From Mytilus galloprovincialis (lineage: Eukaryota > Mollusca > Bivalvia > Mytilida > Mytilidae): a DNA stretch of 64,000 nucleotides. The notes beneath the pieces are model-generated. The model saw only the letters and a list, made by a program, of their open reading frames with translations, was not told the origin of the DNA and ran no database searches. The stretch spans positions 50,530,805-50,594,804 of the forward strand of contig NC_134847.1 of NCBI RefSeq assembly GCF_965363235.1, given 5' to 3'. Every line of letters starts with the position of its first letter. The first letter of the stretch is position 1. Made by a program: the position numbers and the translations under genes. Below, one piece after another: positions 1-64,000 of this stretch.

Positions 1-3000
1 CGGTAAGGATGTGAAAAAAACGGACTGTCAAACAGACACATGGCCTATAAAACATGCTAATACAATCTAAATGTTCAAATTATCACACTTGGAAGGCTAT
101 ATTATTCTTCGACTATCTCAAAATCAATTTTATTGTACAAAACCTTTTACATTTAAAAATAATCCCAATGACCAAGAAAACTAAACTTGTAACTGTGTAT
201 TGCTACCATAGGTTTTATAATCGGTGTCTCTGATTTATGTAATGATTGAAAGGCGTTTTGAAAGTGGCCATGCTTTGAAATGAATATATCGAAGAAGTTC
301 TGTGTAGAAACGGGAAAATAACTCTTCTATTTATAAATGATTGTTGATTGTTTTTGTTTAGTGTTTATGCTCGTATGCAATCGGGACTATTTGGAGCCCG
401 ACAAGATTAAACCGCACATCTCCTTTGTTTCATATTCAGAATATCTATAGGATTCTTGAAAGTGTTATTTACTAATTAAACACATTCTCGTATGAAATAA
501 AAATGAATTATTAAAGCGTTAACAATGGCATTAAATTTGAAACACATCAAAAAGAAATAAAACAACCAGGAGTTTTCCACTTGATAGAAACTCTGCATAC
601 GGCTAATCGTAACATTTACCCAAAAAGTGTATTCAGTCGAACATGCATTTTTTGTACACAACATATTGATATTAATGTGGCAAATCTTCTTATTTGCTTA
701 TAGCTTGGTGGTTTGACAATTCACTTGTTGACAGATAATTCCGAGGTTTGAAAGAGATATGTTCTTATGGAATTGCAGGATTACAGAACCCGAAGGTTTT
801 CTGTGTTTATCATTTGATTCTTAATATTGATCCCTGCCATATTTCGTAACCATTATGTATGAAGATAGTTTTTGCAATGGCAGCACAATTGGATTACCAT
901 GCCTATACCAGATATATAACTAATAGGTCTTTTGAAACCAAACATAAGCAAGATTGTTCATATACAGTTCATCGTTTACACCAATTTAATTAGTTAAAAT
1001 GCTGCTTCTCTATTTAGTAATTTGGTAAATCGATTAATTGTGTTTTAAGGGTGCATTCGAATAAACAATATTATTTTCCGTAAGGGATATTAGCCGATAA
1101 CAGTCCGTTCTGTAAAATATTGGACTGTTAGAGGCTTATATCTTACTTAAAACATTTTTAACACGTCGAAAAAGGTGAAACAAAAGAAAAAGCAAGCAAA
1201 GATTTATTTTCATCAAGTATGAAAATTCTTTTGTGAATAAACTTTCTTTACATTAAAATATATCCAACATGTTGGCCCCTTTAAACAGTGGCTCATCAAA
1301 AAAAATAGACAAAAAGAAAGTACAGCTGAAGGTAAACAACATGCACTGCTACATAATGAATAAGACACAGTGTATAATGATTTTTGCGTGCGCAAGGACA
1401 ACTCATATTTTCCGCTCATAGTTTCCATAAACATCTTTACATGTTTTGTGTTTCAATGTGGATAAAGTGATGAAAATATATTCTTAAAACAAAAACGAAG
1501 AAAGAGATGTCTTTATAATATTGTTAAACGATGATGACTGATGTACCCATATTTTGACTATTATATTTATTGTGTCTGTTTATTTAACGCATCAATGTAG
1601 AAATATCGGAAATTGATGAGACTGTCATTACAAAAGTGAGAGGGTTAGCGCTATAGAACCAGGTTTAATCCACCATTTTCTACATTTGAAAATGCCTGTA
1701 CCAAGTCAGGAATATGACAGTTCTTGTCCATTCGTTTTTGATGCGTTTTGTTATTTGATTTTGCCATGTGATTATGGACTTTCCCAATTGATCTTCCACT
1801 AAGTTCAGTATTTTTGTGATTTTACTTTTTATAAGTGATTGTGTTGTTTCAAACGTTGGATTTAAATCAAATGTGTATTCAGAATCTATTCAGAGACATA
1901 ATTTCAGTGTGGATTACAAAGAGGATATAGTCAAAGCAGCTAATAATGGAACGTTTTATATATATTATATTTCGAAATGTAGTCCTCTCCTAATAATTTC
2001 TTCTTTCTTCTTATTTTACACTACGTGAATGAGAAAAAAATACCAATTCTTGTTGAACCATATCGAGTGCACCGCAGTCGACTTTATTTCAATTATATAA
2101 TTAATATAAACAAATGAATAGATAACAGCATGCAACCAGTTATATTCTTTTGTTGAAATTTACAAGAGACTATTATTGTTTACCAAAACGATACCACCTG
2201 AATATCCCCCCTTTTTTTTCTCCTTTTCAGTTTTTTTTTTCTTTCTGCAAAAATGGTGTCTGGCGCTCTTTTTTCGTTTATTTCTTTATCGAGTCCCGTG
2301 TGTGGTTTTTTTTTTTAATATTACTGAAACGTAATTTTGTCTCGATTTTTTTTTGAAAATAAATCTTTTATAAAACGATCACTGCAAACAAAGTGCGAAT
2401 CGGACACACGATTGTTTTTTTGACAGATAAAATGCTGTATTGTTTTCCTTTATTCTGCTTCCCATTTTCATTGTCGTTCATAAGCGAAGTGTTGCATTAT
2501 ATTCATATTTAAGCAATAATATAAGACTTAAAGAAAACAATTTGCAAATCAACGCCGAAACTTGAAAATTATAAAAACTATTATAGTCCTGTAGTTCATG
2601 AAGGAAGTTATAGATTCGCACTTTGTACACAGGATAAGATTTAGGTTGTACATTGCCCTTGTATTGCGGCATGATCTTTCAAATTTTAGAAGCATTACTT
2701 TATTGCTTTTTTTCATTTTAATTATAGTTGAAAATGATGTTAGGAAGAATAAGAGCAACACCACAGGTCAATTTTGATAACCTAAAGATGGACGAGGATA
2801 AATCTTTTAAAAAAAGAAATTCATAAAAGCAACAAAAACAAGACTTACAACGAGCATAATCAACTTATTGAATTAGTGCTAAAAGAGAATCACAAAAACA
2901 TGAGAAAAATGGCGAGGATATAAGTATTGGTAATGTTAAAAATCAATTTGAAAGTGTTTTTTTTTCCCAAAAAAAACCGTTTTGATGAGTGACAAAACTT

Positions 3001-3098
3001 TTGTATTGGAATTTGACTCTATAATTGTCATTTGTTTTTTTTTGGTTGTATTTTTGTTAACATTATGAAAACAATTAGAGTAATTAATGGGTTTTTTT
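1..3098. other. AT-rich stretch, no gene seen
   Basis: I found no exon with believable codon use and splice borders on either strand. The open frames here are short, rich in Phe, Tyr, Leu and Ile, and look like chance readings of AT-rich DNA. Several T- and A-homopolymer runs occur (2210-2350, 2940-2980). Nothing else is called. Confidence 0.6.
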
Positions 3099-3263
3099 TT
3101 ATTTCAGTGATTGAACTAACATGTACCTGTAAGAATCAGTTATGCTACCTTTAGCTGTCCGATATTTTCAAGAAAGAGGAGAGCTATTCTTGAAAATATT
3201 GGACAGCTAAAGGTAACATAATGGTTTCTTACAGGTAAATGATAGTCCATTCACTGAAATAAA
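3099..3263. repeat. 165-bp fold-back (near-perfect palindrome)
   Basis: The left arm starts with TTTATTTCAGTGA and the right arm ends with the reverse complement, TCACTGAAATAAA. The arms pair through blocks such as TACCTGTAAGAA and ACCTTTAGCTGTCC, meeting near 3180 with almost no loop. It is probably a short non-autonomous DNA element or an old fold-back. No target duplication was confirmed. It lies just downstream of the protease gene. Confidence 0.75.
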
Positions 3264-3668
3264 GGCGGGTAAAACAATAGAATGACGTCACAACAATGTT
3301 TTAAATGAAGCTAATATGTTTCAATTTTATCCAAACAATGATAAAATTTGGAACAATGACAATTTTTGAAACACAATTTTACGAGATTTTTTTTAGCAAA
3401 CACAATTTCAATAATGAAAGTTTGACGGAAAACATTGATTTTAAATATTTTCGTTACTTTTTTTAATTCTAAATTGTAGAGAACGTGAAACGTTACTATC
3501 TGTGAAGCTATCAATGACAAGTTATCTTGTTTAGCTCTTTCCACGTAGCCATCTGTTCTCTGTCTTGAAACAAACTGTGTACGTGAAATAAAGACCAATT
3601 AATCAATCAAAGGGTTGGCTTGCATACATTTATAACAAAAAATAGAATAACACAAGTATGCTGCATTG

Positions 3669-3674
3669 TTTATT
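3669..3674 (-). terminator. Poly(A) signal of the serine protease gene
   Basis: An AATAAA on the minus strand begins 13 nt past the TAA stop of the protease gene, so a very short 3' UTR is likely. The site was found by eye, and the cleavage point is not known. Confidence 0.55.
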
Positions 3675-3686
3675 CAGACATTATAT

Positions 3687-5855
3687 TTAGGAATTTGAAG
3701 CCATCACGAAGTCCATCCAGCTTTTGTACACACCAATTCGAGTGTAAACGCTAGGACGACTTCCTGGACATCCACTCTGGCCCCATGATGTAACACCAGC
3801 CAGTTGACCAGAACAAACCATCGGTCCTCCACTGTCTCCCTAATGATAAATATAGATGATATAATATAATGAAAGTGATAAAGAGTATAAATATATTTAT
3901 AGTAGACTGCGGACAAATGAAAATACATTGTATAAAAAATAATATAGCATCTACACATACTGAACACACATGTCTTATTCTAATGTTTCTCCCTTGATAT
4001 CTTAAATATTTTATCATGAAGCGTTTTTTTTATTAAACATCTTGAATATTGATAAATGTCGAGGCCTATTACTTTCGTGCGAACAATTTCTCAGTAAAGT
4101 AACAATTCAATCCACATAACAAATATGAAACGCTGCAATATATATATATAAAGCTTCATACAGAAACTTAATCAGTACCCATGTAAGAATGTGCATTACT
4201 TACATTACAAGCACCGTAACCACTTCCTTGGAATATACAAATATGGCCGTCAATTATGTTGTTGCCAGTCCAATAGTTTTTGCACTCACTGTTTCTTAGC
4301 ACTTGCATGCTTAATGATTTTAAATTAGTGGGTAAACCGCCTGGAAAATAAAAATTGACAATTTTATAAAATAGGCGTACTAGAGAAACATAATTATAGA
4401 TGTTTTTTTATGAATAATGCAATTGTCCAAAAAAAATTTACTCCCTCAGCTTAAGTTGACCATGAACATTTTGAAATTTTAAGTTTCGTCTCATTTGGAT
4501 TTGACACTCTCTAAAATTGTATACCGAATGTATGGGTTTCCAGAAAAAATGTTGTAAACTACGAAATAGGTGTCGCATGTTTTAATATTTATATGAAATG
4601 CTTAGTGTCGCTGCTGATGGAACGCCACTTACAATGGTTCATGTGAACATTTTCTAGGGATCCATGGACTTATATGTTCCAAAAGTGCTGCAAAAATTTG
4701 TTTGAGGTATGAATTAACATGTTTATGCCGGGCTTTGTTTTAGTTATATGTTCTTACATGTTCCACACGTTCTGTCAGACTTTGTTTCGGTTAATTACTT
4801 ACATGTTCCACAAGTTCTGCCCCATCCAGTGATTTCACATGTCTGGCCAGCAAACTCGTCAGGACTTCCTGTTGCCAAAGTAATGGCTGAAATACTTCCG
4901 GTTAATGACAAACTGGATGACATTTTCATCAATGCAATGTCATTTGGGAATGTTCCAGATCCTGAGTTGTAATTTTCGTGCTAAAAAAAAAGAGTTTATA
5001 AAAGGGGTTCATTTAGCTTTTTTCACAATATAAAAATGCTATGATGCTGTTATATACAAAATTTTGGGGGTTTCAGTAAGCTGTTTTTCAGTCTATTTTC
5101 CAAATGTTTGTACTACAATCTGTTAGCATGTGAATATATTACAAAGAATTTTTTTTGTTACGCAAGAGCCTGTAGGATTACTATCTTCGACATTGGTATG
5201 TCTGTATGACATTATTTTCACCTGATAACAGTATATTAATGAACATTTACATATTATTATTTATTTACTTATTAGCTTTCATAACAGAATGCAGACAATA
5301 TATGAATAATATTTCAGAATGACATATATTATTGTATATGACTTGGGATCCCATAGTTTATATGTAACTACAATCCCCTTCCCTTTCCTGAATGGGACCT
5401 ACCGAATTAGACTATTTACCGGATTTGTTATCACATAAGCAACACGACGGGTGCCGCATGTGGAGCATGATCTGCTTACCCTTCCGGAGCACCTGAGATC
5501 ACCCCTGGTTTTTTGGTGGGGTTCGTGTTGTTTATTCTTTAGTTTTCTATGTTGTGTCGTGTGTGCTGTTGTTTATTTGTCTTTTTCATTTTTAGCCATG
5601 GCGTTGTCAGTTTGTTTTAGATTTATGAGTTTGACTGCCCTCTTTTATATATTATGCCCTATGATTATATTCGCACCCAATTCCAAATAGTCCATCTTGA
5701 CATAATAGTATTTCTACATGTTTATGTTTAGGCGTATGTGATGCCGTACACGTAATAAAAGAGGAAATCAGGTTATTAGTGATTTTTGTCAATTTTGGAT
5801 AATTTATTTACCAGAAACACGTTTTTAAAGATTGACCAGATTAGCTGTAGTGTCG

Positions 5856-5886
<31 letters not shown>

Positions 5887-8800
5887 TGTTTGTATTGGAC
5901 AAAAAAAGCTTTCTTGCTTCTTCATTTTTATATATGTGATCTAAATTATAAACATTATTGTCGACTCTGAAAATATAATGTAATGGTAGATGACATTTAA
6001 CGTTAGACTGATCTGTCAAATCTCTAAAAAAAAATGACCTTGTATCTTACCTTCTATAAATTTCTAGGAATTTCATTGGTTAAAAGCAACTGCGTGGTGA
6101 CCGTGTATATTTAAAATAGGATTAGTAGGCGTGGTTTCGTATAATGTCAAAAGACCGCTGTGTAACTAATAATACACAACTGTGTATAGGGTGGTATGTA
6201 GCCTTGTCAATACTAGACTAACACATATATTACCCTGAATGATTAGAAATAAATGATCAGAAAATTACCGATACAATGAGCTCTATACTTCTCGTAGTCC
6301 CACCGCTAGCATGAGCTGAAGATCCTGCTCGTATCCTGTAGTCCTGTCTGGATACAGAGAAAAAAGAAAATATGTGTTTTATTATCCATCAGTAATAAGT
6401 GAGAGCAAAATGTGGTTTTATATGACTTGTGTTGTTTTACACGTTCAAACTATATGAAACACACTACAAAGGGACCTACAAGTAATGGTCTTAAAACAGA
6501 ATTTTTATTCATATTTTCCTCTTTTTTATGAATAAATTAACCTCAAAAAGTCTGTTGTGTGGATCGGTGGTTACCTCAAACCACTCCAGAATCGACCAAT
6601 CATGAAAGACTGACTGCCACAAAATAGCCAATAGTGTCAATGTGGCGTTAAACAGAAAAATAAATCAATTTGTGTACTAGTATATTAGATTTGTATTTTC
6701 GCATAACGCCAAAAAACATGGTATGAGTATTGATTTACTCGTAAAACAATGTTAAAAAAAAACAAAAAAAAAACATAGAAACAGAAAACCTATATACAAT
6801 CCGTTTGAAAACGGTTTTAAAATTGAGATGTGATTTTTTTTCTGAAAAAAATTGCTTGTGACCATCTACCAGATTTTTCGGACATCCGAAGTTCAGTTCT
6901 TCAGGTCTTTGGTTATGTGTTAGTATATCTTGATGTGTGCACTTAAGTTCATCACAATATATCTAAACACTTACGGTCTGGAACTGTCGACACAATGTGC
7001 AGCCGTTACAATCCAGTCAGCATTTACAATGGCACCTCCACAAATATGACTATTACTTCTTTGTAGGGACACTTGATGAGGGTGCTGTGAAATAGTTGTA
7101 TCTACACCACCGACGATTCTCCCTTCTGCGTCATCGACCTAGAAAATATGATAGCAAAATTTAGAATAATAATAACTATTTATACATTAGTTGTCGTACC
7201 CAGCAGAGGGTTGTCAACGTGTTAATACACATGCTATTCCTTTCTGTCCAGACATAATAAAGTGCGCCTTGATGTGGCAAACACTTTGACGTATTTTTGG
7301 GTTATTTTTCTCTATCTTTAACATGTTTTGCCTATTATTCTTTATTCTCGAATGGGCCCATTTTTCATTAGTATTTGCCCATTAACTCCGTCCAAACACC
7401 TCTGAATTAATTTAGGCTTTTTTCTTAATATATCAGCAAACTAAACGCCTAATGACTGATGAAAAGTTTTGCAGAAATATTGTTAAATTTTGAGTATTTA
7501 TCGTTAAATAAAGTGTTAGGACATCGCTCTCCCATGTAAAATTTGTAGTTTTGAATCAATATCAACAGCAAAATTTAATTTAAGAATTAAAACGGGGAAT
7601 GTGTTATAGAGACCAAAGTGTATAGAACATCCAAATGCAACCAATGGGCAATGAGTCTTAAACACAGCCTGAAAATCCAACACTCAGAGGCGGGCTTCAG
7701 CTAGCACCTAAATAAACAAGTATTCTAGTTCAGAGAAAATTGACGTCACACTTACCTCAAAAATATATAAATTAACCAAAATGAAAAAAAAACATACAAG
7801 ACTAACAAAGGTTGAATAGAATTTTGAGTGTATGGAGATGTTTAGAATTGTAAAAAAATGTTTCGGACTATTTATGACTTGAAATTTAATATACAGTATA
7901 GAATATGACATCTTTTTTCGACTTCGACTCTGTGAGTGAACCAATTACAGGACAAATTGCCTCTTCTTCTTTATAAAAATAAGGAGATGTCGTATGATTG
8001 ACAACGAGACAACTATCTACATAGTTATACCCAGTTATGTTCAAAGAATATAACTTACCGGCCATTTGTCTCCCCTTTCTACACTTTCTATCAGCTCTTT
8101 CGCTGGTTGCCATATGTCAACAGCAGAAGCTTTAATAATAAATAAAATGAAAGAAATGTTACAAGGTATGTACAATAAAACAAAAAGACACAAAGCGCAG
8201 TGATAATTTACACTTTGGCCTTGCTAAAGTTGTTTTTTATTCCAGGGTCACTGATGAGTCTTTTGTAGACGAAACGCGCGTCGGCGCAAATCCAAAATTC
8301 CAATTCTATTACTATTATCTATGATGAGCCTTTTTACAGTTAGTTTTTATTTTTTGTTAAATTAGTTATATTAATAATAATAACAATTTATTTCAAAAGC
8401 AGGAAGAGACAACAGGATAATTTAATACAATGTTAGACAAATTAATCATATATGCACCATATCACATACACATACACCAATAAGTGGCCTTGTTCTCATT
8501 TTTAGTCCACTTTATATAATTAATCTTAACCTTAAAGTTACAATTCACCAAAAATGAATTTACCCAACTCCACTCAGATACAATTATTTTTAAACTTCAA
8601 AAGGCAGAATGATGCATCCTTAATGTATTTCTAAAATTTATTAATGTATAAATACTATCAAAGTAAAAAAAAAAACAATTTTCAGATCAATGAATGCAAT
8701 TTCCTAATTTTAGACGGGGTTTTTTTTTACATTATTTTGTTTAGGGAATTGAATTTTGATATTTTCGGATAACAAAAAACAAACATAGATGAAACAAAAA

Positions 8801-9178
8801 AAAAATGTCAAAGACAAGGATGAATGAATAAAAAAAATTAAAAACATCAAGACTTCAATGGACAAGAAAGTATTTAATCAAGTTTCTATATGTATGTTAA
8901 TCTTGTTTAAATGTTTATAATGCAAACCTAAACTTAGACAAGATAGCAATTATGTATTTGTAATATACTTTTTTTTATGTCCATTTATCGTCTATATCTA
9001 AAGTTAAATTCTATCAACTATTACTTGATACAATATACAAATATATACTGTGTCAATATTATAGTCCTGACAAAAATTTAACAGAATAGGGAAGAGAAAC
9101 GATAAACAAAGATCGAATTAGTTAAAGCAAAAACATACCAGCTACAATCAGTGTGGACAGAAGTATTAAGGCTCCCAT
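3687..9178 (-). CDS. Secreted chymotrypsin-like serine protease (family S1A), 7 exons, 273 aa
   Basis: Coding exons, 5' to 3' on the minus strand: 9178-9139, 8129-8059, 7138-6975, 6347-6269, 4980-4803, 4340-4204, 3839-3687. All have GT-AG borders and phases that join without error. The product is a trypsin-fold endopeptidase zymogen. A signal peptide (about residues 1-16, [16 protein letters not shown]) is followed by a short propeptide and an activation site at R44/I45 (EGR-IVGG). The catalytic triad is His85 (TAAHC), Asp132 (NDIAL) and Ser226 (GDSGGP). The S1 pocket reads GACNGDSGGP then SWG and RPSVY. In chymotrypsin numbering that gives Gly189, Gly216 and Ser226, so trypsin's Asp189 is absent and a large neutral or unusual P1 residue is inferred. 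Length is normal for a digestive or defence S1A enzyme. The introns hold dispersed repeats and one reverse-transcriptase relic. The natural substrate cannot be told from sequence. Confidence 0.93.
5399..5690 (+). mobile_element. 3'-end relic of a reverse-transcriptase element (family as at 29.8 kb)
   Basis: This lies in protease intron 4, on the opposite strand to the gene. It matches the last part of the element at 29835-30790, with shared text such as CTTACCCTTCCGGAGCACCT and GGGGTTCGTGTTG. Only the tail is left, so it is a dead 5'-truncated fossil. Confidence 0.7.
5856..5884. repeat. (TA)n microsatellite
   Basis: About 29 bp of uninterrupted TA dinucleotide lies in intron 4 of the protease gene. 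It is likely polymorphic in length. Confidence 0.9.
6545..6672 (+). repeat. SINE 3' portion
   Basis: The segment ends in GTGGCGTTAAACAG followed by an AATAAATCAAT-type tail. The same tail pattern (GTGGCGTTAAA plus ATCAA repeats) ends the tRNA-derived SINE at 33640-33885, on the other strand. The tRNA-like head is not recognisable, so this is a 5'-truncated or diverged copy. It sits in protease intron 3. Confidence 0.6.
7605..7760. repeat. Dispersed repeat (copy 1 of 2 in window)
   Basis: Text around CAATGAGTCTTAAACACAGC, GAGGCGGGCTTCAGCTAGC and CCTAAATAAACAAGTATTCT matches 56725-56835, in the same orientation (GGTCTTTAACACAGCGGGAA, GAGGCGTGCTTG, CCTCTAAACAAAAATGTG). I remember this family as common in mussels. 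It lies in protease intron 2. Confidence 0.55.
8225..8335. repeat. Dispersed repeat with ACGAAACGCGCGTC core
   Basis: The core GGTCACTGATGAGTCTTTTG then TAGACGAAACGCGCGTCGGC is a repeat I recall as very common in bivalve DNA. An inverted, diverged copy lies at about 11555-11605 (GATGCGCATTTCGAC ... TCAGTGATGCTCGT). It sits in protease intron 1. No coding potential is seen. Confidence 0.6.
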
Positions 9179-9228
9179 CTTTCTTCTTCGTAGATATCCG
9201 ATTGGTGACAAACTTTAAAATATCTAGC

Positions 9229-9236
9229 TTTTTATA
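9229..9236 (-). promoter_or_regulatory. TATA box of the serine protease gene
   Basis: TATAAAAA on the minus strand lies 50 bp upstream of the protease ATG. With a usual 25-30 bp spacing, transcription would start near 9200 and leave a 5' UTR of about 20-25 nt. A TATA box suits a tissue-restricted, strongly expressed digestive enzyme gene (inference). Confidence 0.6.
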
Positions 9237-9489
9237 CAAGGTGTAAAATGAAACTTGCACGTTGTGCATGACACTTGTGTTTTCCTTAATCACCTATAAA
9301 CACTTAAAATTTAAATTTATAGACTCTGGACAAAAGCTTGAGACACTGTAAATTACAGCTTAACACAGTTTACAGTTTGAATTTAATAATTTATTGTGAA
9401 AACATAACAGGTGAAATTTATCATGTAAAATTATTTTTCTAACTTATTTATTTATACGCCCATCTGTCGTATCGCATAGTAAAACGGTC

Positions 9490-9624
9490 ATGGAGTCATT
9501 TGCATATTTCGAACCTGTCTATAGTCGCAGATCAGTTCGAAGAAGATTAGCAAGAACTGAAGACACGTTGTGTGGAAGAAAATTTGCGCGTTTATGTATC
9601 GTACATCGGCGAGGACAGTTTTGA
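9490..9624 (+). CDS. Small open frame, 44 aa, doubtful
   Basis: This ATG-to-TGA frame is unusually rich in Arg (SRRSVRRRLART) and locally higher in GC than its surroundings. No splice partner, poly(A) signal or homologue was recognised. It could be a relic exon of a mobile element or chance. It is listed because codon use looks more protein-like than in the flanks. Confidence 0.2.
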   Translation: MESFAYFEPVYSRRSVRRRLARTEDTLCGRKFARLCIVHRRGQF

Positions 9625-9639
9625 AGAAAACAACTTTTA

Positions 9640-10465
9640 TGAGGTCAAAAGCATAATTGAAATGTTACCTATATCATGTTAGTGCACCTAAATAATTGCA
9701 ATTGCATGTCAGGTAGTACATGTCTACACATAAAATGACAATGAAATTTGACATTTTCATATTTCAAATAACCACAATTTCTACAGTGTAGGTTGCTGTG
9801 TGGTTTACATTTCTGACGACTTATATTCAGGTTACATCATATGCAGATATATATTAAATAGACATATAGCAAAACAGAGATGAAGCGAAATATAAGAGAA
9901 GCGTTGCCGCAACGAGAAATACATTTTGCACACATTTTGTATCAAACATCTGTACATATAGGAATTGATTGTTTGTTTGACAAATTATACGAACTGAAAT
10001 CAGGTGACGATCACAATGATTCGACCCTTTTTGCAAGATATGCCTGAAGGTCAATCACTTTCATTTCGTATAAAATTTCAATGAATAGAATTCCATTAAT
10101 ATATTATATAGGGAATTCATAGTGTTATATTAAAGTATATACTAGGGGGGAAAATCTGAGACAAGTGCCTGTGAGGGAACTGAATGAACATATTTTGAGT
10201 TTGACTTCCAAGAACATAGGACACATTTTTTTTTTTCATTATTAGTCGTTTTCTACCTTACATGTTGCATTTTATACTTTTTACCATGATTGTTGATTGA
10301 CAAACAGAATAGACCAAGGGGTGTTAAAAATAAAAAGTCGAAGAAAAATAAAAGCATCATAGCAAAAAAATGTAAAAAAACAACGAAAAGAAAACTAAAG
10401 ACTGAGCAACACTAACCCCGCCAAAAAAACAGGGAGGTAAATCACTTGCTACGTAAGAGCTAGTC
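9640..10465. other. Intergenic stretch, nothing recognised
   Basis: AT-rich sequence with no supported exon, RNA gene or clear terminal repeats. Confidence 0.5.
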
Positions 10466-11545
10466 GAGGATTATGCAAGAAAGAAGACGTAAATACTCTT
10501 TACAAATGGATCAAAGATGTGAGGTCGTTAATATCAATCAGAATTAAGAAACTAAATGGGTCTATCAATACCCATGCTACGTCAATCTTTAAAGACCCAG
10601 ATACTGCAAGACACTTGTCCTACATGCATGATAAATATGTTGCTGTTCCCGCAGATAAAGCCCTAAACAACATCATATTTGTTTGTAACTCTCATTACAT
10701 AAACTGCTCGATGAATCAATAGGGTAGGGATAATTCACATGGAAACTCAACATATACCCTCACGACACTTACCAAAGACGAAATCCTGGATAATTATAGG
10801 TATAATATTCCATGTTCCTTTGGAATTCAACCAAAGATGAAGAATTGAATCTTACATCACTGTGCTACATAAGTGTCCCTTCAAACAACAGTACATTGCT
10901 TGGTCTTCCAAGTGCACCATGAAACCTCTTTCTAAATTATTAACATCTATTTTATCAGCAATCAAGCTGGGCTTCAAAGGTATTGTGAAACTGATGAGTA
11001 TACTGCAAAATTCCAAAGATCTTAAGAGTACATACAATCTATGACTCTTTCATCTTGCAATACTATTAACACATTTAACTTTTATACACTTTACACAAGA
11101 ATTACACATTCAAAACTGATAGACAACTTGAAAGGTAGTACTGCTTTGTTTCATTAAAATGAATGGCCAACGTAGATACAAGTATCTTGTCTAAGGGGGA
11201 TAAATCCTACTTTGCAAAAAATCACTCTGATTCAAACAAAATATTCTCTGAAACTGACATTATCAAGATGCTTGATTTTTTATTGACAACATATTTGTTA
11301 CATTTCGAGGATGTGTTTTTCAACAGACTGTCGGCATTCAAATGGGAACCAATTGGGCCCTCTTCTTACCGACTTGTTCCTTTATCCTTATACGGCTGAC
11401 TTTATACAGGAACTTCTTAGGACGAAAGTCAGCATTATCCTTTAACTTTACTTTCCGCTGTATAGATGATGTTCTCTCACTTGCAATTGATAACTCAAAA
11501 TTCATTGCCTATCTTGAACGCATATATCCCATCGAACAATAAAAT
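10466..11545 (+). mobile_element. Broken reverse-transcriptase element (non-LTR or Penelope-like)
   Basis: Translated pieces follow, in order, a reverse-transcriptase protein family I recall as abundant in bivalves. They run from a basic N-terminal segment (VRSLISIRIKKLNGS, DPDTARHLSYMHDKYVAVPA) through a palm region near 11340-11535. The coding sequence is spread over several frames, so the copy is a fossil with many breaks. The 3' part is missing here but present in the copies at 29.8 and 5.4 kb. I cannot say firmly whether the family is Penelope-like or another retroposon class; no terminal repeats were seen. Confidence 0.7.
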
Positions 11546-11915
11546 TAACAGTACCAATTTTCATGCACCAGATGCGCATTTCGACAATATATGTCTCTTC
11601 AGTGATGCTCGTGGACAAAATATTTGAAATCCAAAGCTTATATAAAAGATGAAGAGCTATTATCCAAAATGTCCAAAAAGTATAGCCAAATCAGTGGAAG
11701 GAATCAGAGCTTTGCATGAGGGAGATACATTCCTTAATTTATAATAATTTCTATCATTTTGTAACAGAAAATTTTAATAACACAAAAAATCCGTATTTTC
11801 ATGCCAGTACCGAAGTACTGGCTACTGGGCTGGTGATACCCTCGGGGACTAATAGTCCACCAGCAGAGGCATCGACCCAGTGGTAGTAATAAAATTAATC
11901 TCGGAGCCGTTTGTA
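11546..11915. repeat. Dispersed repeats after the reverse-transcriptase relic
   Basis: This contains an inverted diverged copy of the 8225-8335 repeat (11555-11605). It is followed by a segment around GAATCAGAGCTTTGCATGAG and by CTGGGCTGGTGATACCCTCG plus CCACCAGCAGAGGCATCG. I recall both as high-copy mussel sequences. No coding frame is supported. Confidence 0.5.
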
Positions 11916-11924
11916 TAATAGTTT

Positions 11925-12664
11925 CCCGAAGGTCCAAGTGAGCTTTTCCCATCACTTGGCGTCCGTCGTCCGTTGTATGTCGTCTGTCGTTAACTTTTAC
12001 AAAAATCTTTTTCTCTGAAACTACTGGTTCAAATTTAATCAAACATGTGTTCGATGACCCGGCTCGCCAACCAACGTGGCCGACATGGCTAAAAATAGAT
12101 CATAGGGGTAAAATGCAGTTTTTGGCTTATATCTCTAAAACTGAAGTATTTAGAGCAAATCTTACAGAGTTAAAATTGTTTATCCGGTCAAGATCTATCT
12201 GCCCTGAACTTTTCAGATGAATCGGAGAACCCGTTGTTGGGTTGCTGCCGCTAAATTGGTAATTTTATGGAAATTTTGCCGTTTTTGGTTATTATCTTGA
12301 ATAGTATCATAGATAGAGATAAACTGTGAAAATAATGTTCAACAAAGTAAGATCTACAAATAAGTCAACATGACCAAATGGTCAGTCCACCCCTTAAGGA
12401 GTAATTGCCCTTTATATTCAATTTTTAACAATTTTCATAAATTTTGTAAATTTTTGTAAATTTTTACAAAATATTTTCCACTGTCACTTCTGGCCCAATT
12501 TCATTATAGATAAAGATAATTGTTAATAGCAAGATTTTTCAATAAAGTAAGATCTACAAACACATCACCAACACCAAAACACAATTTTGTCATGAATCCA
12601 TCTGTGTCCTAAAATATGCACATAGACCAAGGTGGGCGACACAGGCTCTTTAGAGCCCCTAGTT
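11925..12664. repeat. 740-bp dispersed repeat ending GGCTCTTTAGAGCC
   Basis: It starts near CCAAGTGAGCTTTTCCCATC and ends at GGGCGACACAGGCTCTTTAG. Internal motifs AAAGTAAGATCTACAAA recur twice (12345 and 12543), so the inside is partly duplicated. A shorter, more diverged copy of its first part lies at 14505-14960. I recall the family as common in molluscs. No transposase frame is seen. Confidence 0.6.
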
Positions 12665-14500
12665 TCTTTTTAACTTGTTTTGTTAAATTACTGTCTAATT
12701 CATTTTTATTTCACATTCAGTTTGTGTGTTCAATATCTTAGAGAAAAATTGCCCAGTCTTCTTGAGAAAGATCATTCAGACATCTGATTTTAATTGTGTT
12801 CGCGAGACTCAATTGTTCTTGTCTATGATCGTTTTGGTGGATTATTTTCATCGTACAACTTTTCTATCTACGAGTTTTGTTGAGTTCCTGAACTGTCTTG
12901 TATGTTCACAGTATACAATCCACTATACCTTTTTCTGAAAGGATTATTGTTGTTAGGTCTTCTAAGTACCTGTTGTGGTTTCTCTCATCAAGATACATAA
13001 GGCAAAAGGTTGATTATTTAAAACTTAGTTTAAACCCACCTCATGTTGATGTAACTGTCTCCTTTCAAGAATCCTATCAGTAGGTTTTATTATCTAAATT
13101 TATTTAACAAAGATACAAAGCTCATGTCATTCGTGTGATTCGTCCACAAAAGACTGATAAGTGACGCTCGGAAAAAAAAGAAGATATAAGACAAAATTCA
13201 ACACTGAATACGAAATTAATAGGTACTAAGTATTGTTTTTAACTTTGATTTAAGTTTTTTGGTCATATTCTCTATTTAAAATAAATTATATATAGTGTGA
13301 AACCTGTGCGATTTAGACCTTTACCAATGTATGTTATTGTGTTATGCTTTGTATATTCTCTGTACTTATACCACACGAACTTTCTTTATTAACCAAATAC
13401 TATTTGATATCTTTGTGGAACATTAAATAAATATGAAAATATTCTTGTTTTCTAAATCTCTTTAAATCTTGAACCAAAATTAGTATATGTCTACTTTTAG
13501 GATTAAACAATATCATGTCATATTAAAGAGGGTCTAGATGGGGTTTACATAATAGAAAATTATTGGTAAAAGGTGCAGAATAAATTGTTTAAATATCATA
13601 AATAGAGAAAAAAAAAGAAAAAGAATAGAAAATAATCTGGCAATAATATAAAAAAAAGTTCTTAATGGACAAATGAATAAAGAAAAGATGAAAAATAGGT
13701 CTAAAAATCAAAGACAAAAGAATTGAGGGAATCCCCATCCGGACCCTCATTATGATTAACTAACATTATATTGAGTATTTTGAATGACTTTTAAAAACAT
13801 AAGATTTTTAACCGATTACGTATTTTCAAAATGATTTTCAAATCATTGAATAGATAATTTGGGGTTAAACTACATGTTTTATTTACAATGACGAAATCTA
13901 TTGTTTGAAAGCAGGGACGTGAAGATTTCGATCTAAGTGAAAAGCTTTGTTCAAGCATTGCTAAACTTTCATTTAGAAACTTTAAATGAATTTTGAAACG
14001 TAATGCATGTGGGTCTTCGACTTTTAATAACTAGTTTGTCAAAGGAAGAAAAAACATACGTTAATGCATGAGAGATATAACTGTGAATTATTTAATAATC
14101 AACACATTGGTAGGAACATTATGTTGGCATTACACAAGTCCATGATATAGCATTCAATATAAGGCTTCGAAGGATTAATATATTGTGAAAAAGAAATGAG
14201 AACTGTTGGAAAACATGTCATAATACAATTATAAGGTTAGTGTGCATCGTTCTTGTGAATTTAAGACATAGTTTTATTTCTTTTAACAAATTCTTTCGTA
14301 TACAGCATATCCAAAATTTAATCCGAAAGACCTATTAGGTAATTTCTGATCGTATAAACTGAGTATCTAAGCATACAAATGGTCCGGAGATGGCATATTG
14401 CAAGGATCAATTTCTGTCCCAATCCAATATACCACAATTTACTAGTTTTCAAGATGTATTCGTTATTTAAACATCATCTGGGATCCATCTATTAGCTCAA
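12665..14500. other. Intergenic stretch, no supported gene
   Basis: Two overlapping short frames at 12726-13083 are rich in Phe, Leu and Thr and have no splice context or recognised homologue, so I do not call them. The rest is AT-rich and featureless to me. Confidence 0.45.
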
Positions 14501-14504
14501 CTTA

Positions 14505-14960
14505 CATAAAGGCCAAGTGTTCCTTTCTCATGTCTTAGCGTACGTTGTCCGTTAACTTTCACATTTATAGTGTTCTCCTTTGAAACTAAAAGGCTAAATG
14601 GAACCGAAGTTTGCCTCGATTAGCCGTGGTTTAAAAGAATTTGCCCGATAATGCCAATGCCAATCAATATGGCCGCCATAACTAGAAATAGAAATTAGGA
14701 GAAAATGCAAGTACTGTCTATAATTTTTAAAACCCGAAACAATATGGTTGAGAAAATCCGTTTAAGGCAAAAATATTTGAAATATCAGATTTTACCTACT
14801 GTTTCAGATGTCCTTAGATATTCTTTTAGATCATAATATATAAATCTTTGAAAGAAACAAAAATGATCAGCAAGACAAGATCATCAAAGCAGTTAATATG
14901 GACGAATCGTTAGTCGTCTCCTTGTAGGACTTATTTTTCATAAATGAAGATTTTTACCAT
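14505..14960. repeat. Diverged copy of the 11.9-kb repeat
   Basis: Shared order of motifs with 11925-12400: AGGCCAAGTGTTCCTTTCTC, TAGCGTACGTTGTCCGTTAA, ATGGCCGCCATAACTAGAAA, then AGCAAGACAAGATCATCAAA. It is clearly older than the other copy. Confidence 0.5.
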
Positions 14961-15559
14961 TTGTGCATGTGTGTGTCAATTTAACCAACAATGCAAAAAC
15001 CGCAAATGAGTAACGAGGAAGAAATGGCAGTCAACTACTAATAGGACTTTTTTTTAGGAGTAATTGCTAAAAATGACAAAGTTTATAGTTCGTTTCGTTT
15101 TTTATTGTTTTGGTTTGGGTGTTTTTGCGTTTTGAGCAAAAATGATACATGGAGCGAAACTGTGAACATGAAAAATAATCAAGATTACAAAACTGTCAAA
15201 TATCTTGCATACATATTGCAGTTTTCGGTCGTTAGAAAGCAGAGCGTGTCTGCATTCAAGGGACCAAGAGTATGAAACTTATGTTGCAAGAAATTAAACG
15301 TATTATACGTTATGGAATCAATAATATTAAATATTTTTTTACCTATTATGATAGAAAAAAAAAGTAAATAGAAAGTTTCAATTAAACTTTCTTACATAAG
15401 ATAAGTTATTAACGAGAATCTATTTTAATGATATACTTTATATTTAACTTTACTGCAGGGTTTGTTACTCTTGCAGTGTGGACATAGTAGAATGTGTCCC
15501 CGTGCCTATACGTGTAGTGTATGCCCTTATATTTTTACAGTAAGGTTTTTGTTTGCCTG

Positions 15560-15740
15560 TAACATAAATTAGGCCGCTAGTTTTCTCGTTTGAATTGTTT
15601 TACGTTTGCTATTTCGGTGTCTTTTATAACTGACAATGCGGCATGGGCTTTTCTCCTTGTCGAAGACCGTACATAATGACCTATACTAGTAGTTGTTAAT
15701 TTCTGTTTCATTTGGTCTCTTGTATGAGAGTAATCTAATT
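15560..15740 (+). repeat. Dispersed repeat, fragment of the 43.6-kb family
   Basis: GTTTTCTCGTTTGAATTGTT, then GGCATGGGCTTTTCTCCTTG and GTAGTTGTTAATTTCTG, match the order of blocks in 43600-43855. The terminal CATACCACATCTTC block of that family is lost here. Confidence 0.6.
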
Positions 15741-16439
15741 GAAAATCAAAACATATCTTCTTTTATATATTATGATATAACATGGACATATACCTTTTGA
15801 TTTCATGATATTTTTATTATTTTTGAATTAAATGGATTAGTTGCGAGTCATTGATTTACGACTAATTAAAAACTAACAATAAATATAGTATAATAATAAT
15901 AAATTATGTTGTTAGTTAAAGTGTCACGTATTGATTAACAGTGGAACAATAGGTTCATAAGGGATGACATTTGTGCTTTTTTATGAATAAAAGGAGATAA
16001 GGCGTCAATTATTTAGTTTATATTGTAATCATAGAAAGCAGTCAAATTACGACTACGTGTATTTATAAGTTGATTGACTTTTTAATAGAATATGTGTTGC
16101 ATTTCGGCCTATTTTGTGAACCGAAAATTTCAAAAAATAAGACATATAACATAATTTCAAAGATAAAATGAATAATTATGTGATACTGATCCAGTGTGTC
16201 CAGAATAAACATCCCATGGTCACTCATTCTTGTAGTAAGATAGATTAAAATTAGAAGTAGATAGAATGTCTTCCGTAGACGGGTGTTCGTTCTATTCGTC
16301 TTCTTAATGAAAAGGCTGACAGAACACTAGTCAAACATTCAATGGCATCATAGTGATTTTAGTATATAAAGCTCAGGTCAACACCAAAAATTCAGATATT
16401 TATTTCAATCATATTTATTAACGCAGCATACGTTTAACT

Positions 16440-16560
16440 CTATCATTTTAGTAACGAGGCTTCTAGCCACTCATCTTTGCTAGCCAAGGGTTACGAGCCA
16501 CTTCCCTCCTCTCTACTGGATCTTCGCTAGCCAAGCGAAGATGCTATCCACTACAAAAAT
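16440..16560. repeat. Short repeat with perfect hairpin
   Basis: A run of related motifs (CTAGCCACTCATC, GCTAGCCAAGGG, GCTAGCCAAGCG) ends in a perfect hairpin, ATCTTCGCT-AGCC-AAGCGAAGAT, at 16520-16542. I recall similar text as dispersed in mussels. It lies 460 bp upstream of the unknown gene, so a regulatory role cannot be excluded. Confidence 0.5.
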
Positions 16561-16986
16561 AATATTCTAGTCGGAAAGATTGATATCTAATGAGTTTGTT
16601 TCCAATCAAAATTCAGCCCAGTGAATCAATCAAAACATAGAGAAAACTGTGTATTTCTGATAAATGCAGTTAAGGTAAATAATTAAATCGAGAAAATTCA
16701 CCCCCTGAAATTTTACTGAAAGATTAAAATTTATCTGAAAATTTTAATGCAATAATAAGTTTTCGCCTTTCCATCATATCAATTTTCCTTAACCCCAATT
16801 AAGTAATCTTAAAATCTTATTTGTCATGTGACATGTCAAACATGATTGTCCTGCTTTAAAATTAATATTTTATATAGCACCTTGTAAGAATCACGTCAAT
16901 ATTTGTAAACATTTCTTGATTGTTTATTTTCTTTTTATTAGGGGATTGTTTGATCAGCACGTATTGTTGTAGTAATCCGATTTAAG

Positions 16987-17001
16987 ATGGACATTTATTG
17001 A
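16987..17001 (+). promoter_or_regulatory. Short upstream ORF
   Basis: ATG GAC ATT TAT TGA lies 33 nt before the main start and in the same frame. This stop and a TAA soon after it separate the frames, so the main protein must start at 17020. If included in the 5' UTR, it may lower translation of the gene. Confidence 0.4.
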
Positions 17002-17019
17002 CTCCATACAAAGTAATCA

Positions 17020-20000
17020 ATGACCGCCATTGCTTCACAAAAAGCTTACCTGTATGAAACGAGAGGCAGTGCAAAGGGTAGACAGAGGCACAGTTTGGAC
17101 TATAAACTTGAAGGTCGTCATGCTACGCTCGCCTGTCGGGATTCTACATCGCTCAAAGGAAAATTTTCATTAAGCATAGGAAGAAAAGTGGATTTGTCTA
17201 AAGAAAAGGAAGAGAAAGAAAAAAGACAAGATGAACGTAGCGATGCTGATCCAGTGATTTTACCGAAATGTAGGGAAGAAACATCGACCGATCTAATGGA
17301 AAAGTGCGAATCATCGGGTGAAGAATCGGCATATCAATTCATGCGTGAAAATACAGATGACGTACCATTGACTGAAGAGCTTCTTAGTAATGATACAAAT
17401 CAGCATCCAACTATATGTTCAGAATGTGCTAAATTAAGTCTGTATCGAAAATTTAGACGGTTTAAAAATGCAGTAACAAATGACAATAAAGAACTGAATA
17501 CTTGTGTAATTTGTGAAAAAAAGAAACTTTCAAATAGGAAATCTGTGAAAGATGAAAAAACTTTGCTGATGTCAATTATATATCCACATGATTTTTATGA
17601 TCGATATCAGAGTGTAAGACGAAATGTCCAAACACCATCTGATGACGTTGAAAGAAAACGAGAACGCAAAAGGAAAACAATCCATCAGAAAACTATAGTG
17701 CCGAAACAGAGTATAACACTTCCGGATACCGTAAATGAAGGGGATAAAGTCCTTCTTAAGCCTCATGTTGTAAAATTCAAAGAAAAAGAGAAACAAAGGA
17801 GGGAAAGCAATATAAATGTCGTAAATCATGAGTTCGAAATTGATAACAGAATTGTACCTAGTAACATTTTACCGCCATTAAAAGTGACAACACCAATGCC
17901 TACGAAACCTAAGCATATGCGATGTATACCTCAGACAAAGGCTTACTTTGTCGCATCACTGACCTCAGAGAATATCTCAAGAGAACATAAGTGTTCTTGG
18001 TTTGATCAAAAGAAATCATTTAGAGGCTTTATGCTGTCAAGGAGTGAAAAATTCGAAAGACCGAAACTAGCGGACGTGAGACACTGTAAGTATATTATTC
18101 TAGTAAATTCATAGACATGCAAATAAAGTCAAAATAATGTAGGTTTCTGATAACATCTTCAGTTCTCAAGTAGGTTTTGAAAATAGACATTGCTTTTGAA
18201 ACAAAAACATCTGGGAAATCGAGTCACGTAAAAAACAAAAAACAACAACAAAAAAAAACCAACAAACAACGACACAAGATAAAAAAATCAAAATAGATAA
18301 ACAGGACACGTAAATTGAAATCAGTGTATAACCTCAAAGTGGTCGAATAGACATTTATTCAGTTTGCTAAAAGGTTAACTTCATAATCGAGGAAATTCAT
18401 AAGTGGTCAATATTGGCCATAAAAATCCAGTTTACATATATAAAAATAATTATAAAATCAATGAATGGTAATATTTTCTTGGTGTTGGTTATTGATTCGG
18501 GTAGCATTATCCTCATTACCAGTTTTATGTCTCTTTTGAGTTGTTTTCCAGACTCTTTTTTTACGTATTTTCTCCGTTGGTAATGCCGTTGTCCATCGGT
18601 CTTTAGATTATTGTTTTTGATTTACCACCTTAATTCCTTTACGGTCCAACGATTTACAGAAAAGAGCGACGATTTACAGAAAAGAACCGAAAAGAACCGA
18701 AAAGGACCAAAAAGAACCGAAAAGGACCGAAAAGGACCGAAAAGAGGATACATATATATTTATTAAATAAAGTTAAAACAATATATATGTACACGGATTT
18801 TTGTTATATTGTTAACAGTTCTTCGTAATAATAAAATTGAATGCACAATTCAAAATTTAGATTGCGCATTTATAGGGATATGTGAATTTACAAAAAAAGA
18901 AATGATGAAGGATGTTATGAACTTGTGCTGCAGTGGACAAACTCTTTTGGGTTTCGACAAAACATTTAACATTTGTGACATTCATGTGACACCATCTGTT
19001 TTCAAACAACTTTCTGTCACGAAGGTTGAAACAGGAGAACCGCCTTTATTTGTTGGACCCATGTTTTTACACGACTGTTCGCATTTTGATACGTATAGTA
19101 TTTTTTTCTCGCATCTTAAGACCAAACTCGCGGATGTGGACACCTCGGAGTTGGTCATTGGTTCCGATCAAGAAGGATCTTTAGCTAAAGCCATTGTCAA
19201 AAGGTTTCCAGAGGCAACTCATGTATTATGTACCCGGCATTTGAAATTAAACCTTTCAGAAAAGATGAAAAATGGAGTTGGGATGTATAGAAAGGACAGA
19301 TTAGATATCGACCAACGCATTTTTGGAAGAAATTGTATTTCTAATGTAGAAGATAGTGCCGTTTTTGAAGAAAAGTGTGAAGAAGTCGAAGAATTATGTA
19401 AGTTGAAATTTTCATCATTAAAAGGTTACTTTTCAACGGTTTTGAAGCCAGTACTTAAAGGGAAAATATATGAGCCGCAAAATGCGGGAAGAATTGAAAG
19501 AGAGTGGACTAACAATAATAGTGAATCTTACAATCATGTTCTAAATATAGCTGTTGATTGGAAGCCTCAGTCATAAGTTGACTTTGTGATAAAGATGACA
19601 GACATGGTAGAGGCTAATTATAAAGATTTACGGAGAGCAGTGATAGGGAGAGGACCTTATACGCTTACGATCACACACGAACATTTTAAGATTGACAGGC
19701 ATGTTTGGGCAAACAAAACTTTAATGGAAAGGTACAAATATTTTGCCAGGTTCCGCCGATACCGTATGAAGACCAAATTGGTTAAGTCAACAGACGGCAG
19801 ACGAGTGGTCAATGAAGCTAGGTCGAAAGGAAAGAAGAAAAAGTCAGAGGAAAAGGAAACCGGCTGATAGGACAATTACGATAGGACAACGACGATAAAA
19901 CGGCAACGCGTGCAGTAAATTGACTTCAAAAACAAACTGTGTGTAATTCAATGTATTTATATGTGTATATATTTCTCAGCACTAACTACTCATACTTCTT

Positions 20001-22062
20001 GTTTTTCTTTTTATAGGTAAAATACACTAATAAACCTGGAGCACATGAGTCAATGCATGTCAACACTAGTATTAATTGAATTATAGTATATTGCTATTAT
20101 TTTGTTGCGTGTTTCCTGTAGTATTTTTTTATTACTCATATTACATATATCTATTGTCTGTGTATTGCATATGTTATTGTTTGTATGCTATATGTCCTCC
20201 TAGGGACCCTTATTTGGTGCCGGAATAAAAAAAAAATATCTTTTCTATTTTTCTATTCTATAAAATAGGCATCCGACCCTACCTGTAATTTTTCACATTT
20301 GTGAGTTAAAATTAGTCCTTTCACAGTATAAGGTTTTCAATGATTTGCAATTTGCTTATTTCCTTCGATTACAAAAAAAAAATCGATATCCTTTTCGGTT
20401 CTTTTCGGTCCTTTTCGGTTCTTTTTGGTCCTTTTCGGTCCTTTTCGGTTCTTTTCTGTAAATCGTCGCTCTTTTCTGTAAGTCGTCGAACCCATTCCTT
20501 TACATCCTCTTTTCGTTTCTTTGATATCACCTTGATTTTCGAAGCAGAAATCCATTCTGTCAGTCTTATGTTCCATAACTCTTATTTTACAAAACAGAGG
20601 TTAATCAATTTTACCAAATGATGTAGCCAATAGAAATCAACACTCAGTGGCGGTTCCAGATTTTTTTTATTAGTGGGTGTCTGCCTAAGAGGAGGCCCGC
20701 TCCAGTCATGCTTTAGTGATTTAGTGATTTCATATAAAATCAAACATTTGTTTCGACAAAAGGGTGGACCAGGCACTGAGCAACACAAAAAAATACTCAG
20801 AAAAATAAGCATTGAGTAGCACAAAACACTTCGCAGAATATGTACTCTCACTGGTAGCTCTTTGGAAATGTTTAATTATTCACATCTGCTTAACACTTTA
20901 ACATGTGCATTGTATTATAGTTAATGTCCCGATTCAGATTGAGCGTGTTCTTATTTTAATACATCAAAACTATCCCCCTTTTAGTAAGAGCACATTACCT
21001 TGTATAACGCACAAACAAGACATTATCAATCGAGTTTTTGTTTAGTTTCCTTTGGTACATGACATCGGACTTCTTTTGAACTGAGTTTTACTGTGCGTAT
21101 GGTTGTGTGTGTGTTTTTTTTTTTTTCTATAGTGGCTAGAGGTTTTATGGGGAGGATTGAGATAGCATGTTTGCGCTATCCCTTCGTCAGGAGCCTCAGG
21201 CCTTGACTTCACGTTTCAGCTAGCAAGCAAGCTAACCAAAGATATTACATTTACCTACACACTCAATGCAATCGGCTGTAAGTTATTTTAACTTACTTTG
21301 GGTCTATTGTATCTTTTATCATTCTTTGTTACGGCATATTGATAATTGTTAAATGAACTTGCGATCTTATATTCTTGTAGCTCAATTGTAAGCTTGTTCG
21401 TGTTCTTTTGACTTTTTCACAAGATTTGTAGAGTAAAGTTTTTCGGTCTATATGCAAACAAAATAGCTTGATTACTTGTCCATGAAGTTCAGGGACTAAT
21501 CTTTGACTGTATTTATAAGGAATTTGTTGCCAGCGTCAGATATTTGAGTCTCTTAAATCTATTCACCCATGTCCAGACTTAGGACATTAAGTTGTACGTA
21601 TTGTGTGAACGCTTACTTGTAAATCACAGTATGTTGACAGCTATACTAGTTTATAGAGTGTTAATCTAGATGTATGTCCGGTTTTGAGTTGATATCTATA
21701 CAATTGATGCCAATTTTCACCACACACAGAAAACTTTAAAAGTCAACTATAGCCGAAGAGTGATATAAGTATACCTTTAACATAAATTTGATATAAATAT
21801 TGCTTTTATCTGTTAGCTACCGAAATATCTTAAATGAGATGTCTTATCTGTTGTAGCTTTATTCAACGTTGGTAGCTTAGGATTGACAATTGGCATTCCA
21901 GAATACAACGACAAACTTGGAAACAGACAAACAACCACGAACAATTTTCTCTCTCGAACATGTACATCCCTAACAAATCTAAATAGACCTCAGAGTTTAC
22001 ACGCGCCTATGAAGAATAAAGTCCGGCCTCCTGGGTCAGTCGGACATAGAAGTATGCCATGA
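17020..22062 (+). CDS. Unrecognised basic protein, 2 exons, 423 aa, possible zinc-binding CxxC pairs
   Basis: Exon 1 is 17020-18085 and exon 2 is 21857-22062. The donor CACT|GTAAGT and the acceptor TCTGTTGTAG|CT join in phase, and exon 2 then reads 68 codons of good coding sequence to TGA. I do not recognise the protein. What can be seen: a Lys/Glu-rich charged stretch (about residues 55-75); two CxxC pairs, C133-x2-C136 and C162-x2-C165, which could bind one zinc; a second basic run (ERKRERKRK, about 207-215); and a C-terminal region with FDQKKSFRGFMLSRSEKF and a Pro/Gly/Arg-rich tail. There is no signal peptide or membrane span, so it is probably cytosolic or nuclear. The 3.77-kb intron carries a MULE transposon in the same orientation. 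Unspliced RNA would end 8 codons into the intron at a TAG. Function unknown. Confidence 0.75.
18643..20493 (+). mobile_element. Mutator-like (MULE) DNA transposon with tandem-repeat terminal inverted repeats
   Basis: The element is 1851 bp, flanked by a perfect 10-bp target duplication ATTCCTTTAC (18633-18642 and 20494-20503). The roughly 95-105 bp inverted ends each start GGTCCAACGA or GGGTTCGACGA, contain ACAGAAAAGAGCGACGATTT, and continue as a run of 10-bp units (AAAAGAACCG or AAAAGGACCG, about eight per side). Between them lies a MULE-type transposase on the plus strand. The duplication length, long inverted ends and transposase all agree with the Mutator superfamily. The exact duplication suggests a fairly young insertion. 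It sits in the intron of the unknown gene. Confidence 0.88.
18809..19867 (+). pseudogene. MULE transposase, catalytic core, one in-frame stop
   Basis: The first frame, 18809-19576, holds the DDE-type core: D50 (LLGFDKTFN), D120 (VIGSDQEGS), the MULE C-x2-H motif C141/H144 (HVLCTRHLK), and a likely E239 (NNNSESYNH). A single TAA at 19574-19576 interrupts it. The same frame then runs on through 19586-19867, with a basic C-terminal tail ending in KGKKKKSEEKETG. The usual N-terminal DNA-binding zinc finger is absent. A weak acceptor (TTGTTAACAG) before the first codons suggests a lost 5' exon or an internal deletion. The copy is probably inactive, though stop read-through or splicing cannot be ruled out. 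Confidence 0.8.
20640..20810. repeat. MITE-like repeat (GGCGGTTCCAGA family)
   Basis: CAGTGGCGGTTCCAGA, GTCTGCCTAAGAGGAGGCCC and AGTCATGCTTTAGTGATTT line up with 62885-63057 (GTGGCAGATCCAGA, GACTGCCTAAGAGGAAGC, GTGCTTCAGTGATTC). The terminal GGCGGATCCAG motif is shared with the small element at 27875. It lies in the intron of the unknown gene. Confidence 0.5.
20985..21130 (-). repeat. Dispersed repeat, inverted fragment of the 57.4-kb family
   Basis: GACTTCTTTTGAACTGAGTT followed by TTACTGTGCGTATGGTTGTG is the reverse complement of text at 57550-57600 (GCACAGTAAAACTAAGTTCA, AAAAGAAGTC). Confidence 0.5.
21209..21283 (+). repeat. 75-bp repeat shared with 45270-45345
   Basis: Both copies read TCAGCTAGCAAGCAAGCTAA, CCAAAGA(T/C)ATTAC, TTTACCTACACA(C/T)TCAAT, with about 90% identity over 75 bp. 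Both are on the plus strand, one in the unknown gene's intron and the other in ARFGAP intron 8. The family is not identified. Confidence 0.6.
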
Positions 22063-22484
22063 CAGTTTTGTTGACTTGCCTTTAATAATAGAATGAGTTT
22101 TCGAAAATGATAGAAACGAACCTAATTTTATTCTGTTATTACGTAAAAATGTTGATCATAGACAAAGATTATTTTCTTGGCAAAACAAAATGTTTGAAAA
22201 CCTATTTGACATTGGTAGATGAACTGTTCATTTATTGTTTAATATTAAATTTACTTGTTATTCATTATTTGTCAACAAGTTATGTCTGTTTATAATGTAT
22301 TTCTAAATAGTAAATATTTGACAAATCTGCAAGTTAGTCGGATAACATAGGATTAAAAGAAGGGTTCACATCATAATTTACACACAACTTGAGTTCTTTT
22401 GAAATTCAACTGCCAATGCTACATCTGAAAAGTTGAGAAAGAGAATTTCTGAAGTTCCCTCTGTGCATGGAAGTATTCTTATAT

Positions 22485-22565
22485 GAATTTTGCCGTGCTC
22501 TGTGGGACTTGAGCCCATGTTTCCGTGACATCGTGACAACCACGCCTTGATGCATTTCAAAATTA
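22485..22565 (-). repeat. Possible tRNA-derived SINE head
   Basis: On the minus strand, GCGTGGTTGTCACGATG resembles a Pol III A box, and about 35 bp on, GGGCTCAAGTCCCA resembles a B box (GGYTCRANYCC). The spacing fits a tRNA promoter, but the rest cannot be folded as a functional tRNA. The body is not delimited. Confidence 0.4.
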
Positions 22566-22619
22566 ACAAACATATCTGAAGTTGTTTTTTTTCTGAACTC
22601 AGCGGGATTTGAAAACATG

Positions 22620-24030
22620 TTTCATAACAGACATATTACAAAAATTAGAGAACTTATTTTACACCACAGCACACAATAAGAAAGATTTCAAGTGAAACGA
22701 AATTTAAACTATTGATTTTCTTATGTTTAACCATTAACTGGAACAAATTAACCATCCCATTCAATTGGGTGTTAATTTTCGTGTCGAATATATGGAAGTA
22801 TTGCAATTATTTTCTATATATTATTTATATGTTATACAATACTTGGTAATGTTTTATGAATATTTTAAGCCCGAGGAGAGCTTGCTAAATCTCCCGTAGT
22901 TGTTCGTTATCTGATCACTTACAAATATTGCAAAAATAATAAGAATAATTTCATAACAAAATAATAGAATAGTATTTCATATTAAAAATATTAAAAAAAA
23001 ACCAACGTTGTGTTTGATTATATGGAATAAATTATCTAAAATTAATTGTTCTATTCAAATGAATCAATGAAAAAGAAACGTATAAGATGAATAAAGCTAG
23101 GCAGTCGAGTCATCAAAATTAATACAACAAACAAGGGGGTGACCATTTGAATATATATACGTGGGAGGTGGATTTTGAAAGTGAATAACTTGAAATAGAT
23201 ATATATAGCTTTACACAAGATGAAAATGGGAAATGTTCATTCTGCAACACAAAATGCAGGACAGAAATGGTAAGCAACAGATAAAAAAAGCATTACAGAA
23301 AAAAAAACATTACAGAAAAAAAAAAACATCCGCCCATATCAATTGGTTCCCCTTTATGAAATAAAGTGTTGTTCTTCATGGTTTCCATGCATTTGCTTTA
23401 CTCGCATAAACCAAATTGGTAAAAAGGTAAAAAATACATGCATCAAAAAAGATAGACAGCATACTATACAGTTTATTTTAACATTTTTATAAAGTAATTA
23501 TATTATTCAATCCAATTTCAATTCTACCGAAGACTTTTTACCAAACACTGATTGTGTTTTAGGTATCTGTTGATTCTTAAAACAATATTAAAAAATAGAA
23601 GATACATATTTCCCTGTGAATGACGCGTGTTTCTGTAATAATTCTTTTTTTTTGGTGAATGTTTTAAAATACTTTTAACTTTAACTGAACCCCTCTATGG
23701 AACTCCTTGCTCAAATTGAACCAAAAATGTCAGAGGACACCTTATAGGATTTTTAGCAATTTCACGTATAATGCCTATTATCTTTAAAACTTTGTAAACA
23801 AGAGGGATCATAGATACCTTATATAGCAACAATAATCAACAACACAAGATCTGCATTTTAATTCAAACACAGTCGAAATTTGTAATCGTCTTCTTATGAG
23901 CGATATTGACCTTGAATGACGATTTTTACATATTTGTTTGGCCTTTTCGCAATAATTTTGTAAAGTATAATGAATAGAAAGAATGTTAAACAGCCAGAAA
24001 CGGACACACTACTTCTTGTTATTACCCCTT
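22620..24030. other. Intergenic stretch, nothing recognised
   Basis: AT-rich sequence with A-rich runs near 23280-23330. No supported exon or clear repeat borders were found. Confidence 0.45.
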
Positions 24031-24067
24031 ATTATGTTTTTTGTCCATTTTTTTACATTGGTGTCTA

Positions 24068-24152
24068 TAGTAGATAAAGATCTTACGTCAACATGGCCGA
24101 GATTGTCAGTATAAAGTACAGATCTTGCGTCAACATGGCCGAGATTGTCAGT
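24068..24152 (+). repeat. Two-copy tandem repeat, about 48-bp period
   Basis: AGATCTTACGTCAACATGGC, then CGAGATTGTCAGTATAAAGTAC, is repeated once (AGATCTTGCGTCAACATGGC, CGAGATTGTCAGT). It is followed to about 24420 by sequence that looks repeat-derived, with TGTTGTAGGTGAACATTGATC. Confidence 0.65.
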
Positions 24153-24429
24153 TGCCTCACCTTGTTGGAACTTAGCCTTTTAAGTAAAATGTCTTGCACG
24201 ACCAATTAGAAAATTATTTTTGTAATTATGAAACTATTTTGTATTGTGTGAGAGTGATCATTGTTGTAGGTGAACATTGATCCTGGTGAGCGCATAGTCT
24301 CTATTGAACGTTTATTTTTGAAACCTTTAAAACAAAACCACGCATCTGCTATACTGTGAACTGCGACAAGCATGTGTAGAAGGAGATTAAGAGAGAAAAA
24401 TGGTCTCTTCATATCTTTTCAAGTACTAC

Positions 24430-24522
24430 ATCCAATTAGAAATGGAAAACAAATATTCAACAGAACCATGAACTGACGAAATATTGGCCACTGGACGTTA
24501 AGCAACCAACAATCAATAAATC
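24430..24522 (+). repeat. SINE 3' tail
   Basis: GGCCACTGGACGTTAAGCAA, then CCAACAATCAATAAATC, is a typical mollusc SINE ending of the type CGTTAA plus a short ATCAA-like tail. The head is not resolved. Confidence 0.5.
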
Positions 24523-24915
24523 GTCAACAGATCTTATATTCCAACTTATTTTAACGATTTGTTGTTACAGAACTGTCTCAAAAGAAGAGTATGGTTGAAC
24601 GATTACAAACTTATTATATATGTTTTTGATTTTTTAGTCAGGAGCCTGTAATCTAGAGTGGTAGTCTTTGGTTGCTGTTCCTCGGAATTATAAAAACAAT
24701 GTTGTAAATGTTTGTTTTCCGTTGTAAATGACTATTCTATACTGTATGAAACAATAAATTGCAAATTGCATTTATTACTGATCTATATATCATTAAATAT
24801 TGAATAAACGAAGGGTTAGATAATCGGTTCATATTGAAACATGTTCATGTTCCTTCCAAAAGGCAACGCCAGGACAGTTACAGAGTAGGCCCACTCCTGT
24901 GATAACCAGTCAAAT

Positions 24916-25481
24916 CTATCGTTGTTTTACCACATTCAGTCTCCTTCTGAAATCCTGTAATGAATCTGCAAGTTGACTTTTACGAATTGTACCTTTTGAA
25001 CGAATGAAAACCTCATGATACAACAGACTGTTAGTTATGACGTTTTTACTATGGGCTATTTTTGGCATCCAGAAGCGAGGGTAAGAGTAGCAGCCATTTG
25101 CTGAAGATTTATTGTGATGAACAAAATTATATTTGGTATTGGGTAAAATATTACCGTATTTTCCACATAAGAAGACTTTCTTTTCGAATTGATCATTGTT
25201 ACATAATTCTTCCTCTTTGATGGTATCCAATTTACCGACAGTTTTTATTCTTGAAGGTTGATTTTTCACTTCGTACCTTTTTCGTAATGGCACCTTTTCG
25301 TTGTTGTCCATGAATTCCGAAGTAGTTAGAGACAGACCGTGTTTAGCAATTACAGCTTTACTGACCTTCAGTTGCAGTTCCGGAAGATCAAAGCTTCTTA
25401 ATCTTTGATATATCTGAATTTTGAATAATCCTTTGTCGTGTACATTCCGTTCTAAGTTTTTTTTTAAATATTTAATTTTAG
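24916..25481 (-). CDS. Last coding exon of an unrecognised gene (187 codons plus stop)
   Basis: On the minus strand, the acceptor CATTTACAG precedes CT AAA ATT, and the frame then stays open to TAG at 24916. The first complete codons read KIKYLKKNLERNVHDKGLF, so the frame extends well upstream of the internal Met at 25311. Codon use is even and protein-like. The protein is basic, with a bipartite-looking basic run RKRYEVK near the middle and CGKYGNILPNTKY, SYPRFWMPK and ADSLQDFRRRLNVVKQR near the end. There is no signal peptide or span in this part. I do not recognise it. A possible preceding exon with matching phase is 28528-28331. It converges on the 17.0-22.1 kb gene. Confidence 0.6.
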
Positions 25482-25499
25482 CTGTAAATGTTAAATAGC

Positions 25500-26430
25500 A
25501 GATATATAATCGCTACACTTAAGGCAAAAGTATAACACGACTTAACTCACAATTATTTTAAAGATCCATTTTATCAGGCAGAAATGAGAGTAAGAAAAGT
25601 TAAACTTTCCAACACATTAGGACATAATTTAAGTATGATAAATACTTGTTCGGTTTTATCAAATACATATGTATAGCTAAAATATCCTTTTTCGCTTTGA
25701 AATTTAAATAAATGTTTGTCTATTATATTGCAAGGTTTTGGGAAAGTTTATTTTCCCACATTTTAAGACGGAAATGTCCAGTTAAATAAGAAAGGACGTG
25801 TTAATAAATGCAAATAATATGTATTTACATATCGATAAACACTAAGAAATCTGTGAAGAAAATGTACATGTTTAAATTATGTGTGAATAATCAATGTTTC
25901 ATTAAAGTTCAATTACAAAGTTTACAATATTGTTGACATTTCCCTTCAAACAGTATGTTGTATTTCAGAAAAAAAGAGATGTAAGCAAGTAGATATAATG
26001 TACGATAATTAAGACTAAACAATCTTTAAAGAGGAGGATGACACGCTTTTGTGATTTGTGAAATCAGAGACAAATACTACATGTCTCTAGTAAAATGAAG
26101 TTTAAAAAGTTGAGATGTAGGGTAAAAGGGATAAAAAATAGGAATGAGGGATATTGGGAAAGGGGGTAAAATGGGATCTCTTTAAAAACTTTGTTCATTG
26201 CACACCCAAAAAAATCTTGAAGTTTATACTTTTCTCCTGTTAATTCTAATTAGGTCGAACTTATATTTTTGAATAAAATTATGTTCGAAATAAAATCGAA
26301 AAGCTTTTTCCGTTCATGTGTATTTGAAATAGATTTGTTTTCTAATAATTGAAGCGCTCATTATAACTTAAAAGGTTATTGATATGTATTGTTAATATTG
26401 GCACACAAATGATAGTCTGTATAAAAACTG
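25500..26430. other. Non-coding stretch, nothing recognised
   Basis: This is probably intron of the minus-strand gene if the exon at 28331-28528 is real, otherwise intergenic. No repeat borders were found. Confidence 0.4.
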
Positions 26431-26432
26431 TC

Positions 26433-26897
26433 CCGGTTATAGAATGAAATTCAAAACAGTGTGGCTGTGGCCATTGATTGACACATTAAATTCATCCATT
26501 GACTGGGACAATTTACGTGAACGTTTGTCTGTAACGACTATTGTTCACGACGTACCTACGATAGACATTTAAACTGTGGGGTCACCAAAGGTTTCTTAAC
26601 GCCTTTAATTATAAAATAATTCAAAAAATTAATCAGGAATAACCTTTATGTTTTGATTTATATAATTGATATAAATCAAAACATCGTGTTATTTCTGATT
26701 AGTGTTTCGAATTACTTTATTAAGGTGTTGAGAACCTTTGGTGACCCCATAGTTTAGGTGTCTTTAAAAAGTACATAGTGAGCAGAAATTGTTACATACA
26801 AACGTTCACTAAATTGTCCCAGTCAATGGATGAATTTAATGTGTCAATCAATGGCCACAGCCACACTGTTTTGAATTTCATTCTATTTAAAACCGGT
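26433..26897. repeat. 465-bp palindrome (fold-back transposon or MITE)
   Basis: Both arms share GAATGAAATTCAAAACAGTG, TGGCTGTGGCCATTGATTGA, CACATTAAATTCATCCATTG and GGGGTCACCAAAGGTT in mirror order. They meet at a perfect hairpin, ATGTTTTGATTTATAT...ATATAAATCAAAACAT (26648-26684). The right arm has small insertions and deletions. The outer ends are near AACTGTCCCGGTT and AAAACCGGTT. It has no coding capacity. Confidence 0.85.
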
Positions 26898-27231
26898 TAA
26901 TTATTTCAATCGATGCTACACTGTATGTAGTTTGAAATTTAAAAGAATAATAAAACAAGAAGCCAAAAAAAAAATTATAACTTCTATTTTTGCCGACATT
27001 TTTAAGAAATCAACCTAATTGCACCCGGTGTCATTTAAGAATATAAATTTAAGGCAGTTCGCTTAGACTGGTTCTCTGTTCTTTATCTGTTTGGCTGTGA
27101 TACCCGTATGTTGCAAAGGAGAGGACCAGCCTAGCAGTTCGCTTGTCATGTTTTCGGGATTTTCGAAAGCCTTTGGTTTTATCCATTTGAATGCCTTAAA
27201 ATATTTTCCCTATTGACCCTCATTTTTCTTT

Positions 27232-27545
27232 TATGCCCCATTTATGGGCATTAGGTTTTCTGGTCTGTGCGTCCGTGCGTTCGTTCGTCGTACCGTTCTT
27301 TCGTCCTTCCGTCCGTCCGTCCGTCCGTCTGTCCCGCTTCAGGTTAAAGTTTTTGGTCGAAGTAGTTTTTGATGAAGTTAAAGTTCAATCAACTTGAAAC
27401 TTAGTACACATGTTCTTTATGATATGATCTTTCTAATTGTAATGCCAAATTAGAGATTTTACCCCATTTTCACGGTCCACTGAACAAAGAAAATGATAGT
27501 GCGGATATATAGATGGGGAATCCGCGTACTTGGGACACATTCTTG
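27232..27545 (+). repeat. Dispersed repeat with CCGT-rich head (copy 1 of 3)
   Basis: The repeat starts TTATGCCCCATTTATGGGCA, holds a (CCGT)n run, then AGTTTTTGATGAAGTTAAAG, GATCTTTCTAATTGTAATGC, CACGGTCCACTGAACA, and ends TACTTGGGACACATTCTTGT. Other copies are 33995-34245 (+) and 50938-51150 (-). I recall this as among the commonest repeats in mussel and other mollusc genomes. Confidence 0.75.
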
Positions 27546-27837
27546 TTATAAATCTTTTACATGTATAATGATAAGCCATCTGTAAAAGTTTTATAAAATT
27601 TTAGTAATTTTTTAATGGTTTTTGAGAACTTAAACTTGACAATGATAAAGCTATGAAAAGTCAAGAGAGAATATTGTCCCGCAAAAATTTCAATGGGAAA
27701 TATATGAAAACAAGCACATTGACCTATATATTGGTTTTGCTCTTTTTATTCCTTTATTAATCCCCCTTCATTATAAATTAGTGTTTTGTTGAAAAGTTTA
27801 TTATTTTGAAACTGAGAAGCGAACTCCCTTAACGTTA

Positions 27838-28170
27838 TGGTAAAAATATAAATTTTAAGTCAAAACCCGATGTCGAGGGCGGATCCAGCCATTTTAAAAA
27901 GGGTGTTTCTAACCCAGGACAAAGAGGGGGTTCCAACTACATGTCCCCATTCAAATGCATTGATCGTCCAAAAAAGGGGGGTCCAACCCTCCAGTTACCC
28001 CCTCCCCCCTGGATCCGACCCTGGATGTCATGGTGAAAATATAAATTTAAGTCAAATCCCGATGTCATGGTAAAAATAAAAATTAAAGTCAAATCCCAGT
28101 GTCATGCTAAAATATACTTCTGAGTCAAATCCCGATGCCATGGTACAGTATACATTTGAGTCAAATGATC
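27838..28170 (+). repeat. Tandem array of a ~41-bp unit, about five copies
   Basis: Units of the form ATGGTAAAAATATAAATTT, then AAGTCAAATCCCGATGTC, repeat with drift. One junction is split by the small element at 27875-28023. Confidence 0.7.
27875..28023. mobile_element. 149-bp MITE inserted in the tandem array
   Basis: Its ends are GAGGGCGGATCCAGCC and CTGGATCCGACCCTG, with an inverted GGATCC core. It is bordered by GATGTC on both sides (27869-27874 and 28024-28029). Because the unbroken array units read CCCGATGTCATGG, the 6-bp duplication is directly visible. It is non-coding and its superfamily is not assigned. Confidence 0.7.
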
Positions 28171-28330
28171 GACTAAGCAAGGCGTAACAGAACAGGAGGT
28201 TTCAAATAACTTTTTCGTTAACAAGTTCGTTAATATATTTTCACTACGGTCGGCAGTTTCTATGAGATAGTATCAAGCTTTTGGTGTACATTAATACGGA
28301 TATATGTGTTATGATTGCCAATATACATAC

Positions 28331-28528
28331 CACAATGTGTGTGGGTTTTTTTTTCACGTAGTCCATACAACCATTTTGTAATTAAATTCCTTTTTTGACT
28401 ACCAAATCCTCTTTTTTTAAGCTTTATCCAAGCTTGGTAAATTCGGTCAGTATCTATGTACAGGTTTAATATGATAGTAACATTATGAATATCCTTAACA
28501 TACTTATGCAAAGTTTGTCGAATAGAGT
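28331..28528 (-). CDS. Possible internal exon of the 24.9-kb minus-strand gene
   Basis: On the minus strand a good acceptor (ATACTTTTTGTAG) opens a 198-nt frame that closes at a good donor (CATTGTG|GTATGT). The frame contains YIDTDRIYQAWIKLKKRGF and ITKWLYGLREK. The phase left over (one base) fits the acceptor phase of exon 25481-24916, which would give an Ala codon. Against it: a 9-A run inside the frame, no recognised homologue, and no upstream exon found. It is a candidate only. Confidence 0.33.
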
Positions 28529-28561
28529 CTACAAAAAGTATATGCACGCTTGGAATAATAT

Positions 28562-29061
28562 AATGCTTCGCTGAGCGCAGCCTGATACGACCACAAAGGT
28601 TGAACCTTGAAAGGTTGTGGCAATTTTGGACACAATATTCAAGCTTGGTACTGTCTGATTTTGGATTGTGATCAAATATTTTTACATAATATAGGTTTCT
28701 GACACAAAATTAATGTGGTCAGGGATCTTTGAAAAAATATAATGCGCAATACTGTGCAATTAAAGATTTCTTCTTGAGAGACTTACACACTTACACATAA
28801 GTTATTATTTGGAAACTACAAAAATACCCCTTTTTGACCCCTTATTCCTAAACTGTTGGTACCATAACCCCCCAAAAAAATTCCAACCTTCCTTTTGTGG
28901 TATTGAAGCTTCTGGTAAATTTTTATAGAGATCCATTCATTTCAACTTAAGTTATTGTCCGGAATCCAAATTTGTCTTCGGATGCCGACAACGACGCAGA
29001 CGCAGACGACAACATTATAGCATTATACGAACCCCAAAAAAATGTTTGCAGTCGTAAAAAA
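28562..29061 (+). mobile_element. Short DNA element with GATACGACCNCA terminal inverted repeats (copy 1)
   Basis: It begins GCTTCGCTGAGCGCAGCCTG then ATACGACCACAAAGG, and ends GTTTGCAGTCGTAAAAA, a diverged inverted end. Inside are TTTCTGACACAAAATTAATG and TACTGTGCAATTAAAG, shared with the nested copies at 45.9-48.8 kb. It is non-autonomous. Confidence 0.65.
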
Positions 29062-29152
29062 TGAGTTATATCTTCAAACAACAACAAAAACGATACACGT
29101 ATTGTTTCATATTTGTGTTGGATCATAAGCCGACAAGGCTAGATACACTTAT

Positions 29153-29506
29153 CTAGTTATACCCATCCATTAATAAACCAAACATGATTGACTGGAAATA
29201 ATTTCTTGAATCACGTTTTCGACGGGAAGATTGATCAGTTTCGGTTTCTATGGTTCCGGTCACATGTTTGATAATTGTTACCTCTTCTTGAACAGTCACT
29301 ATGGCAGTCATCACTCCAGGTTTAGTTATCATATCTTCCCCGTATGGATCAGTTGTGTTATCACCATCAAACAGATATCCGAAGTTATAGTAAACAAAAA
29401 CAAGTACACATGCACTCACAACTGCTCCAGTTACTACCCCTGATCCGAAAAATTTGAATTTTGTTACAAACGGTCTTTCAGTGTCACTCATGAAAGGATG
29501 TGGCAT
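29153..29506 (-). CDS. Unrecognised 117-aa single-pass (type II-like) membrane protein
   Basis: A one-exon frame runs from an ATG with AACAAC context to a TAG; an in-frame TAA just upstream confirms the start. Residues 1-20 are short and basic (R11, K16, K18). Residues 22-40 form one hydrophobic span (GVVTGAVVSACVLVFVYY). The rest is acidic and polar, with an N-glycosylation site (NTT, 50-52) and a dibasic run RRKR at 95-98 before a 19-residue C-terminal tail. By the positive-inside rule the C-terminus faces the lumen or outside, so furin-type cleavage after RRKR could release the tail (inference). A stretch TTTTTTATAG about 25 nt upstream may be a 3' splice site, so the 5' UTR may be spliced. 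I do not recognise the family. Confidence 0.6.
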   Translation of the reverse strand: MPHPFMSDTERPFVTKFKFFGSGVVTGAVVSACVLVFVYYNFGYLFDGDNTTDPYGEDMITKPGVMTAIVTVQEEVTIIKHVTGTIETETDQSSRRKRDSRNYFQSIMFGLLMDGYN

Positions 29507-29834
29507 GTTGTTAAATTATTTTCTGGTTCCTATAAAAAATAAAGTATTTGGAATGAACAGAACTATATACAGCTGGGTGGAAGGACGTTAAATTGTGTCT
29601 AACAGAGAGTATTTCACGAAAATCAGGACGAAAAATTAATGTGGTATGCATAGCAAGTGGATTTTTGAAGTGTTTATCATGTGTATTTGTCAGAAAACAA
29701 AATACACATAAAAGTCTGAATAAGCTTGTAAGTTAACTTAAGCTACATAGCTAACTTACTTATTCAAATCATTTTCCTATTAAACAGTTAAATCAATGTT
29801 TGAGTTACTGTGGTTAATTTTTTTTTTTTTTTTT

Positions 29835-30790
29835 TTTTTTGCCGATTAGAAGTTGAATTCTTTATTACTTTATTCTCTGAACCGACATTATCAACATGCT
29901 TTATTTCCGGATCGGCAATATATTTGTTATGTTCGGAGGACGTGTTTTTCAACAAACTATCAACTTTCCTATGGGAACCAAGTGTGCCCTCTTCTTGTCA
30001 CTTGTTCCTTTATTCTTATGAAGCTGACTTCATACAGGAACTTCTTAGGAAAAAAGAAAGGAAGTTAGCAATATCCTTAAACTTTACTTTCCGCTATATA
30101 GATAATGTTCCCTCAATTAATAACTCAAAATTTGGTGACTATGTTGAACGCATCTATCCCATCGAACAAGAGATAAAGGATACAATGGATACAGTTTAGT
30201 TTTCCTCATATCTTGGCTTACATCATCGATTGAAAACAAAACTTTACCACATAATGGATTTTATCTTCCCAATTGTGAACTTTCCATATCTATTTAGCAA
30301 CATTCCAGCAACGCCCGCATACGGAGTATATATCTCCCAATTGATACGATATTTCAGGGCTTGTATTTTCTATCCTGCTTTCCTGCAAGGAAACTATTTA
30401 ACCAGGAATTCCAACTGATGAAGTTGAAATCATCCCTTCGTAAATTTTACGGACGCCATCACGAGTTGGTTGACCGTTATGGAATATCCGTTTCACAGAT
30501 GATATCGGTTATGTTCCTTATGTCGCCACTACAAACCCATTCCCTTTTCACGAATTTGACTATTTAGCGGGTGTGTAATAACATGAGCAACACTCCGGGT
30601 GCCGAAGGTAGAGAAGGATATGCTTACCCTTCCGGAGCACCTGAGATAACCCCCAGTTGTTGGGGGGTTCGTGTTGCTTAGCATTTAGTTTTCAATATTG
30701 TGTCTGATGTTCTTTTATTTGTAAGTTTAATTTTTATCTATGAGATTGAATGTCCCTCTGGTATCTTTCACCCTCTTGTCCTAAATTATT
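29835..30790 (+). mobile_element. Broken reverse-transcriptase element, middle and 3' part
   Basis: The relic follows a 22-nt T-run. Translated pieces match the same family as 10466-11545. They cover the palm region and a downstream part (YGVYISQLIRYFRACIF, LKSSLRKFYGRHHELVDRYG), then the conserved non-coding tail (CTTACCCTTCCGGAGCACCT) that is also found at 5399-5690. Several breaks make it a fossil. No long terminal repeats were seen. Confidence 0.75.
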
Positions 30791-30799
30791 GTGAAATCT

Positions 30800-31825
30800 A
30801 GCATTTATAGATAAAATATCTTGAGCTGTTTTATTTTTTAAATTCAAATCATTGAAATGACCGGTTACATACTTTTTAAGATCTTTTTAAGATCTTTTCA
30901 AGATTCCGATACTGAATTTTCTTTTCAAAAATGATTTAATATTCGTATGATTTGAAACATGAAAACGATATCTTTCAAAAATACTCACAAATTATGACAA
31001 CGTTCAATAATCAGTTACAGCTTCACTTTAAGACGTTTGGAAAAGGTTTGAACAAAGAAAGATTTTTAAAAACTTCTCTATGATAATCAATATTACAAGA
31101 AAATCTCTAAATATTTTAAAGAATAGGGATCATTTTACTCCATTTATCGATCAGATAGTATGTGGCAAAACAAAAAGTTTTGATACTTGGTGAATTTCTT
31201 GAAATAGATAGTTAACTATTTTACGTTATGTAGATTCAATATTTTATCTTTTATTAAAGTCTTAATTTAAGGAAATGTATGTACTTGAAAGAAGGGTAAG
31301 CTTACAACGATGATTAAAGTATGAGAAGCTTCATATTGTTGCAGTTATCTGAAAAGGCGCAACATTTATAACACATGTCGTACTGTTTGAAACTTTATAT
31401 ATTGAATTTAGTGAAATTTTTGCAGTTTTCTCATCTCTAAAATGTACTAAGAAGATACCAAGTGGCGAGATACAAAAATCTTCACCGAAGAGCTCTGGCA
31501 TTGACATCAATTCCTATTCTAGTGTACCCTTTATGGGCCCTGTAATTTAGGGAATTATTTTTTTTTTTACAAAAATCAACCATCATGCTGGCTATTCTAT
31601 ATAAAAGTTTGCTAATAAATCATATGATGATAACCGTGAAAAGGGGCGGAAATTGTAGCTACGATAAATCAAACGTGCTTTAATAATAAAATTGGACTGA
31701 ATACAGGTACATCTCTCAAAAAAAAAAAATGACGTATAAAAACGTCTTCTTTATATTATTTAAATTTTTAAATAAGTTTTAGGAAACGGATAAAAATGGG
31801 ATTTTTCGAGAGGATTTCAATGTAG
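30800..31825. other. Intergenic stretch, nothing recognised
   Basis: AT-rich sequence with no supported exon. A duplicated TTTTTAAGATC lies at about 30876-30896. Confidence 0.45.
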
Positions 31826-31829
31826 ACTG

Positions 31830-32436
31830 GAGTGGGGCGCTCATATTCGCCGGGGACACAATTTCGCCGTTTTATGATTTTGAGGTGTAAAAACTTCAAA
31901 GGATGGATGAAATGGACGAAATATGCCGGTAAATTATATTATTACAACAAATAGGATTAATTTTTTTTTAACTTAAACAAAATTTCGGCACTTGCTGCAA
32001 AGGACCGAAAAACAGACAACGATTTTCGGGCAATTTCCTGAATGAAAAAATGATTTCAAAGAAGTATTTCTTAGTAATTCGTTGCTGATTGCCCTAAATT
32101 TCAGTTCTTTACACCTTTGCAATGCCTTCTTTTCATCTATAATGAAATTATTTTGATAAATATTGTTTATAGCTGCAGTCATTTGGTTTTAAATAGATGT
32201 GTAAAAACGGCGAATATATATGTGTCCCCCCTTGACAAAACATAAGGAAATTTCAAATAGCCTTTAATCTAACTTTTCAGATGTTTTTTCTTCAAAGAAA
32301 AACATTTTCAAGCTAAGAATATTTTGGTTTTGATGTTATCTTCATATAGAAATATCGGTATACTTCACAAACATAAAGACCTGAATATAAACTGCAGAAA
32401 ACATGGAAAGTTATGGCGAAAATGAGCACCCACTCT
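31830..32436. mobile_element. ~600-bp DNA element with GAGTGGGNGCTCAT ends
   Basis: The left end GAGTGGGGCGCTCATATTCG is mirrored by the right end CGAAAATGAGCACCCACTCTC. A subterminal pair, CGCCGGGGACACAATTTCGC versus GGCGAATATATATGTGTCCC, is also inverted. A minus-strand frame inside (32182-31973) ends CSKCRNFV and is not recognised. No target duplication is clear. It is probably a non-autonomous DNA transposon. Confidence 0.55.
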
Positions 32437-32742
32437 CATTCTGTATGGCACATAAGGCATATGATTTGCCATAAAAAAAAAAAAAAACAAAAAAAAAACA
32501 AATCGAATATATAGTTTGTCTACTTATTTTCCAATCCATTGAAATTTCAAATAACTTTACCATTTAGTTATAGAATATCTCGAACCGTTATTTGACTTTT
32601 TGTCCATTACTTGCTTTAATTCCTTCATTTCTCCAATTGCGTATGTCCTGGAATGTTTTAAAATTGGCAAATGATAAGCAAATTTAAAGATTTATTTTGA
32701 CAATCAGGATGTCTCTTTTATTTAAAAGGTGATTATTTGTAA

Positions 32743-33522
32743 CGGCGCGGGACGTTTGCGCTTTTTCATAGGACATTTGCGCTTTTTATATTAGACACTT
32801 GCGCTTCAAATTACAGGACATTTGCGCTTTTTGAAAAGGACATTTGCGCTTTTTACATAGGACATTTGCGCTTTTGCAATATTTGGTGTTTAAGACTTCC
32901 ATCCTGTGTTATCCGGATTTGAGACCGGCCGATTTGACCTGGCAGAGTTATTGGGGGGATTTTGAGGTCTGTAAGGGATAACCTTCAAAGAGAGTGTGTA
33001 CATCTTCTCTAGACTTAGTGATTTTCTTCTTATTCTGTACATAACCTTTGATACAGGCTGTAAATTCTTAGGAAGCAAAGAATCTTCACCAACATCTTTC
33101 TTACATAATTCAATCCAGCACGAATTATTTTTTATTATGTTCATTTTTCTGACTCAAACTATAAGTAGTTCCATTGTCCGTTTTAATACTACATTACAAT
33201 TTGTCAAGGTACATCTCCATGAAATGTCCTCACCTTTGAGGGTTTGATCAAAACGATATAAAAAATCCATCATGACCTATACATTTTTTTCCATTACTAG
33301 TCTTTATAACTTAAACTCCGTGCATAAGACTGTGTTAATTTGAACTAACTAATGACAAATATGAATTGGATTTATTTATGTAATGAATGATTAAAAATAC
33401 ATGAAGACGGCTATATAGGTAAAAAGCGCAAATGTCCGGTCAATTTAATACAGGTGAATCAAAATTTAAAGCGTAAATGTCCTATCGATTTACAGGTAAA
33501 AAAGCGCAAACGTCCTGTGCCC
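32743..33522 (-). mobile_element. Deleted Mutator-like element with arrayed inverted ends and FLYWCH fragment
   Basis: The element is 780 bp, flanked by an 8-bp direct repeat ATTTGTAA (32735-32742 and 33523-33530). The left end carries six copies of a ~22-bp unit GGACATTTGCGCTTTTTNNNA; the right end has three copies in inverted order (AAAAAGCGCAAATGTCC). The inside encodes only the N-terminal zinc finger of a MULE-type transposase on the minus strand; the catalytic core is deleted. It is structurally parallel to the element at 18643-20493, but the repeat unit differs. Confidence 0.8.
32890..33273 (-). pseudogene. FLYWCH zinc-finger N-terminus of a MULE transposase, one in-frame stop
   Basis: From the ATG at 33273 the frame reads MDFLYRFDQTLKG, ISWRCTLTNC, NVVLKRT, fitting the FLYWCH pattern (aromatic start, W-R-C, second C). 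The usual final His part was not identified. A TGA at 33154-33156 interrupts the frame, which then continues to a stop at 32890 through MYRIRRKSLSLEKMYTLS and a Pro/Asn/Ser-rich tail. FLYWCH fingers are the DNA-binding heads of many animal MULE transposases. Here the head is left alone between the inverted ends. Confidence 0.6.
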
Positions 33523-33639
33523 ATTTGTAAAACCTTACCTGTGTACCATTCATACAAAGTGTTCATGGCTTCATGGCTTAGAAGATGCATTGATTGGGTG
33601 TTTTTTCTTAAAGTTTGGTGGCAAACATTCCACAGTATA

Positions 33640-33885
33640 TTCATTTGATTTGATGTTATGTGTTTTTAACGCCACTTTTGTGCTATTTCATGGCGGACAG
33701 TTTCTATTGGTGGAGGAAGCCGGAGTGTTTGGAGAAAACCACCGACCTTTGATTGGACAACAATAACTGACAATCTTAGTCAATTGAGATTAGAGTCGAA
33801 TGCACCTGTACAAGCACGGTTCGAACTCACAGCCTCAGTGTTGACTGGCTAGTGATTACAGTAGTATCTACATTGACCACTGAGA
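33640..33885 (-). repeat. tRNA-derived SINE, nearly full length
   Basis: On the minus strand a Pol III-like A box (CTAGCCAGTCAACAC) and B box (GAGTTCGAACC) lie about 30 bp apart. They are followed by a body with GGTTTTCTCCAAACACTCCG and a 3' end AAGTGGCGTTAAAAACAC plus a short tail of ATCAAATCAAAT. This layout of head, body and simple tail is that of tRNA-derived mollusc SINEs. Confidence 0.7.
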
Positions 33886-33994
33886 TTCAAGACGAAAACC
33901 TAGTATCAACCAATACAATAAGTATAAAGTTCAAACATCAAGACCCACTGAGAGTAAATGACGGTACATTCAGACTGCATTTTTGGCAAGTTTT

Positions 33995-34245
33995 TTTTAT
34001 GCCCCACGATAAACGAGGGGCATTATGTTTTCTGTCTGTGGGTTCGTTCGTTCGTTCATCTTCAGGTTAAAGTTTTTAGTCAAGATAGTTTTTGATGAAG
34101 TTGAGGTCCAATCAACTTGACACTTGTTCCCTATATGATCTTTCTAATTTTAATGCCAAATTAGAGTTTTACCCCAACTTCACGGTCCACTGAACATAGA
34201 AAATGCGAGTGGGGCATCCGTGTACTTGGGACACATTCTTGTTTA
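33995..34245 (+). repeat. Dispersed repeat with CCGT-rich head family (copy 2)
   Basis: TTATGCCCCACGATAAACGA, GTTCGTTCGTTCATC, TTTTTGATGAAGTTGAGG, CACGGTCCACTGAACATAGA and TACTTGGGACACATTCTTGT match 27232-27545 in order, with the middle simple repeat shortened. Confidence 0.75.
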
Positions 34246-34479
34246 TTGTAGAATGGAAAAGTTAAGGGATGACATATTTTTTTTTATACCCCAGTCACCA
34301 CCCCTTTGTCAATTCAGAGAAGATGAAAAGGAGATTTTCCCTTAAATAGGGTTTCAATAGACTTCGACTGTATATTAATTTAAATGGTTTTACACTAGTC
34401 ATTTTAGGGATCCTTTAGAGGTTGCTGTGTCAGTGTAACATCAGGCTCGTGTTGGAGACTGTACTTTGACTAATAATGG

Positions 34480-34560
34480 TTTACTTTTACAAACATTGAC
34501 TTGGATGGAGTGTTGTCTCATTGGCACTCATACAGACATCTTCTTATATCCATGTTTATT
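34480..34560 (+). repeat. Short repeat ending GTTGTCTCATTGGCACTCAT (copy 1 of 3)
   Basis: TAATGGTTTACTTTTACAAA, TTGGATGGAGTGTTGTCTCA and TTGGCACTCATACAGACATC match 35925-36015 and 52965-53045. The end block also resembles the GTTGTCTCATTGGCAATCAT end of the 43.6-kb family. Confidence 0.7.
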
Positions 34561-34599
34561 TCAAAGAAGGCGACTCAAAGATAATTGTCTTTAAAATGG

Positions 34600-35900
34600 A
34601 TGAACTCAAAGTACAAGGTGAGTTGACTTTTTTTTAAATTTTGTATTTACATTGTGTCATATATCATATTTAGTGTGTTTACTTGTTTATGTTAAAATGT
34701 CTTTTGATAGAGTTATGCAACATTTCAGTTGACATTTTAGCTGTTTCAATGTTGTGACCGTACACTATTATTTCATGTTAAGTTGTAGGTTGGTGCCTGT
34801 CCAAACGTTTAAACCCAATGCATGTGTTTGTGTTTGCAACTGACATGGAGCGAATGCCAATGCAATGTTAGGGTAGTATAAATACCCTGTCAAGTATGGT
34901 CTGTTTTTGTTAGATGTTTTTCTTCCTTCTATCAATCTGATAATCTTTTTCAACTGATTTTTATAGTTTTTCCTATGTTGTGCTTTTGGCCCTAATCATT
35001 TAGGTTTTGGTCAAAAACATTTCAGATTGGTTCCACAAGCAGTGCCTTAATAATAACCAAAGCAACTTTTGTACTTTAAGTTTATTTTATAATTTAGACA
35101 TTTTAAATGTAGTACATGTACCACTGAAAAAAACAAATGACATTTTTTAACATTTTAAAATGCATTAACAAAAACACATTCTTACTCAAAAAAAAAAAAA
35201 TGTTAGCAATAATTCTTCCACATAAATCAAAAACAGATATAAAAATAGAGATGTTTTTATTTTCAAGGAACTTGGGTTTTGGGTGTTTCATTGACATTGC
35301 CCCCAAATGTCCTGCAAGTCATAATTTAATAGTATTCTGTTTTATTACCCACAGGTACATTTGCAATAAATATGCTGGGGAATTCAAAATTCCTGATGTC
35401 AAAAATTGATGTTTGTTGCATGAATTAAAAATGAATTACACATTAAAAAAAATACAGTTGGGGGCATTTTGGTTTGTTTTTAAAATACTAGTTCCCGGTA
35501 TAAGTATATGAAAAACATCAATTTTGGCACAGAAAATCGACGAATAGTACAGCCAGAAATTACTCCATGCATTTATTACTGCAATATTTGAAGAATTGAC
35601 AGAGATGTTAGTGTAATTTTTGCGATTTAGTCAAATCTGAATACAGATATAAATGTGAATTCTTATTATTGCGTTTTTCAACAAGTAACATTATTCTCAT
35701 TAGGCAAAACCTCCAAATAATTTTTAAAACTACAGTATCTGAATTTTTCATATGAATGTACACTACTCTTAGGACGTAAAAGTGTACATGACCAAATTAA
35801 AAAAAATAAAAAGAAATGAATAGGAAATGTGTCTTTTAGTTTTTTGTGTCATTGGGCTCTGGTCTAAAGATGAAGTATGAATTCATTATTATTTGTGCCA
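34600..35900. other. Intergenic stretch, no supported gene
   Basis: Short frames here are AT-rich chance readings. Some text (35340-35640) may be an old repeat, but no copy was found in the window. Confidence 0.4.
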
Positions 35901-35924
35901 TACTAAACATTGAAGGCTGTACAT

Positions 35925-36015
35925 TGACATATAATGGTTTACTTTTTAAAAATTGTTATTTGGATGGAGAGTTGTCTCATTGGCACTCACACCACATCTT
36001 CCTATATCTATTGTG
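35925..36015 (+). repeat. Short repeat ending GTTGTCTCATTGGCACTCA (copy 2 of 3)
   Basis: ATATAATGGTTTACTTTTTA, TTTGGATGGAGAGTTGTCTC and CACACCACATCTTCCTATAT line up with the copies at 34.5 and 53.0 kb. Confidence 0.7.
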
Positions 36016-36289
36016 GATTTTTGTACTTGCGGGTAAAGCAGAACCACTATTTCAATTGTTCAATAAACAGACTTTGTCAAAATGTTGAAGTCAAATATAA
36101 ATCTTCAATGCAAGAAAATACATGAATCCACATTATCACATTCTTCTACATTCATTCATTAAAACATTTTAAAAATAAAGGTTTTCCAGTGGAAATATTT
36201 CAATACTCAATTGTCCAAGATAAGTTAGAGGGGTTATCATATCAGAAAAGGAAAATATGAGAAATAAACAGCCAATACGAACAATTTAA

Positions 36290-37300
36290 CACATTTTCAC
36301 CAATGCCAATGATGATTCAGATACAAAATTTGTAAGGGTTCCGCGGAACCCAGTGTCTCGCCTATTTTTGCTGTAAATTGCAGACTCAACAACAATGAGG
36401 GAAAAAATCAATAAAAATATTCCTCTTGTTACATGTACTATTTTATGATTGCAAGAAAATCTAAGTCCATTTAAAAGTAAATTACAGAAAAAACTGAGTA
36501 ATCTTTTTACAAACTTTACTTCTGGATACAATATTATGATCATAAATAAGCTTCTGTCCAAGTTTGGTACAAACCCAGGATAGTTTAAGAAAGTTATTAA
36601 AATTTTTAAAACTTTAACCACAGAGTGAATGTAATGGTTCCCTGGAGAAAAACTAAGTCCATTTAAAAGTAAAATACATGAAATATGGAAAAAATGGATT
36701 TATTTATTTACAAAATTTACTTCTGGATACTATCTTATGATCATAAACAAGCTTCTGTCCAAATTTGGTACAAACCCAGGATAGTTTAAGAAAGTTCTAA
36801 AAACTTTAACCACAGAGTGAATGTAATGTTTCTCCGCAGAAAAAACTAAGTCCATTTATAAGTAAAATATGGAAAAAATGGAATTTTATTTTTTCAAAAT
36901 TTACTTCTGGATATTATCTTATGATCATAAACAAGCTTCTGTGCAAGTTTAGTACAAACCCAGGATAGTTTGAGAAAGTTATTAAAATTCTAAAAACTTT
37001 AACTACAGAGTGAATGTTTTGTTTCCTCGCAGAAAAAACTAAGTCCATTTATAGTAAAATACGAAAAAAATGGAATTTTATTTTTACAAAATTTACTTTT
37101 GGATACTACCTTATGATCATAAACAAGCTTCTGTCAAAGTTTGGTAGAAATCCAGTATAGTTTAAGAAAGTTATTAAAATTTCAAAAACTTTAACCACAG
37201 AGTGAATATTTGTTGACGCCGCCGACGACGCCGACGACGACGGAATGTAGGATCGCTTAGTCTCGCTTTTTCGACTAAAGTCGAAGGCTCGACAAAAATG
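36290..37300. repeat. Dispersed element with four ~190-bp tandem units
   Basis: Copies of AACTAAGTCCATTTAAAAGT start near 36462, 36649, 36844 and 37035. Each is followed by TTACTTCTGGATAC, TTATGATCATAAACAAGCTT, GTTTGGTACAAACCCAGGAT and ACTTTAACCACAGAGTGAAT. The left border has a perfect 14-bp palindrome GGTTCCGCGGAACC (36337-36350). The right border has a GAC/GCC-rich run and GGATCGCTTAGTCTCGC. I recall both border sequences as typical of a common mussel repeat. It is non-coding. Confidence 0.7.
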
Positions 37301-38501
37301 TATAGAAATGACCACACTAGAGACTGAACTAGAATATAGTATAAGGGAGGACCTGCCACCAAACATTTGACCAATATGTTCTTCAATAACAGAGAGATTT
37401 CATGTTTCTTAAAACTTGTGCTTAAATGATTTGTTGATTGTCTACCCCTGAATTATAAGGCAGATATACTTGTATTATGGAAGTACTACATACAATATAG
37501 TACTTATGTGGTGGTTTTAACAAAATATGAAAAGGTAATAATCATTTTTTATATTTCTAAAAATAAATACTATAAAAATGTATTGTTCACAGTCAACTTT
37601 TTAACATGTTAATCACAGTTAATGTACAATTGCTATTTTATTCAACCTACATGTAAAACTAATTTAGAAAGTTAGTGGACTATTTTACAATTGAAAATTA
37701 ATATTTATAAGGGAAAAGACACTATACTTGAGAATTTAATAAATGTCAGAAGCATAACAGATGCTCAGTGCTTAAATTTGATGCCATTTTTTAACTTTTG
37801 AGTAAAAAATTATGAAATGCATGTTTTTTGTAATTTCTCTTATTTTAAGAAATATCTATTTTGAACATACATTGTCCATGAAGGTTACCATACAGTAGTC
37901 AAAATCTCCTAAATGAGATTCAAGAAAAAGTGTTTACACATGGACAAGAAGTAAAAAGCAGGTATATAGAAAATTGTAGTGGAGTGTAAAGCACTTTAGT
38001 TTAAAATAACACTGTAAGTAGAATAGGAGGTTTAATCTAAAATTTCTAACTGTACATATGATATAGGTAAAGAGTATGAAAAGCAAGAACCTCCCTCTTA
38101 CTCCCTTTCAAATAGTCTGCAATAAATCTAACTTTTTGATAAAAAAAAAAACATAGGGGGATTTTTAATTGACAAGGCAGATAGCTGAGAGGATTCACAT
38201 TTAATTTTTTTAATGTTAAATGAAATCCATTTATACTTATGATATAAATTAGTAAGGATTCAACAAAATTGTCATACAATTAGCATAAAATATCATGTAC
38301 AACAAATAATTGTACTTTGCAATGCATGCTGAGACACTGCAGCCCCTCTTTACATAGCCGGAATGACTCGGTTTATACAATTTTTACTTAACAAATATCT
38401 GTCATGTAAAATCTTCATTTCAGATGTTGATGAATTCATATAAATATATATTTTAGATTTACTCCAAGTCTTATACTTTGAATAAATAAATCCCATTTTC
38501 T

Positions 38502-38507
38502 TTTATT
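38502..38507 (-). terminator. Candidate poly(A) signal of the ARFGAP gene
   Basis: An AATAAA on the minus strand lies about 170 nt past the ARFGAP stop. Further signals lie downstream, so the true 3' end is not certain. Confidence 0.35.
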
Positions 38508-38676
38508 CTCATAAATTCAATCAACTGTTATTCCTGCAAATATTGTTTTCAGACTCTTCTTTAAGCTGGTGAACCAGAAAGGAATAAAAGTGTAGTTTTT
38601 CATTGTATGTTAGCCAGGTTTTCTTTTTCCACTGTTCTTTGAATAATAAGATGACCAAAATTAATATAAATTCCCA

Positions 38677-41600
38677 TCAATTGCCATATTTGTCCTGAAA
38701 AAAAGTAAAATAAATGTAAAAAATATGATTTCTACCTGTATATAGATTATATGCTCAATCCTCTACCATTCTGACTGACACTTGGTACATGTAGCTACAA
38801 CACAGGCTCTCAATCACATGACACACAAGAGTTATAAATAATAACAATGGTTCTTTTTATAAGCACAAAATATTTCCCGCTACAAGACCAAAATGTTTTA
38901 TCAGATATATTTAATAATTTTAAGTACCTCAATTTTGTCTATCATAGAACATGCTGTAAGTTCAAACATTCCTGTGTTCATTTGTTATTGTGATTGCTGA
39001 ACAAATGATAAAATTTTTATGATTTCTGAAAAAGCTGCATACAAATGATATGATCAAATTTAAAATGCATGTCATTGTTTTTGCAAAAACTAAAAGTGTA
39101 GAAATTTTAAAATTAAAAAAAAAAATCGCAAAATTTCTCAATTTCAAGTTAATTTAATTCTATAACCAACAAGAAAACACTGAAAGAAATGTTTCAGAAC
39201 AATCTACATACAGATATTTGATATCAGAATGTGAGTTCTTTAAAGAATATTGAGAATGCCACCAAGTTATACTATTCACATTAGTAATTACCTCACCATA
39301 ATTTCTGAATTTACAGTATATTAAGGTGGTACCTAACACTACAGGGAGATAACTCTGTAAAATCAGCAGAACATTTTAATGACGTGTCCATAAGGGAATA
39401 TTAAGCTTCTCAATGATCAAAATAAGTGTTTGTCAAACTGCTATATAACCAGTGTAATTTTTCTGATTAAACGGTTGGTTCAAATTTTTTTAAATGTTTA
39501 TATTTTTATCAAAGGGTCAAAGTGAACTTTTCAAAATTTTAAGAAAATTAAACGAGCCAAATTAATTTTAGTTAAAGTGTTAGGTAGCACCTTAATAGCT
39601 CATGTGAATGCCAACCATACTACAGCTTATACACATTGATAACATAACATTGTGTTTTAAATTTGTACAAACAAGAATCAAACATTTATGATTTTTTAGA
39701 ATGACTTTGTTCAACTTTACACACCATAAAGTCATCATCTATGGTAAAATATCTTATAACCCATGATATCAAATACAAATATTATTCTATTCTTATGGTA
39801 TATTTTTTATCTTTTGTTATTTTATTTTTATTTAGTCTGACAGAAAAATGAAATACTTAAAATACATGAATAATCTATATCTTTTCAAGAAAAAGCTAGT
39901 AAGCTTTAAAGATATATCTATTTAACTTTTTGATTTACTAGTCTAAAAAGATGACTGAAATTCTGAGAATTTTATATGGATTTGATATTGTGACAAATGA
40001 AGCATATAAAAAAGGAAGTGGCTTATACAGTGCTTTTAATTCCACATTTATTTTAAGCAAAAACTAGTAAGCTAAAACAAGCCAAGAGAAGATCCACTGC
40101 AAGAATGATAAGCAATTATTTACTGCTATCTAATTCATTTTCTGTTTCACCAATATTTTAGTTAAAAAATCCAAAGAAACATCATACACCTTTAAACATT
40201 AAAACATAAAAAAATAAAATAATGATGAATGCTGTATGTGAAGCAGCATATAGGCACTGCTGTTTAATTTGTTTGAAGTCTTTATATATAAAAATCCTTC
40301 CTAAATTTTGTCAATGACTTTCAACATTTTGTATTGGACTATTACTTCTGACTTTATATCTTACTTTTGTGTCATTTCATATGTTCAATATTCCCTCTAA
40401 ACAAGATAGTTATACTCCCCTTATCTTTTATCAGAATAAAGAAATTAGGGATAAACTACTGTGGATTCAACTAAAGGAGTAGGGGCAATCAGGCCCTTAT
40501 TTGGCCCAAAAATTACTGCAAATTTAAAAGTTATCATACATATTTTAAATTACTGTACAGTATCTAAGGTACAAGGTATTCAGAAAAACAAAACAATTTT
40601 GGACATTGAACAAGTAACAATGGCAACAAATCATGACTTAATTTGCATAATTTGTAAAATTTCGCGATTTTCTTTGTTTTTCATCAAATTTTTTAAGTAT
40701 ATTTTAGATTGAAAAATTATGTGCGCACCCAAGAAATAACTTTATATTGGTGAGATTTTGTCAATAGTTATAATAAAGCTTGTGTTAAATTATTTTGTTG
40801 TTTCTTGGCTGCACACGATGTTTCCACAACAGAAATAAAGATAGAAAACTGCATAAATTTTGTATTTTTCATCGTTTTTGTGAAAACAGTACATATTATG
40901 ATGTAATTATGACGTCATCACATACAAATCTTAATGTTTTTCATTGATATTTCTAAACATTATGTGCCAACTTGAAAAAGTTATTAAACATTTTATTTTC
41001 TTGGGCGAAAAACCAGGCCTTAATGCTCCTACTCCTTTGTGATTACAGAGGAAACACAAAATTAAATATTCACTGAATTCTTTAAAAAAAAAAAAAAATT
41101 CTAAATCAATTTTTTATTCAAGGTAAACATATTCTAATACATTTTACCATGTCACAAACATATTTTTTTTGTCAGTTATAGCAAACAATCTTTAAAGTAT
41201 ACAAATTATATTAAGGATACATGTAATGAAGGATGTGCTATCTGGTCAATTAACTTTTAAAACGTAGAATTTGATGATAGACATACCCATTTTCCCAATT
41301 AAAAAATAATCTCAGTTCACAATTATTTCATATAAATAAAAACTGTGAATAGTGATTGAGTTTACCATGTTTAGAATTGGAAATAGAGTACAAATGAAAA
41401 CTGTTTATACTTTTGTTAAAGGAAATACTATATTTTCTTGTGATTTGATGAATGTTAGATGAGGTGCTTCTACATAGGAGGAATGTATATGAGGAACACA
41501 ATTCTACTACAATCTACACAACATCAAATCAGTGCAAATTTAGCACACAACACACCTATTATCTTCTTCTTTATAATATCTTTAATTCTGAAACATAACA

Positions 41601-44600
41601 TACCAGGCAATGATGTGATGTGATGAAGAAACAAACAAAATAAAAAGATGAATAAGTGTTTAAAATGTGAATCAATCAAACTAAATATGAATTTTTCTAT
41701 GCAAGCAAACATTACAGTTTCAATTAATTATAAGGAAGATATAATCGTGATTTTTAATGTTGTGATGAAAATGGCAGATTTCAGAGAAACATAAAAATAT
41801 GTGTTCTCTAATTACCAATCCAACAACTTTTGAGCTGAGGTTAATTTTGAAAATCCTTACAATTTAAGACTTTTGTGGCTACAACCTTTTATTCTATACT
41901 GCAATCTGTTATCAAAGGAATTCTTTTCAATTCTTTTTCATTGTCAAGAACCAAACCAAGCATTTGAAAATTTACCATAGATAACAATAAAGATAACAAA
42001 AAACATGGAAAGTATGTGGTGAAGTATGAATGAAGCAATCAAAACACTTAAAAATTATTCAATAACGCAGGACAAAAGCATCCAAGGACTTCATATCACC
42101 ATATGCATGCAAAGCATACAAAATTTATTATGTGACATATTTCACCTATGTAGTTAGTGCAAACGCAAAGCTCAAGATTTTCTCTGAAATAAATAAAACA
42201 GTCTGTGTTATAGTTACTATTTGACCTATAGATCTCTTTTGATTATTTTCATTGTTGTCTTATTGATGTATACCTCACATCTATTATTCATACTTATTTC
42301 ACTGGATTTTGTATAAATATTATTTTAAATAATTCATGCAATTTTTAGATGTACATTTTCCTGAAAATCAAGGCAATTTATTCCTCAAAAAAATACAACT
42401 GGTATCATTGTGTTAAATTTCAGCATCATTATATCTGATAGGTGGAATTATGACTTAATAAAATTATAAAAATTCAGATGTGGTATCTTAAAACCAACAT
42501 GCAACTCCATTCATATTAACACCTCTTTTTTTTTAATATTTTTGTTTTTATAAGACATAATAACTTAGAAAACAAGGGTAAAACAAAAGTGGAACATTGA
42601 CAACTTCTGTGTAACCCTACTTGCATAAGATATTGAAGAGTTCACAGAAGGGAGATAACTATATAAATACTAACCTGTAAAGAAGTCATAACACCACTGG
42701 CTATAGATGATATTTTTCCTGCTACTTTAGTAACACCTTGTCGTACACCATCTTTAATCTCTTGTAAATCGGGTCCACTATTATAAGATCTATTTTTAGA
42801 GGAATTGTCACCAAAATAATCGTCACTAGATATACTATTACTTCCTTGAAATTTCTGTAAATTTTGTTTTGTTTCAAACTACAATAAAAAACAAAACATA
42901 ATTTAATATAATTCAAGCAAAAAGTCATGATTTATGTCTTTGGAAGTTGTTGATATAAACATGCTTAATCTTTTATTAGATGTCCATAAAAAAAAGAAAT
43001 ATCTCCTTTAATTTCTCATTGTACCTTCACTTCTAAAATGTGTGAGAGTTCATTTTTCACTATCATATAAGTTTTCTGCTATACTGACGGTGGATTCATC
43101 ATGTTCATTTTTATTCACTGGATACATATTTTTGTGGATTTCACGGATAAAATTTAACCAAGAATATAATTTTGATCAAAGTACTAAAATCCTAGAGGAT
43201 TGTGTGCAAAACAACAAAATCAAATATCCACAAAAATCAAATTTATCCTCAATCCATGAAAAATAAATGAATTGACAGTCTTAAAAATATCTCCATAGAA
43301 GCATAGGCAAATATTGGACATAAATTTCTTTCACATTTAAGTATTTAGATAATATCAAAAATATTCAATTCATTTAACTGGAGTTTTATCATTGATCTAC
43401 TTACATCTGAATCTCGACCTCCAAAGTACTGGTCTGATGAAATGGCTTTTGCGTTCCCAAATTTTTTCTGTGCATCTTCGGCAGATGAAGTTGTATTATA
43501 ATCATAAGCCTTTCTACTTCTACTTGGTCTGAAAATAAAATAAACTAACATGTTTAACCCAGACACATTCTGTATTTATGTACCTGTCTCAAGCCAGGGG
43601 CCTGTAATTCAGTGGTTGTTTGTTTATGTGTTATATATTTCGTTAATTTTTCATACATATATTAGACCGTAAGTTTTCTCGTTTGAATTGTTTTACATTG
43701 TCATTTCAGGGCCTTTTAAAGGTATGCAGTATGGGCCAAACTCATTGTTGAAGGACGTACAGTGACCTTTAGTTGTTAATTTCTGTGTTATTTTGGCCTT
43801 TGACGAGAGTTGTCCATTTGCAATCATACCACATCTTTTTTTTTATATTTACATGTACTTGACTTGTTATATATGTATATCAGATTCTGGACAACAAATT
43901 AAAAACTGACAATAGAATAAAGAAGAAGATGCAGAATTGAGTAAACTTTAACTTCATTTATTATGTTAATATTATTTTTCTAATACTCTTTTCTATTAAA
44001 TTCACATTTTTTTTTAATTTACCATTGCTTGATTGGATTGTTATATACACACATGTATTTTGAATATTGAAAAGGTTTGTTTGTTTTTTATTTATTTTAT
44101 AGATGCTTGTGGAATCTATGCATTAAATGTTTGAGAATAAGGATATATATGTGTATTATCTTTAAGCCAGGGGAGAAAAGAAATGTTCACAAATGTGTTT
44201 AAATCAGGGGGAGATAATTATGATGCATATTGCTACATATCAACACAGTTTCATAGTTTTTGTGAGACAGTACAGCAAGGTCAGGAAAATTATATAACTA
44301 AATTTTCATTTTTACATCCTTGAAAACGTAGTTTTTAGAAATACCTCCAAATTATAAATTTCTGTCCATAAATTTTTTCTCACTTGCTAAATAATGATTG
44401 TCCTTTCATATAATTTGCATGAATTTTATATTTTGAATATTTTTTTTCACCAAAGCATGGTCAAATTATATGCAACAATTATAAACTCTTTACAGTTCAC
44501 AATGCCTAACTAAATTACACCAGTAACAATTCTGCAAAATATTTTATATATAAGTCTACTGTGGTTTTTGTGTCTCCTAGTGAGAATCCACAATACATTT

Positions 44601-47600
44601 GACACCTAAAATAACTTACCGGTCATCTTCATTCTTTGATGGAAAATTTTCAGTAAAGCTTTGTTTAGATTCAAATCTATCTATATCCCAGCTACCAGAT
44701 TTATTGCTGCTGCCCCAACTGCTTTCTTTATTTCCCCAGGTATTGTCTCTGTCTATATCAAATGCACTTTCATTTCTACAATTATAAATTCAAGATTACA
44801 TACTGTAGATTCATATCATTTTGTGACTTACCAATTTTTCTCGGATTTTGATGGCCAATGTAAGTTACAATTTAAAACAATCCACATGGCATAAGTTTCC
44901 TACATGCTTGAATTCAGACTTTAGCAAAAGCATGAAATCAAGTAGCAACAAAAATACTTTTTACAAGATCAATAAAACATTTTAACTATGGAAATAAATG
45001 ATTCTCAAGTGACTAAAATGTAGCTGTTAATCTGACACTTCTGTGGTTTTTTTTTAAAATTTGCAACAGAACAAGTGAAAACCAATATTTACAGCAAAAT
45101 GCTTAGTGTGTAGGTATTAAAAGTCAGTATTTTTTATTACCTTGGTATACAACCATCTGTTATACTACCGTCTGTTAAGAGTAGACTACTCTGACAGATA
45201 ACCAATCTATCTGTCTGTTGGCAAAGACTACTCAAAAAGTAGGGAAGTATACCTCAGCTTATAATGATTTCAAAGTTCAGCTAGCAAGCAAGCTAACCAA
45301 AGACATTACCTTTACCTACACATTCAATACATTTAGCTGCAAGAGTATGTCATGTATCCATACAGATTTAGATCTACTTCCATTTACAGCTCGTCCATAA
45401 AGGTTTCAGTGTAAGGCCTTATATATCATAGTCAGCACTTTACAAAATTGTAAGCAAACTTGACAAAGCAGCTATCATAACCTTTTTTAAGGAAAGCACT
45501 GCTACTTACTTATTTCCTGAAAATCCCATATCATCTAGTTCATCCTCAAAGAAATTTCTGGATCGTGCAGGTTTACTGCTGTATTTGTCTAAACGTGATT
45601 TGCTGTCTTTATCTGGAGAGTCTTGGTTAATTGTCTGCATATCTGTCATAGCTGAGTGACTAACTCCTCTGAAAAAGAATTTAATATATATATACACATA
45701 CTGGGATATAAATGAAGGATAAAGATTTGCTATTATTAATCATTTTTTGAATTTTAAAATTTCAAGCAAGTTAAGTTGGGACAAAAACCTTTAAATAAAA
45801 ACCTAAGCAATATCAGTGGTCTGTCATTTGATCATATAAAGATATTCAAGCATGACCATTCTATCTTATTAAGAATAAATTGCCTCGCTGAGCACAGTCT
45901 GATACGACTGCAGAGGTCAAACCCTGATATTTGGGGCAAATTTGGACACAATATTTAAGCTTGATACTGTCTGAATTTGGATTGTGATCCAATTTTTAAC
46001 ATATTATAGGTTTCTGACACCAAAAATGGTCAAAGATGAGACAAATCTATTGCGTAATACTGTGCAATGGAAGGTTTCTTCTTTCTTCTTGAAACTTTGT
46101 GAAAAATTGAATAATTTTGAAATTTTTTTTTTAACCCCTCAAAAAATTTGGAAAAAATTTCCCCCAAAACTTTTTGAATCCCTTGGAGCAATTACCCCAT
46201 ACTCATTCCAAGCCTTTGAAGTATTGAACCTTGTAGTACAATTTCAAAGAGATTTATTCACTTAAACACAATTATTGTCTAGAAACTAGAACCAGATGCT
46301 CTGCAGGGCGCAGCTTTATACGACCGCAGAGGTTGAACCCAGAACGGTTGGGGCAAGTATGGACACAACATTCAAGCTGGATTCAGCTCTAAATTTGGAT
46401 TGTGATTAAATAGTTGACACAGCATAGGTTTCTGACACAGAATGAATGTGGTCTAATGAACTTAAAATACTTTTTTTTCCTTTGAGCAATTCACTATGCT
46501 GTTGAATATTAATCCTCTCAAAAAAATGTTTGAAGAAGTTTTCTTTTTTATTTATGAAATCTGAAATGAGAAAAATTTAACCCCCCCTCCATTTTTTTTT
46601 CCACATCCCCCTTTCCCTTTTTCCAAAACTGATCTCAATTCAAATTTCTAATGGAGTTTGCAACAATAACTACTCATTTAAATACATCATAAAATATTAA
46701 AATGTAACAAAAGGTGCTTGTTATCACTGAATGGTAAAGATTGTTTTATTTTATCAGTTGGTAGTAAAAGTGAATATACATTGTATATTGTATAAAACAA
46801 TGATTTAAGTTGATTCAACTACTATTCTGGACAAAGAAAGATAACTCCAATCAATTGAAAATTTCTTGCTATTGCACAATATTGTGCCATTAGATATTTC
46901 TTGCTATTGCGCAATACTGTGCAATTGAAAATATTTGCTATTGCACAATACTGTGCAATTGAAGATTTCTTGCTATTGCGCAATACTGTGCAATTGAAAA
47001 TTTCTTGCTATTGCACAATACTTAATATAATAATTTTGGAACCTGATTTGAACCAACTTGAAAACTGGGCCCATAATCAAAAATCTAAGTACATGTTTAG
47101 ATTCAGCATATCAAAAAAGCTCAAGAATTCAATTTTTGTTAAAATCAAACTTAGTTTAATTTTGGACCCTTTGGACTTTAATGTAGACCAATTTGAAAAC
47201 GGGACTAAAAATAAAGAATCTACATACACAGTAAGATTTGGCATATCAAAGAACCCCAATTATTCAATTTTTTATGAAATCAAACAAAGTTTAATTTGGA
47301 CCCGATTTGGACCAACTTGAAAACTGGGCCAATAATCAAAAATCTAAGTACATTTTTAGATTCAGCATATCAAAGAACCCCAAGGATTCAATTTTTGTCA
47401 AAATCAAACTAAGTTTAATTTTGGACCCTTTGGACCTTAATGTAGACCAATTTGAAAACGGGACCAAAAATTAAGAATCTACATACACAGTTAGATTCGG
47501 CATATCAAAGAACCCCAATTATTCAATTTTTGATGAAATCAAACTAAGTTCAATTTTGGACCCTTTGGGCCCCTTATTCCTAAACTGTTGGGACCAAAAC

Positions 47601-50600
47601 TCCCAAAATCAAACCCAACCTTCCTTTAGTGGTCATAAACCTTGTGTTTAAATTTCATAGGTTTCTATTTACTTAAAGTTATGGTGCGAAAACCAAGAAT
47701 AATGCTTACTTGGGCCCCTTTTTGGCCCCTAATTCCTAAACTGTTCAGACCTCAACTCCCAAAATCAATACCAACCTTCCTTTTGTGGTCATAAACCTTG
47801 TGTCAAAATTTCATAGATTTCTATTTACTTAAAATTATGGTGCGAAAACCAAGAATAATGCTTACTTGGGCCCCTTTTTGGCCCCTAATTCCTAAACTGT
47901 TCAGACCTCAACTCCCAAAATCAATACCAACCTTCCTTTTGTGGTCATAAACCTTGTGTCAAAATTTCATAGATTTCTATTTACTTAAACTTAAGTTATT
48001 GTGCGAAAACCAAGAAAATGCTTATTTGGGCCCTTTTTGGCCCCTAATTCCTAAAATGTTGGGATCAAAACTCCCAAAATCAATCCCAACCTTCCTTTTG
48101 TGGTCATAAACCTTGTGTTAAAATTTCATAGATTTCTATTCACTTTTACTAAAGTTAGAGTGCGAAAACTCAAAGTATTCGGACGACGACGAGGCCAACG
48201 TGATAGCAATATACGACGAAAAATTAAAATTTTTGCGGTCGTATAAAAATGCTTCTTTTTGGCCCCTTATTCCTGCCTGTTTGGGGCAATTACCCTCAAA
48301 CTCATTTTTAGACTTCCCTTTGTAATATGGAACCTTGTGGTACAATGTCAGAGATATCCATTCACTCACACACAAGTTATTGTCCGTAACTACAAAAATG
48401 CTTGTTTTTGGCCCCTTTTTGGCCCTTAATACCTAAACTGTTGGCACCATAACCCCTGAAATGAATCCCAAACTTTAACCTGTGGTATTAAACATTGCTG
48501 TACAATTTCAGAGCGATCAAAATACCAATACACAAGTTATTATCCTTCCACTTGAAAAATGCTAAACGGTAGGGACCATCATCCCCAAAATTAATCCCAA
48601 TCTATCTTTTGAGGTATTGAACCTTCTAAAAAAAATCATAGAGATCCATTTACTTAAACTAAAGTTACTGTCAGGAAACCAAATGTGTCTTCGGACGACG
48701 ACGCAGATGACATCATACAATTACACCATCCCAAATTTTTTTTTGCGGTCCTATAAAAATGTATACCAAGATGTTCATATAGTACATACTTATGGCCACT
48801 AAATCCCATTCCAAGCCTCTCAAACTGTGCTGCTTTCTTTGGATCATTGGTCATTAATTTATCTTCTTGTTTCTTTCTCTCTATACTCATATCTTTATAT
48901 GCTAACTTCATAGTCGCCCTGTAAATTACAGTACATCTGTCAATATTTATTCTCCAATTGTCAAGTTAATAATCTTTCTCTTGCCTTGATTTATATTCAA
49001 ATAAACACATTGCAGAACCATGCATGCACAATTAACATTTTTGTAAGGTCAGGATTTATCCAAGGGACATAACTCTTTAAAAATAATTGATTGGCACTGA
49101 TTTTCGAATTCATCAAAGACATTGCTATTATAAACTTTTGATACAAATTAAATAAAAATTTGACAAGAATTAAACACATGAAAGAACTAACCAAACAATT
49201 TTCCATATAATTAATGTACCCAAAGGGCATAACTCTGTGAAAGATAAAAACAAAATTCTGTCAAGTGATTCAGGTGGTTGCAGATAGGAGGGTAAGAAGG
49301 ACACAAAAACAAATAAACCAACTCCTGATCAAGCAAGGGTATACAAGGGGGGTTATAATCATTTGTTTAAATTACATTTGTTTATCTTTCTGCTCTTGTG
49401 TTTTTGCCTCTTCTACGGCCATATTTTTAGCTAGCTCTTCTCTGTCTTTATCAAGTTGCTGGGCTTTATTCTCAATTTCGCTGAAATTTGCTTTTACTCT
49501 TTGAGCACCAAATCCTTTCTGAAATCAAAAGTAACATGTATTTAACAAAAATCCTTATTTTTTCTGAAAAATGTAATTGAATACAAGTGTAAACTTCAAA
49601 AAGCAACAACAGATTCAAGAGGACATCGACAAGAACGAATATCAAAGAAAACTCTTTGTTGTTTTATTTTGTGTGGATCTACCAGTATATCGTTCAGACA
49701 TGACTGTATCTCAAACTTTTAATATGTATTCTTCACAAAGAAAATACTCCCTACAACCTATTTAATTCCATTTGCCTATTGCAATTTTTTTTTTAAGAAT
49801 TTTACTTTTGTTAATCAATGCAGCAAATGAGGATAAAAAAAAACTTTGTTTAATGAGTTACATATGTGATGTTATTGTTTCAATATTTCTATGTTGTGCT
49901 TTATTAAATATTTTTTCATAAATCTATGGACTAATACTAACCGATTTTTTTGCCCCTCCTGTTTTCTTGGCACCTATCAATGCCTTTCTTGGTTCAGCAA
50001 CAGCCATAGCTTGAGTAGGAGACATACTCAAAGCATGATCAACAGAAGGACCTTCTGATGGATCTGATGAAAAATAAATTTACTTATATATCAATTATCT
50101 ACATGAACTTTGACAGTACAAATACATGCATGGTGTACCAGGTTATACATTTTGATTTTCCAAATTTTTGGTCTATAATTTTCGGAAAAATGTCAAATTG
50201 TCAATCCAGAAAATGTATTTTAAAATTTGTAATTTGATTTTATGATGCATATGTATTTCAATAACATATTGTATACTATTTTATGACATTTTTTAAAGCT
50301 CTGATAATTCTTATTCAATCCGCTGCTGTGATCCAAATAGACAGTCCTTGTGAGAGTTTAAAACATGTCAAATAAATTAGTTCAAGAAGACAAAAAAATT
50401 ATCCTAAACAAGAATGTCAATTCTGAATCATACTTTCCACACATTTTTAATTTTTTTAATCAAATTTACTACTATAAATAAACGTTGTTTTTTTTTTATT
50501 ATACTAACATCTGTAGAGTGTAGGTTAACTATCAAATGAGCAAATAGTTATGTGTAATTTTTTTTTTTTACCTTAAGACTATAAAATCATTCCATTAAAC

Positions 50601-53600
50601 ATGTTAAATAAAATCAACAAAAATCAATGCATTCAAAGCGTTTTTGCTAAAATGAGAGAGGAAACATTTTAGTCTTAATATATATATCCTTGTAAAAAGA
50701 TTCAATCTATTATAGTGGACCATACCTATTTCCTCTGCTTTACTTAGACTTCCATTTTTAATAGGCTTTGGTTCTGAAGTATGTGTGAGTTTCTGATTTT
50801 CTTGTATCAAATCAGGTTCTTTATCCTCTGTATGGGCATCAAAGAAATCTACTTCCTTATTCACTGGAGATGTGGGATCATGATGACTTTCAATGTGTAC
50901 CTAAAAAGAAACATATAAAATATATCAATGTCAGGGTAAACAAGAATGTGTCCATAGTACACAGATGCCCCACTTGCACTATCATTTTCTATTGTCAGTG
51001 GACAAAGAGTCAAAACTCTTTTTGGCATTAAAACTAGAAAGAGCATATCATAGGGAACATGTTTACTAAGTTTCAAGCTGATTGGACTCGACCTTCACCA
51101 AAAACTTTAACTGAAGCAGGATAGACGAACGAAAGCACAGACCGAGAAACATAATGCATAAAATTGATCTTCCTGGCTCTTTTTTTCTATATATATATAT
51201 ATTCATATCTTTTTATGCTAATCTCACAGATGCCCTGTTTTATATGCTAATTATGTCATAATTTTTAATCTTATAACATGTATGAGGTTTATAATAGTGG
51301 AAGCTAAGAATATTAAACACTTGTTTTTATATTAAAGATTTTGCTGACACCTACCTTTGTACCATGTAATTTCATGGCCTGTGTTGCTATATTAAAGATT
51401 TTGATGACACCTACCTTTGTACCATGTAATTTCATGGCCTGTGTTGATGACACCTACCTTTGTACCATGTAATTTCATGGCCTGTGTTGATGACACCTAC
51501 CTTTGTACCATGTATTTCATGGCCTGTGTTGATGACACCTACCTTTGTACCATGTAATTTCATGGCCTGTGTTGCTAGTGAATGTAACTTTCCTTTATAC
51601 AACTCAGCTGCTCGGCTGTGGTATTTCTGTTGCGAGTCTGAAGATGTACAACCATGTTGACGGAAAAAATGTGTCTGCAATGAAAGTACTTTGATGTAAA
51701 ACATTCATTTTGTACATATGATATAAGAATTATCAAATATATGTGTCTGCTACAAGCAAATCTTTTTAAGTATCACTTAAAAGAACTTGATAAAATTCTG
51801 ATAATATTCCCAGATTTTTTACCTTCATATCATATCCTCCTTTATTATATAAATACATACATTGAGCATGCATTAAAAATACTTTTCTTTGTGTAAATTA
51901 TGTCCAGCTGACCTCTGATCTAAAGTTAGGATAGATTCAAAGCTTTAATCATGTCAAATTATGTATCTGCCAGTTCAAAGTATGTGTGGGTCATTGTCTC
52001 ACATTATTAATGCTGGATTCTTCTATAGTAGAGGCTTTAGCATTGTTTACATCCTCTTCCTGTGTCCCGTGATATAGTTAGTCTCATTGGCAATTATACA
52101 TGGTCAAGGAATTCATTTAGGTTCTGGATTAAACTGCTTTTAATAATTTAGTTTGGATTTATATGCATTCCATATGTAGATGTACACAACTGTACTATTG
52201 ATTCAGTGCATAAAACAGTTTAACATCTAATGCATGCTAATGAAGTAGGTTAATTGGCTATTAATAAAACAAAAAATCACACAACATCTTCTTTTTAATA
52301 ACATGAATAATGATGTCTTCTAAAAAAAAATTGAAAATGGTTACACATAAAGTTTGTACAAATGTCGCATTCCCAACATGTACATCATGTACATGATCTA
52401 CATTAGAAAGATTAAATGTCAGCATGGGGTTTTCTTCTAGGGATTTAAGATACTTACTAATCCACTGTTTCAGAATCTAATGCATCCTGGGTAATATTTT
52501 CAAAAGTGTACACCAAAACGTCCTGATTGGTTAAAAATGTCATTAACAATGGAAATTTAACCAAAGACGTGACGTTCTTTTCATTTTGGGGAACAAACAA
52601 TGAAATTACCCATGATGCTTTCGATTCTGAAACGGCCAATTCTGTGTGGTCGAATACTTACAGCATTTGCATTTCCTCCCACTTGCATGGCTCTTAACTG
52701 TATCCATGTCCAACTAGTATCCAGTTGTGTAGATCTGATAAAGGTAATGTGGACCCCTAGAGATCTGTGAACAGCTGAACAATCAATGCACAAGAAAACA
52801 CCATAGGTTACACTTGCCCATGTTGGATTATTGCTTTGACAATCAAAACATTGCTGAAAAGTGAATGGAAATATACATTTTTTGGAACATTTAAGTCAAA
52901 GTACTTAAAACAAACAAGGCTCTGTTTTGAAGGTCATGCATACTTCAATGTACTTTGATCTAATGTAGTTTATTTTTTACTAATTGTGATAAGGATGGAG
53001 AGTTGTCTCATTGGCACTCATATCACGTCTTCCTATATCTATGTACAAATGATGTAGGATTAGTTACTTTGACAATCAGACATTCCAATTTTTTTTCTTA
53101 AATTGAATTAACAGTAGATCTAGAGGTTTCCATATATAAATTAACATTATGTAATCAATTTCGAAATTGTTTCAAGCATTTTTTTTTTCAGAAGAGATAA
53201 ACATAATCTATTATAATGTTAAACAAAACCTCTTGTATTTGGACCTGTCATATGCCTGTACATGTATAACAATACTAGCTTTAATACAACTGTGCAGACA
53301 AAGCAGAGAGCACTATCATATATTGAGTGTGAATACAAGCAGTTGTGAAGCTCTTAATACTCAGTAAGGGTACTACAGTGTCTTCAAGACTGAAGGTCAT
53401 CTACTTGATCACTTATTCACTAAGAATGAGTGAATATTGTGGTGATAATTATATCAATTCTTAGTTAGTTCAATAGCATGTCAAAACACTTGGTGTTGTT
53501 CTTATTATTTTTCAAAAAAGTTATCCAAAATATTTATTGTCTGGTATTAATTGTCAAATTTCATTGCAGTATTTTTTTTCTTTTTGATGGTGCCTTGATT

Positions 53601-56000
53601 AATATTTATCTGGAATGATCTGGTTCTATAACATGACCCAACCCCTTGAAAATTTTATACAGAAATATATGCTTCTGGCTTGATAACCTTGTCTGTAGTG
53701 ATGGTAGTACTTGAAGTTTTTATTTGGCGAGCATATGAGACATAATTATCTTTTCTGGTTTTGTCTCCCTGCCAGATACGAGGGGGGGGGGGGGGGGGGG
53801 CTAGAGGGGGTCTCATCCCGATTTCCCGGTTTTAATATCAGAAAATCCTGAAATCCCTGACATATTTTGTTAAAAATCCTGATCCCGATAAACAAGAAAT
53901 CACCATTTATTTATTAAAGAGGTCCTCCACTATTTTAGGTAACGAATAGACACATCTGACACATCTTTTAAAGGAGGCCGTCCTGGTAAACTTTGAAAAT
54001 TAAACCCTCTGAGTAATGTTGTTCTTAATTATTTGCTTTCCTGAATTTGTGCATTTTGAACAATATATTCAGTACGTACATTTTAAACACGTCAAGTTGG
54101 GGTATTTGTTTTCTTCAAAATTGTAGAATGTCATAAATATTTTTATATGATATTCGATTATAGAGAAGACTGCGTCTGTGAAATTATCTGTGTAGTAAGG
54201 CCAAGAAAAAATACAGGTGTTTTAGGCAACATCCCCTAAAAAATTAGGATAGGTAGGAAAGCAAATTTATTTTTTTTCAAACGTTTTTGACTGGTTCATA
54301 TGGAAGAAAAATTCTGACTTTATAAGTGCTTGTCCAAATAACATCCAAAAAACTTTAGTTGTAGAGTTAGATTATAGGTACTTAAAATTGGGGTAGATAT
54401 ATTTAAGGGTACCGGAAACACATGTGTTTTCTTTTAGGTCTTACATAATCTTACTCTTATTGAAAATATCCAAATCAAGTCTAACTTTTGAGAAGGGTTG
54501 TAAAGAGGCGTTATGTTCACGGACAACCGCGAAATAAAATTCAAATTTCACGATGAACGAAAAATAAAAAAAAATTGCTTGCACGTTACCAATTTCGCAG
54601 TGAAGCACGAACTGTTTTCACGGAAGGTTGAAATTAAAAATGGCAAAACACGTTGCACGAAAAAAAAACCTTAACCACCCTCTTTGGGTATTCTGATCCT
54701 CTAAATCAGAGCGACACTAATACCAAGGAGATTAGACATTTATCATGAATTTTGGTTAGCATTTCATTCACGTACAGTGGATATTAAATATGGCACTGGC
54801 TACGGTTACTTTAAAAAAAACGAGCAGAAAATAACAATAAGATCTGGATCTTCTCTGTTTCTAGATGCGATTCTGATTGAAGTATTATGAAAATGGCATT
54901 TTTATCTGTCCAAGGTACAGTTTTTGTCAATCCCGTTATATTTCAACGACGAAGTCCCCAATAACAGTAGAAAATTCAATAAAAAAAAAAAAAATCGGGA
55001 AATATTTTCCCGATATTTTCATTGTACTAATGAACTCAAAATCATTCAATTTTTTTTTGTCGGGTTTTTGAATTTCCGGATCTGCGCAGAAATCTACAAT
55101 GTACTTCCTTTTTCCGGTCTCGTTTGTAGGAAACTTTGAGTAAAATTTATATTTATCAGTCTTGCATAAAATAGGAAAGAACGCAATACCAATTTCATTT
55201 TTAATAATTCCTCGATATGAAAAAACGTTACCTGATGATAGCGTTTCTTTGTTTACATTGTATATGACGTCATTACTTAAATAACGTCTTAACTAAAATC
55301 CCGAACAACAGAACCAAAATCCGGGAAATGTTACGGTATTTCCATTTCTTTTTTTTTTTTAACAAATATTAAAGTTACAAAAAATTAATTCATACAGACT
55401 TCGTCCCCATTTACAGGTAATGCCTGCCTCATATTATTTCAACATAAAAATAATGATTTCCCATGGTTAAAAACGTGGGTTTCCCATATCCCGATGTTTT
55501 TCTATCCCGAATTCCCGATCTTTAAAAAAGACAATCCCAATTTCCCATTGCTAAAATCGGTCAATCCCAGCGTCCCGAAAAATGGTCTCGCCCCCCCCTC
55601 AGATACCAATGAATAACAAATGAATATTTACATAAATATAATCACAATCTCTTCAGAAACAACACAATTATCATTACAGAATTCAGATATAAAATGCAGA
55701 ACCAAGACCTTTGAAAGGCAAAACAGAGAATGTCTGAACACTATCTACTCGATTGAAATTCGTATGCCTAATGTGTTTCACGCCGGTAGTGACAGGTGGC
55801 ATTATTAGCCCATTCACATCGTCTCATATGTTAGTAGAAAGCGGTTATATTTAAGTATTGTTAAAGATATTTGGCTTTTTAATAGTCATTGAACAAAAGT
55901 AAAATTTTAAGTGTCTCAAATGCCTTACTTTGTTTGTAGGAATTGAACGAAGACGTTTGAAAATTGCCTGAATATCTGTCTTAGACGGTTGATCTGCCAT
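38677..56000 (-). CDS. ARFGAP2/3: ADP-ribosylation factor GTPase-activating protein 2/3, 12 exons, 541 aa
   Basis: Coding exons (minus strand): 56000-55929, 52853-52662, 51674-51543, 50900-50726, 50063-49942, 49518-49376, 48918-48790, 45668-45510, 44775-44620, 43528-43405, 42878-42675, 38694-38677. All borders are GT-AG and all phases join. The protein stimulates GTP hydrolysis by Arf1 on Golgi membranes and works with the COPI coat. Residues 1-125 are the ArfGAP domain: zinc finger C26-x2-C29-x16-C46-x2-C49, arginine finger R54 ([10 protein letters not shown]), and [14 protein letters not shown]. The middle has [14 protein letters not shown] and a coiled segment [10 protein letters not shown]. 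The C-terminal Glo3-type repeats are [16 protein letters not shown] (449-464) and [10 protein letters not shown] (483-492), ending SLQDKYGN. This closely follows human ARFGAP2 and ARFGAP3 (521 and 516 aa); which paralogue it matches better was not tested. Exon 3 has a five-fold duplicated donor site. It is head to head with AMN1. Confidence 0.95.
39321..39595. mobile_element. piggyBac-like MITE with TTAA ends
   Basis: The element starts TTAAGGTGGTACCTAACAC and ends GTGTTAGGTAGCACCTTAA: inverted ends of about 15 bp inside TTAA on both sides, the target duplication typical of piggyBac. It is 275 bp with no coding capacity, in ARFGAP intron 11. I recall the family as frequent in mussels. Confidence 0.75.
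40473..41039. mobile_element. ~565-bp element with AAGGAGTAGG inverted ends
   Basis: The left end AAGGAGTAGGGGCAATCAGG is mirrored by the right end AGGCCTTAATGCTCCTACTCCTT; TTGGCCCAAA versus TTGGGCGAAA extends the pairing. A short plus-strand frame inside is not recognised. It is non-autonomous, in ARFGAP intron 11. No clear target duplication. Confidence 0.65.
43600..43855 (+). repeat. Dispersed repeat ending CAATCATACCACATC (most complete copy)
   Basis: Blocks in order: GGGGCCTGTAATTCAGTGGT, GTTTGTTTATGTGTTATATA, AAGTTTTCTCGTTTGAATTG, GTATGCAGTATGGGCC, CATTGTTGAAGGACGTACAG, TAGTTGTTAATTTCTGTGTT, GTTGTCCATTTGCAATCATA. I recall this as one of the most abundant short repeats in mussel transcript ends. 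It is about 250 bp without a Pol III box I can see, so SINE or MITE is undecided. Fragments lie at 15560, 57075 and, inverted, 60415. It is in ARFGAP intron 9. Confidence 0.75.
45270..45345 (+). repeat. 75-bp repeat shared with 21209-21283
   Basis: This is the second copy of the TCAGCTAGCAAGCAAGCTAA repeat described at 21209, here in ARFGAP intron 8. Confidence 0.6.
45885..48757 (+). mobile_element. GATACGACTGCA-type element (outer), split by a second copy
   Basis: The outer copy starts TCGCTGAGCACAGTCTGATA then CGACTGCAGAGG, and ends TTTTGCGGTCCTATAAAAAT. Its left half runs to about 46290 and resumes at about 48248, with the inner element between. Parts of the central text (GCAATTACCC...ACTC, GAACCTTGT(A/G)GTACAAT) occur on both sides of the insertion. 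It fills about 92% of ARFGAP intron 7 and ends roughly 30 nt from the exon 7 donor. It is non-coding. Confidence 0.65.
46315..48247 (+). mobile_element. TTTATACGACCGCA-ended element (inner), 1.9 kb, internally repetitive
   Basis: It has perfect 14-bp inverted ends, TTTATACGACCGCA and TGCGGTCGTATAAA. Inside lies a minisatellite of about five ~35-bp units (46863-47020: TTTCTTGCTATTGC(A/G)CAATAC). Next come two ~258-bp direct repeats (from 47036 and 47294, GAACCAACTTGAAAACTGGG-type). Last are about four ~155-bp repeats (47565-48130, with CCCCTTATTCCTAAACTGTT and CCAACCTTCCTTTTGTGGTC). No transposase frame is seen, so it depends on another element. Confidence 0.7.
50938..51150 (-). repeat. Dispersed repeat with CCGT-rich head family (copy 3)
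   Basis: ACAAGAATGTGTCCATAGTA, GATGCCCCACTTGCACTATC, GTTTACTAAGTTTCAAGCTG and CAAAAACTTTAACTGAAGC are the reverse complement of the copies at 27.2 and 34.0 kb. It lies in ARFGAP intron 3, just upstream of exon 4. Confidence 0.75.
51331..51575 (-). repeat. Five-copy tandem duplication of the exon 3 / intron 3 junction of ARFGAP
   Basis: Each copy holds, on the minus strand, the exon tail AACACAGGCCATGAAATTAC, ATGGTACAAAG and then the donor GTAGGTGTCATC. Donor borders (last exon base) fall at 51543, 51501, 51458, 51415 and 51355. The copies are 42, 43, 43 and 60 bp apart. The first is the real exon end, continuous with CATTCACTAGC upstream. Use of the second donor would add 14 in-frame residues ([14 protein letters not shown]); the others would shift the frame. 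Confidence 0.9.
52467..52633. mobile_element. 167-bp MITE in ARFGAP intron 2, next to exon 2
   Basis: The inverted ends are GTTTCAGAATCTAATGCATC and the mirror of GATGCTTTCGATTCTGAAAC, with CTGGGTAAT versus ATTACCCAT continuing the pairing. It ends 28 bp from the exon 2 donor (52661). A diverged relative is at about 61310-61440. Confidence 0.7.
52965..53045 (+). repeat. Short repeat ending GTTGTCTCATTGGCACTCAT (copy 3 of 3)
   Basis: AAGGATGGAGAGTTGTCTCA and TTGGCACTCATATCACGTCT, then TCCTATATCTATG, match the copies at 34.5 and 35.9 kb. It lies in ARFGAP intron 1. Confidence 0.7.
53780..55600. mobile_element. 1.8-kb element in ARFGAP intron 1 with G-rich ends
   Basis: Flanked by AGATAC on both sides (53774-53779 and 55601-55606), a likely 6-bp target duplication. 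The left end is GA followed by a run of 19 G; the right end is TCTCGCCCCCCCCTC, giving short G/C-rich inverted ends. Near both ends lie runs of CCCGAT or TCCCGG motifs (ATCCCGATTTCCCGG; TATCCCGA, CAATCCCAGCGTCCCG). No transposase frame is seen. Its part 54916-55450 is repeated in inverted orientation at 56850-57405. Confidence 0.55.
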
Positions 56001-56315
56001 TTCGGTGACGTTTTCAATGAATCACATGACCTTCTTGTTTTTGCATCCGGGGTGTGTTTGAATACCATTCTGAAGATAGGAATACAATTATCTTATCGGG
56101 TTATATTAATATCAAGAATGATATATTAATTTCATTTGTTGTTTTAATTTCCGATAATTTAACGTCAGAGTCGACTTATTTTCAACCTAAAATCTAAGTA
56201 TATAGGATGAAATTAAAAATATTAATGTAATCGAACAAACCTTTTTATTTCCATACTGACGAAAAGACAATTCTTTCCATTGGTCAAAAATTGCAGGTTG
56301 CTCACAATAAACAAC
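56001..56315. promoter_or_regulatory. Bidirectional promoter between ARFGAP2/3 and AMN1
   Basis: The 315 bp between the two start codons must hold both transcription starts. I see no TATA box at a suitable spacing on either side. A CRE-like half site AACGTCAG lies near 56161. The short divergent spacing is typical of housekeeping gene pairs; shared control is inferred. Confidence 0.7.
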
Positions 56316-56323
56316 ATGGCGGC
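56312..56323 (+). promoter_or_regulatory. TISU / YY1-type element at the AMN1 start codon
   Basis: CAACATGGCGGC is an exact match to the TISU consensus SAASATGGCGGC, and contains the YY1 core ATGGCGGC. In mammals TISU marks genes with very short 5' UTRs translated by a scanning-free route. Here it places the AMN1 ATG and predicts a transcription start within about 30 nt upstream. Confidence 0.6.
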
Positions 56324-59300
56324 ATTTACGTCTAGAGTTTATGGAAATACAACAACACTTCTCAATGCGTAAGATCGTGCGATTGGCATGGTATCAGTTT
56401 GTGATAGATAAAAGACTTATTGAAGAAATATTTAAAATTGATTGAAAAAATATTTTATATTCGTTGCAACCTTTACAAATTAGTAACAAACTCGGACTAT
56501 AACAAACTCTCACTATAACAAACTAGGTGTACCATTATTCCTTTTGAAGAAAATAGCCGAAGTTCACCAAATATACCTTTGATATCCCTATGTGTCAGCC
56601 ATTAGGCATTACTGGACATCACAAAAGTTACCGAATACCATAAAATTTTGACGTTATAATAGTAAAGTGATTGATGTACATGTATGACGTAAAAATTTCA
56701 ATTGGGACATTTTTTCCAAATAGCAATAAGGTGTATGGGTCTTTAACACAGCGGGAAAATCCTGTACCAAGAGGCGTGCTTGTCAGTGGCCTCTAAACAA
56801 AAATGTGTACCAGTGATAATCATGATAAACTCTGAAATATAATATGAGGCAGGCATAACCTGTGAAAGAGGATGAAGTCTGTATGATTTTCTTTTTCAAT
56901 TCAAGCATGTTAATAAAAGAAACGGAAATACCGTAATGTTTCCAATGTTTCTGTTGTTAGGGATTTTGGTTGTGACGTTATTTAAGTTATGACATCATAT
57001 TCAATGTAATCAAAGAAACGCTGTCATCAGGTAACGTTTTTCATTTCAAACAATTATTAAAAATGAATTGGTATGTTAATTTCTGTGTTATTTTGGTCTC
57101 TTGTGGACAGTTGTCTCATTGGCAATCATACCACATCTTCTTTTTTATATTGAATTCCTTCCTATATTTTACTAGACTCTGACTGATATATATATATATA
57201 TTTAATTCAAAGTCTCATGTAAAACAATACCGGAAAAGGGAAGTAGATTTCTGCGCAGTTGCAGGGAATTGAAAAAGTCTGAATAAAAAGTTAACGATCT
57301 TGAGTTCATTAGTAGAATGAAAATTTCGGGGAAAATTTCCTGAAATTTTTAATTTAAAAAAAAAAAAAAATCATTTATTTTTCCTCCGTAATAGGGGACT
57401 TTGTTCCCATATTAATGAAACAAAAATCATTCAAGACTAACAAAGGCCAGAGGCTCAGGACTTGGGACAGACACAAAAATGTGGCAGAGTTAAAATGTGT
57501 TGTGAGATCTAAACCCTCCACTATACCTAAAACAGAACACACAACAATACGCACAGTAAAACTAAGTTCAAAAGAAGTCTGAATCCGATGTCAGACTATG
57601 TAACAGTTAAAAGAAACTAAACAAAATGAATGATACATAAATTAACAAACAAAGGTCTACTAACAGTAACTGACGTGCCAGCTCCAGACCTCAATTTTTG
57701 TGTTCACTAGGTCAAAGGACATGATCATAGCAGATTGTCTTTTGATATATTGAAATTTGAGCAAACTTAATCATGTTAATGGGTTTTTCTTTTAATCATT
57801 TGTCCAGCAATTATCAAACATAGCTTGATAATGCTACTTGGGGAAGAACAAGACATTTCAATATTTTTTATATCCATAATCTTATAGGTTTCAATCATTT
57901 AACTTGAATTATTAGCAGACATTGTGTCTTCATCACCAAAAACCCCAAAATAGTTCCTTACCTATATAGCTTGATATTTTTGTATTTGTAGGTGTGTAGA
58001 TTCTGTTGTAAGGCACTTAAACGTGAATGAGAATGGAATTCAAGATTTACCACCAAATTTAAAAGATAAATGTCTGTATTTGATGACAAAAAGAGGATTC
58101 ATCACAGATTCTAACATCAAAAAGGTATGATTGTTATCTGTTGGAAAAGAAGGACATAAAGAGGATTTGAATGAGATAAAAATCAAACACTTCGTCACTT
58201 GGATGTGTAAACAGAAACCAGTATATATATGTCAAATAAACACTGATTTTATTTCTGTTCAGTTTTGGGGGCTAGATTAATAGCTGTTTGATGCTTAAAT
58301 TCAATTAAATGTGTCAGATAATACATTTTAGTAGTATAAATCAAACAATCCAATTGCTACTAGATACATTCGTACCAACACAAATAAACAATGCAGATAT
58401 GTGACATTTACAAAATATATTAAAATGTTAAACAACATGCCTCCCCTTTAGCATAAAAATTAAAAAAAAATATATTCTAATTGCAATATGCCACCGATGG
58501 ACTTGTCAAGAAATGTTGCAAAGGTTCATTTATTTGCAGGAAGCATTGAATTATAGAGGATCACTGTTTTAAGGTTGCTGTTCCCACCTTACATGAGGGT
58601 CTTGATTAGGGGTTCTTCAATTCTTCATCCTTTATTTTCAGACTATTTTTACTTTTAAATTACTGGTACCCTTTATTCATTTTGACCTTTATTCTGTATT
58701 CTTTATTTTGTTTGCTCTTTTTTTTGCGTTTTTCCCCATAATTCTCTATTATTTTAACCCAATTCAGACTCTAATATCAACTATCAGTATGCACTTGACT
58801 GTCAAACAGGAGATCACAAGTCCAGGTAACCACATACCAAGTCAAGATAAACAAATATTTACATGATGTAATTTACATCTACAATTTCTCATGGTAAAAA
58901 CCAGAATTTAAGGGTTAATTAAAAAAAAAATCTTTTCTCAAATTATTGTGATTCTTACATTTGTCATAGAATTATACAGAGCAGTTCTTTTTTTTAGTCC
59001 AGTATCATCAATTAATGGAGATAATGGTGTATGCCATATATGTCAATCATCTTGTATGGTATACAAATTGTCTTTTCATTTTTTTCAGTTTTTACATGAC
59101 AAGATATCAGTGTTAGATTTGAGTGAGTGTACAATATCAGATGTAGGGTTAGGACACATCAGTAAATGCTTTAACTTGAGAAAGATTGATATCAACTCTG
59201 CCAAAGAATCAAGGACAGAAATATCTTCAGAAGGTATAAGTTTACGCTTGGAATTATTGTGGTAAATGAATTGGCTGATGGAATGGATTTTTCTGATGTC

Positions 59301-62300
59301 CATGAAATTATTTGTCTATATGTTTATTTTGCTTTGCTTAAAGTATACAAACCTTTTTTGAATGTTAAAAAGTTAAGATTTTAAATATTTAAACTGAATC
59401 AATTTTTTTTCTCAATAAGTTTGAATTAGCAAGTTTTTAAGGCAAAACGTGCTTGCAAGTTTTATTTTGGCATTCTACAGCTAAATGATCACAGATCTGA
59501 CCATCCTTCATGATTCTAATTAAACTTGAGCAAATGCTCAAGACTTTATCTAAATTGTGAAATAAGCAACTCTAATCCCATCACCAAAAAAATCAAATGT
59601 TACTGCAGTTGACTAAGGCCTAATAGCTGTAGTATGTATCCCATCCAAAAAAGTTGTCACATAATTCCTGAATTAAAATTTGAATACAATAACTTTTCTT
59701 TTGAAGGAATAAAGAAGTTACTGTCTGCATGTCCACATTTACAGACAGTTTATCTCAGAAGATGTTTAAACCTCACAGATGATGCTATTATATCTCTCTC
59801 ACAACATTGCAGTCAACTACGCTATTTAAACATTGGAGGATGTCGTCTCATCACAGATAAAGCAATGGAAGCACTAGGACAGAATTCAAAATTCTTGAGA
59901 AGTATCAATTTTTCTAAAACAAAGGTACAATCACACAAAACCTATTAATTCAAGTATGAATTTGAAAATCAAAATTTCATGTTTAGTTACAAATTTAGAC
60001 AGTAAGTAGAAGCTAATATGTAAAGTGATGTAAAAGGGAGATAATTTAACACGATTTCCTACTTTTAGATAAAAATTAGTGTTGTCAAATCGTACACTTT
60101 TGCCTAACCGGTTACTCGGATAATCGTTCGACCGATTAACCGGTTAACCGGTAGTTTGAGTTGGTGCTTGCAAGCCTTATCAATAGTACCCTACACATGG
60201 GTTCGACCGATTAACCGGTTAACCGGTAGTTTGAGTTGGTGCTTGCAAGCCTTATCAATAGTACCCTACACATGGATATAAGATGTGTGAAAAATGAAAT
60301 AAAAAAAACTACTTGATGTGGTGGAATTGAATATGTTTGAAAATAATTATTCTTTCCTTTTCACTTGTTGTCTCCGAAAATGATGTGAAGTGTTTCATTT
60401 TGAGTGATTAATTATAAAAAAGAAGATGTGGTATGATTGCCAATGAGACAATTCTCCACAAGAGATCAAAATTACACAGAAATCAACAACTATTGATAGG
60501 TCACCGTACGGCCTGTTTCTTTACTTTGTTTGCACGTTACTCTTACTATCACGTATGCAATGAGCACATTCACATTGCTTTGCATTTCACAATTTTTGAG
60601 TTAACATTTCGTTTAAAGTAAGACTAAAGCCTTGCAAGACGGAGGTTGCACATTTAGATGTAGGTTTACATAATATTAGATCAGAAACGAAATAATGAAG
60701 TAAATCGTAAAATTAAATCGCATTACTGATTTAGAGTTACTGCTAAAAAAACAAGTATACTAATTATGTTTCTTTAAGATCCTGCCCCGAGCTGAGAGAC
60801 AAATTCTAATTAATTTTATGATGATGGGATTAACAATAGCAATCAATTTACAGTCAAATTAATTACCACGACGACATTTTTTAAGTAAAACCTAACCTTT
60901 TAATAATTTCAATACAAATTTATATAAAATCTATCAAAATTGAAAAAAAGTCCGGTTAACCGGTCAGCGTTTTTGGTATTCGGTATTCGGTCGTTCGACC
61001 GATTAACCGGTTAACCGGTTAACCGGTTAACCGTTGACAACACTAATAAAAATAGGTGATGGGTTTATTACAATGAGACAACACAACAACGTCAAAAAAT
61101 AACATCTAGAGCTCACCATATTGTCTTAAAAATTTGAATAATACATGCAATCGTTTGAAACATGCAGTATGCAAATGATTATATTTATACAAATAAACCA
61201 TTTGAAAATATGTTTTTATTTGACTTGTGAAAGAATAAACAATGATAAAATTAGAAAGAATTACAATGTTTTCTACGTTTTATAATTTTATGTTTGTATC
61301 AATTTTTAAAAGTGTACAACAAATGTTTTGATTGGTTAAAATAAACGGGCTAAACCATGGAAATTCAACTTATGACCCAAAGTTGTTCTCATTTTGAGGT
61401 ATGAACAATGTAATCTTTATTTATCCCACAGTACTATATTAAACAGTGAATTGTAATTGAGTTCTTGTGTTCGAAAAGTGTTCAATTAGATCATATACTA
61501 CCTATATTGATATTCCTTCAATAACATTTTGTTTTTGTCATTTAAAGTGAATATTTTAATTTAATATATTGATAGGTTACAACAGAAGGAGTAGTTAGTT
61601 TAGTGATGGGAAACTGTGGTAAAAGTCTCAAGGTTGGTATGATTGATATGGTTGATTTAATGTCCAGCAGCAAATATTACATGAATATCATATTAATATT
61701 CAGGATGATTAGTCATATATGAATATTTTTACTAAGGTTAAAATCAACAGGAAACCTTGACTTTGAGATAATACAATACTCAGTGCAATAATATTTTCTC
61801 ACATGAAAAAAGTGTGATTTATACAAGGGAGATAATTTGTAGGGACTACAAGATTCAATATTCATGAAATAAAGACAGAATAAAACTCTCATTCTAACTG
61901 TTTAAGTGTACAGAGATATGAAGCTTATAAGCCTTATATTATACCCACATGCATTAAAAGACAATAATATTAAGAATGAAACAAAAGAGTTTACTAAATT
62001 ACAGAATATTTTTAAATACATTACAGTTTTAAGTCTTTTCCATATAGACTAAACTGAACATATGGTTGTTTATCTTTTACAGGAAATCCATATGGATGGT
62101 TGTCATGAATTAACAGACGAAGCCGTTGAAGCAGCTTTACAATTCTGTCCAAATCTTACTATTCTGTTGTTCCATGGTTGCCCAAAAATTACAGGTCAGT
62201 AACTGACAAACTAGTCTTTTTTTAGCTTCAGTTCTGTAATAAATCAAATATATTTAAAGTTTCTTGTTAGTCTGTTAATTAGACATTGAAAATTTCATAG

Positions 62301-63247
62301 ACTTTAAGAAAATAATTGTTAAAAAACTATTTCTTTGAAACATTTGAAAGTGCGAATAGAGAGAAATTGTTTAACATCACATTGCTTTGCTATTTTTATA
62401 GGTTTAAATATGAAAACGTTGTTAGGTACACTTAATATTTGAAAGGTAATAGATACACCAAATATTTGCAATGTGTTGTAAAATTTTGGATAATGTCAAT
62501 GTCTAGAGGTTTTTGCTGGAAATGTTATAGTCATTTTGTTTAGAAAGATTATGTATCAAAATTTGGTTTTAAGACAACCCTAAAAAAAAACTCATAGTTC
62601 TTGTTTAAAAAACAATAAATGAAAGCTCATTGAATTATCATCCCTAAAATGCTACATGTTTTTTAATGCTTATCGCAAAAAAAATGGTAACACATGCATC
62701 AAGAATATATGATATTATTGGGCCTTTTTTTTTAAATCCATTACATCAAGGTTATGATTTGATTTAGAATCATTAACACCAGTGTACGTCTAGTTCATAT
62801 AAATCAACCTCTGCTTAAAAATAATTGTCCTTTTATTTCCTTATTCTATTGATCTTTATAAAAAAAATTAATATGAGCCCTGAATAGTGGCAGATCCAGA
62901 AATTTTCATAAGTGAGGCCCACTGACTGCCTAAGAGGAAGCACACTACAGTAGTGCTTCAGTGATTCCCTATATAAGCAACCAAATTTTCATCAAAAAAG
63001 CAGGGGTCCAGGCCGCCTGTTATCCCCCAACCCCTCACCCTAAATTCGCTTCTACTGACTGTTTTAAATTTATTTCATTATGATTTTATAGCATTGGCTA
63101 TTTCCACAATATCTTTCATTGTTTCTCATTCAAAATTTATCAAAATATACTTCATTTTTGTTTGCAGATAAATCAAGAGAGGCATTAGAACAAAAGTCAA
63201 TGGAAGGAGGAACTCCTATGAAACAAGTTACATGGACTATTTATTGA
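56316..63247 (+). CDS. AMN1: AMN1 homologue, leucine-rich repeat protein, 7 exons, 265 aa
   Basis: Coding exons: 56316-56368, 57992-58124, 59089-59233, 59707-59924, 61576-61632, 62083-62194, 63168-63247. All are GT-AG with matching phases. The protein follows animal AMN1 throughout: an N-terminal part ending [20 protein letters not shown], then cysteine-containing F-box-type leucine-rich repeats ([90 protein letters not shown]), and the diagnostic C-terminus KQVTWTIY. Human AMN1 is 258 aa. Yeast Amn1 blocks mitotic exit; the role of the animal protein is poorly known. There is no F-box, so it is probably a cytosolic or nuclear binding scaffold. The introns hold a hAT element, a MITE and other repeats. 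It shares a promoter region with ARFGAP2/3. Confidence 0.95.
56725..56835. repeat. Dispersed repeat (copy 2 of the 7.6-kb family)
   Basis: GGTCTTTAACACAGCGGGAA, AGAGGCGTGCTTG and GGCCTCTAAACAAAAATGTG match 7605-7760 in order. It lies in AMN1 intron 1. Confidence 0.55.
56850..57405 (-). repeat. Inverted partner of 54916-55450, with a nested short repeat
   Basis: ATATGAGGCAGGCATAACCT, GAAACGGAAATACCGTAATG, GACGTTATTTAAGTTATGAC, AAAGAAACGCTGTCATCAGG, AGATTTCTGCGCAG and GGGGACTTTGTTCCC are the mirror of blocks in 55440-54916. A ~78-bp piece at about 57077-57153 (GTTAATTTCTGTGTTATTTT to CATACCACATCTTC) interrupts the homology. It is the 3' part of the 43.6-kb repeat family and so a later insertion. 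Confidence 0.7.
57430..57720 (+). repeat. Dispersed repeat starting GACTAACAAAGGCCAGAGGC
   Basis: Blocks CAGGACTTGGGACAGACAC, GTGAGATCTAAACCCTCCAC, CAATACGCACAGTAAAACTA and CTGACGTGCCAGCTCCAGAC form a repeat I recall as very common in mussels. An inverted fragment is at 20985-21130. It lies in AMN1 intron 1. Confidence 0.65.
60077..61045. mobile_element. hAT-type non-autonomous element, 969 bp
   Basis: Perfect 12-bp inverted ends, TAGTGTTGTCAA and TTGACAACACTA, lie inside an exact 8-bp target duplication ATAAAAAT (60069-60076 and 61046-61053). Both features are hallmarks of hAT elements. Subterminal regions are rich in AACCGGTTAACCGGTT motifs on both sides. A 75-bp unit (TTCGACCGATTAACCGG to CTACACATGG) is tandemly duplicated from 60127 and 60203. 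An inverted fragment of the 43.6-kb repeat (about 60415-60515) is nested inside. No transposase frame. It lies in AMN1 intron 4. Confidence 0.88.
61310..61440. repeat. Diverged relative of the 52.5-kb MITE
   Basis: AAAAGTGTACAACAAATGTT, TGATTGGTTAAAATAA, ACCATGGAAATTCAAC and CTCATTTTGAGGTATGAACA match the order of blocks in 52467-52633. It lies in AMN1 intron 4. Confidence 0.5.
62885..63057. repeat. MITE-like repeat in AMN1 intron 6
   Basis: It starts ATAGTGGCAGATCCAGA and ends AATTCGCTTCTACTG, an imperfect inverted pair. The inside, with GACTGCCTAAGAGGAAGC, matches 20640-20810. Confidence 0.55.
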
Positions 63248-63880
63248 ATCTTTAATTTCTCCTTGTTTTCAAGGGGAGATAATTGTTCTGTACTTAAATA
63301 TTCATTTTCAAGTTACTGTAAATTCAGAAATTATTGCAATGTTTTTATTATTGCAAAAAATATGGCAGGGTTATGATCGCAATACATGAAATTTAAACTC
63401 GCATTTTGATTTTTTTTTTAAATAAATTTAATAGGATTTTTCTCAATATCTCAAAAATTAAAATGGCATTTTAGTCTAAAATGACAAAATCGCAATAATA
63501 AATGCAGGCAATAATATCTGAATTTACAGTAAATTGATTGTTGCATGTTTCATATTAATTATTATCTTCAGAACTCAATAAGTTAAAAACAAGTTTGTAC
63601 ATAGGGGTCATTATTTGAAGATTTGGATTTGACTGTTTAGAATAACTGATGGCTCAGGGTTCAATTTCAATTCCTATTTAATACTGTTTTTTTGTTTTTG
63701 TTTTTGTTTTTATATATTGTTTATTGTAAATATTGATATGTACAAATTGATAATATGTTGAAAAGTACATCATCTCATTGTAAATATTGATATGCATAAA
63801 AATAATTATATGTTAAAAAGTACATCATTCAATGTATAATTTTAAATACAATGTTATTTAAACCTAATCTCTCAAATAAA
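63248..63880 (+). other. AMN1 3' UTR with poly(A) signal at 63875-63880
   Basis: Downstream of the AMN1 stop no further exon is seen. The best AATAAA is at 63875-63880, about 630 nt past the stop. The 3' end is inferred and could be earlier. Confidence 0.5.
63313..63532. mobile_element. 220-bp MITE in the AMN1 3' UTR
   Basis: The inverted ends are TTACTGTAAATTCAGAAATT, ATTGCA and the mirror TGCAGGCAATAATATCTGAA, TTTACAGTAA, with further inverted ATTGCAATA-type pairs inside. A half copy (AATTTCTGAATTTACAGTA) lies at 39300-39319, beside the piggyBac-like MITE. Confidence 0.7.
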
Positions 63881-64000
63881 AGGGCTACTAAAATACAGTA
63901 TAACAATGATTAACCTTACTTAATTTTATAATAATAAGAAATAGTGCATTTCAAAAGTAGCATAAAAATGTTCTTTTATTTTCATTATTAAGTGCCAATC

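Follow-up and report, generated by a model that had tools for sequence, protein, structure and literature searches.

Results

The five-donor array of the ARFGAP2/3 gene

The window analysed here is a stretch of 64,000 nucleotides on contig C10 (NC_134847.1, positions 50,530,805-50,594,804) of the 1.385-Gb assembly of Mytilus galloprovincialis, which comprises 331 contigs, of which fourteen, C1 to C14, show up as large. Positions below are those of the window unless a contig is named. An ARFGAP2/3 orthologue lies on its minus strand, and a further terminal exon of this gene is likely to lie below 42675. The predicted protein carries the ArfGap domain (PF01412, E = 5e-32, residues 13-116, Pfam). 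The best PDB chains are ARFGAP2 (5nzs, E = 2.1e-64) and ARFGAP3 (2crw, 6.4e-61), as against 1.2e-25 for ARFGAP1 (3dwd), so that the ArfGap zinc finger is closest to ARFGAP2/3. An earlier note on this DNA had named the gene ARFGAP2/3 and placed a repeat array at its exon 3, and both statements are borne out by the Pfam match, the PDB-chain matches and our reading of the exons. The features are as follows.

42675..56000, minus strand: ARFGAP2/3 orthologue, 11 recognised coding exons, start codon at 56000
51543..51674, minus strand: exon 3 (THFFRQHGC...MKLHGTK), end of the ArfGAP domain region
50727..50900, minus strand: exon 4, with an acceptor (TTTTTAG/) common to all five donors
51344..51574, minus strand: junction-spanning tandem array of five donor-bearing units, from TRF, repeat search and splice-site reading
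51532..51574, minus strand: copy 1, 43 bp, continuous with the remainder of exon 3; donor 51543/51542
51490..51531, minus strand: copy 2, 42 bp after loss of one base; donor 51501/51500 (+42 nt)
51447..51489, minus strand: copy 3, 43 bp; donor 51458/51457 (+85 nt)
51387..51446, minus strand: copy 4, 60 bp (the 43-bp unit and 17 bp of extra intron); donor 51415/51414 (+128 nt)
51344..51386, minus strand: copy 5, with ordinary intron after it; donor 51355/51354 (+188 nt)

TRF reports the array as 43 bp x 4.1 at 51401-51574 (98% matches, score 341) and as 60 bp x 2.0 at 51328-51446, and the repeat search finds five copies spaced by 60, 43, 43 and 42 bp in plus-strand order. Each donor reads AAAG/GTAGGT on the minus strand (last exon base at 51543, 51501, 51458, 51415 and 51355), and all five are identical over 9 nt (AAG/GTAGGT). 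Predicted U1 pairing is -12.2 kcal/mol at every one of them and ranges from -1.4 to -10.1 kcal/mol at ten other donors of the gene, for which the exon ends are approximate. These results agree with the earlier note in its claims of five tandem junction copies with equivalent donors, of their spacings, and of the loss of a single A from the 42-bp unit. Its statement that the unit straddles exon 3 and intron 3 also stands, with the split measured at ~32 exonic and ~11 intronic nt in place of the ~31 and ~12 given there.

The base missing from unit 2 is an A on the plus strand (T on the coding strand), and copy 5 has one base change past the donor (TCAG for TCAT). As the copies differ by nothing beyond this one-base deletion and this one base change, the array is either young or kept uniform. 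Five copies at 98% identity are far beyond chance. The array sequence matches one place in the whole 1.385-Gb assembly, in a search that passes over very common words, and with this single location a dispersed, transposon-borne minisatellite was rejected.

The end of exon 3 reads CTAGCAACACAGG and the start of intron 3 reads GTGTCATCAAAATCTTTAATATA. The junctions of the 43-bp units read GTGTCATCAACACAGG, with a shared CAA, and that of the 60-bp unit reads AATATAGCAACACAGG, with a shared TA. Given these shared bases, the array would be explained by two duplications through microhomology of 2-3 bp and by subsequent growth. The proposed course is a tandem duplication through such microhomology, which would have been followed by expansion through slippage or unequal exchange.

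The junction of exon 3 and exon 4 is in phase 0, and exon 4 starts at 50900. By frame computation, donor 1 gives the normal protein. We infer that this donor (51543) is the functional one, since copy 1 is continuous with the ArfGAP coding exon. Donor 2 would add 14 residues in frame between HGTK and VHIE, without a stop in the 42 nt. The insert sits some 15 residues beyond the Pfam ArfGap match and leaves that match unaffected (E = 6.1e-32 vs 5e-32). Use of donors 3, 4 and 5 leads to a stop after 75, 80 and 80 residues, respectively, counting from the start of exon 3; the stop for donor 3 falls just inside exon 4, and those for donors 4 and 5 inside the third unit. Translation therefore confirms the earlier proposal that the first extra donor alone keeps the frame, adding 14 residues near the ArfGAP domain, and that the others shift it. 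A hairpin acting as a splice control was also considered: CCATGAAATTACATGG has a local folding probability of 0.84-0.95 in copies 2, 4 and 5 and of ~0.1 in copies 1 and 3. We set it aside, as these values come from a single model with no comparison.

Other repeats were seen in and around the gene. Large tandem arrays with periods of 135, 156 and 192 bp lie at 47052-48145 and 36456-37207 of the window, and those at 47-48 kb look like mobile-element minisatellites because they resemble sequence on C5. At positions 1500-1706 of that C5 locus (C5:3498713-3501853) is a 154-bp fragment of ARFGAP exon 4 together with 15 bp of intron (92% identity); another partial copy, of 49 bp, comes after it. The repeat enclosing these pieces is also present at 47.0-48.2 kb of the window, in an intron of the ARFGAP gene, and the C5 locus has the appearance of a gene fragment that was picked up by a mobile element. 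At 60126-60275 of the window are two perfectly identical 75-bp tandem copies with a ACCGGTTA-type motif that recurs at 60998-61033.

Junction arrays elsewhere in the genome

A comparison of the ARFGAP protein with the genome showed an ArfGAP exon on C13 that is repeated every 95 bp, in a gene that we take to be ACAP-like. Three arrays in this gene span donors: 71 bp x 2 at the end of a PH-like exon, 109 bp x 4 sites, and 95 bp x 21 sites with identical donors. The last of these extends over 2 kb at 98% identity; its unit is taken as 95 bp, the smallest spacing there being 94.

C13:71485001-71495000 (L010), positions 4884-6881, 7759-8134 and 9542-9695: arrays of the ACAP-like gene

The 109-bp units also hold a pyrimidine-rich stretch ending in AG, followed by different exon-like sequence, and may be partial exon copies. 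Upstream in the ACAP-like region (C13:71495001-71505000, positions 5742-7769), a 52-bp unit is repeated 39 times at 97% identity.

Two further arrays were found by scanning the coordinates of kinesin matches by eye, one at a donor on C1 (118 bp x 3) and the other at an acceptor on C3 (133 bp x 6). Exon repeats within 300 bp occur at two loci among the 125 matches listed for the kinesin domain (PF00225), and those among the 33 matches listed for PF01412 are the C13 array. By eye, no exons repeated within 300 bp were seen among the matches listed for PF00069 (139), PF00063 (93) and PF00620 (38), nor were any present among the 148 listed for PF00271, many of which are apparently mobile elements. 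Such coordinate scans overlook short units, since the arrays L064, L070 and L097 described below are invisible in them.

Near-identical kinase-domain stretches, spaced at ~1.7-1.9 kb and mostly in open frames, form clusters at C1:45763305-45812657 and C3:92336287-92352768. At C1:5487002-5487332, one gene has two diverged ArfGAP exons 187 bp apart (5487002/5487189), which are possibly alternative exons; as TRF finds no array there, the pair was left out of the count of junction arrays.

The rate was estimated from a sample of 80 further exons, each with 300 bp on either side: 40 from kinesins, 20 from RhoGAP and 20 from myosin matches. For kinesin, match rows 2-43 were taken minus 22 and 36, which are the arrays already known, and row 1, a long open frame, was excluded. 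RhoGAP rows 5-24 were taken and rows 1-4 (long frames) excluded. The myosin exons are 20 of the first 45 rows, in no strict order, with long open frames and several others skipped. Some of the sampled rows may be intronless, which would lower the rate. Arrays with a period of 30 or more were counted, using TRF together with reading of the splice sites. Junction-spanning arrays were present at 8 of the 80 exons, five at donors and three at acceptors.

L038: donor array, 41 bp x 8
L041: donor array, 90 bp x at least 4
L070: donor array, 64 bp x at least 5
L082: donor array, 50 bp x 6
L097: donor array, 47 bp x 3, copies 77% alike
L033: acceptor array, 82 bp x 2
L064: acceptor array, 68 bp x at least 4
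L077: acceptor array, 94 bp x 3

The arrays of L041, L064 and L070 run past the fetched stretch, and the lengths of their extensions are unreliable. By family, the counts are 5/40 for kinesin, 2/20 for RhoGAP and 1/20 for myosin, and with the two kinesin arrays found previously the total is 10/82. A single array (L089) was confined to the 48 kb of flanks, and none with a period of at least 30 lay inside the exon alone in any of the 80 exons. Arrays with periods below 30 (L055, L074, L079, L094 and L103, the last two within the match) were not counted.

The ARFGAP array belongs to a class that recurs in this genome, with 14 junction arrays found. Among the sequences compared, the units of the 13 other arrays match just paralogous exons or overlapping loci.

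Junctions compared with random DNA

Random DNA from the same assembly (180 kb in total, sampled at 18 places across five contigs) proved rich in arrays too: 29 with a period of 30-140 were present, covering 5.2% of the bases. Multiplication of a junction requires that the founding segment included it, and therefore the comparison has to be made between founders, not copies. In a sample of 80 exons, three families and one assembly, set against random DNA from five contigs, we observed 8 junction founders at 160 junctions where 1.73 are expected from the random density (Poisson p = 4e-4). Stricter thresholds gave 6 vs 0.95 expected (p = 5e-4), and for flank-only arrays 1 was observed vs 6.9 expected. 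When nine founders were placed randomly outside exon interiors, a mean of 2.1 and a maximum of 7 fell at junctions in 20,000 draws, compared with the 8 observed. Plain base coverage, a comparison that mixes founders with all copies, shows no junction excess (8/160 original junctions, or 5.0%, vs 5.2% of random bases in arrays); with the 35 junction copies as the count, the figure is ~35/187. The excess thus appears when founding events or junction copies are counted and not by base coverage.

Avoidance of exons by mobile elements may by itself account for the paucity of arrays in the flanks. Together the counts suggest that splice junctions in this genome carry such repeats more often than expected. 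GC content is 37% in the sampled exon matches vs 30% in their flanks. One candidate cause of the apparent founder preference for exon ends is a process biased towards sequence of lower AT content, with selection acting as a filter; another is a process tied to transcription or splicing.

The units share a common shape. Their intronic share is below half in 13 of the 14 arrays (sign test p = 0.002, post hoc), a count in which L097 was judged by eye (~33 + 14 of 47 nt), L064 is borderline at 0.49 and L077 was measured on two of its three copies. The exception is the 109-bp array of the ACAP-like gene, whose unit is, by difference, mostly intronic (0.77). A unit length that is a multiple of three occurs in only one of the 14 arrays (binomial test for a deficit, p = 0.027, post hoc). 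In the seven donor arrays with at least 90% identity, GT is present in 45/45 inner donors, which means that inner donors are not visibly selected away; the old array L097 has kept GT in one of its two.

Discussion

We consider it probable that the ARFGAP array is a young junction minisatellite that is spliced mainly at donor 1 through exon definition and is tolerated as a member of a recurrent class. Copy 1 alone is joined to a complete exon, and under exon definition donor 1 would for this reason predominate, with copies 2-5 leaving together with intron 3. If splicing leaked to donor 2, the 14 residues would be added, and use of donors 3-5 would yield early-stop transcripts that are probably destroyed. 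A purely exonic duplication would alter the protein, and one that includes the splice site would spare a complete outer exon end. The extra copies would then go to the intron side, the outer copy being the first at donors and the last at acceptors, and junction arrays could drift as long as splicing holds to the outer site. Because arrays occur at both donors and acceptors, exon definition, and not a first-transcribed rule, would be the simplest rule common to all of them.

Two other readings would have the inner donors of ARFGAP2/3 in regular use. In one they serve to produce isoforms, with a +14-residue ARFGAP2/3 variant and length variation between animals. This fits a second donor that is identical to the first, in frame and followed by 42 stop-free nucleotides, and an insert that leaves the Pfam match intact. 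Yet a generator of isoforms would hardly use units of which one in 14 is divisible by three, donors 3-5 bring early stops, and the in-frame step of 42 nt is a single-base accident in one unit, so that we regard this reading as unlikely. Programmed in-frame isoforms were rejected on the same scarcity of units divisible by three. In the other reading, intron-proximal donors often win and copy number tunes ARFGAP2/3 output through NMD. Reed and Maniatis are reported to have found in 1986 that the intron-proximal of tandem splice sites wins when the local exon context is equal, a result which would favour donor 5 and speaks against exon definition. The five donors are indeed equal in sequence and in predicted U1 pairing, donors 3-5 all lead to early stops, and inner donors in arrays of at least 90% identity keep their GT without decay. 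Under a strong proximity effect, however, genes that carry 21 donors or six acceptors would often be inactivated, and at the arrays on acceptors the outer copy is the last transcribed. We judge such tuning to be about as improbable as the production of isoforms.

It is less probable still that a shorter true repeat, or a single copy, gained copies through misassembly. The near identity of the copies is what such an error would leave. Against it are the private changes (the deletion in unit 2, the base change in copy 5, and the 77% likeness among copies of L097), the unique flanks, and the preference for splice junctions, which is not expected of errors. Nascent introns formed by duplication of an AGGT segment (the Rogers 1989 model) would make each unit a spliceable GT...AG mini-intron. 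Each unit does read GTAGGT...ACAAAG/GT, and such introns are reported for a 24-bp unit in fission yeast (PMC4974935). Here, though, the duplicated AGGT is the existing intron 3 junction (acceptor 50900) and not exon interior, and since the junction already existed the intron-gain model does not fit. Moreover, a 43-nt segment lacking a pyrimidine tract ahead of AAAG would be expected to make a poor intron. We rejected mini-introns on this ground and see scarcely any chance that they account for the array.

Splice-site repeats are known from other organisms. The name of the 31-bp VNTR of human CBS, c.1444_1467+7(16_21), denotes a unit of 24 exonic and 7 intronic nt (PMC2630376). As in that VNTR, the ARFGAP unit holds an exon end, a splice site and an intron start, so that the donor is repeated and the intronic share is short. 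The CBS repeat is polymorphic in people, with 16-21 repeats, whereas the mussel array is known from one assembly; on the other hand, CBS is a single human locus and 14 arrays were found in the mussel genome. A second CBS variant, 844ins68, is a 68-bp tandem duplication of an intron/exon junction in which one site is strongly favoured and the protein is spared (PMC2630376). With two copies on the acceptor side it is comparable to L033, L030, L064 and L077, and not to the donor array of ARFGAP. Introns from AGGT duplication, as described in PMC4974935, include ATP2A1, the 24-bp AGGT units of fission yeast and potato RdRp. They resemble the ARFGAP array in that AGGT is duplicated in tandem and splicing decides what the mRNA contains. 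They differ in that a new intron is formed, from exon interior or, in potato, from an intron-exon structure, whereas in ARFGAP an existing junction is multiplied and the intron grows. The VNTRs of ABCA7, MIR137 and TERT are likewise minisatellites near splicing decisions, but they are described as intronic or far from splice sites, with no mention of splice-site copies in these descriptions. An article on GC-rich genes of birds deals with repeat-rich introns and not with junction units. No report of junction arrays in mussels was found among open-access papers. The 31-bp VNTR of CBS is thus the closest known case, and the frequency of such arrays across one genome is the new part.

Taken together, these observations allow a wider and more tentative proposal, which we hold to be possible although we would not yet favour it: that mutation linked to exons or transcription repeatedly builds junction arrays (~5% of junctions, 8/160), and that many genes carry 2-21 identical sites which are correctly spliced solely because whole exons are read. 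Should the higher frequency of arrays at junctions than in nearby intron be confirmed, it would call for a mutational explanation. The arrays would also yield variable introns, annotation errors in the form of repeated exon fragments, and possibly differences in expression between animals. Studies of splice choice among equal sites have for the most part used engineered duplicates. The mussel, if the counts hold, offers many natural ones, at donors and acceptors, with 2-21 copies and in conserved genes whose product is known. For M. edulis, PMC11304980 describes Iso-Seq data covering several tissues. RNA-seq over these arrays would separate the rules of exon definition, proximity and first-transcribed site, and the arrays, if true, would amount to a natural genome-wide experiment on how the spliceosome chooses between identical sites.
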